A model generated the notes under the pieces. The model worked only from the letters and a program-made list of their open reading frames with translations. It did no database searches and was not told the DNA's origin. A stretch of 64,000 nucleotides of DNA from Alteraurantiacibacter aestuarii (GTDB lineage: Bacteria; Pseudomonadota; Alphaproteobacteria; Sphingomonadales; Sphingomonadaceae), in contig NZ_WTYY01000001.1 in NCBI RefSeq assembly GCF_009827405.1, positions 186,001 through 250,000 of the forward strand. The letters run 5' to 3'. Positions 1 through 64,000 of this stretch are shown here, piece after piece (positions within the stretch are counted from its first letter, which is position 1; every line of letters begins with the position of its first letter). The position numbers and the translations under genes were made by a program.

Positions 1-1180
1 AGCCAAGCCCGCCGCTGGCGCAGGAATAGAAGCCGCCCTCGCGCGTGATCGGCAGGGTCACATGCTCCGGCCCGCGCGATGTGGGCGCTTCTTCCACCAC
101 CACGGCATTCTTCGGGCGCAAAGCGGCAATACGCTTGAGCACGTAGGATGAGGTCATTTCCGGCGCAGGGTCGATCAGCTGGTGCGTGGCGCCGGCAAAG
201 GCGCGCGCGGGCAGGCGCTGCGTCAGCATGGAAAGTCCGGCGCTGATATCGCCCAGTACCCCGCCGCCGCCCGGCAGGTTGGACAGGTGCTTCGGATCAT
301 CGGACAGCGCCATCAGCGCCGCACCTTCGGGCCAGTGCGGACCGCTGCCCTCCACGTGATAGGTGAACACCGGCGCGCCAGCGACCAGGATCGCATCATG
401 CGGAGCCAGCGCATCGCGGATCTGATCGCGCCAGGCGTTGAGGAAGCCGGCAAATTGCGGGTGATCTTCGGGGAAAGTCTCCCGCGCGGCATAGGGCGCG
501 GACCAGACCGACAGGCCGGCTTTTTCGGCCAGCGCGATCGCATTGTCCCACGCGCCGGAATTGGCTGCGGACGTGCCGATCACCAGCGCCGGATTGCGCG
601 CACCTTCGATCATGGCGGCGATCTTCTCGATACCGGCAGGATCGGGGAAAGTGCGCAGCGACAGGTCGGGCAGGGCGGGCATGTCGCACTCCCGCTCCCA
701 GTCATCGACCGGGATGGACACGAACACCGGCCCCATCGGCGGGGTAAGCGCCACGGCAAAGGCGCGCGCAAGGGCCAGCGGCACATCCTGCGCGCGGGCA
801 GGCTCAATCGCGAACTTGACGTAGGGGCGCGGAAATTCGGTCGGCCGCTCCGCCCCAAGGAACGGATCGTATGGCAGGATGGAGCGCGCCTGCTGCCCCG
901 CCGTCACCACGATCGGGGCGTTGTTCTTGTAGGCGGTGAACAGATTGCCCAGGCTATGGCCGGTGCCTGCGGATGAGTGCAGGTTGACCAGCGCAGGCTT
1001 GCCGCTGGACCGCGCATAGCCATCGGCCATGCCCATCACCACCGCCTCGTTCAGGCCCATCACATAGGGGAAAGGCATGGCCTTGAGCATGGGCAGCTCT
1101 GTGCTGCCGGGATTGCCGAACAGCCGGTCCACCCCGAAATGGGCGAACACGGCGAAGGATGCTTCACGGACATTGGTCAT
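1..1180 (-). CDS. ThDP-dependent decarboxylase, benzoylformate decarboxylase-like (partial)
   Basis: Cut by the window edge: about 393 N-terminal residues are present and the C-terminal ThDP/Mg binding domain is mostly missing. The N-terminal pyrimidine-binding domain shows FGNPGSTELP at residues 21-30, with Ser26 at the position of the catalytic serine of benzoylformate decarboxylase. It also has a conserved Glu at 45 (GLNEAVV) and the NLHSSAGTG motif with His68. These are the Ser/Glu/His set of that subfamily rather than of acetolactate synthase. The family decarboxylates 2-oxo acids or cleaves and forms acyloin C-C bonds in the cytoplasm. The ATG lies 2 nt after the stop of the upstream MFS gene, so the two are co-transcribed. 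The exact substrate is unknown; an aromatic 2-keto acid or ketol is inferred from the neighbours. Confidence 0.85.
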   Translation of the reverse strand, partial: MTNVREASFAVFAHFGVDRLFGNPGSTELPMLKAMPFPYVMGLNEAVVMGMADGYARSSGKPALVNLHSSAGTGHSLGNLFTAYKNNAPIVVTAGQQARSILPYDPFLGAERPTEFPRPYVKFAIEPARAQDVPLALARAFAVALTPPMGPVFVSIPVDDWERECDMPALPDLSLRTFPDPAGIEKIAAMIEGARNPALVIGTSAANSGAWDNAIALAEKAGLSVWSAPYAARETFPEDHPQFAGFLNAWRDQIRDALAPHDAILVAGAPVFTYHVEGSGPHWPEGAALMALSDDPKHLSNLPGGGGVLGDISAGLSMLTQRLPARAFAGATHQLIDPAPEMTSSYVLKRIAALRPKNAVVVEEAPTSRGPEHVTLPITREGGFYSCASGGLG

Positions 1181-1182
1181 GG

Positions 1183-2811
1183 TCAGATCTGTTCCCCGCC
1201 AGCGCGCGCACGCTCGACCATATTGGCCTCATCCCTGCGGAAGCGCACCAGTACCGCCAGCAGCAGCACGATAATGAATGGCACCACCACGTTGACCGAG
1301 ATGATCGCCTGCGCCAGGTCGCCGCCGTTCTGATCGGCCACGATGCCCACGAAATACGGGCCGAGGCCAAGGCCCAGCAACGTCTGGATGATCATGTAGG
1401 TGGAGAAGGTGATGCCCCGCATGCGCGGCAGCACCAGCCCCAGCATCAGTGCATAGGCAGGCGGCAGCCACAGTGTCAGGATCAGGCTGTAGACGATGAA
1501 GCGCAGGTAGAAATCGCTCACTGTTTCGGCGTTATAGGCCCAGATGCCGAAGAAGGGTGAAATCGCCAGCGACCCCAGCACCAGAAACACCATGCCGCGC
1601 TGGCCCAGCTTATTGGCCAGAAAATCCGACATCGGCCCGGCGGCCAGTGGCCCCAATATGCCAAGTCCGGCCGCCAGCAAGCCGAACTGCACGCCAGCCT
1701 GCGCCTGCGAAAGGCCGAAATCGGTGATCAGCATGGTGGGGGTAAAGGCCATCACGCCGTAATTGATCGCGGTCTGCAATCCACCCACCACCATCAGCAT
1801 GATCAGCGACGGGCTGAGGATCACCTTGTAGGCGGGCAAGTCCTTGAGCTTGAAGCTCTGGAACAGGTTGAGCACCACGAAGGCGCCGAACGCGGCCACG
1901 CCCCATTGCAGCCAGTGCGGATCGATCGCCAGTCCGTAAATATCCAGCGACGGGCGCGGGGAGAAGCTCTGCGTCAGCCGCACCAGCGCAAGGCAGGACA
2001 GCAGGATCACGGCGAGGCCGATCAGATTGGTCGCCCATTGCTTCGCGCTCGCATCGCGCCGCCACAGGTAATACCAGTTGGTGCCCGGCGTGACCGATCC
2101 CAGAACATCGGCGCTGGCCCTGAAGGGATGCGGGTCTTCGGGCGTGACCAGCCCGTCCATCGCCCCGCGAACAGGCTCCTTCATGCGGTAGATCAGATAG
2201 GCTAGCGGAAAGCCCGGCAGGGCGGCGACGATGAAGGCGAACTGCCAGCCGGAAAAGCCCAGCGGTGCATTGCCATCGGGGTAAATCTGGTTCCACCATT
2301 GCGCCACGATACCGCCCAGCGCCATCGACAGGCCAAGGCCGATGGCCAGACCCACGCCCAGCCCGGCCATGCCGATGCCGCGGCGGGATTTGGGGAACAT
2401 GTCGAATATGATCGAATTGGCAGCGGGCTGCGTCGCGCCTTCACCAATGCCCACGCCAAGGCGCGAAATGGCCAGCAGCGCAAAGCCCCCGGCAAAGGCG
2501 GAAAGACCGGCGAAGAACGACCATGTGGCCAGACAGATGGCCAGCAGCTTGGTGCGCGTCCAGCCATCGACCAGACGGCCCAGCGGCAGCGAGAACAGCG
2601 CATAGAACAGCGCGAACACGGTGCCGTAGAGCAGGCCGATCTCGGCATTGCCGATGCCCAGATCCTCACGAATGTCATTGGCGAGGATGGACAGGATCTG
2701 CCGGTCGAGCAGGCTCATCGCCTGCGCAGCCGAAACCAGCGTCAGCGCATACCAGCCAGCCTTGCTGATCTTGTTCGTGACCGGCGCCTTATCGTTGGCG
2801 GTTGTCGCCAT
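1183..2811 (-). CDS. MFS transporter
   Basis: A 542-residue inner-membrane protein of the major facilitator superfamily, longer than the usual 400-450. The N-terminal half has hydrophobic helices from about residue 18, the loop motif LGRLVDGWTR between TM2 and TM3, and GEGATQPAANSI in TM4, as in spinster/hexuronate-like MFS carriers of aromatic acids. The extra length is a long central loop (roughly residues 215-265) between the two six-helix bundles. It probably imports or exports the compound handled by the surrounding catabolic genes. It is followed at 2 nt by the ThDP decarboxylase and preceded at 47 nt by the NmrA-like gene. Family is certain; substrate is inference. Confidence 0.9.
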   Translation of the reverse strand: MATTANDKAPVTNKISKAGWYALTLVSAAQAMSLLDRQILSILANDIREDLGIGNAEIGLLYGTVFALFYALFSLPLGRLVDGWTRTKLLAICLATWSFFAGLSAFAGGFALLAISRLGVGIGEGATQPAANSIIFDMFPKSRRGIGMAGLGVGLAIGLGLSMALGGIVAQWWNQIYPDGNAPLGFSGWQFAFIVAALPGFPLAYLIYRMKEPVRGAMDGLVTPEDPHPFRASADVLGSVTPGTNWYYLWRRDASAKQWATNLIGLAVILLSCLALVRLTQSFSPRPSLDIYGLAIDPHWLQWGVAAFGAFVVLNLFQSFKLKDLPAYKVILSPSLIMLMVVGGLQTAINYGVMAFTPTMLITDFGLSQAQAGVQFGLLAAGLGILGPLAAGPMSDFLANKLGQRGMVFLVLGSLAISPFFGIWAYNAETVSDFYLRFIVYSLILTLWLPPAYALMLGLVLPRMRGITFSTYMIIQTLLGLGLGPYFVGIVADQNGGDLAQAIISVNVVVPFIIVLLLAVLVRFRRDEANMVERARAGGEQI

Positions 2812-2858
2812 TATTGCCCTCTCCCACCCGAGATACCTGCCTTGCGAAAGGCCGGTTG

Positions 2859-3719
2859 TCAGTTCTTCAACGCGCTCGCAATTGTCTGCGAAATTGGTGT
2901 TGTCGCTCGTCCGGTCAGCCCGCTCAGCGTGCGGCTGTCATTCTCCAGCGCGCCCTTTGCCGTTGCCGCTGCCGAGTTGGCGACGACGGCGGCGATGTAA
3001 CCGGGCAGGCCAACCTGCTCCAGCGATTTGGCATATTCGGCTTCGGGCATGTCGACATATTTGATCGGCTTACCTGCCTGCTTGCTGACTTCGGCGGCGA
3101 AGTCTTCCATCGTCCAGCTGGTGTCTCCAGCCAGATCATAGGTGGTGCCGCCTTCGCCCTTGACCAGAACCACGGCAAGGCCAGCGGCCAGATCGGCGCG
3201 GCTGGCGGACGATATGCGCCCCTGTCCCTGCGCCCCGGTGATCACGCCATGTTCCACCTGCGGAGCGAGCGAGCCGATGTAATTTTCGTTATACCAGCCC
3301 ATCCGGCACAGATCGTAATCGATGCCGCTGGCGGCCAGCGTTTCCTCGGTCGCCTGATGCTCGCGCCCCAGCTTGATCGGCGTGGTTTCGGCCTCGAGAA
3401 TGGAGGTATAGGCGATGTAATCCACGCCAGCTTCCTTTGCGGCGTTGATCACATTGGCATGCTGGCGCGGGCGTTCACCCAGCGCGCTGCCGGAAATCAG
3501 CAGCAGGCGATCAACGCCTGCCAGCGCAGCGGGCAATTCCTCCGGCTTGTCATAATCGATCGCTCTGACGGTGACGCCCTTGGCAGCATAATCAGCCAGC
3601 TTGGAGGTATCGCGGCCAAACGCCACGATGTCGCTCGCGGCGACTTTCTCCAGCAGCTCATTCAGCACGAATTTGCCCAGCTGTCCGCTGGCACCGGTCA
3701 CGCCATATGTCGTCATCAT
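2859..3719 (-). CDS. NmrA/QorB-like NAD(P)H-binding oxidoreductase
   Basis: A 286-residue atypical short-chain dehydrogenase. The N-terminus MMTTYGVTGASGQLGKF carries the GASGQLG dinucleotide-binding loop of the NmrA/quinone oxidoreductase 2 group, and a mid-protein ILEAETTPIKLGREHQATE segment matches QorB-type proteins. The start is the first of two adjacent ATGs, 4-5 nt after GGGGAG; an in-frame extension of 16 residues upstream lacks family similarity. QorB relatives reduce quinones with NADPH. That would fit a cluster handling catechol or hydroquinone intermediates, but some relatives are non-catalytic redox sensors. It lies 44 nt after the O-methyltransferase stop and is probably in the same transcript. 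Confidence 0.82.
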   Translation of the reverse strand: MMTTYGVTGASGQLGKFVLNELLEKVAASDIVAFGRDTSKLADYAAKGVTVRAIDYDKPEELPAALAGVDRLLLISGSALGERPRQHANVINAAKEAGVDYIAYTSILEAETTPIKLGREHQATEETLAASGIDYDLCRMGWYNENYIGSLAPQVEHGVITGAQGQGRISSASRADLAAGLAVVLVKGEGGTTYDLAGDTSWTMEDFAAEVSKQAGKPIKYVDMPEAEYAKSLEQVGLPGYIAAVVANSAAATAKGALENDSRTLSGLTGRATTPISQTIASALKN

Positions 3720-3763
3720 CTCACTCCCCAACACCGGCCCGCGATCACTGCGCAGGCCCGGCC

Positions 3764-4777
3764 TCAATTACTTAGCGCTTCAATCACATAATGGTTGTCT
3801 GACAGAGCCGCCGTGCGAGTCAAAACCAAATCGCCTTCGGCCAGCAATTGCTCAAATTGCGCCTTCGTCCGCTCGCGGCCGTTCCACAGCATCATGGTCA
3901 TGTCGCCGTACATCGCGATGGCATGATCGCCGCGTTCCTGCACTGTCTCGGGCAGGATACGCTCGATCAGCAGCACGGTGGCGCCATGATCGCGGGCCGC
4001 GGCGCCCACCCGGCGGATGATCTGGCGGGCATGCTCATCATCCCAGTCATGCAGGATATATTTGAGCATGTAGCAGTCTGCCGCATGGGTGATCGGATCG
4101 AAGAAACTGCCGCCCACAAAGCGCGCGCGGTCGGCCACGCCCTGCCTGGCAAACAGCGCCTTCGCGCCTTCCTCTGCATGCGGCAGGTCGAGCACGAAGC
4201 CGGTTGCGTCCGGCGCGGCTTTGAGCAGTTCGGCCAGCACCATGCCGTGCCCGCCGCCAATATCGGCAAAGCTGGCAAAGCCGGTCACGTCATAGGCCTG
4301 CACCGCTTCCGCTGCGAAACGGCGGGAGCTGTCGACCATGGCCTGGTTGAAGATCGCCGCTGCCTTTGCATCATCATTCAGATCGTCAAAACCCTGCGTG
4401 CCATAGGCGATGCCTTCGGGCGGGCGGCCCTTGGCCACGCACTCGGTCAGTTGTGCGAAGCTGGGCGACAGTTGCGTGCCGACATGCCGCGCCATGCCGC
4501 GCAGGCTCTCTGCATGATCGGCGCGCAGGCGCTGGCCCATTTCGGTCAGCGCAAACGTGCCGTCACCCTTGTCGAGCACGATGCCGATGGATGCGAGCGC
4601 GCGCAGGAAGCGTTCCAGATTGGCCGCGTCGGCGTCTATCTTTGCGGCCAGCGTGGCGGCATCCAGCGATGCATCGCCCAGCGCATCGGCCAGACCCAGC
4701 CGGGCCGCCGCGCAGATTGCGTGCGGCTTCCAATAGGCCGCGATCATCGCCCGCAGATCAGCTGCCGCGTCACTCAT
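3764..4777 (-). CDS. SAM-dependent O-methyltransferase (acetylserotonin OMT-like)
   Basis: A 337-residue protein with an N-terminal winged-helix dimerisation domain (about residues 10-95, with the LGLADALGD and ANLERFLRALASIGIV signatures) followed by a Rossmann methyltransferase domain. The SAM-binding loop reads FADIGGGHGMVLAELL, and LKYILHDWDDEHA contains the conserved His/Asp-Asp catalytic region of the plant-caffeate/bacterial small-molecule OMT family. It normally methylates a phenolic hydroxyl. In a degradation cluster it could instead work on an intermediate or protect a reactive catechol. It starts 4 nt inside the end of the upstream amidohydrolase, indicating translational coupling. 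Confidence 0.88.
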   Translation of the reverse strand: MSDAAADLRAMIAAYWKPHAICAAARLGLADALGDASLDAATLAAKIDADAANLERFLRALASIGIVLDKGDGTFALTEMGQRLRADHAESLRGMARHVGTQLSPSFAQLTECVAKGRPPEGIAYGTQGFDDLNDDAKAAAIFNQAMVDSSRRFAAEAVQAYDVTGFASFADIGGGHGMVLAELLKAAPDATGFVLDLPHAEEGAKALFARQGVADRARFVGGSFFDPITHAADCYMLKYILHDWDDEHARQIIRRVGAAARDHGATVLLIERILPETVQERGDHAIAMYGDMTMMLWNGRERTKAQFEQLLAEGDLVLTRTAALSDNHYVIEALSN

Positions 4778-5829
4778 ATGCCGAACAGCTTTTCCGCATT
4801 GGTCTGGAAGAACTTCTTCTTGGTTGCGGCGCTCATCTCCATGTCGTCCAGCAACTCCACTTCGGCAGGCACGAACTGGTATGGATAATCCATCGCATAC
4901 ATCACCCGGTCCTCACCCATGACCTTCATCATCAATTCGATCGAGGCGGGGGATGGCAGGCCGGAGTTGGTGCCCCAGACATTGTTGCGCATGTAGTAAT
5001 GCAGCTCATGCTCCAGCGGCTTGAGGCGCTCGTACCGCTTGGAGCGGATGCCTGCGAGATGCATGTAATTGAGCCGGTCGATCCAGAAGGGCAGGCCCTC
5101 ACAGCCATGCCCCAGCGCCAGTTGCAGGCTGGGGAAGCGGTCAAACACGCCGGTGGTGAGCAGGCGCATGGCGTGGAAGCTGGTCTCCACAGCAAAGCCG
5201 AACACCGCGCCTTCAAGGCCGGCATCCACCATCGTGCCGATCATGTCATCAGGCGGGCCTTGCGGGTGGATGTAGAGCGGAATGTCCATATCGGCGCAGG
5301 CGCGCAGGATCGGGTCAAACTGCGGCTCATCCAGATAGTGCCCATGCGTGTGGCTGTTCACCTGCACACCGCGAAAGCCCAGCTCCTCCTTGCCGCGTTT
5401 CAGCTCGGCGGCAGACCATTCGGGGTCCTGCGGGCAGATGGCGGTCATGCCGTAGAAACGGTCAGGGTATTTCTCGCAGGCCGCGGCCAGCTGGTCATTG
5501 GCACGCGAGGCAATGCCCCTGGCTTCCTCCACATCGTGCAGCGACTGCACGCCGGGGCTGGTCAGCGCCAGCACCGCCTTGTCGATGCCGCTCTCATTCA
5601 TCGCCGCGATCCGCAGCTCTCCCAGATCGAGCAGGCGCTCACGAATGAAGGTGGTGCGCTCGGACGGGCTGGTGCCGTAAAAGCCCCACAGCGAAACCGT
5701 GCCCTTGTCCGCGCGGCCTTCCTTCACCAGCCGCAGGATCGCATCCAGCTGTTCCCTGGTGGCAAAGGCTTCTTCGGTGGCGATGCGCAGATAGCCGCGG
5801 TCTCCGCCAGTGTTCAGTTCATGGGTCAC
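4774..5829 (-). CDS. amidohydrolase-2 family decarboxylase (LigW/gamma-resorcylate decarboxylase-like)
   Basis: A 351-residue TIM-barrel metal-dependent hydrolase of the ACMSD group. RIATEEAFA near residue 16 replaces the usual HxH first metal site by an E-x-x-x motif, as in LigW-type and gamma-resorcylate decarboxylases. HTHGHYLDEP (about 160), YIHPQGPPDD, ALGHGCEGLPFWIDRL with its conserved His, and YAMDYPYQ with the catalytic Asp supply the remaining active site. Members decarboxylate hydroxylated benzoates (5-carboxyvanillate, 2,6-dihydroxybenzoate) or hydrolyse related products. Its stop overlaps the O-methyltransferase start, and the VAO gene ends 2 nt upstream of its start. Assignment to family is firm; decarboxylase versus hydrolase activity is inference. 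Confidence 0.85.
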   Translation of the reverse strand: MTHELNTGGDRGYLRIATEEAFATREQLDAILRLVKEGRADKGTVSLWGFYGTSPSERTTFIRERLLDLGELRIAAMNESGIDKAVLALTSPGVQSLHDVEEARGIASRANDQLAAACEKYPDRFYGMTAICPQDPEWSAAELKRGKEELGFRGVQVNSHTHGHYLDEPQFDPILRACADMDIPLYIHPQGPPDDMIGTMVDAGLEGAVFGFAVETSFHAMRLLTTGVFDRFPSLQLALGHGCEGLPFWIDRLNYMHLAGIRSKRYERLKPLEHELHYYMRNNVWGTNSGLPSPASIELMMKVMGEDRVMYAMDYPYQFVPAEVELLDDMEMSAATKKKFFQTNAEKLFGI

Positions 5830-5831
5830 GG

Positions 5832-7397
5832 TCAGTCCTTGTCGCGATAGGCAGCGGGCCAGATACCCTGCTTGCCGGGGGAGAGAATGCCGTTCGGATC
5901 AAGGCAATCCTTGATCTTCTGGGCGAAGCGCTGCTGCGCATTGTTGTTGAAGTCATACAGAGCCGCCACTTCATCCATGAAGTCCACATGGCTGCGATAT
6001 TCGCCGTAACCCAGCTTTGCGGCGGGCTCGAGCATGGCCTTTGTGGCCGCATAGGCGCCGCGTGTCTGAGCCTCATCCTTGGTGTCGAACACCACCAGCG
6101 CGACGTGGATCATGTGCCGCTTGCCAACGATGATGGCGGCTGAATAATCGAGGCCGTGCGTGTCCAGCACGCCTCTGGTCAAATCCCGGATCGCGCAGCC
6201 ATCCTTGCCGGAAATCGGCATGGCGCAGGAAAAGCCGATATGGCCGCCTTCCTCGCCGCCATACCAGCGGGTCATGCGGTCCAGCGCCATTGAGGGAATG
6301 CCTGCCTGCACCTTGTGATGCGGGTTTTCCAGCTCCGGCAAATTGCGGCCGTCGAACTCCTCGAACATCACGCTGCCGCCGGGAATGGCGGTGAGCGCGG
6401 CCTCAATCTTGGCGCGGTTATGCGCCACCACCGGGGCATCGCCATACAGCGCAAAGCGCATCACCCAGCGGCCAAAGCCGGGGGTGGCGGCAATCCTGTC
6501 CAGCACTTCATCGGGGATGGCATCCTTGCCGGTGTACCAGTCCTCTCGTCCCCAGAAAGCGGAAGCGGCGCACACCGCATTGATGATCATCGGCTGGTTG
6601 GGAATCGTGCCGTCGATCATCAGCGGACGCAGCGCTTCCAGAAAGGCCGGGTAATGCTCCTCATTGTCGAGCATGAACCAGCCGGGCGCATAGACTTCGG
6701 GCGCGTGGAACAGGCTGACGCCCATCTTGGTGACCACGCCGTAATTGGACTGGGTGAACAGGCCGTCCATGCTCGGTCCGGCGCTGTTGGGATAGACCAG
6801 CCAGCTTCTGGGATTGCTCATCCCGCCCATGCCGGTGCGCATGATGTCGCCATTGGCCAGCACCACTTCCATCCCGCAATGATGGCCGAAATGCTCGCCG
6901 ACCGGCGTGTAGCCCACGCCGTGTTCCAGCGCATTGCCGATGATGCTGCCGGCGCCAAGATCGGGCACGGACATCCACAGCTTCGATCCGGTGCTCTTGA
7001 GATGATCGTACAGGTCGAAGAAGCGCACGCCGGGTTCGACCAGCGCCATGCAGTTTTCCTCATCCACTTCCAGCACGCGGTTCATCCGCCGCAGGGACAT
7101 GGTGAAGCTGCCCGAAACGCGCGGCGCGCCGCCGCCATAGCCCTTGTTGCGGCCCTGGCTGCTGGTCCACACCGGCGTGCCATGTTCATTGGCGATGCGC
7201 AGGACGGCCTGCACTTCCTCCACATTGTCCGGCAGCAGCACCGCGCCGGGCTGGTACCAGTCACCGGGCGGGGCGAAGGGATCGCCGTGGTCGGCCATGC
7301 CAGCGGGATCGACGATCACATTTTCAGTGCCCAGCACGCGCTGCATATCGCGAATGGCAGCGTCAAGGCTGCCTGCCGGCATGGTGAAATCGTCCAT
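5832..7397 (-). CDS. VAO/PCMH-type FAD-linked phenol oxidase or dehydrogenase
   Basis: A 521-residue flavoprotein of the vanillyl-alcohol oxidase / 4-cresol dehydrogenase family. The FAD-binding PCMH domain carries QGRNKGYGGGAP and VEPGVRFFDLYDHL. VPDLGAGSIIGNALEHG follows, then YTPVGEHFGHHCGMEVV and RTGMGG, in the order found in VAO and p-cresol methylhydroxylase. The cap domain includes GLDYSAAIIVG, and the C-terminus ends DPNGILSPGKQGIWP as is typical. The family oxidises p-alkylphenols or p-hydroxybenzyl alcohols at the benzylic carbon via a quinone methide. No cytochrome subunit gene is adjacent, unlike the two paralogues at 28793 and 31220, so an oxidase is more likely than a dehydrogenase. 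The ALDH gene lies just upstream and could take the aldehyde product. Confidence 0.88.
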   Translation of the reverse strand: MDDFTMPAGSLDAAIRDMQRVLGTENVIVDPAGMADHGDPFAPPGDWYQPGAVLLPDNVEEVQAVLRIANEHGTPVWTSSQGRNKGYGGGAPRVSGSFTMSLRRMNRVLEVDEENCMALVEPGVRFFDLYDHLKSTGSKLWMSVPDLGAGSIIGNALEHGVGYTPVGEHFGHHCGMEVVLANGDIMRTGMGGMSNPRSWLVYPNSAGPSMDGLFTQSNYGVVTKMGVSLFHAPEVYAPGWFMLDNEEHYPAFLEALRPLMIDGTIPNQPMIINAVCAASAFWGREDWYTGKDAIPDEVLDRIAATPGFGRWVMRFALYGDAPVVAHNRAKIEAALTAIPGGSVMFEEFDGRNLPELENPHHKVQAGIPSMALDRMTRWYGGEEGGHIGFSCAMPISGKDGCAIRDLTRGVLDTHGLDYSAAIIVGKRHMIHVALVVFDTKDEAQTRGAYAATKAMLEPAAKLGYGEYRSHVDFMDEVAALYDFNNNAQQRFAQKIKDCLDPNGILSPGKQGIWPAAYRDKD

Positions 7398-7457
7398 CGC
7401 GTCCTCCCAATCAAACGCCAGTTACTTGCCAGCCACGTGCTGGCTGCGCGGGGATTA

Positions 7458-8888
7458 TTATCCCTCGTGCACGGCCTTGGTCACCATGCAGGCGAGCACG
7501 CCCTCAGGGCCGTCCTCGCTGCCGTGGCCAGACCAGCCGACACCGCCAAAGGGCGCATCCGCTCCGCCGATCATGTGGCTGTTGATGCCCACCATGCCAG
7601 CGCGGACCTGCGCCGCCAACCGCTGCTGGCGCTTGTAATCGCCGGTCCAGCAATAGGCCGCCAGACCATAGGGCAGGCGGTTTGCCTCGGCGATCATCTC
7701 GTCCTCGCTGCGATAGGGGTTGATCAGGGCGACGGGGCCGAACGGCTCCTCATTCATGATGTCTGCATCGAGCGGAATTTCGGACAGGACCGACGGAGCA
7801 TAGAAATAGCCCTGATTGCCGATGCGCTCACCGCCAGCGCCCAGCTTCGCGCCGCGCTGCACGGCATCGCCGATCAGCCGTTCCATCGCTTCGGGACGGC
7901 GCGGATTGGCCATCGGGCCCATGGTGGTGCCATCGACCAGGCCATCGCCCACGACCTGCGCCTTGGCCCCGGCAATAAAGCCGTCGCGGAACTTCTCGAA
8001 CACATCTTCCTGCACGATGAAGCGCGTGGGGGAGACGCAGACCTGCCCGGCGTTGCGATATTTGCCGCCCACGGCGGTTGCCAGCGCCTTTTCGACGTCG
8101 GCATCATCGAACACCAGAACCGGGCCGTGTCCGCCCAGTTCCATGGTGGTGCGCTGCATGTTCTGCGTGGCCAGGCAGGCGAGGTGCTTGCCCACCACGG
8201 TCGATCCGGTGAAGGACAGCTTGCGGATGATGGGGCTGCCCAGCAGGTGGCGGCTCACCTCATCGGGCACGCCAAACACCGCCTGTGCCACTTCCTTTGG
8301 CAGTCCGGCGTCCAGCAGGCATTGCAGGATGCCCAGCGCTGAAGCCGGAGTTTCCTCGGCGCTTTTCAGGATTACCGAACAGCCTGCGGCCACCGGCGCA
8401 CCCAGCTTGCGGCCGGGATTGCCGAGCGGGAAATTCCACGGCGCGAAAGCGGCCACCGGGCCAACCGGTTCATGCCGGATGGTGGAGCGCGTGCCTTCGG
8501 GCCGCACCAGCTCGCGGCCATAGATGCGGAAACATTCGCCGGCATAGAAATTGAACAGGCCGACATTCATCATCACTTCGATGCGGCTTTCGGCCAGCGG
8601 CTTGCCCTCTTCCATCGTGGCGATGCGAGCGAGGTCTTCCTGCCGCTCCACCATCAGGCGCGCGGCGCCCTGCAACACGTTGGCGCGTTCCTGCGGGGTG
8701 GACTTGCGCCAGATTGCAAAGCCGCGATCGGCCACTTCCAGCGCGCGGTCCAGATCGGCCGCTTCGGCCAGCGGCAGCTCGGCCAGCGTCTCACCAGTGG
8801 CGGGATTGACGACGGGGAAAGTGCGGCGGCCACCGCCCGAAACTTTCTCACCATCGATAATCATGTGGAGGGAGGGATACTGGGTCAT
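7458..8888 (-). CDS. NAD(P)-dependent aldehyde dehydrogenase (succinate-semialdehyde/vanillin type)
   Basis: A 476-residue ALDH superfamily enzyme of normal length. The Rossmann domain shows FAPWNFPLGNPGRKLG and SFTGSTVVGKHLA. The catalytic glutamate lies in TMELGGHGP and the nucleophilic cysteine in NAGQVCVSPTRF, with EEPFGPVA near the C-terminus. This subgroup includes GabD-like and aromatic aldehyde dehydrogenases. In context it probably oxidises the aldehyde produced by the downstream flavoprotein to a carboxylate. A 60-nt gap to the flavoprotein and 122 nt to the SnoaL-like gene upstream are compatible with one transcript running leftwards from about 9766. Confidence 0.9.
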   Translation of the reverse strand: MTQYPSLHMIIDGEKVSGGGRRTFPVVNPATGETLAELPLAEAADLDRALEVADRGFAIWRKSTPQERANVLQGAARLMVERQEDLARIATMEEGKPLAESRIEVMMNVGLFNFYAGECFRIYGRELVRPEGTRSTIRHEPVGPVAAFAPWNFPLGNPGRKLGAPVAAGCSVILKSAEETPASALGILQCLLDAGLPKEVAQAVFGVPDEVSRHLLGSPIIRKLSFTGSTVVGKHLACLATQNMQRTTMELGGHGPVLVFDDADVEKALATAVGGKYRNAGQVCVSPTRFIVQEDVFEKFRDGFIAGAKAQVVGDGLVDGTTMGPMANPRRPEAMERLIGDAVQRGAKLGAGGERIGNQGYFYAPSVLSEIPLDADIMNEEPFGPVALINPYRSEDEMIAEANRLPYGLAAYCWTGDYKRQQRLAAQVRAGMVGINSHMIGGADAPFGGVGWSGHGSEDGPEGVLACMVTKAVHEG

Positions 8889-9010
8889 CTCGGTTCTCCG
8901 TCATCCCGGCCACGAACCGGGCTTGCGTGATTTCTTGCAGGAATTTCTTGTCGCTGCGCGGTGGATGGCGGCCCCTGTCTGTGCAGAGGCCGCCATCGCA
9001 CTGTCAGTCG

Positions 9011-9766
9011 TCAGCCAGCAGCCTTGGCCGCGCGTTCGGCATCGCGCCTGGCATCGCCTTCCCAGCGATCGGCAATCATGTCCTCACCCGTGATCGGGTG
9101 CTTCATGTGGAACGGCAGCAGCTTGTGCGTGGGCCACAGCCAGTGGTCCTCGATCAGCTCGTCCGGGCCGGCCGGGTCTGCGGGATACAGCGTCTTGGGG
9201 AAGGGCACATATTCCGGATCGGTATAGGCCCAGCCGGTTTCGAAATCGGCATGCCAGTGCGGGAAGTAGTTGAGCACCTGGATGCGCCACTTGCCGTCTT
9301 CGCCCTTGGTATAGGTGTTTTCGTACAGGCCGCCTTCCCACCACTGGCGCACGCCCAGGCCCTTTTCGGGATCGGCAAAGTCCTTGTGGCGTCCGGCCTG
9401 CATCGTGCTGCGGCCGCGCAGGCGCGCGGTCTTGCCGTCGGGATCGATGTCGACGATCGCCTGGATCTGCGGATGGTCGAGCAGGAAGCCGTCCACCGGG
9501 CCGTTGTTGTTATGGGTAAAGCGCTTGCGGAAACGGTCGATATACAGCCGCGCCACGCCGGCCTTGCCTTTGTAAACGCCGCCAAAGAAGCGCACTTCGC
9601 CATCTTCGGCGAACAGGTCCACCACCTGATCGTACATGCATTTGTCGATCAGATAGCCATACAGATATTGCAGCTTCTTGACGTCCAGCTCGTCCTCACG
9701 GACGGTCAGCCGGTGGTCCATTTCGGCCAGCTTGGCTTCAAGCGCGGCGATACGGTCTTCGGACAT
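9011..9766 (-). CDS. SnoaL-like (NTF2 superfamily) protein
   Basis: A 251-residue protein with an N-terminal short coiled coil (EDRIAALEAKLAEMDHRL) leading into a SnoaL/NTF2 cone-fold domain. KKLQYLYGYLIDKCMYDQVVDLFAEDGEVRFFGG matches the usual helix-helix-strand start of the fold. The start at MSEDRI is chosen because GGGAGAG lies 5 nt upstream; an in-frame 9-residue extension lacks a ribosome site. Members act as small dehydratases, isomerases, hydrolases or scaffolds in aromatic and polyketide pathways. It is the first gene of the minus-strand cluster and faces a second SnoaL-like gene across a 140-nt divergent promoter region. Catalytic role unknown. Confidence 0.82.
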   Translation of the reverse strand: MSEDRIAALEAKLAEMDHRLTVREDELDVKKLQYLYGYLIDKCMYDQVVDLFAEDGEVRFFGGVYKGKAGVARLYIDRFRKRFTHNNNGPVDGFLLDHPQIQAIVDIDPDGKTARLRGRSTMQAGRHKDFADPEKGLGVRQWWEGGLYENTYTKGEDGKWRIQVLNYFPHWHADFETGWAYTDPEYVPFPKTLYPADPAGPDELIEDHWLWPTHKLLPFHMKHPITGEDMIADRWEGDARRDAERAAKAAG

Positions 9767-9782
9767 ACGACTCTCCCAATTA

Positions 9783-9797
9783 GTATGTTTCACTTAC
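9783..9797. promoter_or_regulatory. candidate operator (imperfect palindrome) before the minus-strand aromatic cluster
   Basis: GTATGT-TTC-ACTTAC is an inverted repeat with 5 of 6 arm positions matching. It sits 17 nt upstream of the SnoaL-like start on the minus strand. A perfect minus-strand TTGACA (9820-9825) lies further upstream, although no good -10 hexamer is spaced from it. The size and position suit a TetR- or MarR-type repressor site; no regulator gene is adjacent. Confidence 0.3.
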
Positions 9798-9852
9798 AAT
9801 TGTGGGAGCGCGGCGCGCCTGTCAACGGGGCAATGATCACGCGCATTTCACC

Positions 9853-9882
9853 TTGCCGCAAATGGCAGACGGTCCATAGTAT
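9853..9882 (+). promoter_or_regulatory. candidate sigma-70 promoter for the 9907 gene
   Basis: TTGCCG, an 18-nt spacer and TAGTAT lie on the plus strand about 25 nt before the start of the SnoaL-like gene, which has a strong GGGAGAGGAG ribosome site. The match is moderate (4-5 of 6 at each box). Confidence 0.4.
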
Positions 9883-9906
9883 GCCCGGCATGGGAGAGGA
9901 GACCAC

Positions 9907-10428
9907 ATGACCCGATATTCAGCCAGTTATGCGCAGGACCGCGCCGAGATTGACGACCTGCTGTCGCGCTATCTGTTCGCGATGGATTACAATGATTTTG
10001 ATACTTACGCGGATACGTTCACCAAAGATGGCACGCTGGAATTTGCCCGCGGTGCAGTGACCGGGCGCGACAATATCCGCGCCGCGGCCAAGGGCTTCAA
10101 GGAAGCGGTGGCGGGCATTTATACCGATGTTGACGGGAACCCTGCCGTGCTGCGCCACGTGCTGTGCCATTCCACCATCCGCGTGGAGGGAGACAAGGCG
10201 TGGCACACCGGCATGTGGTTCGAAATGGCCAATGACGGCCCGCGTGAGGCCTCTGGACGTTTCACCCCCACGCTGGGCACTTTCGGCATTTACGAGGATG
10301 AGCTGGAGCGCGTGGATGGCGAATGGAAATTCTCCTACCGCAACATCCGCAATGAATTCCTGACCGGGCGCGAAAGCGGTGCGGATAATCCGGTGCTGGC
10401 GATGGAAGCCAAGGCTGAAAAGCGGTGA
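9907..10428 (+). CDS. SnoaL-like (NTF2 superfamily) protein, divergent from the cluster
   Basis: A 173-residue single-domain NTF2-like protein. DRAEIDDLLSRYLFAMDY followed by YADTFTKDGTLEF is the standard SnoaL_4 opening, and a C-terminal strand motif ELERVDGEWKFSYRNI closes the cone. It is shorter than the divergent paralogue at 9011-9766 and lacks its coiled-coil leader. The start ATG follows GGGAGAGGAG by 6-7 nt. It shares the divergent promoter region with the minus-strand cluster and may act on the same pathway, but no specific reaction can be assigned. Confidence 0.85.
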   Translation: MTRYSASYAQDRAEIDDLLSRYLFAMDYNDFDTYADTFTKDGTLEFARGAVTGRDNIRAAAKGFKEAVAGIYTDVDGNPAVLRHVLCHSTIRVEGDKAWHTGMWFEMANDGPREASGRFTPTLGTFGIYEDELERVDGEWKFSYRNIRNEFLTGRESGADNPVLAMEAKAEKR

Positions 10429-10465
10429 AGCCTGCGTTCAGCCTGACGGGGCTAGTGGCCTTTTC

Positions 10466-10867
10466 ATGAAACGAATCCCTGTTGCTCTGGCCCTGCTGTG
10501 CCTGCCTCTTGCTGCATCGGCCCAGACAGTGCCCGCTCCGCCGCCAACTCCGGCGCCCGCTCAGGCGCCCGCTTCTCCAACGGTTAATCTGGAGCAGCGC
10601 ATGCTGCTGCGCTGCTCGGCCGCCTTTGCGCTGGTCGCCGACCGGCAGCAGCGGGCAGTGGACTGGGCGCTGGCCTATCCGCCGATGGGTGATCGCGGGC
10701 GGGAATTCTTCGTCATTTCCTCCGCCCGGCTGATGGATGAGGCGCAGCTGTCTGAAGATGATCTGGCGCAGATGCTGCGGACGGAGGCGCAGGCTCTGCT
10801 GGACCAACAGGTGCTGGATGAAATTATGCCCGTATGTCTGCGATTCCTCGATCAATCGGGATTGTGA
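10466..10867 (+). CDS. small periplasmic protein of unknown function
   Basis: A 133-residue protein that begins MKRIPVALALLCLPLAASAQ, a clear Sec signal peptide with an AxA-type cleavage site. A Pro/Ala-rich linker follows (roughly residues 22-40). The mature domain is helical with two cysteines (about 50 and 125) that could form a disulfide. Sphingomonads often carry such short alpha-helical periplasmic proteins of about 130 residues, but I do not recognise a named family. It sits 37 nt after the SnoaL-like gene and 33 nt before the GST gene, in the same direction. Confidence 0.7.
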   Translation: MKRIPVALALLCLPLAASAQTVPAPPPTPAPAQAPASPTVNLEQRMLLRCSAAFALVADRQQRAVDWALAYPPMGDRGREFFVISSARLMDEAQLSEDDLAQMLRTEAQALLDQQVLDEIMPVCLRFLDQSGL

Positions 10868-10900
10868 TGCGGGCCGCCATGCTGCAATAGCGTGACCTCG

Positions 10901-11572
10901 ATGTGGCAACTTTACCATTTCTCTTTGTGTCCCTTCAGCCGCAAGACCCGGCTCGCGCTGAGCGAGAAGGGCGTGGCTTATGAACTGAGGCGCGAATATC
11001 CCTGGGACGGCAGCGAGGAATTCTATTCGCGCAATCCGGCGGGGCGCACGCCCGTGCTGCACGATCCGGCCCGCGATGTGACGCTGATAGACAGTCAGGC
11101 GATCTGCGAATTCTTCGAAGAGACGATCGACAAGACTCCGCTGATCCTGGGCAATGCCGCCCAGCGCGCCGAAATCCGCCGGCTGGTGGCGCTGTTCGAT
11201 CAGAACTTCTTCGCCGATGTCACCCATCCGCTGATGCATGAGAAGATGAAGAAGCGGCTGATCCTGCGCGCCGCTCCTGATTCGGGCATGCTCAGGAATG
11301 CGATGCGGCTGGCGCATGAACACCTGGAATATATTGACTGGCTGGTCGGCAATCGCCGCTGGCTGGCAGGTTCGCAGATGAGCCTGGCGGATTTTGCCGC
11401 TGCGGCGCAGATATCGGTCGCAGACTATCTTGGCGGGATCGACTGGGGCGGGCATGATGAGGCGCACGGCTGGTACCGGGTGATGAAAAGTCGCCCCAGC
11501 TTCCGCCCGCTGCTGACCGAGAAGATGGAAGGCCTGCCGCCCCCGCGCCACTATGGCGATGTGAACAGCTGA
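10901..11572 (+). CDS. glutathione S-transferase family protein
   Basis: A 223-residue GST with an N-terminal thioredoxin-like domain beginning MWQLYHFSLCPFSRKTRLAL. The CPFS motif at residues 10-13 is in the position of the CPxS/C active site of omega/beta-like GSTs. RNPAGRTPVL carries the cis-proline loop, and DSQAICEFFEE the glutathione gamma-Glu binding Glu-Ser/Asp-Ser motif. An all-helical C-terminal domain follows, with MSLADFAAAAQI as the N-capping box. A GTG start 9 nt upstream is possible, but the ATG matches the usual N-terminus of relatives. Substrate unknown; detoxification or a pathway-specific lyase are both possible. Confidence 0.88.
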   Translation: MWQLYHFSLCPFSRKTRLALSEKGVAYELRREYPWDGSEEFYSRNPAGRTPVLHDPARDVTLIDSQAICEFFEETIDKTPLILGNAAQRAEIRRLVALFDQNFFADVTHPLMHEKMKKRLILRAAPDSGMLRNAMRLAHEHLEYIDWLVGNRRWLAGSQMSLADFAAAAQISVADYLGGIDWGGHDEAHGWYRVMKSRPSFRPLLTEKMEGLPPPRHYGDVNS

Positions 11573-11602
11573 GGCCGCAATTGAACTGCCCAGGAGAGTG
11601 TT

Positions 11603-12040
11603 ATGACCGACAAGATTGACCTCACCGACGAGGAATGGCGCGCCAAGCTGAGCCCGGAACAATATGCAATATTGCGCCAGGGCGGCACCGAGCGCGCCTT
11701 CACCGGCAAATATGAAAAGAACAAGCAGGCGGGCATGTACAAATGTGCCGGATGCGGCCTGCCGCTGTTCGTCAGCGAGACGAAATATGACAGCGGATCG
11801 GGCTGGCCCAGCTTCACCGCACCTGCCGCCAGCGATGCGGTGGTGGCACACCGCGACATGTCGCACGGCATGGTCCGCACCGAAGTCACCTGCGCCCGCT
11901 GCCAGGGTCATCTGGGCCATGTTTTCCCCGATGGTCCGGGTGCGGACGGCCTGCGCTACTGCATCAATTCGGCATCGCTGGATTTCAAGCCGGAGGATGG
12001 GCCAAGGGATGGGCCAAGGGATGGGTCAGAGGAAAAGTGA
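11603..12040 (+). CDS. msrB: peptide-methionine (R)-S-oxide reductase MsrB
   Basis: A 145-residue MsrB that reduces methionine-R-sulfoxide in proteins. The four zinc cysteines are at 48 and 51 (CAGC) and 97 and 100 (CARC). The catalytic cysteine is Cys120 in RYCINSASL, with the family motifs SGSGWPSF at 64-71 and [11 protein letters not shown] at 102-112. There is no signal peptide, so it is cytoplasmic. The last residues form a short charged tail encoded by a 12-nt tandem repeat that is not part of the fold. It starts 7 nt after an AGGAG site. The S-specific enzyme MsrA is at 24835-25371. Confidence 0.96.
11996..12031 (+). repeat. 12-nt tandem repeat in the msrB 3' end
   Basis: GATGGGCCAAGG is present twice, followed by a third, diverged copy GATGGGTCAGAG. 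It encodes the [10 protein letters not shown] tail of MsrB. It looks like a slippage-prone, in-frame expansion. Confidence 0.8.
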
Positions 12041-12150
12041 CGGCAGGCAAGCCAGCTTGCGTTCACGCGACGTTACGAATGGCCTATGCAAGCCGTACAA
12101 GGGTTTGATCGCGGGCCATAGGCGTCCGGTTACAAGGTAGTTTGGGCCAG

Positions 12151-14340
12151 ATGGCAGGGAAGCGGGGCTCGCGCTCCAAATCATCGCGAAGCAGGAAGCA
12201 GGCTCCCCGGCTGACCGGGAAAGCGCGCGTGTGGGCATGGGTCAGGCGGCTGAGCATGTGGGGCGGCGCGCTGGCGCTGCTGGGCGCAATTGCGCTGGGC
12301 ACGTCGGTCTTCTTCGCCGCGCGCGGCATGCCGTCCTTTGCCTCGCTGATGAGCAGCCAGAACGGCCAGACCATCATCGTGCGCGCACGCGATGGGTCGG
12401 AAATCGTCGCCCTCGGCCCGTCCTACGGCGAATGGCTGCATGACGAGGAAATCCCCGAGATCATGAAGATCGCGATGGTCTCGGTCGAAGATCGCCGCTT
12501 CTATTCCCATTTCGGCATCGATCCGCTGGGCCTGGCCCGCGCCGTGTTCAACGCCATGCAGCAGGATCGGCGGGTCAGCGCCACTTCCACCATCACCCAA
12601 CAGCTGGCGCGCAACGTCTTCCTCAATTCCAACCGCACGTGGGACCGCAAGCTGCGCGAAGCGGTGCTGGCGATGGCGCTGGAATGGAAATTCTCGAAGG
12701 AGCAGATCCTCGAGCTGTATCTCAACAAGGTCTATTTCGGCGGCGGCGCCTATGGCGTAGATTCGGCCAGCCGCAAGTTCTTCAGCCATTCCGCGCGGGA
12801 GCTTTCCACCGCAGAGGCTGCGATCATCGCCGGGCTGGTGAAGGCGCCCAGCCGCTATTCCCCCACCGCTGATGTGCAGGCCGCAGTCGGCCGCGCCAAT
12901 GTGGTGCTGGACCAGATGCGCAAATATGGCGGACTGGATGAGCGGGACCTTGCTGCGGTTGACGTGTCCGCAGTCAATCTGCGCGAGGAAGCGGGCCAGA
13001 ACTCGATCCGCTATTTCACCGATTACGTATTGCCCCAGCTCGATGTGCTGCTGACCAATGACAGCTTTGAGCCGATTGAGGTGTGGACCACCATCGATGT
13101 GGGCATGCAGGCGGCGGCCACCAGTGCCATTCAGGCCAATGTGCCCGGCGGCGCGCAGGGTGCGCTGGTCAGCCTTGACCGCGACGGGGCGATTCTGGCG
13201 ATGGTTGGCGGCACCGATTACATCTCCAGCAATTACAACCGGGCCACCACCGCGGTGCGCCAGCCCGGATCGGCGTGGAAGCTGTTCGTCTATCTGACTG
13301 CGCTGGAAGCGGGCTATACTCCCAGTTCGGGCGTGCACGATGTGCCGGTAACGATTGACGGGTGGAGCCCGCGCAATTCCTCCGGGCGCTTCTCCGGCGA
13401 TATCGATGTGCGCACCGCCTTTGCCTATTCGGTCAACACGGTGGCGGCGCAGCTGGGCAATGAAGTGGGCTTTTCCAATGTTGCCAGCATGGCCCGGCGC
13501 TTTGGCATAACTACCCCGATTTCCACCTTCCCGGCGATGGTGCTGGGATCGTCCGAAGTGCGTGTGATTGACATGACCCGGGCGTTCGCCGCCGTTGCCG
13601 CGCGCGGCCAGTCGGTTGAGCCCTATGGCATTATCCGCGTGACCAATGCTGACGGGGAGGAGCTGTACAAGCACGAACAGACGCGCAGTTTCACGCTGGT
13701 GCCCGATTATGTGGCTGCCGGCATCACCGACCTGCTGCAGACCGCGGTCAACACCGGCACCGGCCGCGCCGCGCAGATCGGCCGTCCCGTGGCCGGCAAG
13801 ACCGGAACCACCAGTGACAACAAGGATGGCTGGTTCGTCGGCTTTTCCAGCGGCATCACCACCGGCGTGTGGATGGGCCGCGATGACAATGCCGCCGTTC
13901 CCGGCCTGCAAGGCGGCACCGCGCCCGCGCGCGCCTTTGCCTCTTACATGCGCTATGCCGTGCGCGACCGGCCGGAGGAGGAGTTCGACACCGACCTGCA
14001 ATTGCCCGAATGGCAGCTGGAGCCTGATGACGAGTTCTATTTCGGCGAACCGGGTGACTATTATTACATCGACGAGCAGGGCAATCTGATCGAACCGGGG
14101 CGTCCCAGCGGCGCGGGCGATCAGGAGATGTTTGACGTCGACGGGGAACGTCAGGGCACCCGGCAGGGCAGTTCTGTCGCTCCGGGCTCCTCGGTTCAGG
14201 ATATGGGTCTGCCCGATCCGCCACAGGCGGCGAGCGACGATTTCCTGGAGCGGGCCACCGGCGGCACCTTGCCCAGTGGCCAGAACCGGAGGCAGGGCCA
14301 GTCAGGCGTGACCGTGCAGAGGGGCGGCGATCCGCCCTGA
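12151..14340 (+). CDS. class A penicillin-binding protein (PBP1-type transglycosylase/transpeptidase)
   Basis: A 729-residue bifunctional peptidoglycan synthase. A basic cytoplasmic tail (residues 1-30) precedes one transmembrane helix (about 35-58). The GT51 domain has SVEDRRFYSHFGID, TSTITQQLARN, and RKLREAVLAMALEWKFS leading into LELYLNKVYFG. The transpeptidase domain has the Ser-x-x-Lys motif in GSAWKLF, the SxN motif in YSVNTVAAQ and KTGTT. A Gly/Gln-rich low-complexity tail of about 80 residues follows. A TTG nine bases upstream, better placed behind AAGG, is an alternative start. It is followed by a strong rho-independent terminator and is probably a single-gene transcript. Confidence 0.95.
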   Translation: MAGKRGSRSKSSRSRKQAPRLTGKARVWAWVRRLSMWGGALALLGAIALGTSVFFAARGMPSFASLMSSQNGQTIIVRARDGSEIVALGPSYGEWLHDEEIPEIMKIAMVSVEDRRFYSHFGIDPLGLARAVFNAMQQDRRVSATSTITQQLARNVFLNSNRTWDRKLREAVLAMALEWKFSKEQILELYLNKVYFGGGAYGVDSASRKFFSHSARELSTAEAAIIAGLVKAPSRYSPTADVQAAVGRANVVLDQMRKYGGLDERDLAAVDVSAVNLREEAGQNSIRYFTDYVLPQLDVLLTNDSFEPIEVWTTIDVGMQAAATSAIQANVPGGAQGALVSLDRDGAILAMVGGTDYISSNYNRATTAVRQPGSAWKLFVYLTALEAGYTPSSGVHDVPVTIDGWSPRNSSGRFSGDIDVRTAFAYSVNTVAAQLGNEVGFSNVASMARRFGITTPISTFPAMVLGSSEVRVIDMTRAFAAVAARGQSVEPYGIIRVTNADGEELYKHEQTRSFTLVPDYVAAGITDLLQTAVNTGTGRAAQIGRPVAGKTGTTSDNKDGWFVGFSSGITTGVWMGRDDNAAVPGLQGGTAPARAFASYMRYAVRDRPEEEFDTDLQLPEWQLEPDDEFYFGEPGDYYYIDEQGNLIEPGRPSGAGDQEMFDVDGERQGTRQGSSVAPGSSVQDMGLPDPPQAASDDFLERATGGTLPSGQNRRQGQSGVTVQRGGDPP

Positions 14341-14391
14341 TGCAAACCTGCTGCATTGGCAGCAGCGCGTGAGACAGGAACATCAAACATG

Positions 14392-14421
14392 AAAAGGCCG
14401 CCCTGTGAGGGGCGGCCTTTT
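14392..14421 (+). terminator. rho-independent bidirectional terminator after the PBP gene
   Basis: AAAAGGCCGCCC pairs perfectly with GGGCGGCCTTTT across a 6-nt loop. The arm ends in T on one strand and A on the other, so it can terminate the PBP gene (+) and the convergent Do protease gene (-). Confidence 0.9.
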
Positions 14422-14487
14422 CATTGTCGGGGCTTCACTGAAAAGGGAGCGGGGCTAACCGTGCGCCCTTGCCAGTGTATCAGTTTG

Positions 14488-16014
14488 TCAGTCTTCGGCG
14501 TTGAGCCTTACCGGGATCGATTGTTCCGGCCCGTTGCGCAGGCGCACCCGCAGCAGGATCGCCGCGCGTCCTTCGGAACGGGCAGCCTGGATCTTCGCTT
14601 CCAGGTCGGCCGGGCTGGTCACCGCGGCATAATCGGCAGAGCTGATGATCACGCCGCGCTGCAGGCCTTTGCGGCCAGCATCGGCATTGGGATCGACGGC
14701 GGTCACGACCACGCCGGTCTGATCGCCATCAACGCCAAGCTGACGGGCAATCTGCGGCGTGATTTCGATCACCTGCAAGCCCAGTGCTTCCTCGATCAGG
14801 CCGCTGCTCTTGCCGGGGGTGAGGTCCTGCTGGCTCTCATCATCGGGGTTGAACCGCTGGGCGTTGATCTCGTCCTCGCTGGGGCGGCGGCCCACGGTGA
14901 CCGTGGTCGTGCGGCGCTGGCCATCGCGGATATATTGCACGGGTACACGTGCACCGGGTGCAACGCGCGCGATCAGGAAGGACAGCGAACGGTCACGGGT
15001 GACGTCCTGCCCGTTGACAGAGACCACCACGTCACCGGCCTTCAGGCCTGCGTTTTCGGCGGCTTCGCCCGGCTGCACGGACTGGATGAATTCACCGCTG
15101 TTTTCCGGAATGCCCAGAGCCTCGGCGAAGTCTTCGTCAACCGGCTGGATCTGTACGCCCAGATATCCGCGCTGGATTTCCTCGCCGTTGATCAGTTGCT
15201 GCACGATCGGGGCGGCATCTTCTGCCGGGATCGCCAGACCAATGCCCACGCTGCCGCCAGATGGTGACAGGATGGCATTGTTGATGCCGATCACATTGCC
15301 CCGCATGTCGAACAGCGGACCACCCGAATTGCCACGGTTGATGCTGGCATCGGTCTGGATATAGCGGTCGAACGCGCCGCGGCTGCCGGTGGAACGATAG
15401 ACGGCGGAAACAATGCCGCTGGTCACCGTGCCATCCAGGCCAAACGGGTTGCCGATGGCCAGCACCCAGTCGCCCACGCGGGCCTGGGCGGAATCGCCGA
15501 AGCGCACGAAGGGGAATGGTTCCGGGCGGCTGATCTTGAGCACGGCCAGATCGCTCTGTGCATCGGTGCCCACGACTTCGGCGGTATATTCCACGCCATC
15601 GGGAAGGGTGACGGTCACCTCCTCCAGCTGCGCCTGTGTTCCGGGCGGGCTGATCACGTGGTTATTGGTGACCACATAGCCATCGGCGCTGACCAGAAAG
15701 CCCGAACCCAGCGACTGCGCTTCACGCGTGGTGGGGCCGCCGGGATTGCCGAACAATTCGCCAAAGGGCGTGCCCTGGAAGGGGTTGGTGCTTTCCACCG
15801 TAATGCGCTGGCGGGTGGAGATATTGACCACCGCCGGCATCAGCACTTCGGTGAGATCGGCAAAGCTGGCCGGGGCACCTGCCACCGGCACGGCATTTTC
15901 GATTCGGATACGCTCATTCTGGGCCACCTGGGCTCCAGCCGGAAAACCGGTAGCGAGGCTGAGTGTTGCTCCACCGAGCAACAGAGCCGCGGTGATGCCG
16001 TAAGAATATCGCAC
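14488..16014 (-). CDS. degP: Do family periplasmic serine endoprotease (DegP/MucD)
   Basis: A 508-residue HtrA protease/chaperone for misfolded envelope proteins. A Sec signal peptide (YSYGITAALLLGGATLSL...FPAGA) precedes the trypsin-like domain, with His in GYVVTNNHVI, Asp in SDLAVLKI and Ser in GNSGGPLFD. Two PDZ domains follow, the first beginning RGYLGVQIQPVD and the second around GLQVIEITPQIARQLG. The GTG at 16014 is preferred because AAAAGGA lies about 10 nt upstream; a GTG at 16023 and an ATG far upstream are in frame but badly spaced. It lies 170 nt downstream of hflC in the same direction, the usual arrangement in alphaproteobacteria, and ends at a shared terminator. Confidence 0.93.
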   Translation of the reverse strand: MRYSYGITAALLLGGATLSLATGFPAGAQVAQNERIRIENAVPVAGAPASFADLTEVLMPAVVNISTRQRITVESTNPFQGTPFGELFGNPGGPTTREAQSLGSGFLVSADGYVVTNNHVISPPGTQAQLEEVTVTLPDGVEYTAEVVGTDAQSDLAVLKISRPEPFPFVRFGDSAQARVGDWVLAIGNPFGLDGTVTSGIVSAVYRSTGSRGAFDRYIQTDASINRGNSGGPLFDMRGNVIGINNAILSPSGGSVGIGLAIPAEDAAPIVQQLINGEEIQRGYLGVQIQPVDEDFAEALGIPENSGEFIQSVQPGEAAENAGLKAGDVVVSVNGQDVTRDRSLSFLIARVAPGARVPVQYIRDGQRRTTTVTVGRRPSEDEINAQRFNPDDESQQDLTPGKSSGLIEEALGLQVIEITPQIARQLGVDGDQTGVVVTAVDPNADAGRKGLQRGVIISSADYAAVTSPADLEAKIQAARSEGRAAILLRVRLRNGPEQSIPVRLNAED

Positions 16015-16184
16015 TGACTTCACGTCCTTTTGATCCTCTTGGTTGTTTCTCGCCTGCCTCTTTGCATCAGCAGGAAATTGATTCTGTCCCTTTTGGCACA
16101 TTCAGCGCATTGCTGCTGAACGGCCATTGAACGACAAGTGTAGTCGAAGGCAAAAACGTCTGGCCAACCAGCTGTCCCTGCCCG

Positions 16185-17021
16185 TTAACGTTGCCCGCGG
16201 AACTGGCGCAGATATTCATTGTCTCCGTCCATGATGATGGAGCTTTCGCCTTCGCCGGTTTCGAACGTCCGGCGATAGGACTGCATCGCACGGTAGAAGT
16301 CATAGAAATCGGGGTCGCGGCCATAGGCGTCGGCATAGATGCGTGCGGCATTGGCCTGCGCTTCGGCGCGGATGATCTGCGCATCCCTGGCGCCCTGCGC
16401 GCGGATCGTCGCCGCCTCTTCCGCACGGTCGGTTTCCATGCGGGTGAAGGCTGCATCGAGCGGACGGCCCTCGGGCAGGTCGGCGCGCTTGATCCGCACG
16501 TCGAGAACCTGCGCACCATATTGCCGGGCCTGGCGGTCCAGCGCGTCGCGGATATTGGCCATCGCCGTGCCACGCTCTGCATTGATCAGCGAGGCGAAGG
16601 GGCGGCGGCCAAGTTCCTGGCGCAGCACCGATGTCAGGATCGGCGAGAGCTGGATACGCAGCTGCTCCTCGGTCCCGGCGCTTTGCACCATGGCCACCGG
16701 ATCGATGATGCGGAAGCGGGCATAGGCATCCACCTGCAAGCGCTGCTGATCGTTGGACAGCACCTGCTGGCGCTCCATATCCAGATCGAGCACGCGCCGG
16801 TCAACGAACTGCACCCGCTCCAGGATCGGCAGGCGCCATGATACGCCGGCGTCGGTCTGGCCAAAGGTCTTGGTCGGATCGAAGCGGTTGATCACGCGCA
16901 CCGGTTCACCCGTGCGGATCACCACCGCCTGATGCGTTTCGGGCACGATCACCATGGTGCTGAGCGCGGCGATGACCGCCACGACTGCCGCGATGATGGT
17001 CAGCTTGTGATTTTCCCACAT
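16185..17021 (-). CDS. hflC: FtsH protease modulator HflC
   Basis: A 278-residue SPFH/band-7 membrane protein. One N-terminal membrane anchor (LTIIAAVVAVIAALSTMVI) is followed by VPETHQAVVIRTGEPVRVI, a typical HflC opening. An SPFH domain and a charged helical segment (RAEEAATIRAQGARDAQIIRAEA split over residues 195-225) make the oligomerisation coiled coil. With HflK it forms a large cage around FtsH in the inner membrane and modulates its proteolysis. It starts 1 nt after the hflK stop, so the pair is translationally coupled. Confidence 0.95.
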   Translation of the reverse strand: MWENHKLTIIAAVVAVIAALSTMVIVPETHQAVVIRTGEPVRVINRFDPTKTFGQTDAGVSWRLPILERVQFVDRRVLDLDMERQQVLSNDQQRLQVDAYARFRIIDPVAMVQSAGTEEQLRIQLSPILTSVLRQELGRRPFASLINAERGTAMANIRDALDRQARQYGAQVLDVRIKRADLPEGRPLDAAFTRMETDRAEEAATIRAQGARDAQIIRAEAQANAARIYADAYGRDPDFYDFYRAMQSYRRTFETGEGESSIIMDGDNEYLRQFRGQR

Positions 17022-17022
17022 G

Positions 17023-18228
17023 TTACTGACCCCCCGTTGCAGGCGGTGTGGCAGCCGCTTCTCTGGTCCGGCGGCGCAATTCGGGCAGCGGCAGATATGG
17101 CGTCACGCCATCGGCCTCCACAATCGTCTTGTCGGTTCCTGACAGCACGCTTTCCATTGTCTCGTAATAAAGGCGGCGGCGCGTCACTTCGGGCGCCAGT
17201 CGGTACTGGTCATAGATCTGGATGAATTCCTCGGCGTCGCCCTGTGCACGGTTGAGCCATTGCTGCGCATCGGCGCGCGCGCGGTTCATCGCCGCATCGG
17301 CATCCTGCTGGGCCGAGGACACGTCCTTGAACGCCTCTTCCACCCGCGCTGGCGGATCGGTCTTGTTGATTTCGATACCCTGCACGGCAATGCCGGAGCG
17401 ATAGGCATCGAGGATCGCCTGCATGTTGGAGAGCACCTGCTGTTCAATCTCGGCACGGCCGGCACCGGTCAGCACCGTGTCCAGCTCATGCTCTGCCACG
17501 GCGGCGCGCATGGTGGCCTCTGCCACTTCGCGCATCGTGTCATTGGGATCGGCCAGCTGATAGCGATAGAGCGACAGGTCCTTGATGTTCCAGCGAATGA
17601 GATAGGACAGGTCGACCAGATTCTGGTCCGACGTCAGGATCAGCTTTTCATTGGTGTCGCCGGGAATTTCCTCGGACCGGATCTGGCTTACATTCTCGAT
17701 ATCGACCATCTGGATCGGCCACGGCATGGTGGCGTTTGTGCCCGGGTCCAGCGTGTCGCTGAACTTGCCGCCGAACCAGGTGACAACACCCTGTTCGCGC
17801 GGCTGCACGAAGTGAATGCTGGATACGCCAATCCACACCAGCACGATGGCTGCGATGGCGAGCGGGAACCAGCTCTTGCCGCCGGGGCGCTGCGGGATGC
17901 GGAAACCGGGTCCCCCAGAGCCACCTCCACGACGCGGACCTTCCGGGCCGCGATTGCGGAACAGGTCTTCTATCGATGCAGAACGACGCGGACGGTCGGG
18001 CGTGTCGCCATCACCCGATCCACCGCCGGGCAGCCAGGGATTGCGCGGGCCGCGCGGAGCATCGTCCCCGCCGCCGCCTGGCTCTCCACCAATGCCGCCG
18101 CCATTGCTGCCATCACCACTGCCGCTTTGGCCATTGCCATCATCGCCGCTACCCGGCTTGCCCCAGGGGCTGCGCTTGCCAGCCATCGCCAATGCGATCC
18201 TCTCGAATAACCCGCCCGATCTTTCCAT
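17023..18228 (-). CDS. hflK: FtsH protease modulator HflK
   Basis: A 401-residue partner of HflC. A long Gly/Asp/Pro-rich N-terminal tail (roughly residues 25-100) with the KRSPWGKPG signature comes before a single membrane helix (FPLAIAAIVLVWIGVSSI). The SPFH domain then opens with HFVQPREQGVVTWFG. The start is uncertain: the ATG at 18228 has AAGGGA 3-4 nt upstream, while an internal ATG at 18186 begins exactly at MAGKRSPWG, where many relatives begin. It heads a hflK-hflC unit and is divergent from mrp across about 110 nt. Confidence 0.92.
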   Translation of the reverse strand: MERSGGLFERIALAMAGKRSPWGKPGSGDDGNGQSGSGDGSNGGGIGGEPGGGGDDAPRGPRNPWLPGGGSGDGDTPDRPRRSASIEDLFRNRGPEGPRRGGGSGGPGFRIPQRPGGKSWFPLAIAAIVLVWIGVSSIHFVQPREQGVVTWFGGKFSDTLDPGTNATMPWPIQMVDIENVSQIRSEEIPGDTNEKLILTSDQNLVDLSYLIRWNIKDLSLYRYQLADPNDTMREVAEATMRAAVAEHELDTVLTGAGRAEIEQQVLSNMQAILDAYRSGIAVQGIEINKTDPPARVEEAFKDVSSAQQDADAAMNRARADAQQWLNRAQGDAEEFIQIYDQYRLAPEVTRRRLYYETMESVLSGTDKTIVEADGVTPYLPLPELRRRTREAAATPPATGGQ

Positions 18229-18338
18229 AGTCCCTTCTATAGGCAGCAAATCGGCAAAAAACAGGGTTCGCGGAAAATTCGCATGGCTGAGCGCAATTTT
18301 CGCTGCGCCCGGCGCGTTCTGCCGCTAGCAGGGGCGCC

Positions 18339-19307
18339 ATGAGCAACACTGACACAATCACCAAAGCCATTCCCGCCCAGATCGCCCCCATGATCCGCTC
18401 GGTCAAATTCACCGACGGCGTGGCCACGATCATCGCCGATGCCGGAGGGCTGGGCCGTTCCGCCGCCGCCCATCTGCAAAAGGAACTGGAGGCCGCCGTG
18501 GGCGCTGTCGAAGGCGTATCCGAAGTGCGCGTGGCGTTGATGGCGGACAAGGTGAAGCGCCGCATCATCGCCGTGGGATCGGGCAAGGGCGGGGTGGGCA
18601 AGTCCACGCTGACCGCCAATCTTGCCGTCGCGCTGGCGCGGCTGGGGCGCAAGGTCGGCGTCGTCGATGCCGATATCTATGGCCCCAGCCAGGTCATGCT
18701 GCTCGATCCCGCACGCCAGCGGCCCAAGGCCGAAGGCAACACGCTGATTCCGGTGGAGAGCGAATTTGGCGTGAAGCTGCTGTCGATGGCGCAGCTGGTC
18801 GAAGGCGGAAAGGCGATTGCCTGGCGCGGTCCGATGGTCGGTCAGGCGCTGACACAGATGATGGAAGCGGACTGGGGCGATGCCGAACTGATCCTGGTCG
18901 ACTTGCCGCCGGGCACGGGCGACGTGCAGCTGACCATGCTGCAGAAGTTCAAGCCGGCCGGCGCGGTGATCGTATCCACCCCGCAGGATCTGGCGCTGAT
19001 CGATGCCGCCCGTGCGATGGATCTGTTCCGTCAGTCGGAGATTCCGGTAGTCGGTCTGGTGGAGAACATGGCCGGCTATATCTGCCCGCATTGCGGCGAG
19101 CTGTCCGATCCGTTCGGCGCAGGCGGTGCCGAAGTGGCGGCGCAGGCGATGGGGCATGATTTCCTTGGCCGCGTGCCACTGCACATGGCCATTCGCGTAT
19201 CCAGCGACACTGGCCAGCCGCCCGCTGCCAATGATGGCGAACAGGGCAAGGCCTTTATCGAGATTGCCGCCAAGCTCGCCGCATGGCTGGACGCGAGCGC
19301 GGCTTGA
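18339..19307 (+). CDS. apbC: Mrp/ApbC iron-sulfur cluster carrier ATPase
   Basis: A 322-residue P-loop NTPase of the Mrp/NBP35 family that delivers Fe-S clusters to apoproteins. A MIP18-like N-terminal region (about 1-75) precedes the deviant Walker A motif GSGKGGVGKST, and the Walker B-like DLPPGTGDVQLT follows. ENMAGYICPHCGE holds the CxxC pair that binds the bridging cluster. It is divergent from hflK and followed by a 75-nt spacer with a short tandem repeat. Confidence 0.95.
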   Translation: MSNTDTITKAIPAQIAPMIRSVKFTDGVATIIADAGGLGRSAAAHLQKELEAAVGAVEGVSEVRVALMADKVKRRIIAVGSGKGGVGKSTLTANLAVALARLGRKVGVVDADIYGPSQVMLLDPARQRPKAEGNTLIPVESEFGVKLLSMAQLVEGGKAIAWRGPMVGQALTQMMEADWGDAELILVDLPPGTGDVQLTMLQKFKPAGAVIVSTPQDLALIDAARAMDLFRQSEIPVVGLVENMAGYICPHCGELSDPFGAGGAEVAAQAMGHDFLGRVPLHMAIRVSSDTGQPPAANDGEQGKAFIEIAAKLAAWLDASAA

Positions 19308-19340
19308 AGGCAAGCTGCGCGCGAAGAGGATGCCAGCTCT

Positions 19341-19374
19341 ATGAAGTCAGCCCAATGAAGTCAGCCCAATGAAG
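19341..19374 (+). repeat. 14-nt tandem repeat between apbC and the Mo-hydroxylase gene
   Basis: ATGAAGTCAGCCCA occurs twice in direct succession, followed by the first six bases of a third copy. It lies in the short spacer just upstream of the GTG start at 19383 and may be a recent slippage duplication. Confidence 0.85.
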
Positions 19375-19382
19375 CGGAACCC

Positions 19383-21671
19383 GTGAAGCTTACCAGACGC
19401 TCTGTCATGGTTGGCTCTGCCATTGGCGGCGGCCTGCTGGTTGCATGGTCGCTGGTGCCGCGCAGCTATGACAGCCCGCTGGAACCTGCGCGCGGGGAAA
19501 CGGCGTTCGATGCGTGGCTGAAAATTGCCGAGGACGGGGTCATCACCGTGGCCGTGCCGCAGCTGGAAATGGGCCAGGGCATCACCACGCTGCTGCCGCA
19601 GATCGTGGCGATGGAACTGGGGGCGGACTGGCGGCAGGTGGGCGTGGAGCCTGCCCCTGTCAGCGGGGCCTATGCCAATATGCCGCTGGCGGCGTACTGG
19701 TCCCCCCTGTGGCATCCTGCCATTCCTGCCCTGGCAGACGAGCCGGATGATTTCCTGCTGCGCCGCTGGGCAGAAGACAATCGCTTCACTGCCACCGCCG
19801 ATGGCACATCGCTGGCCGCGTTCGAACTGTCCTGCCGCAAGGCCGCCGCTGCCGCGCGCGCCATGCTGCAAATGGCGGCGGCGGAGCGATGGGATGTCTC
19901 ATGGGAAGAATGCGACACCAACGCCGGCTTCGTGATCCACGGCGAGGATCGCCTGTCCTTTGGCGAACTGGCGGCGGAAGCGGGTGAATTTTCCCCGCCC
20001 GATCCGCCGCCCCTGCGTAGCGAACCGCCAAGGGACGTGGCCATCGGATCTGCGCTGGCCGCTGGCGGCGATGATGACGCCGGGCGCGAGATTCCTTTCC
20101 CCCGCCTCGACCTGCCGTCCAAGGTCGATGGCTCCTATCTGTTTGCCGGGGACATCCGCCTGCCCGACATGGTCTATGCCGCCATCCGCCACGGTCCGCG
20201 CGATCAGGCGGAGCTGGTCGGCTATGACCTGGAAAAAGTGGCCGGCATGACCGAACTCGTCGGCGTCATTCGCGGCAAGAGATGGCTCGCCGCCGCGGCC
20301 AGCAACTGGTGGGCGGCGGAACAGGCGCTGGAAGCGATGGCCCCGCGCTTTGCTGCCGAGAATGTCGTCCGCACTGAACGGCTGGTGGCCGCGCTGGATG
20401 ATGGCGTGCGGCGCGGCGCGGGCGTGCTGATTGCGCAAAGCGGCGCGGGTGACGAGGGGTATCGGCCCGATTTTGCCCTGCGCTATGATATCGAACCGGC
20501 GGTCCATGGCACGATTGAGACCACCTGCGTCACTGCGCGGCTGGCCGATGGCAAGCTGGAACTGTGGATGGCCAGCCAGGCACCCGAAGCCGCGCGCGCG
20601 GCGGCGGCCAAGGCGCTGGGCATATCGCGGGGCGATGTGGTGCTCTATCCGATGCCGGCCGGGGGCAGTTTCGACCGGCGGCTGGAGCATGAACAGGCGA
20701 TAGAGGCGGCGCTGATTGCGCGGGAGATCGATCTGCCGGTGCAACTGGTCTGGTCGCGCGAAGAGGAACAGCTGGCGCTCAATCCGCGCCCGCCCGCAGC
20801 GGGCCTGCTGGGGGCGGAGATTTCCGCCGATGGCCGCATCACCGCCATGCGCCTGCGAATTGCCACGCCGCCTGCCGCGCAGGAATTCGGTCGCCGGCTG
20901 TTTGACAACCAGACCAGCTGGGCCGCGATAGAGGCGGTTGCCGGAATGGGCGATCCGATGGCGGTGGAAGGCGCGGTGCCGCCCTATGCTATCCCCGATC
21001 TGGCGGTCTATCACGTGCCGGTGACGCTGCCTTTGCCCAGCGGGCGGATGCGCGGCAATGCTCACGGCCTGACCTGCTTCATGATCGAAAGCTTCATCGA
21101 TGAAGTGGCGCAGCGGCATGAGCAGGAGCCGATGTCCTACCGCATTTCCATGCTGGGCGGCGATCTGCGGCTGGCCGAATGCCTGCAACGCGCCGCGCGT
21201 CTGGCGCAGTGGGATGGCGGCGCGCGCGGGACCGGGCAGGGCATCGCCTGCCACCGGATTGATCGGCTGGGCAATGCCGGGCGCATCGCCGTGGTCGCCA
21301 CCGCCACTGCCGGTGAAGGCGGCGTGCGCGTCAGCCGCATTGCCGCTGCTGTCGATATCGGCCGCGTGGTCAATCGCGACATTGCCCTGCAACAGATAGA
21401 AGGCGGCCTGATGTTCGGCCTCGCGCTGGCGCTGGGCAGTGCCACCGAATATGACGAAGGGCGCCCGGTGGCCAATCGCCTGTCCGCCCTGTCTCTGCCC
21501 ACGCTGGAAGACACGCCTGAAATTTCGATCGACCTGGTGGAAAGCAATGGCGAGCCATTCGATCCGGGCGAGATTGGCGTTCCGGCCATCGCCCCGGCCA
21601 TTGCCAATGCGCTTTTTTCGGCGACCGGCCTGCGCCTGCGCCGCCTGCCCCTGCTCTCCGGCGGGCTATAG
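19383..21671 (+). CDS. xanthine dehydrogenase family molybdopterin-binding subunit (IorB-like)
   Basis: A 762-residue large subunit of the molybdenum hydroxylase family, close to isoquinoline 1-oxidoreductase beta/aldehyde oxidoreductase IorB. The N-terminus MKLTRRSVMVGSAIGGGLL looks like a twin-arginine leader with a short hydrophobic core, as in periplasmic IorB-like enzymes. QLEMGQGITTLLPQIVAMEL and the later PSGRMRGNAHGLTCFMIESF belong to molybdopterin-cytosine-dinucleotide loops, and AVDIGRVVNRDIALQQIEGG is the C-terminal signature with the active-site region. Start is GTG. The usual partner, a [2Fe-2S] IorA subunit, is not adjacent, nor is any accessory gene. It probably pairs with a subunit encoded elsewhere; the substrate is unknown. 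Confidence 0.85.
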   Translation: MKLTRRSVMVGSAIGGGLLVAWSLVPRSYDSPLEPARGETAFDAWLKIAEDGVITVAVPQLEMGQGITTLLPQIVAMELGADWRQVGVEPAPVSGAYANMPLAAYWSPLWHPAIPALADEPDDFLLRRWAEDNRFTATADGTSLAAFELSCRKAAAAARAMLQMAAAERWDVSWEECDTNAGFVIHGEDRLSFGELAAEAGEFSPPDPPPLRSEPPRDVAIGSALAAGGDDDAGREIPFPRLDLPSKVDGSYLFAGDIRLPDMVYAAIRHGPRDQAELVGYDLEKVAGMTELVGVIRGKRWLAAAASNWWAAEQALEAMAPRFAAENVVRTERLVAALDDGVRRGAGVLIAQSGAGDEGYRPDFALRYDIEPAVHGTIETTCVTARLADGKLELWMASQAPEAARAAAAKALGISRGDVVLYPMPAGGSFDRRLEHEQAIEAALIAREIDLPVQLVWSREEEQLALNPRPPAAGLLGAEISADGRITAMRLRIATPPAAQEFGRRLFDNQTSWAAIEAVAGMGDPMAVEGAVPPYAIPDLAVYHVPVTLPLPSGRMRGNAHGLTCFMIESFIDEVAQRHEQEPMSYRISMLGGDLRLAECLQRAARLAQWDGGARGTGQGIACHRIDRLGNAGRIAVVATATAGEGGVRVSRIAAAVDIGRVVNRDIALQQIEGGLMFGLALALGSATEYDEGRPVANRLSALSLPTLEDTPEISIDLVESNGEPFDPGEIGVPAIAPAIANALFSATGLRLRRLPLLSGGL

Positions 21672-21718
21672 CCGCAAGGCGGTAGTGCAAACATGGCGAT
21701 TGGCGTTAAAGGCTGCGC

Positions 21719-22741
21719 ATGACCTGGCAGAAACAACAGCTTCCCGCAGACCATCCCCCCGTCAAGAGCGGGCGCGTTGGCGTCCTGCTTGTCAATCTGG
21801 GCACGCCCGATGCGCCCACACCCGGCGCGGTGAAGCGCTATCTGGCGCAGTTCCTGTCCGATCCGCGCGTGATCGAAATTCCCAAACTGGTCTGGCAGCC
21901 GATCCTGCGCGGCATCATTCTCAACACAAGGCCCAAGAAGTCCGCCCATGCCTATAGCCAGGTGTGGACTGAAAAGGGCTCTCCCCTGGCGGCGATCACG
22001 GCAGAGCAGGCGGAGAAACTGCAGCCGCGCCTGGGTGATGGCGTGCAGGTGGAATGGGCCATGCGCTATGGCAATCCATCAATCCCGGACAGGCTGAAGG
22101 CGATGATGGCGGACGGGTGCGAGCGGATTTTGCTGGCTCCGCTCTATCCGCAATATTGCGCCGCCACCACCGCCACCGTGGTGGATGAGGCAGCCGATAC
22201 GCTCAAAGCCATGCGCTGGCAGGCATCCTTGCGCACCTTGCCGCCCTATCATGATGAACCCGCCTATATCGATGCGCTGGCAAAGGATCTGGGCGCGCAA
22301 CTGGATGCGCTGGCCTTCGCGCCCGAAGTGCTGCTGCTCAGCTTTCACGGCATGCCGGCGCGGACACTGGACCTTGGCGATCCCTATCACTGCCATTGCC
22401 GCAAGACCGCGCGCCTGCTGGAAGCGGCGCTGGCGCGGCCGCAATTGCGCGTGCTGACCACATTCCAGAGCCGCTTTGGCCGCGCCAAATGGCTGGAGCC
22501 GGCCACGGACACCACGCTGGAGGAAGAGGCCGCCCGGGGCACGCGGCGCCTCGCCATTGCCGCGCCGGGCTTCTCCGCCGATTGCCTTGAGACGCTGGAA
22601 GAACTGGCGATCCGGGGCAAGGAGCAGTTTACCGAGGCGGGCGGGGAGGAATTTGCCGCCCTTTCCTGCCTCAACGCTGGTGAGACCGGCATGGATATGC
22701 TTGAGGTGCTGATCAGGCGCGAACTGGCGGGCTGGATTTGA
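21719..22741 (+). CDS. hemH: ferrochelatase
   Basis: A 340-residue HemH that inserts ferrous iron into protoporphyrin IX, the last step of protoheme synthesis. RVGVLLVNLGTPDAP near residue 19, the central MRYGNPSI, LLAPLYPQY with its conserved aromatic residues, and LLSFHGMPARTLDLGDPY with the metal-binding His are all family signatures. FSADCLETLEEL carries the second active-site Glu. No additional [2Fe-2S] C-terminal cysteines are seen. It follows the Mo-hydroxylase gene by 47 nt and precedes a VTT-like gene by 25 nt. Confidence 0.96.
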   Translation: MTWQKQQLPADHPPVKSGRVGVLLVNLGTPDAPTPGAVKRYLAQFLSDPRVIEIPKLVWQPILRGIILNTRPKKSAHAYSQVWTEKGSPLAAITAEQAEKLQPRLGDGVQVEWAMRYGNPSIPDRLKAMMADGCERILLAPLYPQYCAATTATVVDEAADTLKAMRWQASLRTLPPYHDEPAYIDALAKDLGAQLDALAFAPEVLLLSFHGMPARTLDLGDPYHCHCRKTARLLEAALARPQLRVLTTFQSRFGRAKWLEPATDTTLEEEAARGTRRLAIAAPGFSADCLETLEELAIRGKEQFTEAGGEEFAALSCLNAGETGMDMLEVLIRRELAGWI

Positions 22742-22766
22742 GGCATCTTGCCTCCCGGAATTATCC

Positions 22767-23360
22767 TTGAACGAATATCTCCTCCTCTTTGCAGTCGTTT
22801 TCGCGATCAATCTGATGCCCGCATTCGGACCGCCGACATGGTCGGTGATCGTGATGTTCGGCATCAGTTCGAACCTGCCCCTGGTGGGGCTGGTGCTGAC
22901 AGGCGCTTTCGCTGCCGCGCTGGGGCGTTACCTGCTGGCGCATGGTTTCCGCCTGCTGGCAAATTATGTGTCGCAAAAGACCAAGGCCAATCTCGCTGCC
23001 GCGCGCGCGGCATTTGAACGCAGGAGTCATCGCGGCATTCTGGCGCTGGGCCTGTTCGCTCTCTCGCCCGTGCCATCGGCGCAATTGTTCGCCGCCATCG
23101 GCCTTGCCGGCGTGCGCATCTTCCCTTTCACGCTGGCGTTCTTTTCCGGGCGGCTGGTTTCCTATTCGATCTATGCCAGTTCGGCTGCCGTGATCGAGAA
23201 ATACACGCTGAGCGATGCCTTCATGGACGGGCTCACCAGCCCGATCGGCATTGGCCTGCAGGTGTTGATGCTGGCAGGGCTGGTGGCCCTGGCGCGGGTG
23301 GACTGGGCGAAATATTTCGGCCCCCCGGAAGAGGCCCCCGAAACGCCAGCCAAGGATTAG
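22767..23360 (+). CDS. DedA/VTT-like inner-membrane protein
   Basis: A 197-residue multi-pass membrane protein with about five hydrophobic segments. LGLFALSPVPSAQLFAAIGL resembles the re-entrant loop region of VTT/SNARE-associated (DedA) proteins, and a central basic stretch (about residues 70-90) fits the amphipathic part. The start is TTG behind GGAATTATCC; no better ATG exists before the first membrane segment. DedA-type proteins are linked to lipid scrambling and proton-motive-force maintenance. Family placement is moderate. Confidence 0.72.
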   Translation: MNEYLLLFAVVFAINLMPAFGPPTWSVIVMFGISSNLPLVGLVLTGAFAAALGRYLLAHGFRLLANYVSQKTKANLAAARAAFERRSHRGILALGLFALSPVPSAQLFAAIGLAGVRIFPFTLAFFSGRLVSYSIYASSAAVIEKYTLSDAFMDGLTSPIGIGLQVLMLAGLVALARVDWAKYFGPPEEAPETPAKD

Positions 23361-23363
23361 CGA

Positions 23364-23522
23364 TCAGAAATCGATCGCGATGCCGTCCTTCACCCAGTCG
23401 CCATAGCGGGTGGGGCTGAGCTCTTCGTCCACAACGGCCGCCTGCGGCTTGGGCGGCGGGTCATTGCTCCAGTGTGCAGGCTTTATGAAGCCTTCAGGGC
23501 GTTTTGTGGCGCGCTTGATCAT
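23364..23522 (-). CDS. SDHAF4/DUF1674 family succinate dehydrogenase assembly factor-like protein
   Basis: A small protein of 52 residues ending LSPTRYGDWVKDGIAIDF, the defining C-terminus of DUF1674/SDHAF4, which in mitochondria and alphaproteobacteria assists flavinylated SdhA assembly. The N-terminal half is a disordered Lys/Pro-rich segment (PAHWSNDPPPKPQ), as usual. The start is uncertain: an ATG at 23534 and a TTG at 23558 are in frame, and the AGGAGG at 23561-23566 is too close to the TTG. It is divergent from rsmB, a neighbourhood common in alphaproteobacteria, and abuts the VTT-like gene convergently. Confidence 0.85.
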   Translation of the reverse strand: MIKRATKRPEGFIKPAHWSNDPPPKPQAAVVDEELSPTRYGDWVKDGIAIDF

Positions 23523-23578
23523 GGGTGCAGACATGGGCGCACTGGCGCGGCGATGCAATGCCTCCTAAGGGCGGCATC

Positions 23579-24838
23579 ATGAACCAGACCACCGATAGCC
23601 ACGCCAAGAATCCTCCCGGACTGCCCGCCCGCCGCGCGGCGCTCAAATTGCTCGATGCCGTTTTGCGCCGGGGCGAGACGCTCGATCAGGCCGAAAGCTC
23701 CGCCACGCGCGGTGTGCATGAATTTGCCGATCGCGCGCTGGCCCGCGCCATTGCCGGCGACGTGCTGCGCTGGCTGGTCGATCTGGATGCGCTGATAGAC
23801 AGCGCCACCCGCAACCGCCTGGCCGATGATGCCAAGCCGCGCATGGTGCTGCGCATGATGCTGGTGCAATGGCTCCGGCTGGATACGCCGCCCCATGCGG
23901 TTATCGCCACCGGCCTGCCGCTGCTGGCAGGTGGACCAAGACGACTGGCGCACGGGGTGTTCTCCACCCTCGCCCGGCGCGAGGTGAAGCTGCCCGACGT
24001 GCCGACCCTGCCAGAGGAAGTGGCGGCGCGCTGGGGCGAACATGCCGATGCCATCGCCGCCGCCATCGCCCAACCCCCGCCGCTGGACCTGACGCTGCGC
24101 GATCCTGCCGAGACCGACAAATGGGTGGCCGAGCTGGAAGGGGAAAGCCTTGCGCCCGGCCATGTGCGCATTGCGCGCGGAGCGGCGATTGCCAAGCTGC
24201 CCGGCTATGGCGAAGGTGCCTGGTGGGTGCAGGATCTGGCCGCAACATTGCCCGCCCGTCTGCTGGGTGCGGGCGAGGGACGCAGCGTGCTCGATCTGTG
24301 CGCGGCACCGGGTGGCAAGACGCTGCAACTGGCCGCCGCCGGCTGGAAAGTCACCGCGCTGGACAAGAGCGTCGGGCGGCTGGAAATCCTGCGCCAGAAC
24401 CTGGAGCGGACCGGGCTGGAAGCGCAGGTTCTGTGCGCCGATGCGCTGGAATGGGAAGCGCCCGAACAGTTCGATGCCATCCTGCTCGATGCGCCGTGCA
24501 CCGCCACCGGCACCTGCCGCCGCCATCCCGACGTGATCCACCGCATCGGCCTGCGCCAGCTGGAAGAAATGGTCGAGATTCAGGAAGCGCTGATCACCCG
24601 TGCAGCGGGCTGGCTCAAGCCGGGCGGGCGGCTGGTCTATGCCACCTGCTCGCTGGAGGAGGAGGAAGGCGAGGAGCATGCGGAGCGCATTGGTCTGGAA
24701 CCCGATCCGATAACCGCCCAGGAACTGCCTGCGGGCCTTCAGCCCACGCCCGAAGGCTGGCTGCGCACGCACCCCGGCATGCTGGCGGACAAGGGCGGGA
24801 TGGACGGTTTCTTCGTCGCCCGCTGGCGGATGGCCTAG
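23579..24838 (+). CDS. rsmB: RsmB/NOP family RNA cytosine-C5 methyltransferase
   Basis: A 419-residue protein with an N-terminal NusB-like RNA-binding domain (about 18-145, starting ARRAALKLLDAVLRRGETL) and a C-terminal SAM methyltransferase domain. LDLCAAPGGKTLQLA is motif I, the catalytic pair is Cys in DAPCTATGTCRRHPD and Cys in YATCSLEEEEGEEH. RsmB methylates C967 of 16S rRNA in E. coli. The start at MNQTTD is behind AAGGGCGG; an 18-residue in-frame extension is rejected. Its stop overlaps the convergent msrA stop within the palindrome CCTAGG. Confidence 0.94.
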   Translation: MNQTTDSHAKNPPGLPARRAALKLLDAVLRRGETLDQAESSATRGVHEFADRALARAIAGDVLRWLVDLDALIDSATRNRLADDAKPRMVLRMMLVQWLRLDTPPHAVIATGLPLLAGGPRRLAHGVFSTLARREVKLPDVPTLPEEVAARWGEHADAIAAAIAQPPPLDLTLRDPAETDKWVAELEGESLAPGHVRIARGAAIAKLPGYGEGAWWVQDLAATLPARLLGAGEGRSVLDLCAAPGGKTLQLAAAGWKVTALDKSVGRLEILRQNLERTGLEAQVLCADALEWEAPEQFDAILLDAPCTATGTCRRHPDVIHRIGLRQLEEMVEIQEALITRAAGWLKPGGRLVYATCSLEEEEGEEHAERIGLEPDPITAQELPAGLQPTPEGWLRTHPGMLADKGGMDGFFVARWRMA

Positions 24839-25371
24839 GCCTTCACCTTATTGGCAAAGCTCTTGCGCAGCTTCATCAGCTTGGGCGGGATTACGGCGAG
24901 GCAGTAGGGATTGCGCTGGCCTTCGCCTGCCCAATATTCCTGGTGGTAATCCTCCGCCGGATACCACGTTGCCATCGCTTCGATGGTGGTGACGGCGGTG
25001 GCATCATGGCCTGCATTCCAGCGCGCGATGGCGGCTTCAGCCTCGGCGCGCTGATCGTCCGACAACGGGAAGATGGCGCTGCGATATTGCGTGCCCACGT
25101 CATTGCCCTGCCGGTTGAGCTGGCTGGGATCATGCGTGCCCATGAACATGTCATAGATCTCCGCGAGTGAGACCACGCCCGTATCGAAGGTCACCCGGAT
25201 CGCTTCTGCATGGCCGGTGCTGCCCGAACAGACCTGCTTGTAGGTCGGATTGTCGACATGGCCGCCGATATAACCGCTCTCGGCGCTCTGGACGCCGATC
25301 ACGTCCTTGAACACCGCTTCGGTGCACCAGAAACACCCGCCGGCAATGATTGCCTGTTCGCTCGCCATCAA
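24835..25371 (-). CDS. msrA: peptide-methionine (S)-S-oxide reductase MsrA
   Basis: A 178-residue MsrA of standard size. The active-site motif GGCFWCTEAVF is at residues 11-21, with catalytic Cys13. SGYIGGHVDNPTYKQVCSGSTGHAEAI is split as the usual conserved middle with the Glu/Asp substrate pocket, and YHQEYWAGEGQRNPYC holds the family C-terminus with a possible resolving cysteine. There is no signal peptide, so it is cytosolic. Either of two adjacent ATGs may be the start. Its last codon overlaps the rsmB stop. Confidence 0.96.
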   Translation of the reverse strand: MMASEQAIIAGGCFWCTEAVFKDVIGVQSAESGYIGGHVDNPTYKQVCSGSTGHAEAIRVTFDTGVVSLAEIYDMFMGTHDPSQLNRQGNDVGTQYRSAIFPLSDDQRAEAEAAIARWNAGHDATAVTTIEAMATWYPAEDYHQEYWAGEGQRNPYCLAVIPPKLMKLRKSFANKVKA

Positions 25372-25470
25372 ACTCGTCTCCTTTGCTGACCCGCAAGATG
25401 GGGAGTCGAAACGAGCTTGTCATCCTCTGACGCCCCTCTAGGTATCAGACAAAGAAAATCTGGGAGAGTT

Positions 25471-26421
25471 ATGATGCGTATTTCCGGCATTCTTGCCGCC
25501 GCCGCCACTGCGACCGCCACCGCCGCCCTGTGTCTGGCCGCTCCGGCATCGGCACAGGACAGAACGCGCGAAATCCTCGGCCGCGTGCTCGATTCCGTGC
25601 TGGGTCCGCAGCCGCAGGCGCAGCAGCCAGAGGCGCAGCCGGTGCCGCAGACCACCACGGTTGCCGTTCCGCAAATGCCGCAGGTGCTGGCGCATCCCCG
25701 CCGCAATGATGACCGCGTGCGCGATCAATATCGCCACCCGGCAGAAACGCTCGATTTCTTTGGCATCAGGCCCGGCATGACCGTGGTCGACTACATGCCT
25801 GCCACTGGCTGGTATTCGCGCATCCTGATCCCCTTCCTGGGGCAGCAGGGCACCTATATCGGCATGAACCCCGAACTCGACGCATCGCTGACCGGCTATT
25901 GGGACATGTACCGGAACGCGGCCACACGCATTCCCGCCGATGCCAGCCAATGGGTGGGCAATGAAGGCGCGCGGGTGGTCGGGGTCAACACCAATGATGA
26001 CCTTGCCGCCTATGCGGGAAGCGCAGACCGGGTGCTGATCTTCCGCGAGATCCACAACATGCGCCGCTTTGGCTGGCTGCATGACAGCCTGGTGGCCGCG
26101 CGCACCCTGCTCAAGCCCGATGGCATGCTGGGCGTGGTGCAGCACCGCGCCGATCCCGATGCTCCGGCATCCTATGTGCTGGGCGACAATGGCTATCAGC
26201 GCGAGGAGGACGTTATCGCCCTGCTCAGCGCTTATGGTTTTGAGCTGGTGGGCCGCAGCGAGATCAACGCCAATGCGCTCGATCCGGCCAATTGGGAGGG
26301 CGGCGTATGGTCGCTTTCACCCAGCTTCGCCGGTGCCGCCGAAGGAAGCAGGGAACGCCGCCGCCGCGCCGCCATTGGCGAAAGCGACCGGATGACGCTG
26401 CTGTTTCGCAAGCGAGCCTGA
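25471..26421 (+). CDS. periplasmic class I SAM-methyltransferase-like protein
   Basis: A 316-residue protein with a Sec signal peptide (MMRISGILAAAATATATAAL ending in APASAQ) and a Gln/Pro-rich linker (about 50-75). A domain of the predicted methyltransferase COG4798 type follows. FFGIRPGMTVVDYMPATGWY is the Rossmann motif I region, but the usual E/DxGxGxG glycine run is replaced by DYMPATGWY, and the late strand REIHNMRRFGWL matches COG4798. An exported methyltransferase would lack SAM, so the fold may have been reused; see findings. The start is the first of two ATGs, 2 nt after GGGAGAG; the second, at 25474, is better spaced. Confidence 0.75.
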   Translation: MMRISGILAAAATATATAALCLAAPASAQDRTREILGRVLDSVLGPQPQAQQPEAQPVPQTTTVAVPQMPQVLAHPRRNDDRVRDQYRHPAETLDFFGIRPGMTVVDYMPATGWYSRILIPFLGQQGTYIGMNPELDASLTGYWDMYRNAATRIPADASQWVGNEGARVVGVNTNDDLAAYAGSADRVLIFREIHNMRRFGWLHDSLVAARTLLKPDGMLGVVQHRADPDAPASYVLGDNGYQREEDVIALLSAYGFELVGRSEINANALDPANWEGGVWSLSPSFAGAAEGSRERRRRAAIGESDRMTLLFRKRA

Positions 26422-26457
26422 TTTACTTAGCCGGGGCAGGGCACTATCTGGCGCGGC

Positions 26458-27321
26458 ATGACCACGCTAACCGTCTCTGCCCTGCAGCTTGCCCTTGGTT
26501 CCGCCGATGAGCGGGAAAACATCGATGCGGTCTCCGCCCTGGTGGAGGAGGCCGCACAGGCTGGCGCGCAGATAGCCCAGCCGCCGGAGCTGTTTTCAGG
26601 CCCCTATTTCTGCCGAGAGGAGAAGGACGAGTTCTTCGCCCTCGCACGCCCCACTGCCGAGCATCCCTCGGTCGTGGCAATGCGCAAGCTGGCGGCAAAG
26701 CTGAACATCGCCATCCCCACCAGCTTCTTTGAGCGGGACGGACATCACTATTACAACACGCTGGCAATGATCGGCGCCGATGGCGAGATCATGGGCACTT
26801 ACCGCAAGAGCCACATTCCAGACGGGCCGGGATATGAGGAGAAGTTCTACTTCCGCCCCGGTAATGACGGTTTCAAGGTGTGGAACGTGGCAGGGGCCAC
26901 CATCGGCATCGGTATCTGCTGGGACCAGTGGTATCCTGAAACCGCGCGCTGCCTGGCGCTGCAGGGCGCGCAGGTGCTGTTCTATCCCACCGCCATCGGA
27001 TCTGAGCCCAAGGATGCCGACATGGACACCAGCCGCATGTGGCGGCGCGCCATGATCGGCCATGCGGTGTCCAATTGCATGCCGGTGATCGCCGCCAACC
27101 GGATCGGCCATGAAGGATCGCAGGAAGCGGGCAACAACTTCTATGGCCACAGCTTCATCTGTGACGAATGGGGTGACTATCTGGCCCAATTCGGCGCGGA
27201 GGAAACCGGCGTGCTGACAGCCACGCTCGATCTGGATGCTGCGCGCCGCCACCGCGCCAGCTGGGGCTTCTTCCGCGATCGCCGCCCGCAGCTCTATGGC
27301 CGGATTGGCGAGGACATTTGA
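26458..27321 (+). CDS. aguB: N-carbamoylputrescine amidase
   Basis: A 287-residue carbon-nitrogen hydrolase. The catalytic triad is visible: Glu44 in PPELF, Lys117 in YRKSHIPDGPGY and Cys154 in GIGICWDQWYPE. The segment GYEEKFYFRPGN and the downstream YPTAIGSEP plus MDTSRMW are characteristic of AguB rather than of other nitrilases. It converts N-carbamoylputrescine to putrescine, CO2 and ammonia in the agmatine route. No agmatine deiminase gene is adjacent. It overlaps the start of folK by 4 nt. Confidence 0.93.
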   Translation: MTTLTVSALQLALGSADERENIDAVSALVEEAAQAGAQIAQPPELFSGPYFCREEKDEFFALARPTAEHPSVVAMRKLAAKLNIAIPTSFFERDGHHYYNTLAMIGADGEIMGTYRKSHIPDGPGYEEKFYFRPGNDGFKVWNVAGATIGIGICWDQWYPETARCLALQGAQVLFYPTAIGSEPKDADMDTSRMWRRAMIGHAVSNCMPVIAANRIGHEGSQEAGNNFYGHSFICDEWGDYLAQFGAEETGVLTATLDLDAARRHRASWGFFRDRRPQLYGRIGEDI

Positions 27322-27815
27322 ACGCGTCTGTCTATCTCATCGCGCTCGGTTCCAACCAGCGCCATCCGCAGCTCGGCTCACCGCGAGAGGTGGTCTCGGC
27401 GACGATGGACTTCCTCGATGGCACGCTGGGCGAAGTGGTCGCCCGCTCGCCCATCATCGACAGCGCGCCTGTCGGACCATCGCTGCGCCTTTATGCCAAT
27501 GCCGTGCTGGCGATGGAGAGCAGGCTCAGCCCAGATGAGATGCTCTATTCGCTCCAGCATGCAGAAGCGCAGCTGGGACGCGAACGGCGCGGCGCGCGCT
27601 GGCGGGCGCGGGTGATCGATCTGGACATCGTGCTGTGGAGCGGCGGGGTTGTGGCGCAAACGGACCTTGCCATTCCGCATCCGCTGTTCCGGGAACGGGA
27701 TTTCGTGCTCGGCCCCGCCGCCGCGATTGCCCCGGACTGGCGCGACCCTGTCACCGGCCTGACGCTGCGCCAGCTATATGCACGCTTGACCCACCACCGA
27801 CCCGTCCCTAGGTGA
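27318..27815 (+). CDS. folK: HPPK, 2-amino-4-hydroxy-6-hydroxymethyldihydropteridine pyrophosphokinase
   Basis: A 165-residue FolK that pyrophosphorylates hydroxymethyldihydropterin in folate synthesis. It opens YLIALGSNQRHPQLGSP, and GARWRARVIDLDIVLW holds the ATP/Mg-binding DLD. IPHPLFRERDFVLGPAAAI is the signature C-terminal loop. The start is an ATG-equivalent TTG/GTG-type codon overlapping the aguB stop, implying coupling. The tRNA-Lys gene follows 14 nt after the stop, and its promoter lies inside the folK 3' end. Confidence 0.95.
   Translation: MNASVYLIALGSNQRHPQLGSPREVVSATMDFLDGTLGEVVARSPIIDSAPVGPSLRLYANAVLAMESRLSPDEMLYSLQHAEAQLGRERRGARWRARVIDLDIVLWSGGVVAQTDLAIPHPLFRERDFVLGPAAAIAPDWRDPVTGLTLRQLYARLTHHRPVPR
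27786..27814 (+). promoter_or_regulatory. candidate promoter of tRNA-Lys
   Basis: TTGACC, 17 nt, TAGGTG, with the -10 box 15 nt before the mature tRNA 5' end. It lies within the last codons of folK. Confidence 0.45.
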
Positions 27816-27829
27816 CGCCCGCGTGGTAA

Positions 27830-27905
27830 GGGCCCTTAGCTCAGTCGGTAGAGCAACTGACTTTTAATCAGTAGGTCGCTGGTTCGAACCCAGCAGGGCT
27901 CACCA
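27830..27905 (+). tRNA. tRNA-Lys (anticodon TTT)
   Basis: A 76-nt tRNA with encoded CCA. The 7-bp acceptor stem GGGCCCT/AGGGCTC is fully paired (one G-U). The D-arm is GCTCAGTCGGTAGAGC, the anticodon loop CTTTTAA sits between CTGA and TCAG with anticodon TTT, and the T-arm is CGCTGGTTCGAACCCAGC. A diverged copy of its 3' half is found at 33379-33420. Confidence 0.98.
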
Positions 27906-28082
27906 CCTTTTTCCTTGAATTCGCTTCCAGGCCATTGCGCTGGATTTTCAGGGCTGGCCTGAAAGTCGGATCGGGCAGAATGGTTCGCTTTATGCGATGG
28001 GCCATCGTCGTCAGCGCCTGGGCCTTGTTCAAGCTCCGACAATCGACGATGACTGGCGGCGATCAGGATCGCTGGAAGGGAA

Positions 28083-28682
28083 ATGGTGGCCGCCACACGC
28101 TCGAACACGCAGACCCGGCTGCTGGCTGCGGCCGAGAAGATTCTTGTCGAAAAGGGCCTGACGGGGCTGTCCGTTCGCAAGGTCGGGGAACAGGCGGGCG
28201 TCAATGCCACGCTCGTCACCTATCATTTCAAGAGCATCTCCAATCTGCTGGAGGAGCTTTGCCAGATCAATCTTGATCCGATCCTGGCCCGTTGGTCGCA
28301 AATTGGCGGCGCAGGGAATGCGTCGCAGGATTTCGATGACATTCTGGAAATCTGGCTTGAGGCCCTGCTTCTTCCTTCGGCCATTACCGCCGAGGGAAGG
28401 GCGCTTGTCGTTCTGGACGAGATTATTGCCCATGGGGAAGGCAGCCTGCGGCAATCCGTGCTGGAACCAATGGAACAGTTCAGCGAGCGGTTACGATCTG
28501 CTCTCGCGCCATTCTGCCCGCATTTGCATCAGGATGAATTGCGCGCACGTGTCCGTTTCATTTCAGGAGCCGCGCTCGGCCCGCCGCCGCGCGGCGATGG
28601 CTCCCCGCTTGCGGGAGTTGGCAACCCGCTGGACGATCTGGATTGCCTGCTGAACTTCGCGCGTGCCGCCCTTCGTGGATGA
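28083..28682 (+). CDS. TetR/AcrR family transcriptional regulator
   Basis: A 199-residue regulator. The N-terminal HTH spans about residues 10-55: RLLAAAEKILVEKGLTGLSV, then VGEQAGVNATLVTYHFKSI, the TetR recognition helix. The C-terminal ligand domain is helical and unassigned. It probably represses the flavocytochrome operon that starts 110 nt downstream, where a promoter overlapped by a palindrome is visible. The start ATG is 2 nt after AAGGGAA; the next codon, GTG at 28086, is better spaced. The 177 nt between tRNA-Lys and this gene hold no recognisable gene. Confidence 0.93.
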   Translation: MVAATRSNTQTRLLAAAEKILVEKGLTGLSVRKVGEQAGVNATLVTYHFKSISNLLEELCQINLDPILARWSQIGGAGNASQDFDDILEIWLEALLLPSAITAEGRALVVLDEIIAHGEGSLRQSVLEPMEQFSERLRSALAPFCPHLHQDELRARVRFISGAALGPPPRGDGSPLAGVGNPLDDLDCLLNFARAALRG

Positions 28683-28726
28683 ACGACAGAACGAAGCCGT
28701 CACCAACAAGCAGCGTCAATCACGGA

Positions 28727-28767
28727 TTGCCAATGGCCCCATCTTGCATTTATACACTCGTATGAAT
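28727..28767 (+). promoter_or_regulatory. promoter with overlapping operator before the flavocytochrome operon
   Basis: TTGCCA (28727-28732), an 18-nt spacer and TATACA (28751-28756) form a promoter. A palindrome, ATTTATAC-ACTC-GTATGAAT (28748-28767, 7 of 8 arm positions matching), covers the -10 box. This is the layout expected for repression by the adjacent TetR protein. Confidence 0.55.
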
Positions 28768-28792
28768 CCCGGTTGGCGATAGGAATCCCTGC

Positions 28793-30382
28793 ATGACGGT
28801 ACCCCCTGGTTTGGGCGAAGCAGACTTTGCTGATGGGCTCGCTGAGATGCGCGATGCCGTGGGGACCGAATGGGTTTTCGATCAGCCGGCCGATCTCAAC
28901 ACATATCGCGATTTCTATTCGGTCCTGTGGGGCGAGCCGGAGGAGAAGCGGGCCTCTGCTGCGATAGCGCCTGCCAATGTCGAGCAAGTCCAGGCCGTGG
29001 TGCGCGTGGCCAGTGAACGCAATATTCCGCTCTACCCGATCTCGACCGGACGCAATCTGGGTTATGGCGGTTCCGCTCCCGTCCTGTCGGGCAGCGTGGT
29101 GCTCGATCTCAAGCGCATGGACCGGGTGCTGGACGTCAACGAGAACAATTGTTCCTGCCTTGTCGAGCCGGGCGTATCCTACTTCGACATGTACCGGCAT
29201 TTGCAGGAAAGCGGATCGAAGCTGTGGCTCGACGTGCCCGATCCCGGCTGGGGCTCGCTGGTCGGCAATGCGCTGGATTCGGGCGGCGGCTACACGGCGG
29301 CGGGCTATCGCGGGCACTGGGAAGCGGTCTGCGGGATCGAGGCAGTGATGGCCGATGGGGAATTGCTGCGCACCGGCATGGGCGCGCTTCCCGGGTCGGA
29401 AACCTGGCAGCAATATCGCATGGGGATCGGCCCGTGCCTTGATGGACTGTTCCGCCAGTCATCGCTGGGCGTGGTCACAAAAATGGGTTTCTACCTGTTT
29501 CCCCAACCCGAAGCCTATCTTTCAGTTTCGGTCGATGTGTTCCGGTTCGAGGATCTGGAGCCGCTGGTGGAACTGCTCAATGAGCTGGAATACGGGCATG
29601 TCTTCAACGGCATGCCGGGTATCGGATCACCGGTTCTGGCGCAGGAAAACCCGATCGCCATGTCGATCGTGCCCGAAGCCGAAGTCATGAACGCCATGGT
29701 GCGCGAAACCGGCCTGCCTGCATGGCGTGGTTCGATCAACTTCTACGGCCCGGAGAAAGTCATCAGGGCGCAGTGGGACTATGTGCAGGAGCGCTTCGCC
29801 CATTTTGAAGGCGTGAAGTTTAACGAGACTCCCGTCGTCAAGCTACCGCTCAGCCCCGATGATATGGAGCGGATTCACAAACCGCGGTTCGGCATCCCCT
29901 CGCTGGAGATTTTTTCGGTCGGCAGCCGGGGTTACGGTGATTTCAACCCCAGCGACGGCCATATCTGGTTTTCCGCCGTCATCCCGCGCAGCGGCAAGGG
30001 CATTATCGACGCGAACCGCGTGATGCGCACCGAATGCGAGCGGCTGGGGCTGGACCTGTTCATGTTCGTGCCGTCTGTCACCTGCTGGTCGCGCAGCTTC
30101 GTGCTGTTTGCCGCTGTGCCGGTCTATAAAGACGCCGCAAGAAACCAGCATCTGCGCGACAGTGTGAAGGAAATCATCAGGATCTGCGCCACGCATGGCT
30201 GGGGCGAATATCGCTGCCCGCCCGCATTCATGGATGCGGCGATGGATGCTTACAGCTTCGGTGACCACAAGCTGCGCCGCGTCAACGAACAGATCAAGGA
30301 TGCGCTCGATCCCCGCGGCATTCTCTCCGCCGGACGATATGGTGTATGGCCGCGTCATCTGCGCGATGGAGGCGGGGCATGA
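28793..30382 (+). CDS. 4-cresol dehydrogenase-type flavoprotein subunit (pchF-like), copy 1
   Basis: A 529-residue VAO/PCMH flavoprotein. ISTGRNLGYGGSAPVLSGS holds the FAD pyrophosphate loop. VEPGVSYFDMYRHLQ, VPDPGWGSLVGNALDSGGG and RTGMGALPGSE follow in family order, and the C-terminus ends DPRGILSAGRYGVWP. A c-type cytochrome gene overlaps its stop by 4 nt, the arrangement of p-cresol methylhydroxylase, where the flavoprotein passes electrons to its cytochrome partner in the periplasm. No signal peptide is visible on the flavoprotein, as in PCMH. Which residue, if any, bonds the FAD covalently could not be assigned. The substrate is probably a 4-alkylphenol. Confidence 0.88.
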   Translation: MTVPPGLGEADFADGLAEMRDAVGTEWVFDQPADLNTYRDFYSVLWGEPEEKRASAAIAPANVEQVQAVVRVASERNIPLYPISTGRNLGYGGSAPVLSGSVVLDLKRMDRVLDVNENNCSCLVEPGVSYFDMYRHLQESGSKLWLDVPDPGWGSLVGNALDSGGGYTAAGYRGHWEAVCGIEAVMADGELLRTGMGALPGSETWQQYRMGIGPCLDGLFRQSSLGVVTKMGFYLFPQPEAYLSVSVDVFRFEDLEPLVELLNELEYGHVFNGMPGIGSPVLAQENPIAMSIVPEAEVMNAMVRETGLPAWRGSINFYGPEKVIRAQWDYVQERFAHFEGVKFNETPVVKLPLSPDDMERIHKPRFGIPSLEIFSVGSRGYGDFNPSDGHIWFSAVIPRSGKGIIDANRVMRTECERLGLDLFMFVPSVTCWSRSFVLFAAVPVYKDAARNQHLRDSVKEIIRICATHGWGEYRCPPAFMDAAMDAYSFGDHKLRRVNEQIKDALDPRGILSAGRYGVWPRHLRDGGGA

Positions 30383-30825
30383 GATATCTTGCGCTTGCTT
30401 GCGCTGCTGCCGTCGCCGCGCTCGCGTTGAATGCGGCGCAGGCGCAGGGTGAAACCGCCCCGCGCACCGCCCCGCGCACCGGCCAGACCGCGCCCGAACT
30501 GCAGCGGGGGAAGGCCGTCTTTGCCCATTGGTGCGCGCCATGCCATGCCACTGGTGCAGGCCTTGCGGGCACCATGTCACTGGAGGCGAAATATGACGGA
30601 AGCGTTCCCGCCGCACTGGAAGATCGCACCGATCTGCAGCCTGCCGTGATCGGCTATTTCGTGCGCACGGGTGTTGCCTGGATGCCGCCGTTCCGTCCAA
30701 CTGAAATCTCGGACGACGATCTCGCCGCCCTGTCGGCCTATCTCAGCGCGCCATTGGCAGATCGCGGTGCGCATGCACCGTTGCTGGCAGATGAGATGGT
30801 GCGCGCAAGGGGGAGTGAGCAATGA
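30379..30825 (+). CDS. c-type cytochrome, flavocytochrome subunit (pchC-like), copy 1
   Basis: A 148-residue periplasmic mono-heme cytochrome. The signal peptide MRYLALACAAAVAALALNAA is cleaved near AQAQ. An APRTAPRTG repeat precedes the heme motif CAPCH at 52-56, and the axial Met is in WMPPF. It ends with DDDLAALSAYLSAPL, the usual last helix. It should accept electrons from the flavoprotein encoded immediately upstream (ATGA overlap) and is itself overlapped by the next gene. Confidence 0.92.
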   Translation: MRYLALACAAAVAALALNAAQAQGETAPRTAPRTGQTAPELQRGKAVFAHWCAPCHATGAGLAGTMSLEAKYDGSVPAALEDRTDLQPAVIGYFVRTGVAWMPPFRPTEISDDDLAALSAYLSAPLADRGAHAPLLADEMVRARGSEQ

Positions 30826-31223
30826 TTTCTCGCCGTGAAGTGATCAAATGGGGAGCCGCCGCGCCAGCTTTCGCTGCCTGTTCGCACGCAGCGTTCGCCA
30901 GCGGAGTGCAGGGGTGCGACGCCTTCCTGCTCGATCAGAGATTTGCCGCACAAGTGCCGCAGAACCATTGGGGCATACCGGTCATGCGTTTTGACGGCGA
31001 CGTGACCGGACACTGGTATCAGACCATTGATCCCGCATGGCGCCAACGCGGCTATGTGCTGGGCGGGATTACCGGCAGCGATGCCCTGTTCGTGCTCGAA
31101 ACGCTGGCGCAGCAGCATGGTCGCCGTGTTGTCAGCCGTTCGCAAGTGGGCGCAGCCGATGCGCGCGGAATTGCTCCGGTCAGCTGGATCATCGCACCCG
31201 TCCATCCCAGTGTCGTGGCATGA
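30822..31223 (+). CDS. Tat-signal protein of unknown function in the flavocytochrome operon (pchX position)
   Basis: A 133-residue protein opening MISRREVIKWGAAAPAFAAC, a twin-arginine leader, followed by a domain of about 100 residues with no motif I can name. It has a lone mature Cys (VQGCDAF), and VMRFDGDVTGHWYQTIDP and RGYVLGGITGSDALFVL look like strands and helices of a small alpha/beta domain. It overlaps the cytochrome stop and the next flavoprotein start by 4 nt each. Its place between a cytochrome and a flavoprotein gene matches that of the uncharacterised pchX in Pseudomonas pchACXF operons, as I recall. A maturation or delivery role is inference. Confidence 0.8.
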   Translation: MISRREVIKWGAAAPAFAACSHAAFASGVQGCDAFLLDQRFAAQVPQNHWGIPVMRFDGDVTGHWYQTIDPAWRQRGYVLGGITGSDALFVLETLAQQHGRRVVSRSQVGAADARGIAPVSWIIAPVHPSVVA

Positions 31224-32833
31224 GCGTGCTTCCCCCCGATCTGGACGAAGCCGGTTTCGCGACCTTCCTTGAACAGCTACGCGGCGCGGTTGGCGCTGAC
31301 TGGGTGTGGTCAGGCGAGGCGGACATGTTCCCCTATCGCGACAGCTTCTCGCCGGTCTGGAACACTGGAGAGGAACGCCACGCCTCTGCTGCAGTCGCCC
31401 CGGCCGATGTCGAACAGGTCTCTGAAATCGTACGCATCGCGCGCCGCCACCGCGTGCCGCTGTTCCCGATCTCGACCGGCAAGAACTTTGGCTATGGCGG
31501 CCCATCGCCCAATGTGAACGGCTCCGTCGTGCTCGATCTCAAGCGCATGAACCGGGTGATCGAGATCAATGAAGCGCGCGCTTATGCTCTGGTCGAACCG
31601 GGCGTTTCCTATTTCGACCTGTACCGCGAGATACAGGAGCGCGGCCTTAAGCTGATGGTGGATTGCCCCGATCCCGGCTGGGGCTCGCCGATCGGCAATT
31701 CGCTGGAACGCGGGGTGGGCTACACCATGCCCCATTTCCGCGACCATTTCGGCGCGCATTGCGGGATGGAAGTCGTGCTGCCCGATGGTGAGGTGATGCG
31801 CACCGGCATGGGCGCTTTGCCAGGCAGCGATACCTGGCAGGAATATCCCTATGGCTTCGGGCCGGACCCGGCGGGGCTGTTTGCACAAGGGCCCTTTGGT
31901 GTCGTCACCAAGATGGGTTTCCGCCTGCTGCCATTGCCCGAATATTACCGCAGCGGAATGATCAGCGTGCCCCGGCGCGCCGATTTCGCCAAGCTGGTCG
32001 ACCATGTGAACTACCTGTCCGATAGCGGGCTGATCGGCGAAGTGGAATTTGGTTCACCCTTGAGCGCGTTGATGGGCGATCCGCAATTCCTCGCGCTGGC
32101 GACCAAAACCGGCGGGCCTTCGAATGCCGAAATGGATGCCGCAGCCGAAGCGGCGGGCCTGCACAGCTGGCATGTTGAATTGCAGATCTTCGGGCCAGAG
32201 GCGACGACGCTTGCCAATTGGAATTATGCCAGTGACCGTATCCTGTCCGATATTCCGGGCGCGATTGCGATTGCCGGCGATCACTTCCCTTTGCCGGCGA
32301 CCGACGACCAGCTCGACAATCAGACGCAGCCCTATCGCAGCAGCATCAAGCGCCGCCGTTCGTTGGGCGTGCCGAGCCTTGGCGCGTGGAAAATCGTGCG
32401 CGATGATGGCCATGTCGGCTTTTTCCCGGTGCTGCCGCGAACTGCCGAGGCGGTGTTCGAGATGCAGCGCGTGCTGGGCGATGCGATGAAGGAATTTCCG
32501 ACCCTGCCGCCCTTCTTCAACGCCCTGACCATGCCGCTGTTCTGGCACACGCACACCTTCCAGATGGTGTTCGCGCCATCGATCAAGCATGATGATCCGG
32601 CGCACAATGCCATCACCCATGCCGCGATGAAGAAATGCGTGGCGGTGGCCGCCCAGCACGGCTGGGGCGATTACCGGGCAGCGCCCATCTATCAGGATGA
32701 CGTGTCGGACACTTACGGTTTCAACAACCACATCCTGCGCCGTTTCCACGAGCAGCTGAAGGACGCGATCGACCCCGACGGGATCATCGCACCGGGCAGA
32801 GGCGGTGTGTGGCCAAGGAGGTTCCGATCATGA
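31220..32833 (+). CDS. 4-cresol dehydrogenase-type flavoprotein subunit (pchF-like), copy 2
   Basis: A 537-residue VAO/PCMH flavoprotein clearly paralogous to copy 1: ISTGKNFGYGGPSPNVNGS, VEPGVSYFDLYREIQERG, CPDPGWGSPIGNSLERG, RTGMGALPGSDTWQEYPYG, and DPDGIIAPGRGGVWPRRF at the end. It has an extra insertion around residues 260-330 relative to the 5832 gene and lacks the GLDY stretch seen there. The start ATG overlaps the stop of the small Tat protein (ATGA), and the second cytochrome gene overlaps its own stop. The two flavoproteins may serve different substrates or form mixed complexes. Confidence 0.88.
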   Translation: MSVLPPDLDEAGFATFLEQLRGAVGADWVWSGEADMFPYRDSFSPVWNTGEERHASAAVAPADVEQVSEIVRIARRHRVPLFPISTGKNFGYGGPSPNVNGSVVLDLKRMNRVIEINEARAYALVEPGVSYFDLYREIQERGLKLMVDCPDPGWGSPIGNSLERGVGYTMPHFRDHFGAHCGMEVVLPDGEVMRTGMGALPGSDTWQEYPYGFGPDPAGLFAQGPFGVVTKMGFRLLPLPEYYRSGMISVPRRADFAKLVDHVNYLSDSGLIGEVEFGSPLSALMGDPQFLALATKTGGPSNAEMDAAAEAAGLHSWHVELQIFGPEATTLANWNYASDRILSDIPGAIAIAGDHFPLPATDDQLDNQTQPYRSSIKRRRSLGVPSLGAWKIVRDDGHVGFFPVLPRTAEAVFEMQRVLGDAMKEFPTLPPFFNALTMPLFWHTHTFQMVFAPSIKHDDPAHNAITHAAMKKCVAVAAQHGWGDYRAAPIYQDDVSDTYGFNNHILRRFHEQLKDAIDPDGIIAPGRGGVWPRRFRS

Positions 32834-33246
32834 AAATCCTGCGCGGACCCGCGATTGTACTGGCTGCGTCTGCGGCGCTGTGCGGGATGGCCTGGGGCCA
32901 ATCCTCCAACCAGCCGATCGTCCGCAATATCGAACGTCCCGACATGCCTGGCCGCGTGATCTTCGCGCGGCAATGTGCCCCTTGCCACGGCACCGCTCCG
33001 GGAGATGATGGCTCGCCCATGCTTCCGGGAACCGCTGCTTTGACGGCCAAATACGAAGGCCGCCTGCCCGGATTGCTGGAACTGCGCAGCGATCTTTCCG
33101 CTCCTGTCCTGAACCTGTTCGTGCGGCGCGGGAGCGGTGCGATGCCGATGTTCCGCAAGGCTGAATTGAGCGATGCGGATTTGGCGGCGATTGCGGACTA
33201 TCTTGCCGCCACGGCACGCGAGAATGCGTCCCTGGCCGGACACTGA
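32830..33246 (+). CDS. c-type cytochrome, flavocytochrome subunit (pchC-like), copy 2
   Basis: A 138-residue periplasmic cytochrome. Signal peptide to about residue 23 (ending AAWGQ-like), heme motif CAPCH at 49-53, axial Met in AMPMFRKAELS, and a C-terminal helix DADLAAIADYLAATA. It shares the heme region layout of copy 1 but differs in the linkers. It is the last gene of the operon and is followed by a 256-nt gap containing the tRNA-like fragment and two palindromes. Confidence 0.92.
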   Translation: MKILRGPAIVLAASAALCGMAWGQSSNQPIVRNIERPDMPGRVIFARQCAPCHGTAPGDDGSPMLPGTAALTAKYEGRLPGLLELRSDLSAPVLNLFVRRGSGAMPMFRKAELSDADLAAIADYLAATARENASLAGH

Positions 33247-33378
33247 CGCGATCAGATATTCTCTCCGCAAGCCTGACCCGGCGCGTGTCGCTGACGGTCG
33301 AAACACAGACCGGGACCTGTTGATGCAGGGTGAAAATGACAGCCGCAGGCGACTCTTGACGGCCTGCTGATTCCAGCG

Positions 33379-33420
33379 TTTAATCGGCAAATCGCTGGTT
33401 CGGACCCGCCGGGTTCACCA
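33379..33420 (+). pseudogene. degenerate tRNA-Lys 3' half (candidate attachment-site remnant)
   Basis: The 42-nt stretch starts TTTAATC and ends GGTTCACCA. It aligns with the tRNA-Lys at 27830-27905 from the anticodon to the CCA with one gap and roughly three quarters of bases identical, including an unbroken TCGCTGGTTCG. It is in the same orientation, 5.5 kb away. The 5' half is absent and the T-stem no longer pairs well, so it is not a functional tRNA. Confidence 0.6.
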
Positions 33421-33442
33421 CGTTTCTCTCCCTTGGCATTTG

Positions 33443-33474
33443 TCGGCAAATTGCCGATGGTGACGCACGTCACC
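33443..33474. promoter_or_regulatory. two adjacent perfect palindromes before the DUF3604 operon
   Basis: TCGGCAA-A-TTGCCGA (33443-33457) and GGTGACG-CA-CGTCACC (33459-33474) are both exact inverted repeats separated by one base, and end 28 nt before the start codon at 33503. They are candidate operators for one or two dimeric regulators; no U-run follows, so a terminator is unlikely. Confidence 0.5.
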
Positions 33475-33502
33475 GCTTTCGGGCACCTTGGGAGGGGAAA
33501 AG

Positions 33503-35362
33503 ATGGCAGTTCGGACAATATCATCGCGGGCCATGGGACGGCTTTTGCCCGTGGCATTGGCCATTGCTGTGGCAGGGTGCGGGCAAGGCACCAATGGCAC
33601 TGCGGGCGCAGATGCCGAAGCGCCCAGCCTGCTCAACACCGGCGAACGGCAAGTCTTCTTCGGCGATCTGCATCTGCACACGTCCTATTCGCTCGATGCT
33701 GCGGCAGCCAAGACCAACACCACGCCCGACGATGCCTATCTGTTCGCCAAGGGGGAGCAGGTGGATTACCTTGGCCGCATGCTCCAGCGGCATACTCCGC
33801 TCGATTTTCTGGCGGTGACCGATCATGCGGAGTATCTGGGCACGGTCAGGGCGGCGATGGCGGGCGAGATTCCGCTGCCGGGCGATCAGGACGAATGGGA
33901 CCGCCTGTTCGCCCATGATGGCGGCGCCACCATGTTCGAACTGTTCGGTATGGCCGTTGCTGGACTATACGGGGAAAGCCGCGAGGGGCTGGTCGATCCG
34001 GCGCGCAGTTATGAGGCCTGGCAGGATACCATCGCCGCGGCGCAGCGGCACAATAATCCCGGCACATTCACCGCCTTCGTGGCCTTCGAATATTCGCCCA
34101 CCTACCGGGCCAATGGCGCGCATCTGCACCGCAATGTGATTTTTCGCGGGCCGGATTATCCCGCCATGCCGTTCTCCGCGCTCGATTCGATGAACCACGA
34201 GGCCTTGTGGGCCTATGCCGAAACCAACCGGGCGCGCGGGATCGAGAGCCTGATGATCCCGCATAATGCCAATCTCAGCGATGGCCTCGCCTTCCCCTAT
34301 AACGACACGTACGGCCAGCCGATGAGCGTGGACTATGCCGCGCGCCGTGCGGCCAATGAACCGCTGGTGGAAATCACCCAGATCAAGGGCACCAGCGAGA
34401 CACGGCCCGAACTTTCTCCCGATGACGAATTCGCCGATTTCGAGATCATCAATTCCGATGGCGACCTGGCGGGGGCCTATGTCCGCACCGGCCTTGCGCG
34501 CGGCATGGAGCTGGCAGAGGCGCTGGGGGTGAACCCGTTCGAGCAGGGCTTTGTCGGCGCAACCGACTTCCATTCTGGCATTTCGAGCACCGAGGAGGAC
34601 AATTACCCCGGCGCGCTGGGCCTGTCCGACGACCATGCCAATGCCGCTGCCATCCTGGGCGATGTCTCGCCCGTGATCGGCAGCCCGCTGGCCAATCTTT
34701 CGGCATCGGGACTGACCGGCGTCTGGGCGGAGGAGAACACGCGCGAGAGCCTGTTCGCAGCCTTCCAGCGGCGCGAGACATTCGCCACGTCCGGCCCGCG
34801 CATGCGGGTGCGGCTGTTTGCGGGATGGAGCGACCCTTCATCGTTTGCCGATAGTGCGGACTGGGCCACGCGCGCCTATCAGTGGGGCGTGCCGATGGGC
34901 GGCAACCTTGCCGCGCCGCCAGCAGGCAGCACCGGGCCGACGCTGATAGTGCAGGCCGCCAGGGACCCGGAATCGGGCAATCTGGACCGCATCCAGATCG
35001 TCAAGGTCTGGCGTGAGGACGGGCGCAGTCTCGAGCGTATCTACAACGTCGCCTGGTCGGGTGACCGTCTGCAAGGTGAGGATGGCCGGCTTCCGGCCGT
35101 GGGCAACACCGTGGACGCCGGCACCGCGACCTTCACCAACACAATCGGCACGGCGGAGCTGATCGGCAGCTGGACCGATCCCGATTTCGATCCGGGCCAG
35201 CGGGCATTCTATTATGCCCGTGTGCTGGAAATCCCCACGCCGCGCTGGGCCACCTATCTTTCCGTCGCCAGCGGGATCGCGCTGGCGCCAGAGACGAAGC
35301 CATGGCTGCAGGAACGCGCCTGGACATCGCCGGTCTATTACACGCCGGCATCGGGGGTATGA
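33503..35362 (+). CDS. DUF3604 lipoprotein, copy 1
   Basis: A 619-residue exported lipoprotein. The leader (MGRLLPVALAIAVAGC) has a lipobox AVAGC, with the mature Cys followed by a short Gly-rich linker. VFFGDLHLHTSYSLDA is a PHP-like metal-binding HxH motif, and FLAVTDHAEYLG, MIPHNANLSDG and GFVGATDFHSGISS provide further His/Asp candidates for a polynuclear metal site. This is the DUF3604 family, predicted phosphoesterase-like but uncharacterised. The start ATG lies 5-6 nt after GGAGGGG. The second DUF3604 gene starts 1 nt after its stop. Confidence 0.85.
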   Translation: MAVRTISSRAMGRLLPVALAIAVAGCGQGTNGTAGADAEAPSLLNTGERQVFFGDLHLHTSYSLDAAAAKTNTTPDDAYLFAKGEQVDYLGRMLQRHTPLDFLAVTDHAEYLGTVRAAMAGEIPLPGDQDEWDRLFAHDGGATMFELFGMAVAGLYGESREGLVDPARSYEAWQDTIAAAQRHNNPGTFTAFVAFEYSPTYRANGAHLHRNVIFRGPDYPAMPFSALDSMNHEALWAYAETNRARGIESLMIPHNANLSDGLAFPYNDTYGQPMSVDYAARRAANEPLVEITQIKGTSETRPELSPDDEFADFEIINSDGDLAGAYVRTGLARGMELAEALGVNPFEQGFVGATDFHSGISSTEEDNYPGALGLSDDHANAAAILGDVSPVIGSPLANLSASGLTGVWAEENTRESLFAAFQRRETFATSGPRMRVRLFAGWSDPSSFADSADWATRAYQWGVPMGGNLAAPPAGSTGPTLIVQAARDPESGNLDRIQIVKVWREDGRSLERIYNVAWSGDRLQGEDGRLPAVGNTVDAGTATFTNTIGTAELIGSWTDPDFDPGQRAFYYARVLEIPTPRWATYLSVASGIALAPETKPWLQERAWTSPVYYTPASGV

Positions 35363-35363
35363 C

Positions 35364-37244
35364 ATGACAGCCCGTATTCTTCTCACATCCGCCGCCGCAC
35401 TGGCGCTGACTGCCTGCAACCAGGCGCCGTCCGATGTGTCTTCGGGCGTGCTCGATCCCGCGCTTGCGGAGGTGGCCGCGCCCGATATGCCGCAGGCTGA
35501 TCGCCAGCTTTTGTGGGGCGATACGCATGTCCACACGATCAATTCGGTCGATGCCTTTTCCAGCGGTCTGGCCAATGCCGATATCGACAGCGCCTATCGC
35601 TTTGCGCGCGGCATGCCGGTGATTTTCCCGCGCACCGGCCAGCGCGTGCAGATCGACCGTCCGCTGGATTTCGTGGTGATCGCCGATCACGCGGTCAGCC
35701 TGGGTATCTCCAGCCGGATCGCCCGCAATGATCCCTCGATCATGCAATATCCCATCGCCCGCAGACTGCGGGAACTGTTTGAAACCGAAGGCGGACGTGC
35801 GCTGACGACGGCGGGCATGGGCGGCAGCAATCTGACCGAGGAGGAGCTGGCGGCATTCAACCGCGACATGCGCTCTGACGAGGTGCTGGCGGGCAGCTGG
35901 CAGGGGCAGATCGATGCTGCCGAACGGCACAACCGTCCGGGCACTTTCACCGCGCTGATTGGCTGGGAATGGACCTTCGCGCCCAATTTGCGCAACATGC
36001 ACCGCGTGGTCTTCACCAATGTTGATGGCGATCAGGCCGGGCAGTTCCTGCCGCTGGCCAATTACCAGACCGACGGGCCGGAAGACCTCTACGCCTTCTT
36101 TGAGGAAACCCGAGCCCGCACCGGGGCCGATTTCGTGGCCATCCCGCATAATTCCAACCTGTCCGAAGGGCGCATGTTCGAACTCGTGGACAAGAACGGT
36201 GATGCCTTCGATGCCGCCTATGCGCAGACCCGCGCGGCGTGGGAGCCGGTGGTGGAGATCACCCAGTACAAAGGGTCATCGGAAACGCATCCGGCGCTTT
36301 CCTCCAATGACGAATTTGCCGATTTCGAGCTGCGCAACATGCTGCTCACCGGCGTTCCGACCGATCCGCTGGGCGGCTCCTACGTCCGCAGCGCCTTGCT
36401 GATGGGCATGGCCGAGGAACAGCGCATCGGCGCCAATCCGTTCCGCTATGGCATTATCGGGGCGAGTGACAGCCACACAGGATTCTCCTCGCAGCTGGAG
36501 AATAATTTCCTCGGCAAGCTGGGGGAGGATTATCTTCCGGCGGACCGGCTGGGGGATAACAAGGTGCCGATCATCTTCCCCGCCGCGCAAATGTCCGCCT
36601 CCGGCCTTGCTGGCGTGTGGGCCGATCACAATGACCGGCAATCGCTGTTCGATGCCTTCCGCAGGCGGGAGGTGTTTGGCACTTCGGGGCCGCGCATGTC
36701 GGTGCGGCTGTTTGCCGGCTATGATTTTGCCGCAGGGGATCAGGATCGACGGGATTTTGCATCGCATGGCTATCGCCTCGGCGTGCCGATGGGCGGGGTT
36801 CTGGCCCCCAGCAACGGCCGCGCACCGCGCTTGATGATACAGGCTGTGAAGGATCCCGAAGCGGGCAATCTGGACCGGGTGCAGGTGGTCAAGGGCTGGG
36901 TCGATGCACGTGGCCGGACGCATGAGAAGATCTTCAACGTCGCCTGGAGCGGCGGCCGGAGCATGCGCGCCGACGGATCTCTGCCGGCGGTGGGCAATAC
37001 GGTGGACCTGACGACGGCGCGCTATACCAACACTATTGGCGCGGCGGAGCTGGCAACGGTGTGGACCGATCCCGAATTCGATCCCTCCATGCGCACGTTC
37101 TATTATGTCCGCGTGCTGGAAATCCCCACCCCGCGCCATCACCTGTTCGATGCGCTGGCGCTGGGTATCGATCCGGCAACGATAGACATTGTGCCCACCA
37201 TACAGGAACGCGCCTGGTCATCGCCTGTGTGGTACACTCCGTGA
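35364..37244 (+). CDS. DUF3604 lipoprotein, copy 2
   Basis: A 626-residue paralogue of the preceding gene with its own lipobox (ALALTAC). The same blocks appear in order: LLWGDTHVHTINSVDAF, VVIADHAVSLGISSR, IPHNSNLSEGRMF, GIIGASDSHTGFSS, SASGLAGVWADHNDRQSLF, and the matching C-terminal block IGAAELATVWTDPEFDPS. Note HVHT and SDSHTG replacing HLHT and TDFHSG. It is separated from copy 1 by 1 nt and overlaps the parvulin start (GTGA), so the two form an expressed pair. Confidence 0.85.
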   Translation: MTARILLTSAAALALTACNQAPSDVSSGVLDPALAEVAAPDMPQADRQLLWGDTHVHTINSVDAFSSGLANADIDSAYRFARGMPVIFPRTGQRVQIDRPLDFVVIADHAVSLGISSRIARNDPSIMQYPIARRLRELFETEGGRALTTAGMGGSNLTEEELAAFNRDMRSDEVLAGSWQGQIDAAERHNRPGTFTALIGWEWTFAPNLRNMHRVVFTNVDGDQAGQFLPLANYQTDGPEDLYAFFEETRARTGADFVAIPHNSNLSEGRMFELVDKNGDAFDAAYAQTRAAWEPVVEITQYKGSSETHPALSSNDEFADFELRNMLLTGVPTDPLGGSYVRSALLMGMAEEQRIGANPFRYGIIGASDSHTGFSSQLENNFLGKLGEDYLPADRLGDNKVPIIFPAAQMSASGLAGVWADHNDRQSLFDAFRRREVFGTSGPRMSVRLFAGYDFAAGDQDRRDFASHGYRLGVPMGGVLAPSNGRAPRLMIQAVKDPEAGNLDRVQVVKGWVDARGRTHEKIFNVAWSGGRSMRADGSLPAVGNTVDLTTARYTNTIGAAELATVWTDPEFDPSMRTFYYVRVLEIPTPRHHLFDALALGIDPATIDIVPTIQERAWSSPVWYTP

Positions 37245-38119
37245 CGCTGAAATCATGGCTGCGGGAGCCGCTGGTCCATTTCCTTGCCGCTGGTGTCGCC
37301 TTGTTTCTGGCCGCATCGTGGATCTGGCCGGCACCCGAAACTGGCCGCGTCATCACCATTGGAGAGGCGCAGCTGCTCGATCACCTGCAGGCGCGCGCGC
37401 AACTGTATGACGAGGAGAGCTTTGCCCGGCTGCTGGAGGATATGAGCGAGCAGGATCGCGCCCAGTTGCTGCGCGATGCCGCCGTGGCAGAGGCGCTTTA
37501 CCGCGAGGGTGAGGCGCTGGGGCTGGCCGATGCCGATCCGCTGGTGCGCCAGCGCGTGATCCAGCAGATGCGCCTGTTGCTGATGGAGGAAGCGGCCAGC
37601 GATGTGCAGCTTTCGGACCAGGACATCCGCAGCTTCTACGATCAGAACCCGCAACGCTATGCTGAGGGTGCGCGGGCCAGCTTCACCCATGTGTTCTTCT
37701 CGGCAGAGCGGCGCGGCACAGGCGCAGAGGCCGCCGCGCGCGCGGCGCTGGCGCAGATGCAGGCAGGCGATGTGCCTTTTGCGCAGGCCGGCCAATATGG
37801 TGACCGCTTCCTCTACCAGCTCAACTATGCCGAGGCTGGTGCGCGCGAGATTGCCGGGCAATTTGGTGAGGATTTCACCCGCGCGCTCTATCAGTTGCAG
37901 CCTTCCGATGAATGGCAGGGGCCGCTGCAATCGCAGCATGGCTGGCATGTCATCGGCCTGCGCGAGCTGACGTCCTCTCGCGTTCCGCCGTTCGAGGAAA
38001 TCGCTGCCCGCGTGGCTGAAGATGCCTTGGCCGAAGAGCGCAGCCGCCGCGGCATGGCGGCGATTGATGCGCTGATGGAGGATTACGAGGTTCGCGACGA
38101 GAACGGGATTGCGCGCTGA
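37241..38119 (+). CDS. membrane-anchored parvulin-type peptidyl-prolyl isomerase
   Basis: A 292-residue protein with an N-terminal anchor (LVHFLAAGVALFLAASWIW, about residues 11-29). A helical SurA-like segment (about 60-130) precedes a parvulin domain with ASFTHVFFSAERRG and a closing GPLQSQHGWHVIGLRELTS. The GTG start overlaps the DUF3604 stop by 4 nt. It probably folds or tethers the neighbouring lipoproteins or membrane protein in the periplasm; such PPIase, HupE and DUF3604 sets recur together in bacteria, from memory. Confidence 0.82.
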   Translation: MTLKSWLREPLVHFLAAGVALFLAASWIWPAPETGRVITIGEAQLLDHLQARAQLYDEESFARLLEDMSEQDRAQLLRDAAVAEALYREGEALGLADADPLVRQRVIQQMRLLLMEEAASDVQLSDQDIRSFYDQNPQRYAEGARASFTHVFFSAERRGTGAEAAARAALAQMQAGDVPFAQAGQYGDRFLYQLNYAEAGAREIAGQFGEDFTRALYQLQPSDEWQGPLQSQHGWHVIGLRELTSSRVPPFEEIAARVAEDALAEERSRRGMAAIDALMEDYEVRDENGIAR

Positions 38120-39120
38120 TGCGCTTGTGGCTGGCCTGCCTTGCCATGCTGGCGACGCTGCTGTCCGCGCCAGCCCATGCCGATGACAACCGACCGCTGA
38201 CCATCACTGTCGAACTGGCCCCGGACGGGCTTGCCGCAGATGTGACGTGGAAAATCCCGGCCAATGTTGCGGCAGGCTTCATGCCCGATCTACTGCCTCC
38301 CGGCGGTTGCGTTGCCGAGGGTCATTTGCGCAGCTGGTCCGATGCCGTGGGCACATGGCACCAGCAGCAATGGGTCTGCCAGCAGCCGCTCAAGGGGCAG
38401 GCCATCGCCATCGCCTACCCATCGGCCAATCCGGGTCTTGCCACCATCGCCCGCCTGCATGAGCCGGGGCAGGCGGTGCAAACCATATTGCTCCAGCCCG
38501 GTGACACTGTGCTGCAAATCCCTGCTGCGCAGCAGGGGGAAGCGCGCGCGAGCACTTTTGCCGAATTCCTCAAGCTGGGCTTCGAGCATATCTGGCTGGG
38601 GATCGACCATCTGCTGTTCGTGACCGGGCTGATCATCATTGCGGGCACATGGCGGCGGATATTGGTGACGGTGACGGGCTTCACATTGGCGCATTCGGTC
38701 ACGCTGGGTCTGGCGGCGCTGGACCTGATCAGCCTGCCTATCCGCGCGGTGGAGGCGGTGATTGCACTGTCCATCGTGTTCCTGGCGGTGGAGATCGTCA
38801 AAGGCCCGCGAGACAGCCTGACCTGGCGCCGCCCGGTGGCGGTGGCATCAACCTTCGGCCTGCTGCACGGTTTCGGCTTCGCGTCGGTCCTGCGCGAAGT
38901 CGGCCTGCCCGATCAGGGCCTGCTGACCGCGCTGTTTGCCTTCAACATCGGCATTGAGATCGGCCAGGTGATCTTTGCTGGCCTGCTGTTCGCACTGCTG
39001 CGGCTGGTCACGCGGCTGCGACCTGCGCAAGGTGAGATGGCAGGCTTGCAGCGCATGGCCGGATATACGCTGGGCATCGTCGCCAGTTACTGGCTGGTGG
39101 AGCGCCTGATCGGCGCCTAA
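38119..39120 (+). CDS. HupE/UreJ-like membrane protein
   Basis: A 333-residue protein with a signal peptide (ending SAPAHA), a periplasmic N-terminal domain of about 130 residues and five to six membrane helices. The HupE/UreJ_2 signature EHIWLGIDHLLFVTGLI, the helix TGFTLAHSVTLGL and LLHGFGFASVL carry the conserved histidines seen in nickel/cobalt permease relatives. It starts in a 1-nt overlap with the parvulin stop and ends the operon, overlapping the convergent sulfatase by 4 nt. Metal transport is inferred from distant relatives only. Confidence 0.82.
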   Translation: MRLWLACLAMLATLLSAPAHADDNRPLTITVELAPDGLAADVTWKIPANVAAGFMPDLLPPGGCVAEGHLRSWSDAVGTWHQQQWVCQQPLKGQAIAIAYPSANPGLATIARLHEPGQAVQTILLQPGDTVLQIPAAQQGEARASTFAEFLKLGFEHIWLGIDHLLFVTGLIIIAGTWRRILVTVTGFTLAHSVTLGLAALDLISLPIRAVEAVIALSIVFLAVEIVKGPRDSLTWRRPVAVASTFGLLHGFGFASVLREVGLPDQGLLTALFAFNIGIEIGQVIFAGLLFALLRLVTRLRPAQGEMAGLQRMAGYTLGIVASYWLVERLIGA

Positions 39121-40544
39121 TCGTTCCAGCCATAATGGTCCGCCAGATATTGCGGCCCCCAGCCGAAACTGGCTGCATTGGGATCACTCAGCATGTCGGC
39201 GTTCCAGGTGTCATGTGCGGCTTTCAATTCGGCAAATTTTTCCGGCATGCGATTGATCAGATTGCCGCGTTCCAGCGGGTCCGCCACGATATCGAACAGA
39301 TATTCGTAGTCATTGATCTTGAGGTATTTGTAGCGGCCGCGCCGCGTGGCCTTCTGGTCCTTGTTCCAGAAGCGCCAGAACAAGGTCCGCTCCGGCGTGG
39401 GCGCACCCATCAGGGCGGGGCGCAGATCCATGCCGTCACTGGGATAGTCGGGATGCGGTGCGCCGCCGGCTGCGTGCAGGAAAGTGGGCAGGAAATCCAT
39501 CGACAGCACCGGCGTGTCGCTTTCGGACCCCGGCGCGGTCAGCCCCGGCCATTTGACGATGAAGGGCACGCGGATGCCGCCTTCCAGAAGATCGGTCTTG
39601 ATCCCGGTGAAAGGCCAGTTGTGGGCGAAGCGCTCGCCGCCATTGTCGCTGGTGAAGACCACTACCGTATCCTGTTCCATGCCCAGTTCAGCTAGGCGGG
39701 CCAACACGCGGCCGATATTGGCATCGAGGCTGGTGACCATCTCGGCATAGGTGTCCATGCTGCCGCCGTCGTAGTGGGCGATGGCGAGCCCGCCCAGCGG
39801 TTCCTCCAGATTGGCCAGTCGGTCGCTTTCGGCCTGATCGTTCGGCCCCTGCCAGGGCCAGTGCGGCGCGGTGAAGTGGAGGGACAGCAGCCACGGCTTG
39901 TCGGGTTCCTGCGCGCGCGCATCAAGGAATTCGATCGACCGGTTGGCCAGCATGTCGGTGTAATATCCGACTTCGTCGATCCGCACGTCGCCGTCCCACA
40001 GATCGGTGACATCGGGCACGATGCCGTGGTGAAAGTAATCCACCCCGCCGCCGCGATTGCCCCAGAATTCGTCATAGCCGCTCTTGAGCGGGCCAAAATC
40101 GGGCAGGCCGCCCAGATGCCACTTGCCCACCAGGGCGGTGTGATAACCCTGTTGCTTGAGCAGTGAGGGCAGGGTGGGGTGCGCCGGGTCCAGCCCGATG
40201 CCGGGGCGGCCAATCGGTTCTTCCAGACCGGCGGCGATGCGATATTGATAGCGTCCGGTGATCAGTCCCACGCGGGTGGCCGAGCAGACCGCGCTGTTGG
40301 CATAGCCGTGGGTGAACTTCATGCCCTGCGCGGCAAGGCTGTCCAGCACGGGGGTGCGATATTCCTGCCGGCCGTAACAGGACAGGTCGGCATATCCCAG
40401 GTCGTCGGCCATGATGAACAGGAAGTTGGGCTTGCGTCCGGGTGTGTGGGCAAGGCCCGGAATGGTTACTGCAAGTGCCGCACTACCCAGGGCACTGCCA
40501 ATAGCGGTACGGCGGGTAAAACCCTTCTTCACGTCGAACATCAA
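39117..40544 (-). CDS. Tat-exported sulfatase (Cys-type formylglycine)
   Basis: A 475-residue alkaline-phosphatase-superfamily sulfatase. The twin-arginine leader is TRRTAIGSALGSAALAV. PNFLFIMADDLGYADLSCYG holds the metal-binding Asp pair (47-48). Cys87 in VCSATRVGLITGRY is the residue converted to formylglycine, in the C-x-A-x-R variant of the motif. VGKWHLGGL, HFTAPHWPW and FTSDNGGERF complete the active site. An organic sulfate ester is the probable substrate. No maturation enzyme gene (FGE or anSME) lies in the window. It is convergent with and overlaps hupE, and divergent from the Slam-like gene. Confidence 0.92.
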   Translation of the reverse strand: MMFDVKKGFTRRTAIGSALGSAALAVTIPGLAHTPGRKPNFLFIMADDLGYADLSCYGRQEYRTPVLDSLAAQGMKFTHGYANSAVCSATRVGLITGRYQYRIAAGLEEPIGRPGIGLDPAHPTLPSLLKQQGYHTALVGKWHLGGLPDFGPLKSGYDEFWGNRGGGVDYFHHGIVPDVTDLWDGDVRIDEVGYYTDMLANRSIEFLDARAQEPDKPWLLSLHFTAPHWPWQGPNDQAESDRLANLEEPLGGLAIAHYDGGSMDTYAEMVTSLDANIGRVLARLAELGMEQDTVVVFTSDNGGERFAHNWPFTGIKTDLLEGGIRVPFIVKWPGLTAPGSESDTPVLSMDFLPTFLHAAGGAPHPDYPSDGMDLRPALMGAPTPERTLFWRFWNKDQKATRRGRYKYLKINDYEYLFDIVADPLERGNLINRMPEKFAELKAAHDTWNADMLSDPNAASFGWGPQYLADHYGWND

Positions 40545-40570
40545 TCATCCCCTCCCAAGGTGTGGCGCGC

Positions 40571-40598
40571 ACTATAATGCGATTTGTTCATCTGGCCA
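40571..40598 (-). promoter_or_regulatory. candidate promoter of the sulfatase gene
   Basis: On the minus strand TGGCCA, 16 nt and TATAGT end 27 nt before the sulfatase start. The plus strand also reads TATAAT at 40573-40578 but has no -35 partner. The rest of the 226-nt gap to the Slam-like gene shows no clear promoter. Confidence 0.4.
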
Positions 40599-40770
40599 TG
40601 CCTGAGTGCAAGCATATTGCCCGCTTGGCCAAGAAGCCGCCAGATCATTGCAAATATTGGATTTATAACAGCGCCTGTCATGTCATGAACACTGCTTGTC
40701 AGCGGTAATGGCAGTATGCCTCCCCTACTCCACAGGTCCACCGAACTGCGACTTGGGGAGAATTCGGATA

Positions 40771-42072
40771 ATGAACCGCGTGCAATGGCACCGCCGCCTG
40801 TACATGGCCCTGGCAGCAGGGCTTGTCCTGCAGGCCCCGGCGCCGCTTTTGGCCCAGCAGGCCGATCCCGGGCAGGCAGATGCGCTCTATCAGTCGCTGG
40901 CCCCGCAAGAGGCTGATCGTGCCGGTGATCCGGACTTTGATTATGCGCTGGCCATCGCGGCTATCGACAGCGGGCATTATGGGGCGGCGATCATCGCGCT
41001 CCAGCGTGTGCTGGCGATGCAGCCGAACAATGCCGAAGCCCGTGCAGAGCTGGCCCGCGCCTATGCCATGGCAGGTGATATCGATACCGCTCGTGCGGAA
41101 TTCGCCACTGTGGTGGACGATCCCAGCCTGCCCGATCCCGTGCGCCAGCGCTTCACCGGCTTTGTCCGCCAGTTTGACCGGCAGATCGCCGGCGGCGGCA
41201 GCGATGTCTCGGGCTATTTCGATGCCCGCGCCGGACATGACAGCAATATCAACGCCGCCACCGACCTGACGCAGATCACCATCCCGTTGTTCGCCTTCCT
41301 CGGTGCGGGCAATCTGGGACCGGGCGCACGCGCGCAGGATGATGAGTTTTACGAGCTGACCGGCGGCGTCTCGGGCGTGACCGCGATCAGCCGGCAGGAC
41401 CGGTTGTTCGGATCATTGCTGGGCAATTACCGCGACAACTTCGACAGTTCTGCCTTCGATCAGGCCAGCCTGACCGGGACTGCCGGATACGCCCACAGCT
41501 TCGCCAACCGCGATGTGATCTCGCTGTCCGGACAGGTGCAGCGCTTCTGGCTCGACGATGATGGCTACCGCGACAGTTACGGCGCCATTGCCCAATATAC
41601 CGCGATGATGGCGCAGGGCCGCGCGATCACCATATCGGCCCAGTACAATCGCCTCGATTTCAATGGCCAGCCGCTGCTCGACGCGGATCGCTATGCGGTG
41701 GCGCTGGGCTATGTGACGAGCAATCTTTCCGCCACCGTTCAGGCCGGCAAGGAAGAGACGGTCCGTCAGGCGGGCGATGCCTTTTCGCACTGGTTCGCAG
41801 GCGCTTCCGTTGGCGGCGAATATCCGGTGAGTGAGCGCGTGGCCGTGCAGGGCGGGGTGGCCTTCGATATGCGCCGCTACGACACGGCCGATGCCCTGTT
41901 CCTGGTCGAAAGATCGGATGAACGGCTTGATGCGCAGCTTGGCGTCAAGCTGGCGCTGACCGGCAACCTCTATTTCCAGCCGCGCGCCACCTACACGCGC
42001 AACTGGAGCAACATCGCCCTTTATGACTACGACCGATACACGCTGACCGCGGGTATCCGGCTCGAGTTCTGA
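40771..42072 (+). CDS. Slam-like outer-membrane translocator (DUF560, surface lipoprotein assembly modifier)
   Basis: A 433-residue protein with a Sec signal peptide (ALAAGLVLQAPAPLLAQ). Two TPR-like repeats occupy about residues 55-120 (FDYALAIAAIDSGHYGAAII and RVLAMQPNNAEARAELARAY). A barrel domain of about 280 residues begins SGYFDARAGHDSNINAATD, the DxNIN block typical of DUF560/Slam, and ends in Phe (TLTAGIRLEF), as outer-membrane barrels do. Slam proteins move TbpB-like or soluble barrel cargo across the outer membrane (type XI secretion). Here the cargo candidate is the next gene, 31 nt downstream. The start is behind GGGGAG at 10 nt. Confidence 0.85.
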   Translation: MNRVQWHRRLYMALAAGLVLQAPAPLLAQQADPGQADALYQSLAPQEADRAGDPDFDYALAIAAIDSGHYGAAIIALQRVLAMQPNNAEARAELARAYAMAGDIDTARAEFATVVDDPSLPDPVRQRFTGFVRQFDRQIAGGGSDVSGYFDARAGHDSNINAATDLTQITIPLFAFLGAGNLGPGARAQDDEFYELTGGVSGVTAISRQDRLFGSLLGNYRDNFDSSAFDQASLTGTAGYAHSFANRDVISLSGQVQRFWLDDDGYRDSYGAIAQYTAMMAQGRAITISAQYNRLDFNGQPLLDADRYAVALGYVTSNLSATVQAGKEETVRQAGDAFSHWFAGASVGGEYPVSERVAVQGGVAFDMRRYDTADALFLVERSDERLDAQLGVKLALTGNLYFQPRATYTRNWSNIALYDYDRYTLTAGIRLEF

Positions 42073-42103
42073 TCTGATTTTCGCGAAACCGGGAGCTACC
42101 GAT

Positions 42104-45100
42104 ATGACCCGCATTGCCAGCCACACAATTTCCGCCAGCAAGTCCGCGAAACTGCTTCTCCTGTCCGCTTCAGTGCTGGCCATCGCCAGCGTTCCTGCCG
42201 AAGCGGCGGACGTGCTCTTCGCCAGCAATGGCACCACCACCGTCGAAGAGGGCCGCCCCTTCACCAATGGCGCGCAGGTGCTGCAGATCAGGCTTGAGAA
42301 CGGCGCCACGCTGTCCTTTACCCAAGGTGCCGAGTTCACCCTCAACTCCGATGGATCGGTAAACCTGGCCAAGGGCGGCGTGACGGTTGCCGGCGCGGGT
42401 AATTCCCAGACGACGATCCACATGCCCGAGGGCGTGAATGGCACGGTGGGCGGCACGGGAAATGCCGCCACATTCGAAGTCTCAGAAACCGGAAGTACCA
42501 GCGGCCATACGCTGACCGGCACCTCCACCATCATGCGCGGGCGGGAAGACCGGAGCTTTTCCGAGGGGCAGATGTGGGCCAGTTCCGGCCGCAACGGCAT
42601 TCGCCGCGTGATGGCGCGCGGGCCCCAGAATACTCCGCAGGCGCGTGAACCGCAGGTGGCGGATGTGGACACTGGCGGACCCCTGGCTGCGGCGCAGAAT
42701 GGCCAGCCGGTTTCGCTGGGTGATGCGCTGGCATCCGCCGGTGCTTCGGCAGATATCATCGGCGCGGCTCGGCGCGTGGAGGCCGCCAATGGCAATCCGC
42801 AGCTGGAAACCTATCCGGTGGGCGATCTGGCCTTGCTGGTGGCGCTGGCTGCCGATTTGCAGAATGCCTATGGCGGCGCGCCTTTCCAGGCGGCGCAGGC
42901 CGATATCATCCGCACTTATCTGGGCTTTCTGGCGAATGGCGGATCGGGTGCCAACTTCCTGACCGCCTATTCCGGCTTCCTGACTCAATATCTGGATCTG
43001 GTCCGCGTGGGCGGCCTGCCTTCCAGCTTCGATGCTGCTGCGCTTACCGATATCAACGCCTTCCTTGCCTATCAGGGCAATCTGGGTGCGCTGGCCAACC
43101 TTTCGGCACAGGATCAGGCGCTGGCGCAGGCCTATCTCGCCTTCCTGCAAGGGGGCGGCAACGGGGACCTGTTCGCGGCCCAGTTCACCGATCTGATCGA
43201 GGCCTATTTCGCCTTCGTTCGCGGCGGCGGAAACCCGCTGGAGTTTACCGGCGCATCACAGGAAGTCGTCGATGCCTATATCGCATTTCTTTCACAAAGC
43301 GGCCTGTCCGGGCAGCTTTCGGCAGACAACCAGACGCTGATACAGGCTTACCTGACCAGCGGCGGTTTCAACTTCGCCGCGCAATATGCCGCAGCGCTTG
43401 AAGCCTATTTCGCCTTCCTCCAGCAGGGCAACCTGCCCAGCCAGTATGCCGATCTGGATGCCGGCGTGGTGCAGGCCTATCTCGAAGCGCTGCAGGCATC
43501 GGGCCTGTTTGACCAGTTGCTGGGCCAGCAGGCGCAGTTCTATGCCAATTACCTCGCCTTCCTGCAGGGTGGCGGCAATCCGGACTTGTTTGCCGGTCTT
43601 CCCAATGCCGACCTGGTGCCCTTTGCCGATGCGCTGAATGACTATGCGGCGTTTCTGGCGGGCGGTGGCCTGCCCAGCAATTATGATGCAGCAACGCTGG
43701 AGCTGCTCGCCTCCTACCTCTCCGCCATTGATAATGCCGGACAGCTGACAAATCTGCTGGGTGGCAACAGCAGCCTGCTCGATGCCTATTTCACCTATCT
43801 GGCGGGCGGCGCGAATGCCGATCTGTTCGGCGGCTTGCCGATCTATGCCAGTTATGGCGCGGCGCTGCAGGCCTATTACACCTATCTTGCAGGCGGCGGA
43901 CTGCCGGCCAATTATTCCGCACTGACGCAGCAGCAGATAACCAACTATCTTGCGGCACTTTCGGCTGCGGGCGGATTTGCCACGCAGCTGGGCGATCTGA
44001 GCGACTTCTTCACCGCCTATTACGCCTTTGTCTCAACCGGCGGCACCCCGGCACAATTCAGTGGGCTGCCGCTCTATGCCAATTATGTTTCGGCGTTGAA
44101 TGCCTATTACGCCTTCCTTGCAGGCGGTGGTCTTCCGGGTGACTATACCGCGCTGACACAGCAGCAGATATCGAACTATCTGGCCGCGCTTGCTTCAGCA
44201 GGCGGTTTTGGCGCCTTTGCCAATCTCAACGGCTTCTTCACCTCTTACTATGCCTTCGTGCAGGGTGGCGGCGATCCGGCTGATTTCAGCGGACTGCCGG
44301 TCTATGCAGATTATCTGACGGCGATCAGCCAGTACTACGCCTATTTGGCGGGCGGCGGCGTGCCGAGCGCCTACACCGCGCTAACCCAGCAGCAGATCCA
44401 GGCCTATCTGCAGGCACTGGCCGATTCCGGGCTGCTGACCATCAACTTCTCCGGCGACATCCTCAGCTTCTACACCAACTATCTCGCTTACCTTGCAGGC
44501 GGCGGCGTGGCTGACAATTTCGGCGGATTGCCGGGAGCAGGTTCGGGTGGCGGTTCGGGGTCCACTGCAACCCAGCTCGCGGGCGCCAATGTCTGGCTGT
44601 ATGATGTCGGTCGCGCTTTCCGGGGTACGGCATCCACTGCCGATGTGACGGTAGATGGCCAGATCACGCGGACCGTTACCGGTTCCACGGTGAATGACTT
44701 TACCGGCGGAAACCGCACTCTGCGAGAATTTGGCCGGGTCGGCAATATCGTGGCCTGGACACGCTATGAACGCGGACTTGTGGGCGGCAATGCGAACTTC
44801 AACGAGCATTTGCTGGTAGGTGCTCCGGCGACCAATCTGCCCGCCAGCGGCAAGGTAAACTACCGCCTTGTGGGCGGCACCGCGCCTACCGATGCGCTGG
44901 CCACGGCAGGTTCCAGCGGTTCCTTCAGCGGATCGCTGGCTGTCGCCTTTGGTGCCACGCCGACGGTCGGCATATCATTCGATGTCTATAGCGGAACGCT
45001 GGGCTGGCATGCCCAGACCGCTGGCGGCGCGGCTGACCCCACCAATGGCGGTGCGCAGGTCGGTTCAGACGGCAGGTTCACCACCAGCCTGCAGACCACC

Positions 45101-47827
45101 GGACTGATCGGCGGTGCCTGCGCGCTGAGCGGCTGTACATCCGGTGCGCATGGCGGTCTGTTTGGCGATGGCGCAAGCAATGTCGGTATTGAGTATTTCA
45201 TCGCCGATTCCACCACCGGCGGCATCCAGAACGTCAACGGCGTGGCCATATTCGGCACCACCGGGACCGAGCTGGCGCAGATCGGCACTACTCCCACTCC
45301 GCCCGTGACAACCACCGTGGTTCAGAACCAGAGCTTTGCCTATGCCAACCCGCTGATCGGCGATGATGTCTATTCGCTGATCCCGGTGACTTATGACGCC
45401 AACGGATTTCCGGTTGGCTATCTGGCTTCGGCGGATGAGGGGCTGACCAGCGGAACCACAACCTTGCTCGACAGCGGCAAGGCGGGCGGAGTCATTTCCT
45501 GGGCGCGCTGGGCAAATGGCACACCGGGCGGCAAATATTACAACAGCGCCATTGAGCCTGTTGGTCCCAATGGCGGCTATCACGTGATCGCGGGCTCCGC
45601 GCTGACCAATATGCCGGCGAGCGGCGCGGTGGCGTATGATCTGATCGGATTCACCACTCCCACACGCCACAATGAAAGCACCAGCACAGGCTCTGTAACG
45701 GGCGGCGCGGCTGTGGTGTTCGGCGTAAATCCGGTGGCGGCGCTTGATCTGACTGTGGTCAGCGGATCGGACAGCTTCAACCTGTTCACCTCTGGCAAGC
45801 TGACCGATCCGACACAAAGCACGCTGGCGATCCGGGCCAATGGCTCATTCGAGACGCTGGGGGTCGGGGCAAGTCAGGGAGCGGTTTCAATCGCGTCTGC
45901 TTCGGCGTTCTGCACCTCTGGCTGCAACACATTTGTGGAGGGTTTTCTGGCAGGCGACGGGGCGAGCCACATGGGTCTCGCCTATTCGATCCGATCCAAT
46001 ACCGTGCCCAACCAGTTTATTGACGGCAGCGCAGCCTTTGCTGCGGGCGCAGCGATTAATCTGGGCGGCGGTGGCGGCGCGACGGGCACGGCGGACGGTG
46101 TCGTCCCGACCAGCGCCACCGGCAAGTACATCGCTTATCAGGGAGCTGGCGGTGACAATAACGGGCCGGTGAGCAGCGTCACGGTGACCAGCGGAAAGTT
46201 TGTTTCCGCTGCCGGCATTGGCAATGGCGCAGCGATCAGCATCACCACCAATGGCAATAGCGTTACTGAAACCGATGGCGATCAGGGCGTGATCGGCTGG
46301 CAGCGCAGTGAGAATGTGGGGGTCGACTATCGCTCCTCCAGTGGTCAGGGCCTGTCAGCCAGCGCTTTTGCCGGCCAGTCATGGCACACGGTCTGGGGCA
46401 CGCCTCTGGTCAATCTTCCCACCAGTGGCCTGATCAATTACGAACTCATCGGGTCAACCAAGGCCACGCAAACCAATGCGCAAGGTGGGCTCGGCTCATT
46501 CACCGGAGCGTTGGCGGTGGATTTCGGCACGCTCAAGGTTGGCCTTGATGCCAGTGTCGCCTTTGGCGGCAACACCTATGCCTTTGCAAGCGCAGGCGGG
46601 GTCACCGCGCCGAGCATGTCGCTCACCGATGATGGCTTTGGCGGGCGGCGATTTGGCTCGAACCTGACGACCACGGCCAACGGCACCACCAGTGTCACGC
46701 GCGGAACATATGTGCAGGGCTTCCTTGCCGGCGACGGCGCAAGCCACGCCGGTCTGACCTATTCGATCAAGACGAGTTCCAGCAACGCCATTCAGGGCGC
46801 GGCGACCTTCCGTGCGACAGGAAGCGGGACCGGTGGCGGAACTGGCGGTGGCAACACCACCTCCAACTTCACCGGCACGCGCGACGGGATCGTCTATTAC
46901 ACCTATACCAACGGCTCGCTGGCGAATGGCTTTGGCGGCAGTGCAACCTTTGCCAATGGTGCGGTGACAGGCCTCAGTTCGATCTTTGGCACGATTTCGT
47001 CCAATGGCGCACAAATCGTCGAAGCAGGCGATGTCGGGGATCTGGCCTGGGCCCGCTGGACGGGCGGCACGGTGGTGGCAACCGGTGTTTTGGGCGGATC
47101 GACGGTGATCGGCGCAAATGGTGGCTATCATGTGTTTGCCGGCAAGACTTCCACCAGCCTGCCTGCCAGCGGCACGGTGAATTACTCCCTGATCGCAACC
47201 ACCTCGGCAACTGACAATAAGGGCTCAACTCCGGGCACAATTTCGGGTGACCTGGCTATTGCTTTCGGTTCTACTGCCAAGGTCGGGTATAATATGCAGA
47301 TCGCCGTTGGTGGGCGTAGCTGGGGCGTGGAAACGGCCGGCGGAGTGGCCAATCCCTCAGCCAGTCAGGTGAACCTCGTAACCGGAACCGGAATTGCTAC
47401 ATTCTCCGGGCAATTTCTGAACACGGTAGGCCAAGTTACCGCTACCGGCGGGGCATGCGCGGGGAGTTGTTCCGTCAGTGTCGGCGGTTCGCTCTATGGT
47501 GCAAATGGCGCTTTTGCCGGGGTCGCTGTCAACGTGACCGATTCCAGCGTCACCAATGGTGTGATAACCGCCAGCGGCCTGGCGATCTTCAGCGCCGATG
47601 CTCCGGCCTCGGGCGGCCTTGCGCCATCCACGACCGGGACCACCCAGGCATCGCTTGCCTCCGTCACCGACTGGGATCGCTGGGAAGTCAATTCGGGCAG
47701 CATCAACGCCGGCAGCGACATGGCGATGTTGGCACCGGGAATGGAAGCGCTGGCGATGCGCGGCATCCAGTTCTCGGCCGAGCAGCTGGCCCAGCTTGAG
47801 GCCTATCAGGCAGCCGCCATGCGCTGA
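42104..47827 (+). CDS. giant repeat protein with FecR-like domain and four TbpB-like barrels (candidate type XI cargo)
   Basis: 1907 residues. Residues 1-35 form a Sec signal peptide ending PAEAA with no lipobox Cys. Residues 37-145 are FecR-like (ASNGTTTVEEGRPF, LENGATLSFTQGAEFTL). A Gln/Asp-rich linker leads to a repeat region (271-806) with 15 copies of an aromatic/Gly motif, such as YLAFLQGGGNPDLF. Four barrel-like domains follow, at about 822-1052, 1070-1317, 1328-1573 and 1585-1831. Each has a block like TNLPASGKVNYRLVGG and one like GDGASHMGLAYSI, the pattern of TbpB/Slam-cargo barrels. The C-terminal tail (1856-1907) ends AQLEAYQAAAMR. The Slam-like gene upstream, the leader and the barrels suggest a surface or released protein; its ligand is unknown. 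Confidence 0.85.
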   Translation: MTRIASHTISASKSAKLLLLSASVLAIASVPAEAADVLFASNGTTTVEEGRPFTNGAQVLQIRLENGATLSFTQGAEFTLNSDGSVNLAKGGVTVAGAGNSQTTIHMPEGVNGTVGGTGNAATFEVSETGSTSGHTLTGTSTIMRGREDRSFSEGQMWASSGRNGIRRVMARGPQNTPQAREPQVADVDTGGPLAAAQNGQPVSLGDALASAGASADIIGAARRVEAANGNPQLETYPVGDLALLVALAADLQNAYGGAPFQAAQADIIRTYLGFLANGGSGANFLTAYSGFLTQYLDLVRVGGLPSSFDAAALTDINAFLAYQGNLGALANLSAQDQALAQAYLAFLQGGGNGDLFAAQFTDLIEAYFAFVRGGGNPLEFTGASQEVVDAYIAFLSQSGLSGQLSADNQTLIQAYLTSGGFNFAAQYAAALEAYFAFLQQGNLPSQYADLDAGVVQAYLEALQASGLFDQLLGQQAQFYANYLAFLQGGGNPDLFAGLPNADLVPFADALNDYAAFLAGGGLPSNYDAATLELLASYLSAIDNAGQLTNLLGGNSSLLDAYFTYLAGGANADLFGGLPIYASYGAALQAYYTYLAGGGLPANYSALTQQQITNYLAALSAAGGFATQLGDLSDFFTAYYAFVSTGGTPAQFSGLPLYANYVSALNAYYAFLAGGGLPGDYTALTQQQISNYLAALASAGGFGAFANLNGFFTSYYAFVQGGGDPADFSGLPVYADYLTAISQYYAYLAGGGVPSAYTALTQQQIQAYLQALADSGLLTINFSGDILSFYTNYLAYLAGGGVADNFGGLPGAGSGGGSGSTATQLAGANVWLYDVGRAFRGTASTADVTVDGQITRTVTGSTVNDFTGGNRTLREFGRVGNIVAWTRYERGLVGGNANFNEHLLVGAPATNLPASGKVNYRLVGGTAPTDALATAGSSGSFSGSLAVAFGATPTVGISFDVYSGTLGWHAQTAGGAADPTNGGAQVGSDGRFTTSLQTTGLIGGACALSGCTSGAHGGLFGDGASNVGIEYFIADSTTGGIQNVNGVAIFGTTGTELAQIGTTPTPPVTTTVVQNQSFAYANPLIGDDVYSLIPVTYDANGFPVGYLASADEGLTSGTTTLLDSGKAGGVISWARWANGTPGGKYYNSAIEPVGPNGGYHVIAGSALTNMPASGAVAYDLIGFTTPTRHNESTSTGSVTGGAAVVFGVNPVAALDLTVVSGSDSFNLFTSGKLTDPTQSTLAIRANGSFETLGVGASQGAVSIASASAFCTSGCNTFVEGFLAGDGASHMGLAYSIRSNTVPNQFIDGSAAFAAGAAINLGGGGGATGTADGVVPTSATGKYIAYQGAGGDNNGPVSSVTVTSGKFVSAAGIGNGAAISITTNGNSVTETDGDQGVIGWQRSENVGVDYRSSSGQGLSASAFAGQSWHTVWGTPLVNLPTSGLINYELIGSTKATQTNAQGGLGSFTGALAVDFGTLKVGLDASVAFGGNTYAFASAGGVTAPSMSLTDDGFGGRRFGSNLTTTANGTTSVTRGTYVQGFLAGDGASHAGLTYSIKTSSSNAIQGAATFRATGSGTGGGTGGGNTTSNFTGTRDGIVYYTYTNGSLANGFGGSATFANGAVTGLSSIFGTISSNGAQIVEAGDVGDLAWARWTGGTVVATGVLGGSTVIGANGGYHVFAGKTSTSLPASGTVNYSLIATTSATDNKGSTPGTISGDLAIAFGSTAKVGYNMQIAVGGRSWGVETAGGVANPSASQVNLVTGTGIATFSGQFLNTVGQVTATGGACAGSCSVSVGGSLYGANGAFAGVAVNVTDSSVTNGVITASGLAIFSADAPASGGLAPSTTGTTQASLASVTDWDRWEVNSGSINAGSDMAMLAPGMEALAMRGIQFSAEQLAQLEAYQAAAMR
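42914..44521 (+). repeat. coding repeats: 15 aromatic-glycine motifs with a 77-residue (about 231-nt) period
   Basis: The motif Y-x-x-[FY]-[LV]-x-x-x-G-x-x-x-x-[FY] recurs at residues 272, 296, 344, 368, 435, 483, 514, 562, 591, 639, 668, 715, 744 and 793, plus a weaker copy at 392. In the C-terminal half it alternates at 29 and 47-48 residues, giving a 76-78-residue unit. Each unit also carries a YxALTQQQIxxYLxAL helix, and the last three units are the most alike. Confidence 0.85.
44567..47596 (+). repeat. four tandem TbpB-like barrel domains within the giant protein
   Basis: The blocks at residues 910, 1168, 1436 and 1684 ([TV][NS][LM]P[AT]SG...Y.L) and at 1021, 1284, 1543 and 1799 (GDGAS..G...I, relaxed in the fourth) mark four domains of 245-258 residues. 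Cys pairs occur in domain 1 (1006/1011), domain 2 (1270/1274) and domain 4 (1785/1789) but not in domain 3. Confidence 0.75.
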
Positions 47828-47922
47828 CCGCGCGCAAAGCAAAACGCTTCGTGCGCGGACCGGCAAGGGGAAGCTGGCCGCGCGCAATCAGGGCCGGTCC
47901 GACCATTCAGGTCGGGCCGGCC
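47828..47922. terminator. two hairpins between the giant gene and the convergent lipoprotein gene
   Basis: The first (47828-47858) starts right after the stop codon; CCGCGCGCAAAGC pairs with GCTTCGTGCGCGG with two mismatches. The second (47892-47922) pairs GGCCGGTCCGACC with GGTCGGGCCGGCC, one G-U, 5-nt loop. Neither has a clear U-tract, so factor-independent termination is only probable. Confidence 0.5.
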
Positions 47923-47969
47923 ATTGCCTTGTATAGAACAGCGATGTCAGAAGGAGATGGAGCGCGCGC

Positions 47970-48533
47970 TCAGCGGAAGACGAGGTAGATGCTGGTCGCT
48001 TCGGTGCCGCGGTTTTCCAGCTCTATGGAAAAGCGCTCGGTAAAGATCGGCAGCCAGCTGCAATTTGCCCGCGGGGCCAGTGGCCGGGCGCAAATGGCCT
48101 CTTCGCGCGGGTTGCTGATCTCCAGCGCCACATTGCTGCCGCTGCTTGCCTGCGCGGCAATATCGGCGCGTTCACCGGCGTAGAATATCTGTTCGATCCG
48201 CACGCTCTCGCCCGCTTCCAGCCGTGCGCGGCGATAGGCCGGGCCCAGCGTGCGGCCACGGAATGGAGTGGCTGAAGATGGCTGGTACTGCGCCCGCCAT
48301 TCACTCAGCGGATCATCCGTGGCGCCATCCATCAGCGCAACATTCATGGTGTTGAGCCGGTCCACCAGCGGAGCGCGCTCACGCTTGTTCCGGGCGGATT
48401 CGGCAGCCACCAGCAGCGCTGCGGTATCGCTCAGCACATCGCCGGTCGGCTCGACTGCGGCCAGATCGCGATCGCCCGCGCCAACGCAGCCTGCCAGCGA
48501 CACAATCAACAGCAGCGTACAGGGCCGTTTCAT
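47970..48533 (-). CDS. lipoprotein of unknown function in a two-component operon
   Basis: A 187-residue protein with a lipoprotein leader, lipobox SLAGC (MKRPCTLLLIVSLAGC). The mature part has a helical N-terminal segment (about 30-75). A beta-rich C-terminal half follows (LGPAYRRARLEAGESVRIEQ, then NCSWLPIFTERFSIELENRG), with two Cys that could bridge. No family recognised. It starts in an ATGA overlap with the histidine-kinase stop, so it is co-translated with the kinase; a sensing or output accessory role is possible. It is not preceded by any other ribosome site than GGAG about 10 nt upstream. Confidence 0.8.
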   Translation of the reverse strand: MKRPCTLLLIVSLAGCVGAGDRDLAAVEPTGDVLSDTAALLVAAESARNKRERAPLVDRLNTMNVALMDGATDDPLSEWRAQYQPSSATPFRGRTLGPAYRRARLEAGESVRIEQIFYAGERADIAAQASSGSNVALEISNPREEAICARPLAPRANCSWLPIFTERFSIELENRGTEATSIYLVFR

Positions 48534-49933
48534 GCTTTCACTTCTCCACTGGTCCACATGGCGTGAGGCTTGATTACGAAATGAGCGCCTTTCTGGCTGG
48601 CGACAAGGCCAATTCCCATGCCGTGGCGCATGGCGATGGCACGCGCCAGCGCCAAGCCCAGGCCGTGGCTGTTCTTGCCCTGCACGTGATGGCCGGTGCG
48701 AAAACGTTCGAATACCAGCGGGCGCAGCGCTTCATCGATCCCCGGCCCGTCATCGCGCACTTCGATCACCGGCCCATCGGCGATGGACAGGGTAACCTGC
48801 CCGCCGCGCGGCACATATTTGAGCGCATTGTCGAGCAGGTTGGAGATCAGGCGGGTGAGCTGCATCGGCTCGCCCAGAATATGCACTTTGGGTTCAATGA
48901 AGCTGCGCAGCGAGATGCCGGCTTCTTCCGCACTGCCATCGTAAAGCTCCACCAGATTGCTGGCGAGGGCCGAGAGATCGACATCCTCCAGCCCGACAAG
49001 ATCGCCCACCCGGCTTTCGCTGGCGGCGATGTCGAGCAGGGAATCGAGCATGGTGACGACCGATTTGATGTCCTGTCGCCCCTGTTCGATCATGGCCGGG
49101 TCCACCCCTTCGGGCAGGCTGCGCATGGCATTGACCAGTCGGTTGTCCAGATGGGTCAGCGGGGTGCGAATTTCATGGGCGATGTGATCGGACATGTGCC
49201 GGTGCGTTCGCGCCAGTCCGGCACTGCGACCAATGGCCCGCGTGCTGAGATATGCCAGTTCACCGACCTCATCATCAAACTGGCTATCGGGCAGATCCAC
49301 ATCGCGGCCATGCTCAGCCGCGCGAAAAGCGCTGGAAATGGCGATGATGCGCTGGCGCAGCTTGGCAACGGCATTCCGGCCGATCAGCCATACGGCCAGC
49401 ACGATGACCGCTGCCGTGCCCAGGAACACCGCCACCAGCCGCAGCAGCGCAGTGCTGTCACGCTCATAGGTGCGGGCCACCAGCAGATCGAGATCAGGGG
49501 AAAGCCGGGTAGCCCGGGCAAACACCTTTGTCCCGTCCACCAATGTCAGAAAACCCTGTTCGGACAGCCCCGCGCCCAGCGTCGGCCACTGCTTGATATT
49601 GCCCCCCAATATTGTCCCGTCAGGACGAACCAGCATATAGCGCGCCTGCCGCCCCTCCAGGCTTACCAGCGTGGATCGATCCTCCAGCCGCGCCAGCAGC
49701 TCCTCCTCGCCACTGCTGGCATAGATATCAACCAGGCCGGCAATGTCGGTATCTACAGTGGCGGAAAGCGATCGCTGTGTAGCGTTCCAGCTTTCCCACA
49801 TGGTCACGCCGAACAGTACCAACAGCGACACCAGCGCCAGCCCGATGGCACCGCGCACCAGCCGCGTGAAAATCGACCTGCCGGATTCGGGCCTGTCGAT
49901 GGTCGTTTCGAGTTTGGGCAGGGGTTCTTGCAT
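48530..49933 (-). CDS. sensor histidine kinase
   Basis: A 467-residue inner-membrane kinase. TM1 is at about 27-46 and TM2 at about 161-185, enclosing a periplasmic domain of about 115 residues. A HAMP-like linker leads to the phospho-acceptor His253 in SDHIAHEIRTPLTHL, and the ATPase domain carries the N box NLLDNALKYVP, DDGPGID and HGLGLALARAIAMRHG. It belongs to the EnvZ/QseC-like class. It should phosphorylate the OmpR-type regulator encoded 19 nt upstream and is followed by the lipoprotein gene. Confidence 0.94.
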   Translation of the reverse strand: MQEPLPKLETTIDRPESGRSIFTRLVRGAIGLALVSLLVLFGVTMWESWNATQRSLSATVDTDIAGLVDIYASSGEEELLARLEDRSTLVSLEGRQARYMLVRPDGTILGGNIKQWPTLGAGLSEQGFLTLVDGTKVFARATRLSPDLDLLVARTYERDSTALLRLVAVFLGTAAVIVLAVWLIGRNAVAKLRQRIIAISSAFRAAEHGRDVDLPDSQFDDEVGELAYLSTRAIGRSAGLARTHRHMSDHIAHEIRTPLTHLDNRLVNAMRSLPEGVDPAMIEQGRQDIKSVVTMLDSLLDIAASESRVGDLVGLEDVDLSALASNLVELYDGSAEEAGISLRSFIEPKVHILGEPMQLTRLISNLLDNALKYVPRGGQVTLSIADGPVIEVRDDGPGIDEALRPLVFERFRTGHHVQGKNSHGLGLALARAIAMRHGMGIGLVASQKGAHFVIKPHAMWTSGEVKA

Positions 49934-49952
49934 TGTTACTGTGCCAGCCAGA

Positions 49953-50645
49953 CTATTCGCCGCGCGTCAGCCGGTAACCGGTGCCCCAGATCGTTTCCAG
50001 CGCGGGTGCATCAAAGCCAGCCTCCAGCTTGCGCCGCAGCCGACCGATATTGACGTCCACCACATTGGTCTGGGGATCGAAATTCATCTTCCACACATCG
50101 CGCAGCAACATGTCCCGCGTCACCGTCTCCCCCGCGTTCTCCATGAAATAGCGGAACAGTTCGAATTCCTTGGGGCTGAGCGGGATGTGCACATTACGCC
50201 TGAAAGCGGTGCGCGCCTTCACATGGCATTCGAACTGGCCATAGATGATGATGGCAGAATGGGTGCGTCCCTCGGCGCGGCGAACCAGCGCCTTGAGCCG
50301 GGCCATCAGCTCATCAGGTTCATAGGGTTTGGCCAGGTAATCATCCACTCCGGCATCCAGGCCCTCAACCCGGTTGGCGGCGCGTCCCAGTGCGGACAGC
50401 ATCAGCACCGGCGCATCCACGCCGCTGGTTCGCAGGCGGGCGACAATTTCCAGCCCGTCCATATCGGGCAGCATGCGGTCCAGGATGATGGCATCGAATG
50501 GCTCCAGCGCGGCGCGGCGCAAGCCATCGGCCCCGCGCATTTCCCACACGACCTGGCTGCCCTGCCGCGCCAGCAGTGCCGTAAGGTCAGCCGCGGCATC
50601 GGCGTTGTCCTCAATATAGAGCAGCTTCAATCCCTGATCCTGCAT
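49953..50645 (-). CDS. OmpR/PhoB-family response regulator
   Basis: A 230-residue regulator. The receiver domain has acidic Glu12/Asp13 (YIEDN), phospho-acceptor Asp56 (IILDRMLPDMDG) and Lys106 (LAKPYEPDEL). A winged-helix DNA-binding domain follows, with LSPKEFELFRYFMENAGETV, VVDVNIGRLRRKLE and ETIWGTGYRL. It is first in the regulator-kinase-lipoprotein operon. A long inverted repeat lies 41 nt before its start. Confidence 0.95.
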   Translation of the reverse strand: MQDQGLKLLYIEDNADAAADLTALLARQGSQVVWEMRGADGLRRAALEPFDAIILDRMLPDMDGLEIVARLRTSGVDAPVLMLSALGRAANRVEGLDAGVDDYLAKPYEPDELMARLKALVRRAEGRTHSAIIIYGQFECHVKARTAFRRNVHIPLSPKEFELFRYFMENAGETVTRDMLLRDVWKMNFDPQTNVVDVNIGRLRRKLEAGFDAPALETIWGTGYRLTRGE

Positions 50646-50685
50646 AGCTTGGAGGCCTGCGCCAAAGCCTGTGTAATTGCCCCAC

Positions 50686-50718
50686 GGCGCATTGCCAAAG
50701 CATATTGGTCAATGCGCC
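50686..50718. promoter_or_regulatory. long inverted repeat between the response regulator and tonB-like genes
   Basis: GGCGCATTG-CCAA, six bases, TTGG-T-CAATGCGCC: 13 paired positions with one bulged T. It lies in the divergent 215-nt region and could be an operator, or a hairpin in the 5' leader of the response-regulator transcript. Confidence 0.45.
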
Positions 50719-50860
50719 ATCTCCCGCCTTACCCCTTTGGCAGGCATCGGTGTGGGACAGCCATTGTTCAGGTCATGACGAATGCTGTTAGAATTGCCAT
50801 TATGTGCCCGCAGGCGATAGGGTTTGGCATGGGCAGGTGATCTATGGCGATTTTCGAGCG

Positions 50861-51622
50861 ATGATACGGCACTCCAGCCAGCAGGACCTGGGCACAGCGG
50901 GCGGTTATCAGCCGCGCCGCCGGCCGCGCTGGTGGCTGGTGTTGCTGATTGTGCTGGGACACTTGCTGGCAGGGGTGCTGCTGGCACGGCTGCTGGCCCC
51001 GGACTTCACCGCCAGCATGATAGAGCGTGCAACTTCCACGATTACCGTGATCATCACCGCACCTCAACAGCCGGAGAACGAGCCTGAGCCGGTGCAGAAC
51101 CCCCAGCCTGACGAGGGCGCTGCCGCTGCGGCAGGGCGCGATGCCCAGGCGCGCGAGCAGATGGCACCGCAAAACCCGCTGCCCAGCCCAAGTCCGCTTC
51201 CGCGCACGGCATCCACCGGCAATGCCAATGCGGCAGGTGCAACCGCGCAGGGCGATGGGACTGGCGCTGCGGGCGAGGGGATTGGCACCGGCAGTGGCCG
51301 CTTTGGCCAGGGCCGCGGAGGTATTGCAGTCACCAGGCCGTCCGTTCGATCCGGCACGATCGATTCAGCGCGCGATTTTCCGATACCCGAAGGTGGACGA
51401 TCCGTGCGCGAGGGCACGTCTGTGACGGTGGTGTTCACCGTGGGCGTGGATGGCCGGGCGTCTGCTTGCAGCGTCAGCAGCCCCGGTCCCGATCCGCAGA
51501 CCAATGCGCTGGTCTGCCCGCTGGTGGTGGAGCGGATCAGGTTCAATCCGGCAACCGACGCTCTCGGCAATGCGGTGCCTGCACGCTATGGCTGGCGACA
51601 AGATTTCTTCCGCAGGCAATAA
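50861..51622 (+). CDS. TonB-like energy transducer protein
   Basis: A 253-residue protein with one N-terminal membrane segment (WWLVLLIVLGHLLAGVLLARLL). A long Pro/Gln/Gly/Ala linker (about 60-160; QPENEPEPVQNPQPDEG) precedes a C-terminal TonB-like domain with SVTVVFTVGVDGRASACSV, CPLVVERIRFNPATD and GWRQDFFRR. It probably spans the periplasm to energise an outer-membrane receptor, but no exbBD or receptor gene is nearby. The start at MIRHSSQQ is chosen because upstream in-frame codons have no family match. Divergent from the two-component operon. Confidence 0.82.
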   Translation: MIRHSSQQDLGTAGGYQPRRRPRWWLVLLIVLGHLLAGVLLARLLAPDFTASMIERATSTITVIITAPQQPENEPEPVQNPQPDEGAAAAAGRDAQAREQMAPQNPLPSPSPLPRTASTGNANAAGATAQGDGTGAAGEGIGTGSGRFGQGRGGIAVTRPSVRSGTIDSARDFPIPEGGRSVREGTSVTVVFTVGVDGRASACSVSSPGPDPQTNALVCPLVVERIRFNPATDALGNAVPARYGWRQDFFRRQ

Positions 51623-51673
51623 TTCCCGCTAAGAGCCGCGACAGGCAAGGCAACCCAGAGGAGAATAAAGCAG

Positions 51674-52708
51674 ATGAGCGCTATCCATCCGGTTGTCCTG
51701 TGCGGAGGGAGCGGCACGCGCCTGTGGCCGCGCAGCCGCAAGGCCATGCCCAAGCCGTTCCTGCCGCTGGTGGGGGACCGGACCCTGTTCGAGGCGACGC
51801 TGGATCGGTGCGGCGATAACGGCCTGTTTGCCGCCCCCGTGATCGTGACCGGCGCAGCACACCTGCCGCACGTCGAGGCGCAGACTGCGGGCATCGCCGG
51901 CGTTCAAGTGATAGTGGAGCCGGAAGCAAAGAATACCGCCGCCGCGATTGCGCTGGCCGCTGTCCGCCTCAGCCCTGATGCGGTGATGCTGGTGTGTCCC
52001 AGTGACCACCATATCGCCGATGTGGCGGCCTTTTGCAGCGCCGCACGCTCGGCCGCCCAGCTGGCCCGGCAGGACTGGATGGTCAGCTTTGGCATCACCC
52101 CCACAGCGCCCGAAACGGGCTTCGGCTATATCAGGAGGGGCGAGGCCCTGGATGGCGGCTACAAGGTCGATCGCTTTGTCGAAAAGCCCGATCTGGAACG
52201 GGCGCAGGCCTTTCTGGATGATGGCGGATACAGCTGGAACGGCGGCATCTTTGCCTTCCGCGCGGGCGCTTTCATGGATGAATTGCGGGCCCATCGACCC
52301 GATATCGCCGAAGCAGTGGAGCGCGCCGTGGCCGCCGGGCGCGAGGATGGCCACGCCTTCCACCCAGCTGCCGGGGCCTTCGCCGCGATAGACGGGGAAT
52401 CGGTCGACTATGCGGTCATGGAAAGAACCAACCGCGCGGCGATGGTGCCCGTGGCGATGGGCTGGTCCGACATTGGCAATTGGCATGCCCTGCGCGATGC
52501 GCGAGAGGCTGACGAGAACGGCAACCGCGTGCGCGGCAATGCCGAACTGGTCGATTGCCGCAACGTGCTGGCGGAAACCGACGGACCGCGCATTTCGGTG
52601 ATCGGGCTGGAAGATGTCGCGGTGATCGTGGATGGCAACGAGATACTCGTCACCACCATGCAAGGCGCCCAGAAAGTGGGCAAGCTGGGCGGTGCGTCCA
52701 ACCAATGA
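51674..52708 (+). CDS. manC: mannose-1-phosphate guanylyltransferase
   Basis: A 344-residue nucleotidyltransferase that makes GDP-mannose from mannose-1-P and GTP for surface polysaccharides. The N-terminus has CGGSGTRLWPRSRKAMPKPF, the pyrophosphorylase consensus. VCPSDHHIAD, GFGYIRRGEAL, RFVEKPDLERAQ and WNGGIFAFRAG, then VPVAMGWSDIGNW, are the ManC-type signature. It lacks the C-terminal phosphomannose isomerase domain found in bifunctional enzymes. The start is behind AGGAGAATAAAG. The next gene starts 16 nt after its stop. Confidence 0.92.
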   Translation: MSAIHPVVLCGGSGTRLWPRSRKAMPKPFLPLVGDRTLFEATLDRCGDNGLFAAPVIVTGAAHLPHVEAQTAGIAGVQVIVEPEAKNTAAAIALAAVRLSPDAVMLVCPSDHHIADVAAFCSAARSAAQLARQDWMVSFGITPTAPETGFGYIRRGEALDGGYKVDRFVEKPDLERAQAFLDDGGYSWNGGIFAFRAGAFMDELRAHRPDIAEAVERAVAAGREDGHAFHPAAGAFAAIDGESVDYAVMERTNRAAMVPVAMGWSDIGNWHALRDAREADENGNRVRGNAELVDCRNVLAETDGPRISVIGLEDVAVIVDGNEILVTTMQGAQKVGKLGGASNQ

Positions 52709-52724
52709 AAGAGCGTATAGTCAC

Positions 52725-53165
52725 ATGATCGCGCAAACCATCCAGCTGGCTCTGGCCCCGGTGTTCGTGCTGGTGGCCATCGGCAATATCATGAACATCC
52801 TGTCCACCCGGCTTGGCAGGATTGTCGATCGATCGCGCGAATTGCAGCGCCGCCACGCGGATACCGAGGGCATGGACCACGATGCCGTGGTGCGCGAAAT
52901 CCGTCTGGCGGACCGGCGCATTGCGCTGATCGGCAAGGCCATATTGCTGCTGGTCATCTCCGGCCTTTTCATCGGCCTGACCGTCGCATTGCTGTTTATC
53001 GAGGAATTCGTCGACACCGGCATTCAGCCGCTGGTGGCAGGCACATTCATCCTGGCCATTGCACTGCTGATGTCCGCGCTGATCCTGTTCCTGCGCGAAA
53101 CGCGCATGGCGGCGGAGGCGCTGCGCATTCCGCGATCCTATCTGGAACTGGACCGCAAGCTCTAG
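52725..53165 (+). CDS. DUF2721 family membrane protein
   Basis: A 146-residue protein with three membrane segments: residues about 6-25 (LALAPVFVLVAIGNIMNIL), 70-95 and 105-125. A conserved cytoplasmic loop LSTRLGRIVDRSRELQRR is the signature of DUF2721. Function unknown. It follows manC by 16 nt and ends 9 nt from the convergent PHA-granule protein. Confidence 0.85.
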   Translation: MIAQTIQLALAPVFVLVAIGNIMNILSTRLGRIVDRSRELQRRHADTEGMDHDAVVREIRLADRRIALIGKAILLLVISGLFIGLTVALLFIEEFVDTGIQPLVAGTFILAIALLMSALILFLRETRMAAEALRIPRSYLELDRKL

Positions 53166-53174
53166 CGCGTCAGG

Positions 53175-53486
53175 TTATTCGGCTGGCGGCGGGGCCAGCA
53201 GTTTCTGTCCGCCCTGCCTGATGGCCCCTTCCACGATCGGCTTGATGAAGCTGAGCGCGGGCGGCAGGTCCATGAAGAACACCACCTGATCCTCGGCAAT
53301 ATCGATATAGCCGGCCAGGTGCTGGCCCATCACCTTGATGGCCATCGTCATCCGGTCTTCGCTTGGCCAGTCAGTTTCCACATCGGCCATGCCGCCGGGG
53401 ATGGCATCGGCGATTTCATGGCTGGAACCGCGCAGGCGGCGGCGCACTTCCTCGCGGCCCAACTGGTGCGGAATGGCGACTTGCAT
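53175..53486 (-). CDS. polyhydroxyalkanoic acid granule-region (PHA_gran_rgn) family protein
   Basis: A 103-residue protein beginning MQVAIPHQLGREEVRRRL and continuing with DRMTMAIKVMGQHLAGYIDI and DLPPALSFIKPIVEGAI, the pattern of the PHA system family (TIGR02610-like). It may have a role in granule formation or lipid handling. Third gene of the telA-xpaC-like operon; its start overlaps the XpaC-like stop by 1 nt. No phaC or phasin gene lies nearby. Confidence 0.75.
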   Translation of the reverse strand: MQVAIPHQLGREEVRRRLRGSSHEIADAIPGGMADVETDWPSEDRMTMAIKVMGQHLAGYIDIAEDQVVFFMDLPPALSFIKPIVEGAIRQGGQKLLAPPPAE

Positions 53487-54244
53487 CAGGTCTTCTCCGG
53501 AGCGGGCAAAGCTTCTGCATCGCCATATTTGTAATCGAGATAGCGCGTGCGGATGGCCAGATCGTCCAGCGATCCTTCGGCCAGCTGCCGCGTCACGTGG
53601 TCAATTTCCTTGCTGATCTTGCCCAGGCTATCCACCAGTTGCGCATCGGGCGTGGAGCCGGCGCGCTGCTCCCGGCGCAGGTGCCCGGGGATCCGGCGAT
53701 AGCTGTCGATCATCTCGGGCAACACCTCGCCCACCAGCTTGCGCGTTTCGGCAGCGGCGGGATGGGCGGGGTCGACATGTTCCAGCTGCAGGCCCAGCGC
53801 ATCCAGCTGCACGCCGATATCCTCGACAATCCTGACGGCGGGCGGGGGCAGGGCGGGGCGCTGATGTTCCAGCCACAGTTCGGTGCGGGCCACCAGCTGG
53901 CGGGCATCCTGTGTCCTGGTCAGATCGGCCCGCTTGGGCATGCTGGTCCTGGGATAATTGCCGAAGATCACCACCGCCGCGACAATCGCCAGGAAGGTGA
54001 TCATCACGCCAATAAAGCCGATGCCCTCAAGCACGATGCCTGCCACCGACGATGCCAGGACAATGGCAAACAGCGATGCGGCGATCAGCTTGATGCGCTT
54101 CATCATCGTGCCGCGCCTCAGCCGCCGCGATCCCTCGCCAATGGCCGGACCCAGCCGGTGGCGGCCGCCCTGCTGGTTATCCCGAACCAGCGCGCGGCCC
54201 TCGGTAATCAGGCGCTCGCTGTGGCGGGTGAGGTCTTCTGCCAT
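53486..54244 (-). CDS. XpaC-like membrane protein
   Basis: A 252-residue protein with two adjacent membrane segments (IKLIAASLFAIVLASSVAGIV and FIGVMITFLAIVAAVVIFG). A helical C-terminal domain follows (EDIGVQLDALGLQLEHVD, VLPEMIDSYRRIPGHLRREQ). Paired with TelA as in the xpaC-yaaN operon of Bacillus, it is best called XpaC-like. Start overlaps the TelA stop by 1 nt. Function unknown. Confidence 0.68.
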   Translation of the reverse strand: MAEDLTRHSERLITEGRALVRDNQQGGRHRLGPAIGEGSRRLRRGTMMKRIKLIAASLFAIVLASSVAGIVLEGIGFIGVMITFLAIVAAVVIFGNYPRTSMPKRADLTRTQDARQLVARTELWLEHQRPALPPPAVRIVEDIGVQLDALGLQLEHVDPAHPAAAETRKLVGEVLPEMIDSYRRIPGHLRREQRAGSTPDAQLVDSLGKISKEIDHVTRQLAEGSLDDLAIRTRYLDYKYGDAEALPAPEKT

Positions 54245-55452
54245 CAGCTGTCGAGACTCAGCAATGAGCTGTCATTGGCAGAAAGCTGCGCCTGCGCCTG
54301 TCCTTCGGCGCGGGCGATATAGCCTTTCGACTTTTCAACCTCGCCTGACAATACTTCCACCGTCTGCTTCATGCTGGAAAGCGCGCGCAGCTTGAAGCTG
54401 TCGACCTCATCCATCGTGTCATAGATGTTCTGGAAGGCGCGTTGCAGCGTTTCCATCGGAATGGTGCTGCTGGCGGCCTGTTCGTGGATCTGCGCGGTGT
54501 TTTCACGCAGCAGCTGGCCGGTGGAATCGATGATCCCGGCGGTGGTCTGGTTCAGCGCGGTTATCTGCCCCAGCACCAGCCGCTGGTTGGTCATCGCCTG
54601 CGCCACGGTCACGGCGGTGCGCAATGCGCCCACGGTGGTGGTGCTGGCGCGATCGACGCCCTTCACCAGCTCGACATTGTTCTTCTTGACCAGATCCAGC
54701 GCCAGATAGCCCTGCACGCTGACAGCCATCTGCGTCAGCAGATCCTGCGTGCGCTGGCGGACATAGAACAGCGCGGTCTCACGGATCGCGCGGGCCTTGT
54801 CGGGATCGCTCGAGTCCAGATCGGCGGCCTTGTCCTCCAGCCGCTCATCCAGGGTCTTGGCGATGTGGATCATCTGTTCCAGATTGCCCATCGCCTCCCA
54901 CAGCTTCTGCCGCTCCACATCGATGGCGGCATTGTCCATCAGCAGCTCGTCCTTGCCGCTGGAAAGCCGCGCCAGGATCGCCTGAATATGGCCCTGCGCG
55001 GATGTGTAGCTGTCAAAATAGTTCTTCAGCTTGTTGCCGAACGGAATGATGCCGAACAGCTTGCGGCCGCTCATCTTGCCCTTGCGACCGGGATCGAGGT
55101 CTTCAACCGTGCGCCGCAATTCGGCCAGATCGGTGCCCACGCCGCTTTCCTGATCCATCGCGCGCACCGGGCGATCGAGGAAACGGTTGGACATGCCGGC
55201 TGCTGCCTGGATTTCCTTGCGGCCCATGTTGGTGATCTGATCCACCTTCTTGCCGAAATCGGGCGATTTGGCGTCCAGCGCGACCAGTTCTGCAACGAAG
55301 CCGTCCACCTTTTCGTCCAGCGCGCTCTTCTTTTCCTGGTCCACCGGGACAAGGCCGGCGGCCTTCTCAGGGGCGACAGCGGGCACCGGATCAGGGGGAG
55401 TAAGCTCCAGATCGCTTGCCACTTTGGTCGTTGTTTCGGTGCTGATTGCCAT
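54244..55452 (-). CDS. TelA-like toxic anion resistance protein
   Basis: A 402-residue cytoplasmic, largely coiled-coil protein. The family core includes RKLFGIIPFGNKLKNYFDSY, LARLSSGKDELLMDNAAI, LWEAMGNLEQMIHIAKTLDE and VVGALRTAVTVAQAMTNQ-type heptads. TelA relatives give tellurite or toxic-anion tolerance or act in envelope stress. The start at MAISTE has GAGG 6 nt upstream; an ATG 12 nt further up abuts its own ribosome site. First gene of the three-gene operon, divergent from the DUF389 gene. Confidence 0.9.
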   Translation of the reverse strand: MAISTETTTKVASDLELTPPDPVPAVAPEKAAGLVPVDQEKKSALDEKVDGFVAELVALDAKSPDFGKKVDQITNMGRKEIQAAAGMSNRFLDRPVRAMDQESGVGTDLAELRRTVEDLDPGRKGKMSGRKLFGIIPFGNKLKNYFDSYTSAQGHIQAILARLSSGKDELLMDNAAIDVERQKLWEAMGNLEQMIHIAKTLDERLEDKAADLDSSDPDKARAIRETALFYVRQRTQDLLTQMAVSVQGYLALDLVKKNNVELVKGVDRASTTTVGALRTAVTVAQAMTNQRLVLGQITALNQTTAGIIDSTGQLLRENTAQIHEQAASSTIPMETLQRAFQNIYDTMDEVDSFKLRALSSMKQTVEVLSGEVEKSKGYIARAEGQAQAQLSANDSSLLSLDS

Positions 55453-55572
55453 GTCCTGCCTCATCCCTCCTGGAACATATCTACTGTATTAGGAAGGCAA
55501 GACACGCATTTCAAGCGTTCCACTTTCCCATCCATCTGCATATACCGTGCTTTCCCTCTGGAGGCGATGGTA

Positions 55573-57084
55573 ATGGCAAGTGACGCGCCCGCGGGGCGGA
55601 CAGAAAATTTCGGGCGGGTTGTCAGAAGCTGGCAACGTTGGTGGCGCAGTTCGGTCACAAGCTCTGTCGATCAGGCCGCCGTTATCGAAAAGCGCCGGGC
55701 GGAATGTGAGCTGAGCTCGCGCTATCTGCTGATGATTTCCATGTCGGCGGGCATTGCCATCCTGGGCCTGCTGCTATCCTCTCCGGCGGTGGTGATCGGC
55801 GCTATGCTGCTGTCTCCGCTGATGGACCCGATCATGGGCGTGGGCTTTGCCCTGGCTGTCGGTGATTTCCAGTGGCTGCGGCAGTCCGCCCGCTCGCTGG
55901 CGATCGGCACGCTGTTTGCGGTGCTGTTCTGCGCGATCGTGGTGTTCATGTCGCCGTTGCAGACGCTCACTTCAGAAATTGCCGCGCGCACCCGGCCCAA
56001 TATCTTCGATCTTCTGGTGGCGCTGTTTTCCGCCGTGGCTGGCGGGTATGCAATCATTCGCGGCCGTGAGGGCACGATTGTGGGTGTGGCCATCGCCACC
56101 GCCCTGATGCCGCCGCTGGCGGTGGTGGGATATGGTCTGGCAACCTTCAACTGGACGGTCTTTTCCGGCGCCCTGCTGCTATTCGTCACCAACTTGATGA
56201 CTATTGCGCTGACCGCTGCGGTGATGGCGCGGCTGTATGGCTTCCGCACCAATCTTTCCGAAAAGCAGACGCATCTGCAATCCGCCCTGATCCTTCTTGC
56301 CTTCGTGACGCTGGCAATCCCGCTGTACATCTCGCTGCGGCAGATTGTGTGGGAAACCAACGCCACGCGGCAGATCAATTCGGTGGTGCTGGAAGCCTTC
56401 GATGACCGGGCCCGGCTGTCGCAGATCGAGACCAATCTCAACACTGAGCCAATCCAGGTTTCGGCCACGGTGCTGACCCCCGAACTCAACAGCGATGCAG
56501 AGCGTATCACCGCCCGCGCGATGAGCCGGACACTGGGTGAACCGGTCGACGTGCAATTGACCCAATACCGCGTTGGCACCAGCGCGCAGGCGGCGGAACA
56601 GGCTCAGCTTTCGGCCACGCTGGCCCGGCAGGAGGCAGATCTTGCCAAGGCCGAGACTCTGGCGGATCGTCTGGCGCTGATCGCCGGCGTGAGCACAGAG
56701 GCTGTAACGGTGGACCGCGAGCGCCGCCGGGCCACGGTAACAGCGCGCCCGCTGGAAGGGGCCACGCTGGGCGCTTACAGGGAACTGGAACGCCGGATTG
56801 CTTCGCGTGAGCCTGACTGGAACATTCGCCTGATCCCGCCCGCCCGTGCCTTGCCGCGGCTTGCCTTCAATGGTGAGGAGATGGCGCCATCGGCCCAGCA
56901 GGGCATTGGCCTGATCGAATGGGCGGTGCAGCGGGTTGGCTTACCGGTCCGGCTGGAAGGCCGCAGGGATGCCGTGGAGCTTGTCCGCCTCGCCCTGGCT
57001 GAACGCGGCGTCGTGGCCCAGACTGCGGCCAGCGGCGGGGGTTACGGCGATGTCAGCGTGGTCTGGTCCACGCCTGAGGAATAG
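55573..57084 (+). CDS. DUF389/TIGR00341 family membrane protein
   Basis: A 503-residue protein. Six to seven membrane helices lie in residues about 55-260: YLLMISMSAGIAILGLLL, SPAVVIGAMLLSPLMDPIMG, ATALMPPLAVVGYGLATFNW. A long soluble domain of about 230 residues follows with paired segments, ending GYGDVSVVWSTPEE. SPAVVIGAMLLSPLMDP is the DUF389 signature. Start: GGAGG lies 8 nt before this ATG; another ATG at 55567 is too near. Function unknown; DUF389 has been proposed as a transporter. Followed by MAPEG at 11 nt. Confidence 0.85.
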   Translation: MASDAPAGRTENFGRVVRSWQRWWRSSVTSSVDQAAVIEKRRAECELSSRYLLMISMSAGIAILGLLLSSPAVVIGAMLLSPLMDPIMGVGFALAVGDFQWLRQSARSLAIGTLFAVLFCAIVVFMSPLQTLTSEIAARTRPNIFDLLVALFSAVAGGYAIIRGREGTIVGVAIATALMPPLAVVGYGLATFNWTVFSGALLLFVTNLMTIALTAAVMARLYGFRTNLSEKQTHLQSALILLAFVTLAIPLYISLRQIVWETNATRQINSVVLEAFDDRARLSQIETNLNTEPIQVSATVLTPELNSDAERITARAMSRTLGEPVDVQLTQYRVGTSAQAAEQAQLSATLARQEADLAKAETLADRLALIAGVSTEAVTVDRERRRATVTARPLEGATLGAYRELERRIASREPDWNIRLIPPARALPRLAFNGEEMAPSAQQGIGLIEWAVQRVGLPVRLEGRRDAVELVRLALAERGVVAQTAASGGGYGDVSVVWSTPEE

Positions 57085-57095
57085 GAACCACGCAG

Positions 57096-57491
57096 ATGCC
57101 AGCCGAACTTACCGTCCTTGCGCTCAGCACGCTGCTGGCACTGGCGCACATCATGATCGCCATACGCTACAAGACGCAGCAATATGGCACCGGCTGGAAC
57201 ATGGGCGCGCGCGATGAGGATCTGCCGCCGCTGAATGACATTGCCGGACGGCTGGACCGCGCGCGCGGAAATTTCCTGGAAACCTACCCCATCGCCATCG
57301 CCCTGCTGCTGGGCGTCTTCGTGGCAGGCAAGGCGGATGGCCTTACCGCCATCGCGGCATGGGTGTGGCTGGGAGCAAGAGTGATCTACCTGCCGCTCTA
57401 TTGGGCAGGCATTCCGGTGGTGCGCACACTGGTGTGGGGCGTCAGCCTGCTGGCGCTGGTGGTGCTGATCGGCGTTCTGCTGCTGGGCTAG
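57096..57491 (+). CDS. MAPEG family membrane protein
   Basis: A 131-residue protein with four membrane helices in the order expected of MAPEG (LTVLALSTLLALAHIMIAI, LETYPIAIALLLGVFVAG, WVWLGARVIYLPLYW, LLALVVLIGVLLLG). RARGNFLETYPIAI matches the family signature with the RxxxNxxE motif. MAPEG proteins bind glutathione or eicosanoid-like lipids; the bacterial role is unclear. It follows the DUF389 gene in the same direction. Confidence 0.88.
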   Translation: MPAELTVLALSTLLALAHIMIAIRYKTQQYGTGWNMGARDEDLPPLNDIAGRLDRARGNFLETYPIAIALLLGVFVAGKADGLTAIAAWVWLGARVIYLPLYWAGIPVVRTLVWGVSLLALVVLIGVLLLG

Positions 57492-57526
57492 CGCGTCCGT
57501 TCGCGACCGCCCGCGCCCGACCAGCC

Positions 57527-59254
57527 TCAGGCAGCCAGTTCGAACGGAGCGATTTCACCCGACAGGTAGAGCTTCTTGGCCTTGGCGCGGCTCAGCTTGC
57601 CACTGCTGGTGCGCGGCAGAGTGCGCGGGGGCACCAGTTCGACCACACAGTTCATGCCGGTGATCGCACGCACCTTGTCGCGGATTTCGTTGCGCAGCTT
57701 TATCCGTTCGTCAGGATCGGACACGCGGCAATGGACCAGCACGGCGGGAGCTTCCTCGCCATTTTCAGTCTCGACCGCAAAGGCGGCGATGTCGCCATGG
57801 TTGAAGCCGGGCAGTTGTTCCACCGCCCATTCGATATCCTGCGGCCAATGGTTCTTGCCATTGATGATGATCATGTCCTTGGCGCGGCCGACGATGAACA
57901 GATAGCCGTTCGCCATATAGCCCATGTCGCCGGTATCCAGCCAGCCATCGACCAGGCATTCGGCAGTCGCTTCCGGGTTGCGGAAATAGGAATGCATCAC
58001 GCTGGGGCCGCGGCACCAGACCTTGCCGATCTGGTGATCCTTGCGCGGCTTGTCGTTCTCTCCGCGAATTTCGACATCCATGTCGGGCAGCGGCTTGCCG
58101 CAATTGACGATGGCGCGGTAGCGGGCGGGGCGCGAAAGATCGCGGGGAGAGCCGGACAGGCGCTCTTCCTCCACCAGTTCAACGCGAATGCCTTCGCCCG
58201 GCGGCATGACGGTGACCGCCAGCGTCGCCTCTGCCAGGCCATAGCTGGGGGTGAAGGCGCTGGCCTTGAACCCGGCATCGGAGAAGGCGTTGACGAAATT
58301 CTGCATCACGTCCGGGCGGATCATGTCCGCACCATTGCCGGCCAGTCGCCAGCGCGAAAGGTCGAAGCGGTCGGCCACATGGCTCTGGCTGGAAATGCGC
58401 CGCGCGCAGATGTCATAGCCGAACGTGGGTGAATAGGAGAGCGTGGTGCCCTTGTTGCGGCTGATCAGGTCCAGCCATGCCAGCGGGCGGCGCGCGAAAT
58501 GTTCGGTCTTGAGGTAATCCACGCTGACCTGGTTGGCGATCAGCGACAGGAAACAGCCGACCAGCCCCATGTCATGATACCACGGCAGCCAGCTGACCAC
58601 CCGGTCATTGCTGCCGATTTCCATGCTGGCGGCGTGGCCATACAGATTGTGCAGCAAAGCCCGGTGGGTGACCGCCACGCCTTGCGGGAAGCGGGTCGAT
58701 CCGCTGGAATATTGCAGGTAGCAGATATCCTCAGGATCGGCCTTGGGCAGATCGACCACGGGCGCCGGGCGCTGGGCCAGCTCATCCCAGTCGATGCCTT
58801 CGCAGCCTTGCCGTTCAGCCGCCGCAGCCGCCATCTCGGCAATTTCCGGCGGGTAGATCAGCATCTTGGGATCGGAGCTTTGCAGCTGCACGGAAAGCTG
58901 ATCGATGTAGCTGTCCTTGCCGCCAAAAGTGGTCGGCAGCGGCAGCGGCACCGGCCATGCGCCCACAAAGGTGCAGGCGCAGAACAGCGCTGCGAATTCC
59001 GGTCCGGTTTCGGCAATCAGCGCCACCCGGTCAGACTTGGTTACGCCCGCGGCAACCAGGCGATAGGCCATGGCCATGGCATCGTCACGCATCTCGCTAT
59101 AGCGATAGACGCGGTGCAGCGTGCCGCGCATGTCGTGAAAGTTCAGGCCCTTTTCGCTCTTCGCGGCATAATCCACCGCGTCATTGAACGTGGCGAAATC
59201 TGCGCGGATTCGCGGCAGGGCGCAATCATTGGGGGTAGGTGTCAATTCTGTCAT
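57527..59254 (-). CDS. fatty acyl-AMP ligase (FAAL)
   Basis: A 575-residue ANL-superfamily enzyme that adenylates fatty acids. Motifs: YLQYSSGSTRFPQGV (P-loop, A3), WLPWYHDMGLVGCFL, FAAL-specific TLSYSPTFGYDICARR, FTPSYGLAEATLAV (A5), DGWLDTGDMGYM (A7), GRAKDMIIINGKNHWPQDIE (A8), and LPRTSSGKLSRAKAK with the catalytic Lys (A10). The start lacks a good ribosome site and could lie further upstream, at about 59306, where another ATG is in frame. No acyl-carrier protein or PKS gene is adjacent. It is divergent from recX. Confidence 0.9.
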   Translation of the reverse strand: MTELTPTPNDCALPRIRADFATFNDAVDYAAKSEKGLNFHDMRGTLHRVYRYSEMRDDAMAMAYRLVAAGVTKSDRVALIAETGPEFAALFCACTFVGAWPVPLPLPTTFGGKDSYIDQLSVQLQSSDPKMLIYPPEIAEMAAAAAERQGCEGIDWDELAQRPAPVVDLPKADPEDICYLQYSSGSTRFPQGVAVTHRALLHNLYGHAASMEIGSNDRVVSWLPWYHDMGLVGCFLSLIANQVSVDYLKTEHFARRPLAWLDLISRNKGTTLSYSPTFGYDICARRISSQSHVADRFDLSRWRLAGNGADMIRPDVMQNFVNAFSDAGFKASAFTPSYGLAEATLAVTVMPPGEGIRVELVEEERLSGSPRDLSRPARYRAIVNCGKPLPDMDVEIRGENDKPRKDHQIGKVWCRGPSVMHSYFRNPEATAECLVDGWLDTGDMGYMANGYLFIVGRAKDMIIINGKNHWPQDIEWAVEQLPGFNHGDIAAFAVETENGEEAPAVLVHCRVSDPDERIKLRNEIRDKVRAITGMNCVVELVPPRTLPRTSSGKLSRAKAKKLYLSGEIAPFELAA

Positions 59255-59385
59255 AGGAACTTGCGGCGACCCTCGTTCTGCACGCTCTGGTGGCGCTTCC
59301 CTCATCGAAAAAAGGGAGCCGACTGGATGGTCGACCCCGCAACAAACTTTCCCATTTGTCAGGAAGTGTGGCACGAATAAGGCCG

Positions 59386-59967
59386 ATGGCTCCTTATAGA
59401 CAAGACTGTAAGCAGGAAAAGAGGGTAAAAAAGCCTCTCGATGCGGCACGATTGCAGGAGATGGCGCTCGCCTATGTGGCGCGTTACGCCACTTCTTCGG
59501 CCAAACTGGAGCGATATCTGGCGCGCAAACTGCGCGAGCGCGGCTGGGCAGAGAATTTACCGCCGCCTGATATTTCTGCGCTGGTCGATCGTTATGTCGA
59601 GCTGGGTTATATCGATGACGAGGCCTTTGCCCGGGCAAAAAGCGGCAGTCTGATGCGGCGCGGATATGGCAACCGCCGAGTCGATCAGGAGCTGGGGCAG
59701 GCGGGTATTTCCAGCACAATACGCGAAGATGTGCGCGCGGGCGAGGCAGAGCAGCGCCACGCCGCACTGGCGCTGGCCCGCAAACGGCGCTTTGGCCCCT
59801 TCGCCAGGGACCCATCAGACAGGGATCGGCGCGAAAAGCACATCGCGGCCATGCTGCGGGCGGGCCACAGTCTCGACAGCGCCCGCGAAATGGTGGATGC
59901 AGCCAGCGAACAGGCCGCGCTGGAATGGGCGCATGAACTGGACGAGGAATTGCATGATGAAGACTGA
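59386..59967 (+). CDS. recX: regulatory protein RecX
   Basis: A 193-residue RecX homologue that modulates RecA filaments. The helical repeats are visible: LERYLARKLRERGW, DISALVDRYVELGYIDDEAFARA and GYGNRRVDQELGQAGIS, then KHIAAMLRAGHSLDSAREMV. The start MAPYRQ is behind AAGG at 3-4 nt; a longer in-frame form exists but shows no family match. recA is not adjacent in this window. The DUF192 gene begins 14 nt before its stop. Confidence 0.9.
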   Translation: MAPYRQDCKQEKRVKKPLDAARLQEMALAYVARYATSSAKLERYLARKLRERGWAENLPPPDISALVDRYVELGYIDDEAFARAKSGSLMRRGYGNRRVDQELGQAGISSTIREDVRAGEAEQRHAALALARKRRFGPFARDPSDRDRREKHIAAMLRAGHSLDSAREMVDAASEQAALEWAHELDEELHDED

Positions 59968-60466
59968 CAGGCTGCTGGGCATGGCGGCGGCGGCTTTCGC
60001 CCTGGCGCTGGCCGCCTGTTCGACGCAGGCCGCAACCGATGCGCCGCTCAGTCCGGCGGCGCAGGAAGCCGGTGTCCATCCTGTTTCGGGCCTTACGGTC
60101 ATCCCGCTGACGATAATTTCCGGAACTTCCGGCGATCAGACGCATGCATTTCGCGTGGAAGTGGCCGCTTCGCCCGGGGAGCAGCAGATGGGCCTGATGT
60201 TCCGCACGGAAATGGGCGCGAATGAGGGAATGATCTTCCCGCTGGCGCAGGTTCGCATGGCCAGTTTCTGGATGCGCAACACGGTGATCCCGCTGGATAT
60301 CATCTTCATCGGGCCGGACAATCGCATCATCAATATCGCCCGCGATGCCACGCCTTATTCCGAACAGCCGATACCGTCCGATGCTCCGGCAGCAGCCGTG
60401 CTGGAGCTGAACGCGGGACGGACCGCCGAACTGGGCATAGAAGCGGGCGACACGGTGCAATGGTAA
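59954..60466 (+). CDS. DUF192 lipoprotein-like exported protein
   Basis: A 170-residue protein with a signal sequence ending ALALAACSTQ, which has a lipobox-like LAAC. The DUF192 domain follows: FRVEVAASPGEQQMGLMFRTEM, FWMRNTVIPLDIIFIG and the C-terminal AVLELNAGRTAELGIEAGD. Function unknown. It overlaps recX by 14 nt and starts at the first of two adjacent ATGs. Confidence 0.88.
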   Translation: MMKTDRLLGMAAAAFALALAACSTQAATDAPLSPAAQEAGVHPVSGLTVIPLTIISGTSGDQTHAFRVEVAASPGEQQMGLMFRTEMGANEGMIFPLAQVRMASFWMRNTVIPLDIIFIGPDNRIINIARDATPYSEQPIPSDAPAAAVLELNAGRTAELGIEAGDTVQW

Positions 60467-60531
60467 GCACTCGGATGTGCTTGCGCCCCGCGGGTAAAAA
60501 CGGCTAGGCGCGCGGCCATGGGAACGACATC

Positions 60532-60930
60532 ATGAGCATCTTGGGTAAAATCTTCACCTGGTGGGACGGTGCCACCATCGGCACATCCTTGTGGTCTGCG
60601 CGCAATGGCGAGCAGGTCGGCACGGATGGGCAGGGCAACAGATATTACCGATCAAAGCGGGTCAAGGACGGCGCGCGGGAGCGGCGCTGGGTCATCTATA
60701 ATGGCGCCAACGATGCCAGCCGCGTACCGGCGGAATGGCACGGCTGGCTGCATGGTTCCTATGACGAACTGCCCGAAAGCCATCTGCCCGCACCCAAGAT
60801 CTGGGAAGTGGACTACTCCCCCAATGCCACCGGCACGCAGGACGCCTATCGTCCCGCCGGCGCGCTGGAGCGCGGCGGCAAGCGGGCACCGGCCACGGGC
60901 GATTACGAAGCCTGGACACCGGAGGCGTGA
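60532..60930 (+). CDS. NDUFA12-like complex I accessory subunit
   Basis: A 132-residue soluble protein opening KIFTWWDGATIGTSLWSARNG, with NRYYRSKR, RRWVIYNGANDASRVPAEWHGWLHG and a Trp near the end. This is the eukaryote-like B17.2/NDUFA12 subunit, found in alphaproteobacteria. It associates with the membrane-arm/peripheral-arm junction of NADH dehydrogenase. The DUF2155 gene overlaps its stop by 4 nt (GTGA). The neighbourhood with DUF2155 and aat is common in alphaproteobacteria. Confidence 0.92.
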   Translation: MSILGKIFTWWDGATIGTSLWSARNGEQVGTDGQGNRYYRSKRVKDGARERRWVIYNGANDASRVPAEWHGWLHGSYDELPESHLPAPKIWEVDYSPNATGTQDAYRPAGALERGGKRAPATGDYEAWTPEA

Positions 60931-61448
60931 AGCGATTGCGCCTCGCTGCGGCCGTAGCTGTGGCCGGGGCGGGGCTGCTGTCCCTGGCGGCATGCGGCAG
61001 CGGCGCGCCGGAGCCCGAGGCCGAACAGACCGAAATTCCCGAGGAACTGGCGGGATCCGATCTGCCCCCGGTCGAGGTTGATCCGGGCCTTGGCACACCG
61101 CTGGAAGAGCGGGTCGCCACGATCGGTCTGATCAACAAGCGCAACAATATCTCTCGCGATATCGAGATGAAGCCGGGCGAATCGCGCCGCATCGATGATG
61201 TCATCATCCGCCTTGCCGCCTGTGAGCGCACGGCCCCATGGGAAACCCCAGCGCTGACGGGTGCCTTTGTCCAGGTGCTGGTGCAGGAGCGGGAGGAGGC
61301 CGGGTCCGATCCGGAATGGAAACGGATCTTTTCAGGCTGGCTCTACAAGGAAGCGCCTGCCGTCAACGTGGTCGAGCATCCGATCTATGACGTCTGGGTC
61401 AAGGACTGCGCGATGAGCTTCCCGGGTGAGGAAGACACCCCTTCCTGA
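60927..61448 (+). CDS. DUF2155 lipoprotein
   Basis: A 173-residue protein with a lipoprotein leader (VAGAGLLSLAACGSG, lipobox LAAC) starting at GTG. An acidic linker precedes the DUF2155 domain: ATIGLINKRNNISRDIEMKPGE, RRIDDVIIRLAACERTAPWETP, FQVLV-type strand, KRIFSGWLYKEAPAVNVVEHP and YDVWVKDCAM. Two cysteines may form a disulfide. Probably periplasmic, anchored in the inner or outer membrane. Its 3' end overlaps the convergent aat gene by 64 nt. Confidence 0.88.
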   Translation: MKRLRLAAAVAVAGAGLLSLAACGSGAPEPEAEQTEIPEELAGSDLPPVEVDPGLGTPLEERVATIGLINKRNNISRDIEMKPGESRRIDDVIIRLAACERTAPWETPALTGAFVQVLVQEREEAGSDPEWKRIFSGWLYKEAPAVNVVEHPIYDVWVKDCAMSFPGEEDTPS

Positions 61449-62113
61449 CCTGATCGTTCCTGACCCGAGCGGGCCAATTCCAGCAGCGCCCTGTGCGCTG
61501 CGGGCAGGTCTGCCGGGAAATGATCGGCGCAGGCATCTGTCAGCAATTCCAGATACTCGTCGCGCGTCACCGTGCGCGCGCCCAGCGATGCCAGGTGCCC
61601 GGTCAGGAACTGGCAGTCCAGCAGGCGGTATCCGGCCAGCCGCATCAGCGCGACCAGCCACGCCATCGCCACCTTGGAGGCATCGGTAGCGTTGCTGAAC
61701 ATGCTTTCCCCGCAGAACACCCGGTCAAAGCTCACCCCGTAAAGGCCGCCAACCAGCGCGCCGTCCTGCCAGCATTCCAGCGAATGGGCGTGGCCGGTCT
61801 CGTGAAGCTGGATATAACTCGCCTCGATCCGCTGGCTGATCCATGTGTCGGGATGGTCGGGCCGTGGCTGGGCGCAGGCGCGGATCACGGCGGGAAAGTC
61901 CTGGTTGCAGGTGACGGTAAACCGGTCCTGTCGCAGCACCTTGGCCAGCGAGCGGGACAGCCTGAAATGATCGAGCGGGATCACCGCCCGTTCGCGCGGC
62001 TCCACCCAGAACAGCTCATGATCCTCACGTCCATCGGACATGGGGAACACGCCGCTGCGATAGGCCAGCAACAGCAGTTCGGCGGGCAGAACAAAGGGTA
62101 TCGGTGCATGCAT
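61385..62113 (-). CDS. aat: leucyl/phenylalanyl-tRNA-protein transferase
   Basis: A 242-residue N-end-rule enzyme that attaches Leu or Phe to N-terminal Arg/Lys of substrates for ClpAP. It has LLLLAYRSGVFPMSDG, FWVEPRERAVIPLDHF, TWISQRIEASYIQLHETGHAHSLECW split across the centre, LVGGLYGVSFDRVFCGESMF and LLDCQFLTGHLASLGA, all Aat signatures. Start is ATG (a TTG precedes it directly). Convergent with the DUF2155 gene. Confidence 0.95.
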   Translation of the reverse strand: MHAPIPFVLPAELLLLAYRSGVFPMSDGREDHELFWVEPRERAVIPLDHFRLSRSLAKVLRQDRFTVTCNQDFPAVIRACAQPRPDHPDTWISQRIEASYIQLHETGHAHSLECWQDGALVGGLYGVSFDRVFCGESMFSNATDASKVAMAWLVALMRLAGYRLLDCQFLTGHLASLGARTVTRDEYLELLTDACADHFPADLPAAHRALLELARSGQERSGQEGVSSSPGKLIAQSLTQTS

Positions 62114-62149
62114 CAACCGCGCTCTAGCAATTCGGAACGCATCCGTCGC

Positions 62150-62176
62150 TTGCCATTGATGAGAAGGCGCTATAGA
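62150..62176 (+). promoter_or_regulatory. candidate promoter of tRNA-Trp
   Basis: TTGCCA, 15 nt and TATAGA, with the -10 ending 16 nt before the mature 5' end. The spacer is 2 nt shorter than optimal. Confidence 0.5.
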
Positions 62177-62192
62177 GGCGCACTCCGCCTGC

Positions 62193-62268
62193 AGGGGTGT
62201 AGCTCAGTTGGTAGAGCATCGGTCTCCAAAACCGAGGGCCTGCGGTTCGAGTCCGCACACCCCTGCCA
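62193..62268 (+). tRNA. tRNA-Trp (anticodon CCA)
   Basis: A 76-nt tRNA with encoded CCA. Acceptor stem AGGGGTG/CACCCCT, D-arm GCTCAGTTGGTAGAGC, anticodon loop CTCCAAA with anticodon CCA, T-arm TGCGGTTCGAGTCCGCA. All stems pair. Confidence 0.98.
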
Positions 62269-62312
62269 TTTACCGGTGGTGCCATTTACCTGTGGCGCCA
62301 TTTACTTGTGGA
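62265..62312 (+). repeat. three tandem 16-nt repeats starting in the tRNA-Trp 3' end
   Basis: GCCATTTACCGGTGGT, GCCATTTACCTGTGGC and GCCATTTACTTGTGGA follow one another without spacers. The first four bases of the array are the discriminator G and CCA of the tRNA. Confidence 0.85.
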
Positions 62313-62445
62313 TCATTGGTCCGCCTCTCTTTGAGAATCACCCATGGCGGGCATAGCCATGCACGGTCGGGTATTTCGCTTTGCGCGGGAACCTGGCCGG
62401 CCCTTCGGCATTTCATGCCGCGGGGGTGCTATAAGGAGCAGTCAC

Positions 62446-62622
62446 ATGGCGAAGATTTTTCGTTCAGCACGGACAGTTTCAGGCCAGCTAGGCTCAGGGC
62501 GGGCAAATATTTCCCGTCGCGCCCGTGCTCAGGTCGACATGGCCTTTCCCCACGCATCGCATGGTCCGATCCTGCCGATGGAAGAACCAGGCTTCTTCGC
62601 GCGGCTGTTCCGCCGCCACTGA
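62446..62622 (+). CDS. small conserved-type protein of unknown function (58 aa)
   Basis: 58 residues, basic N-terminal half (MAKIFRSARTVSGQLGSGRA), then a segment with HASHGPILP and a hydrophobic C-terminus EPGFFARLFRRH. The start is supported by AAGGAG at 7 nt. It stands alone between tRNA-Trp and a strong terminator that begins 41 nt after its stop. It is likely real because of the ribosome site and terminator, but I recognise no family. Confidence 0.65.
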   Translation: MAKIFRSARTVSGQLGSGRANISRRARAQVDMAFPHASHGPILPMEEPGFFARLFRRH

Positions 62623-62662
62623 AGCAGTCGGGGGCTGACCCGAAAACCTCAGCCAAAGTACA

Positions 62663-62689
62663 AAGGGCCGGTCATGATGACCGGCCCTT
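62663..62689. terminator. rho-independent terminator after the 58-residue gene
   Basis: AAGGGCCGGTCA pairs perfectly with TGACCGGCCCTT over a 3-nt loop; the arm ends in TT and CGTGTTT follows. It can serve both the small gene (+) and the convergent AGCS gene (-). Confidence 0.85.
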
Positions 62690-62725
62690 CGTGTTTGTGG
62701 TGACTTGCCTGGCCGGGGCTGCCGG

Positions 62726-64000
62726 TCAGTATTCGTCCGGTTCTTCAGGTGTATCGGCGAGATGGTCCGGCCCGGCCTTGCGATCGCCGCGGGCCAGCGC
62801 GAACACCACGCCAGACAGCAGCGCCAGCGCCAGCAGGTTGGGCAGGGCCATCGCCGCATTGGCGATATCTCCCAACCGCCAGACCAGCGTCAGGTCCTGC
62901 GAACTGCCGACATAGATCACCACGCACCACAGCACGCGCCAGGCCATGTGCAGCACCTTTTCGCCCTGACGGGTCGATCCCGGCACGCGGTCATAAATGA
63001 AGGTGATCGCCCGCTCACCGTAATAGGACCAGGTCAGCAAGGTGGTGAACACGAACAGGATCAGCGCGATGCTGGCGATCAGCGTGCCCAGCGGGATGGA
63101 GGCGATTTCGAACGGGAAGGCCGCAGCAAAGGCGCCGCTGGTCATGGCAAAGCCCTGAAGGTCGGAATTCCACGCGTGGCGCACAGCCTCACCGCCGGCG
63201 GTGAAATTGCCCTCCACCGTCAGCATGACCAGCGCGGTCATGGTGCAGATCACGATGGTATCGATGAACGTGCCCAGCATGGCCATGCGGCCCTGCTGTT
63301 CGGGATCGTCGGTCTGCGCCACGGCATGGGCGATAGGGGTGGAGCCCTGGCCCGCCTCGTTGGAGAACAGCCCGCGCGCCACGCCCGCACGGATCGCCAG
63401 CATGATCGCTGCGCCGATGAAGCCGCCGCTTGCCGCCTGCGTGTTGAAGGCGCCGTTGAAGATCAGGGCGAATGTTTCGGGCAGGTCGCCGAAGTTCAGG
63501 ATCAGCGCGATCACCGCCATCACGATATAGGCTGCGGCCATGAAGGGGACGACCTTCTCCGCCACATTGCCGATGGACTTGATGCCGCCGATGATGACCA
63601 CGAAAACCAGCACGGCAGTGATCAGGCCGCCCAGCCATTCCTCAATTCCGAACAACTCGTTCATGCCGTCTGCAACGGCATTGGCCTGAATCGAATTGCC
63701 GGTAACCAGCGCGGAAAACAGCGTGCCGATACAAAAGACGATCGCCAGCCAGGTCCATTTCGGGCCGAGGCCGATCATGATGTAGCTCATTGGACCGCCG
63801 CGATAGACGCCGTCACTGGTCCTTTCACGATAGCGGATGGCCAGCGAGCCTTCGGCAAAGGCCAACGCCATGCCGATCAGCGCGGTCATCCACATCCAGA
63901 AGATCGCTCCGGGTCCGCCCAGCGCGATGGCGGTGGCAACGCCCGCCAGATTGCCCGTGCCCACCTGGCCCGAAAGGGCGGTGGAAAGCGCGGCGAACGG
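62726..64000 (-). CDS. AGCS family alanine/glycine:cation symporter (partial)
   Basis: 424 residues are present; the N-terminus lies outside the window. It opens in the middle of ALSGQVGTGNLAGVATAIAL, the AGCS signature. FWMWMTALIGMALAFAEGSL, GGPMSYIMIGLG, GVARGLFSNEAGQGSTPIAHA and TFIDTIVICTMTALVML follow, the transporter core with sodium and substrate residues. It moves alanine or glycine with Na+ or H+ into the cell. The C-terminus after the last helix is short. Transcribed toward a terminator shared with the small gene. Confidence 0.95.
   Translation of the reverse strand, partial: PFAALSTALSGQVGTGNLAGVATAIALGGPGAIFWMWMTALIGMALAFAEGSLAIRYRERTSDGVYRGGPMSYIMIGLGPKWTWLAIVFCIGTLFSALVTGNSIQANAVADGMNELFGIEEWLGGLITAVLVFVVIIGGIKSIGNVAEKVVPFMAAAYIVMAVIALILNFGDLPETFALIFNGAFNTQAASGGFIGAAIMLAIRAGVARGLFSNEAGQGSTPIAHAVAQTDDPEQQGRMAMLGTFIDTIVICTMTALVMLTVEGNFTAGGEAVRHAWNSDLQGFAMTSGAFAAAFPFEIASIPLGTLIASIALILFVFTTLLTWSYYGERAITFIYDRVPGSTRQGEKVLHMAWRVLWCVVIYVGSSQDLTLVWRLGDIANAAMALPNLLALALLSGVVFALARGDRKAGPDHLADTPEEPDEY

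Follow-up and report, generated by a model that had tools for sequence, protein, structure and literature searches.

Does a sphingomonad gene pair, made up of a Slam-like outer-membrane barrel and a giant protein without a lipid anchor, encode a type XI secretion system (T11SS) and its cargo? We addressed this question for a pair in a 64,000-nucleotide stretch of Alteraurantiacibacter aestuarii DNA (the window), which is part of a 2.24-Mb, 69.7%-complete assembly. A 433-aa Slam-like ORF on the + strand begins with the ATG at 40771 and has its stop at 42072, and a 1907-aa ORF (42104-47827) starts 31 bases past it on the same strand. The gene pair, the conservation of the pairing and the Slam family were all computed here. 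We conclude that the two genes very probably form a T11SS/Slam pair belonging to a Slam clade of its own, which would export a large lipid-free binding protein. The features of the pair are as follows.

40771..42072 (+): Slam/T11SS outer-membrane protein, 433 aa (SlipAM match; profile comparison with canonical Slams)
40942..41115 (+): TPR segment, covering Slam residues 58-115 (TPR_16/TPR_19 above cut-off)
41233..42039 (+): SlipAM barrel match (Pfam), containing the DSNIN motif at 41239-41253
42104..47827 (+): putative giant cargo protein, 1907 aa (ORF, 31 bases downstream of the Slam)
42104..42205 (+): probable Sec signal peptide, residues 1-34, with the cleavage site behind AEA and without a lipobox (read by eye from the sequence)
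42209..42619 (+): FecR-like head, about residues 36-172 (hhalign, fold)
42665..44497 (+): helical-repeat stalk, residues 188-798, with YxxFLxGG motifs (self-similarity, AlphaFold2)
44534..45268 (+): handle-barrel unit 1, residues 811-1055 (predicted fold)
45311..46054 (+): probable handle-barrel unit 2, residues 1070-1317 (homologous in sequence to units 1 and 4)
46076..46825 (+): probable handle-barrel unit 3, residues 1325-1574 (sequence homology)
46859..47605 (+): handle-barrel unit 4, residues 1586-1834 (AlphaFold2 pLDDT 92.6, fold Z 12.7)
47606..47824 (+): C-terminal tail past the last barrel, 73 aa (sequence; similar in locus L036 by eye)

The 433-residue protein has the TPR plus DxNIN barrel layout of DUF560/Slam that the first-pass annotation had read from the letters. 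TPR_16 and TPR_19 matched above their cut-offs, and SlipAM matched at E 1.2e-5 with 25.5 bits against a Pfam cut-off of 22; it was the best barrel family of the protein, with no other family better. TPR_Slam matched weakly, under its cut-off (E 0.0056). The D-x-N-I-N motif, DSNIN in the window Slam, is present in the canonical Slam consensus too, and its residues D157, N159 and N161 are invariant in 11/11 rows. At E 0.01, SlipAM was matched by nine and TPR_Slam by six of 11 family Slams (the window Slam plus ten relatives). In the genome search at E 0.001, SlipAM had no match in four of the 11 adjacent Slams (G100, G178, G214 and G220), and its match in a fifth, G199, was under the cut-off. 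No other SlipAM gene turned up in the assembly, which is 69.7% complete.

The SlipAM margin in the window protein is thin, at 3.5 bits above the curated cut-off, which favours a reading that places the protein in a different TPR-plus-barrel family, such as the polysaccharide export barrels of the EpsL or BBP2 types, and takes its likeness to Slam as superficial. An EpsL match over its last 91 residues (E 2.2e-5) points the same way, as do matches to DUF2860 in 6/11 and to BBP2_2 in 4/11 family Slams at E 0.01. However, the EpsL match reached 23.6 bits, far below that family's cut-off of 275, and DUF2860 stayed under its cut-off in the window whereas SlipAM passed its own. When the 11 family Slams were compared by hhalign with canonical Slams of the order (26 of the 30 were taken), the two sets aligned over 393 columns at 100% (E 2.5e-40). 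We give this reading very little credence and treat the protein as a Slam.

By eye, the N-terminus of the cargo is hydrophobic and ends in AEA. Its full sequence holds no lipobox and no Cys ahead of residue 1006, so the cargo cannot be an N-terminal lipoprotein, and the Sec leader without a lipobox Cys that the first-pass annotation had proposed is probable. The same annotation had proposed a FecR-like N-terminal domain. Pfam FecR (PF04773) did not match the head of the window cargo, where the sole Pfam row was a flagellar-hook domain under the cut-off (E 0.016). Among nine proteins scanned, Pfam FecR was above cut-off in seven, namely the cargo of genome G076 and six proteins from beta/gammaproteobacteria, and was absent from L040 and the window head. 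Upon comparison of the Sphingomonadales heads with ten FecR domains of relatives, hhalign gave 83.6% (E 8.2e-6). The head in an AlphaFold2 model (mean pLDDT 80.0, pTM 0.36) superposed on 4m0n, the putative anti-sigma factor BDI_1681, with VIA Z 15.2 (rmsd 2.4 A, 119 residues), and for PupR (6ovk) Z was 14.7; both are presumably FecR-family proteins. A FecR-like fold of the head is thus supported by the profile comparison and the model, without a Pfam match.

The head is followed by the long helical repeat stalk that had been foreseen. Its self-similarity at lag 77 exceeds the best of 100 shuffles, and the AlphaFold2 model shows it as successive helices. Residues 191-815 of the cargo are without Lys, His, Cys, Met and Trp. 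Foldseek, given an N-terminal model that includes more than the stalk, returned no trusted solved relative. The designed repeat protein 8cwy was rejected at an rmsd of 30.5 (prob 0.63), and whole-length rows had prob of at most 0.28. Phage_int_SAM_1 was likewise rejected, since it passed (23.0 vs 22.3 bits) as a whole-protein sum with no lone stretch passing, as were the Pfam matches to ANAPC2 and DPC2, for which no single stretch passes alone.

C-terminal to the stalk lie four lobes of about 245-250 residues each, with units 2-4 showing 32-34% identity to unit 1. We rejected assembly duplication as the origin of the four barrels, as about two thirds of the positions differ and the same build occurs in other genomes. 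Unit 4 with its handle, modelled by AlphaFold2 from 140 rows, reached pLDDT 92.6 and pTM 0.88. In Foldseek, TbpB took ranks 1 and 2 (prob 1.00), a match that is loose over the whole length (TM 0.36, rmsd 12.3). VIA-align gave Z 12.7 for the TbpB C-lobe, 12.4 for NHBA, 12.4 for fHbp and 11.1 for LbpB. The barrel part by itself is generic, since Ail, a presumably unrelated 8-strand outer-membrane barrel, also scored Z 10.9 against unit 4; the TbpB-lobe matches span handle plus barrel. For unit 1, taken from the second AlphaFold2 model, holo HphA ranked first in Foldseek (prob 1.00), and Z was 13.6 for the TbpB C-lobe, 11.9 for the H. haemolyticus hemophore (hemophilin) and 11.7 for HpuA. The models thus support a handle plus eight-strand barrel of the TbpB/fHbp/hemophilin fold for lobes 1 and 4, and homology suggests that units 2 and 3 are of the same handle-barrel kind. 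Close Cys pairs (1006/1011, 1270/1274 and 1785/1789; window 45119-47470) occur in lobes 1, 2 and 4, with none in lobe 3; they precede a conserved G-x-L-x-G stretch and are possibly disulfides.

The four TbpB-like barrels that the first-pass annotation had counted were therefore recovered as four units, two of them by predicted structure, but a likeness to the TbpB_B_D family failed to appear at the level of Pfam. Pfam TbpB_B_D (PF01298) did not match the window cargo even when E values up to 1 were allowed, the 11 cargo genes contained none of the listed PF01298 places, and a profile built from the order's own TbpB_B_D domains matched 0/11 family cargos. A search of PDB chain sequences with the lobe profile returned no TbpB or hemophilin (best E 0.13, judged chance). 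By hhalign, 29 lobes gave 93.3% against 27 TbpB_B_D domains from this order, whose alignment omitted 3 truncated loci of 30. A set of 31 lobes with beta/gamma ones included (19/29 lobes of the first set plus 12/15 beta/gamma lobes) gave 94.3% against the same 27 domains, and five control comparisons between unrelated sets gave 0.1-0.4%. Lobe alignment A6 omitted locus L109 and lobes failing the set limits.

We surveyed the pairing in two ways. In a cargo-led search, for which the profile consisted of the four lobes of one protein, barrels were found in at least 11/296 genomes of the order, a lower bound because the profile was built from one protein's lobes. A Slam-led search supplied 80 loci, the best 80 of 98 relatives, among them Altererythrobacter sp. 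KTW20L and Sphingomonas soli NBRC 100801. Fifty-seven of these loci are alphaproteobacterial, 53 with Sphingomonadales names and 4 (L084, L108, L127 and L128) named Alphaproteobacteria only; the 23 others are mostly beta/gamma, with L147 named Proteobacteria only. The two surveys are not independent, because 6 contigs match between them in length.

A homolog of the window Slam was adjacent, on the same strand, in 11/11 barrel-carrying genomes of the cargo-led search, and a lobe-bearing ORF lay downstream of the Slam in 51/57 alphaproteobacterial loci among the best 80 of 98. The contigs of the remaining six (L084, L119, L122, L123, L127 and L128) keep 2,488, 444, 820, 145, 262 and 0 bases past the Slam, respectively, and the head domain is still visible in 3 of them. 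L109 and L129 have short lobe ORFs, which begin 968 and 483 bases past the Slam, respectively. The genes are thus paired elsewhere wherever the contigs permit. Within this sample of the best 80 of 98, the 51 loci have lobe-bearing ORFs of 465 (L109, short) to 2228 aa with a median of 1611, which carry 1, 2, 3 or 4 lobes in 4, 10, 26 and 11 proteins, respectively, and have at least three stalk motifs in 37/51 cases. Some family cargos carry P-T runs; the window protein does not.

Among the 23 other loci of the best 80 of 98, a FecR protein stands directly past the Slam in 20/20 with downstream DNA, and in the other 3 the contig ends with the Slam. The lobe profile matched 9 of these 20 FecR proteins and found no barrel in 11/20, several of which are on truncated contigs, so the barrel is not established as universal in the wider clade. 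In gammaproteobacterial L149, L150, L152, L153, L154 and L155, FecR-headed proteins in which the profile detected no lobe lie past the Slam; they may carry a further divergent barrel. In L136, from an Agitococcus sp. MAG, two FecR-plus-lobe genes (5365-7836 and 9329-12562) flank one Slam.

To place the FecR-cargo Slams, we built a 72-row tree with a midpoint root, which kept about one third of the 57 loci and dropped rows <380 aa. Its 30 canonical Slam loci (L046-L075) were hand-picked from SlipAM places and are not a random sample. One branch (95/94) splits the 30 canonical Slams from the 42 other rows, and these include every sampled FecR-cargo Slam; two of the canonical rows, L050 and L053, sit on very long branches and are uncertain. 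The best reading of the sequences is that the FecR-cargo Slams form a clade distinct from the canonical Slams. A TbpB_B_D-type ORF was present within 3 kb of the canonical Slam in 28/30 loci, a count that is partly circular because the profile was built from genomes overlapping the canonical loci; the Pfam hits are not circular. A lipobox-like motif was found in 23/27 TbpB_B_D-type ORFs within 1 kb of canonical Slams and in 4/74 head-bearing family cargos (loci from the best 80 of 98), with patterns that differ slightly between the two sets in the stretch searched and in one extra position. Around canonical Sphingomonadales Slams, TbpB_B_D-type proteins are seen upstream or downstream, many with a lipobox and long P-T linkers.

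These counts bear on whether the cargo is one of the 'Sphingomonas surface proteins', a T11SS cargo class already in the literature. According to the available text of PMC12282271, that class likewise comes from sphingomonads, lies near a Slam, carries two to three handle-barrel pairs behind a P-T repeat N-terminus and comprises 18 lipoproteins and 12 soluble proteins. The order is the same, the family here also has several handle-barrel pairs, and some of its members have P-T linkers. However, it is the canonical Slam loci of the order that encode Pfam-positive TbpB_B_D proteins, many with P-T runs and most with the lipobox-like motif, and these proteins fit the description in the available text of PMC12282271 better. 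The window protein lacks P-T repeats and has a FecR-like head and helical repeats instead, the lipobox-like motif is rare in its family, and the Slams of the family stand apart from the canonical ones. We consider membership of the published class unlikely and keep to a separate Slam clade with its own cargo.

Downstream of the pair, a regulator, a kinase and a small probable lipoprotein stand in an operon-like row (47970-50645, -).

47970..48533 (-): probable lipoprotein of small size, with a lipobox-like LAGC seen by eye (no Pfam family above cut-off)
48530..49933 (-): histidine kinase (HATPase_c above cut-off, HisKA under)
49953..50645 (-): OmpR-type response regulator (Response_reg and Trans_reg_C)

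All-against-all clustering of neighbour ORFs apparently picked up many shadow frames, the DNA being GC-rich, and was abandoned in favour of targeted BLAST. Among the alphaproteobacterial loci of the best 80 of 98, the response regulator had matches in 37/57 (31 at ≥55% identity, 6 weak), the histidine kinase in 37/57 (31 at ≥36% identity, 6 weak) and the small probable lipoprotein in 17/57. At the canonical Slam loci the regulator was found in 1/30 (at 32%), the kinase in 0/30 and the lipoprotein in 0/30, and all three gave 0/23 by BLAST at the other, mostly beta/gamma loci of the best 80 of 98. Their absence is often a matter of reach because flanks extend at most 8 kb; some full-flank loci lack these neighbours as well. 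The sulfatase, ORF 50804 (TonB-like by eye) and ORF 38119 each recur in 1/57 loci (best 80 of 98). No TonB-dependent receptor was noticed by eye among the ORFs between 34 and 54 kb of the window. At 33488-37244 (+), upstream of a peptidyl-prolyl isomerase-like gene, lie two proteins in tandem that by eye resemble paralogues, the first with a weak CehA/McbA metallohydrolase likeness under the cut-off. Regulation of the pair by the neighbouring two-component system is a guess.

FecR domains are best known from the periplasmic parts of anti-sigma regulators. This context, the match of the head to 4m0n and PupR, the two-component system that is often nearby and the missing lipid anchor could all indicate that the cargo stays in the cell as a sensor or scaffold of FecR type in the periplasm, with the Slam-like protein serving as an assembly or sensing partner and not as an exporter. 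Against this, the lobes share the fold of known T11SS cargo (units 1 and 4 modelled), the outer-membrane protein is a Slam by profile comparison, and the numbers of lobes and repeats vary widely (1-4 lobes), as in surface proteins. Compared with FecR and PupR, which have the head-domain fold in common with the cargo, the domain here is N-terminal on a secreted-type protein and no anti-sigma part was seen. We regard a cell-bound sensor as quite unlikely and favour export of the cargo by its adjacent Slam.

By analogy with characterised systems, the cargo would enter the periplasm by Sec and be kept unfolded there. The C-terminal handle-barrel units would be recognised by the cognate Slam as the export signal, and the Slam would then pass the chain across the outer membrane. 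In the available text of PMC9090332, Slam1 moves unfolded TbpB across the bilayer with the chaperone Skp, and hemophilin-type cargo shows Slam-dependent surface display or release in what is available of PMC8560813 and PMC8406197. The product would be a large lipid-free protein, held at the surface or released, in which a long helical stalk of low charge joins a FecR-like head to several TbpB-like lobes, and these lobes may bind ligands. We infer Sec entry, unfolded transit, the barrel as export signal and the surface location from such parallels; an adhesive or ligand-binding role is a guess.

The head sits where the canonical class has its lipid anchor. Many canonical Sphingomonadales cargos run from lipid through P-T linker to lobes, whereas the family here runs from FecR head through P-T linker or helical stalk to lobes. 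This position suggests that the head may replace the lipid anchor, remaining periplasmic at the Slam or the cell wall while the lobes are exported through the Slam, a tentative idea that we think unlikely. If the head folds fast and stays periplasmic, the cargo would span the outer membrane, which would amount to lipid-free surface anchoring, and if the head does act as an anchor, ligand binding could possibly be reported to the neighbouring two-component system.

To our knowledge, a cargo of 1,900 residues would be much longer than any characterised T11SS cargo, a point that counts against export of the protein by its Slam. With the T11SS (Slam, DUF560, SlipAM) of TbpB, fHbp, LbpB and HpuA, the pair has in common the same TPR-plus-barrel outer-membrane protein family, an adjacent cargo, handle-barrel lobes of the same fold and the D-x-N-I-N motif. 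It differs from these canonical systems in a non-lipidated cargo of 1907 residues with a FecR-fold head, a long helical stalk and up to four lobes, and in a Slam from a separate clade. Hemophilin, HphA and HrpC likewise have a Sec leader without a lipid anchor and a handle plus 8-strand barrel; they serve as hemophores, and their loci include a TonB-dependent heme receptor, according to the available parts of PMC8560813 and PMC8406197. The cargo here differs from them in its several lobes, stalk and FecR head.

The first-pass annotation had suggested that the cargo architecture would be new. This holds in part: a multi-barrel cargo as such has been described before in Sphingomonas, where the available text of PMC12282271 gives two to three barrels. 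The FecR head, the helical stalk, the non-lipidated giant form and the separate Slam clade together were not found in print. Our literature search, with supplements and most subscription papers outside its range, returned no description of a FecR-headed T11SS cargo, and the word FecR has 0 occurrences in the available text of PMC12282271 and PMC8406197.

For the majority of T11SS outer-membrane proteins, no cognate cargo is known or predicted, as stated in the accessible part of PMC12282271. With the family described here, a Slam clade that spans alpha- to beta-/gammaproteobacteria gains a concrete partner in FecR-headed proteins, many of which carry TbpB-type lobes too divergent for Pfam. With this pair, the size range of T11SS cargo would reach about 1,900 residues and its forms would come to include long multi-lobe proteins with a stalk.
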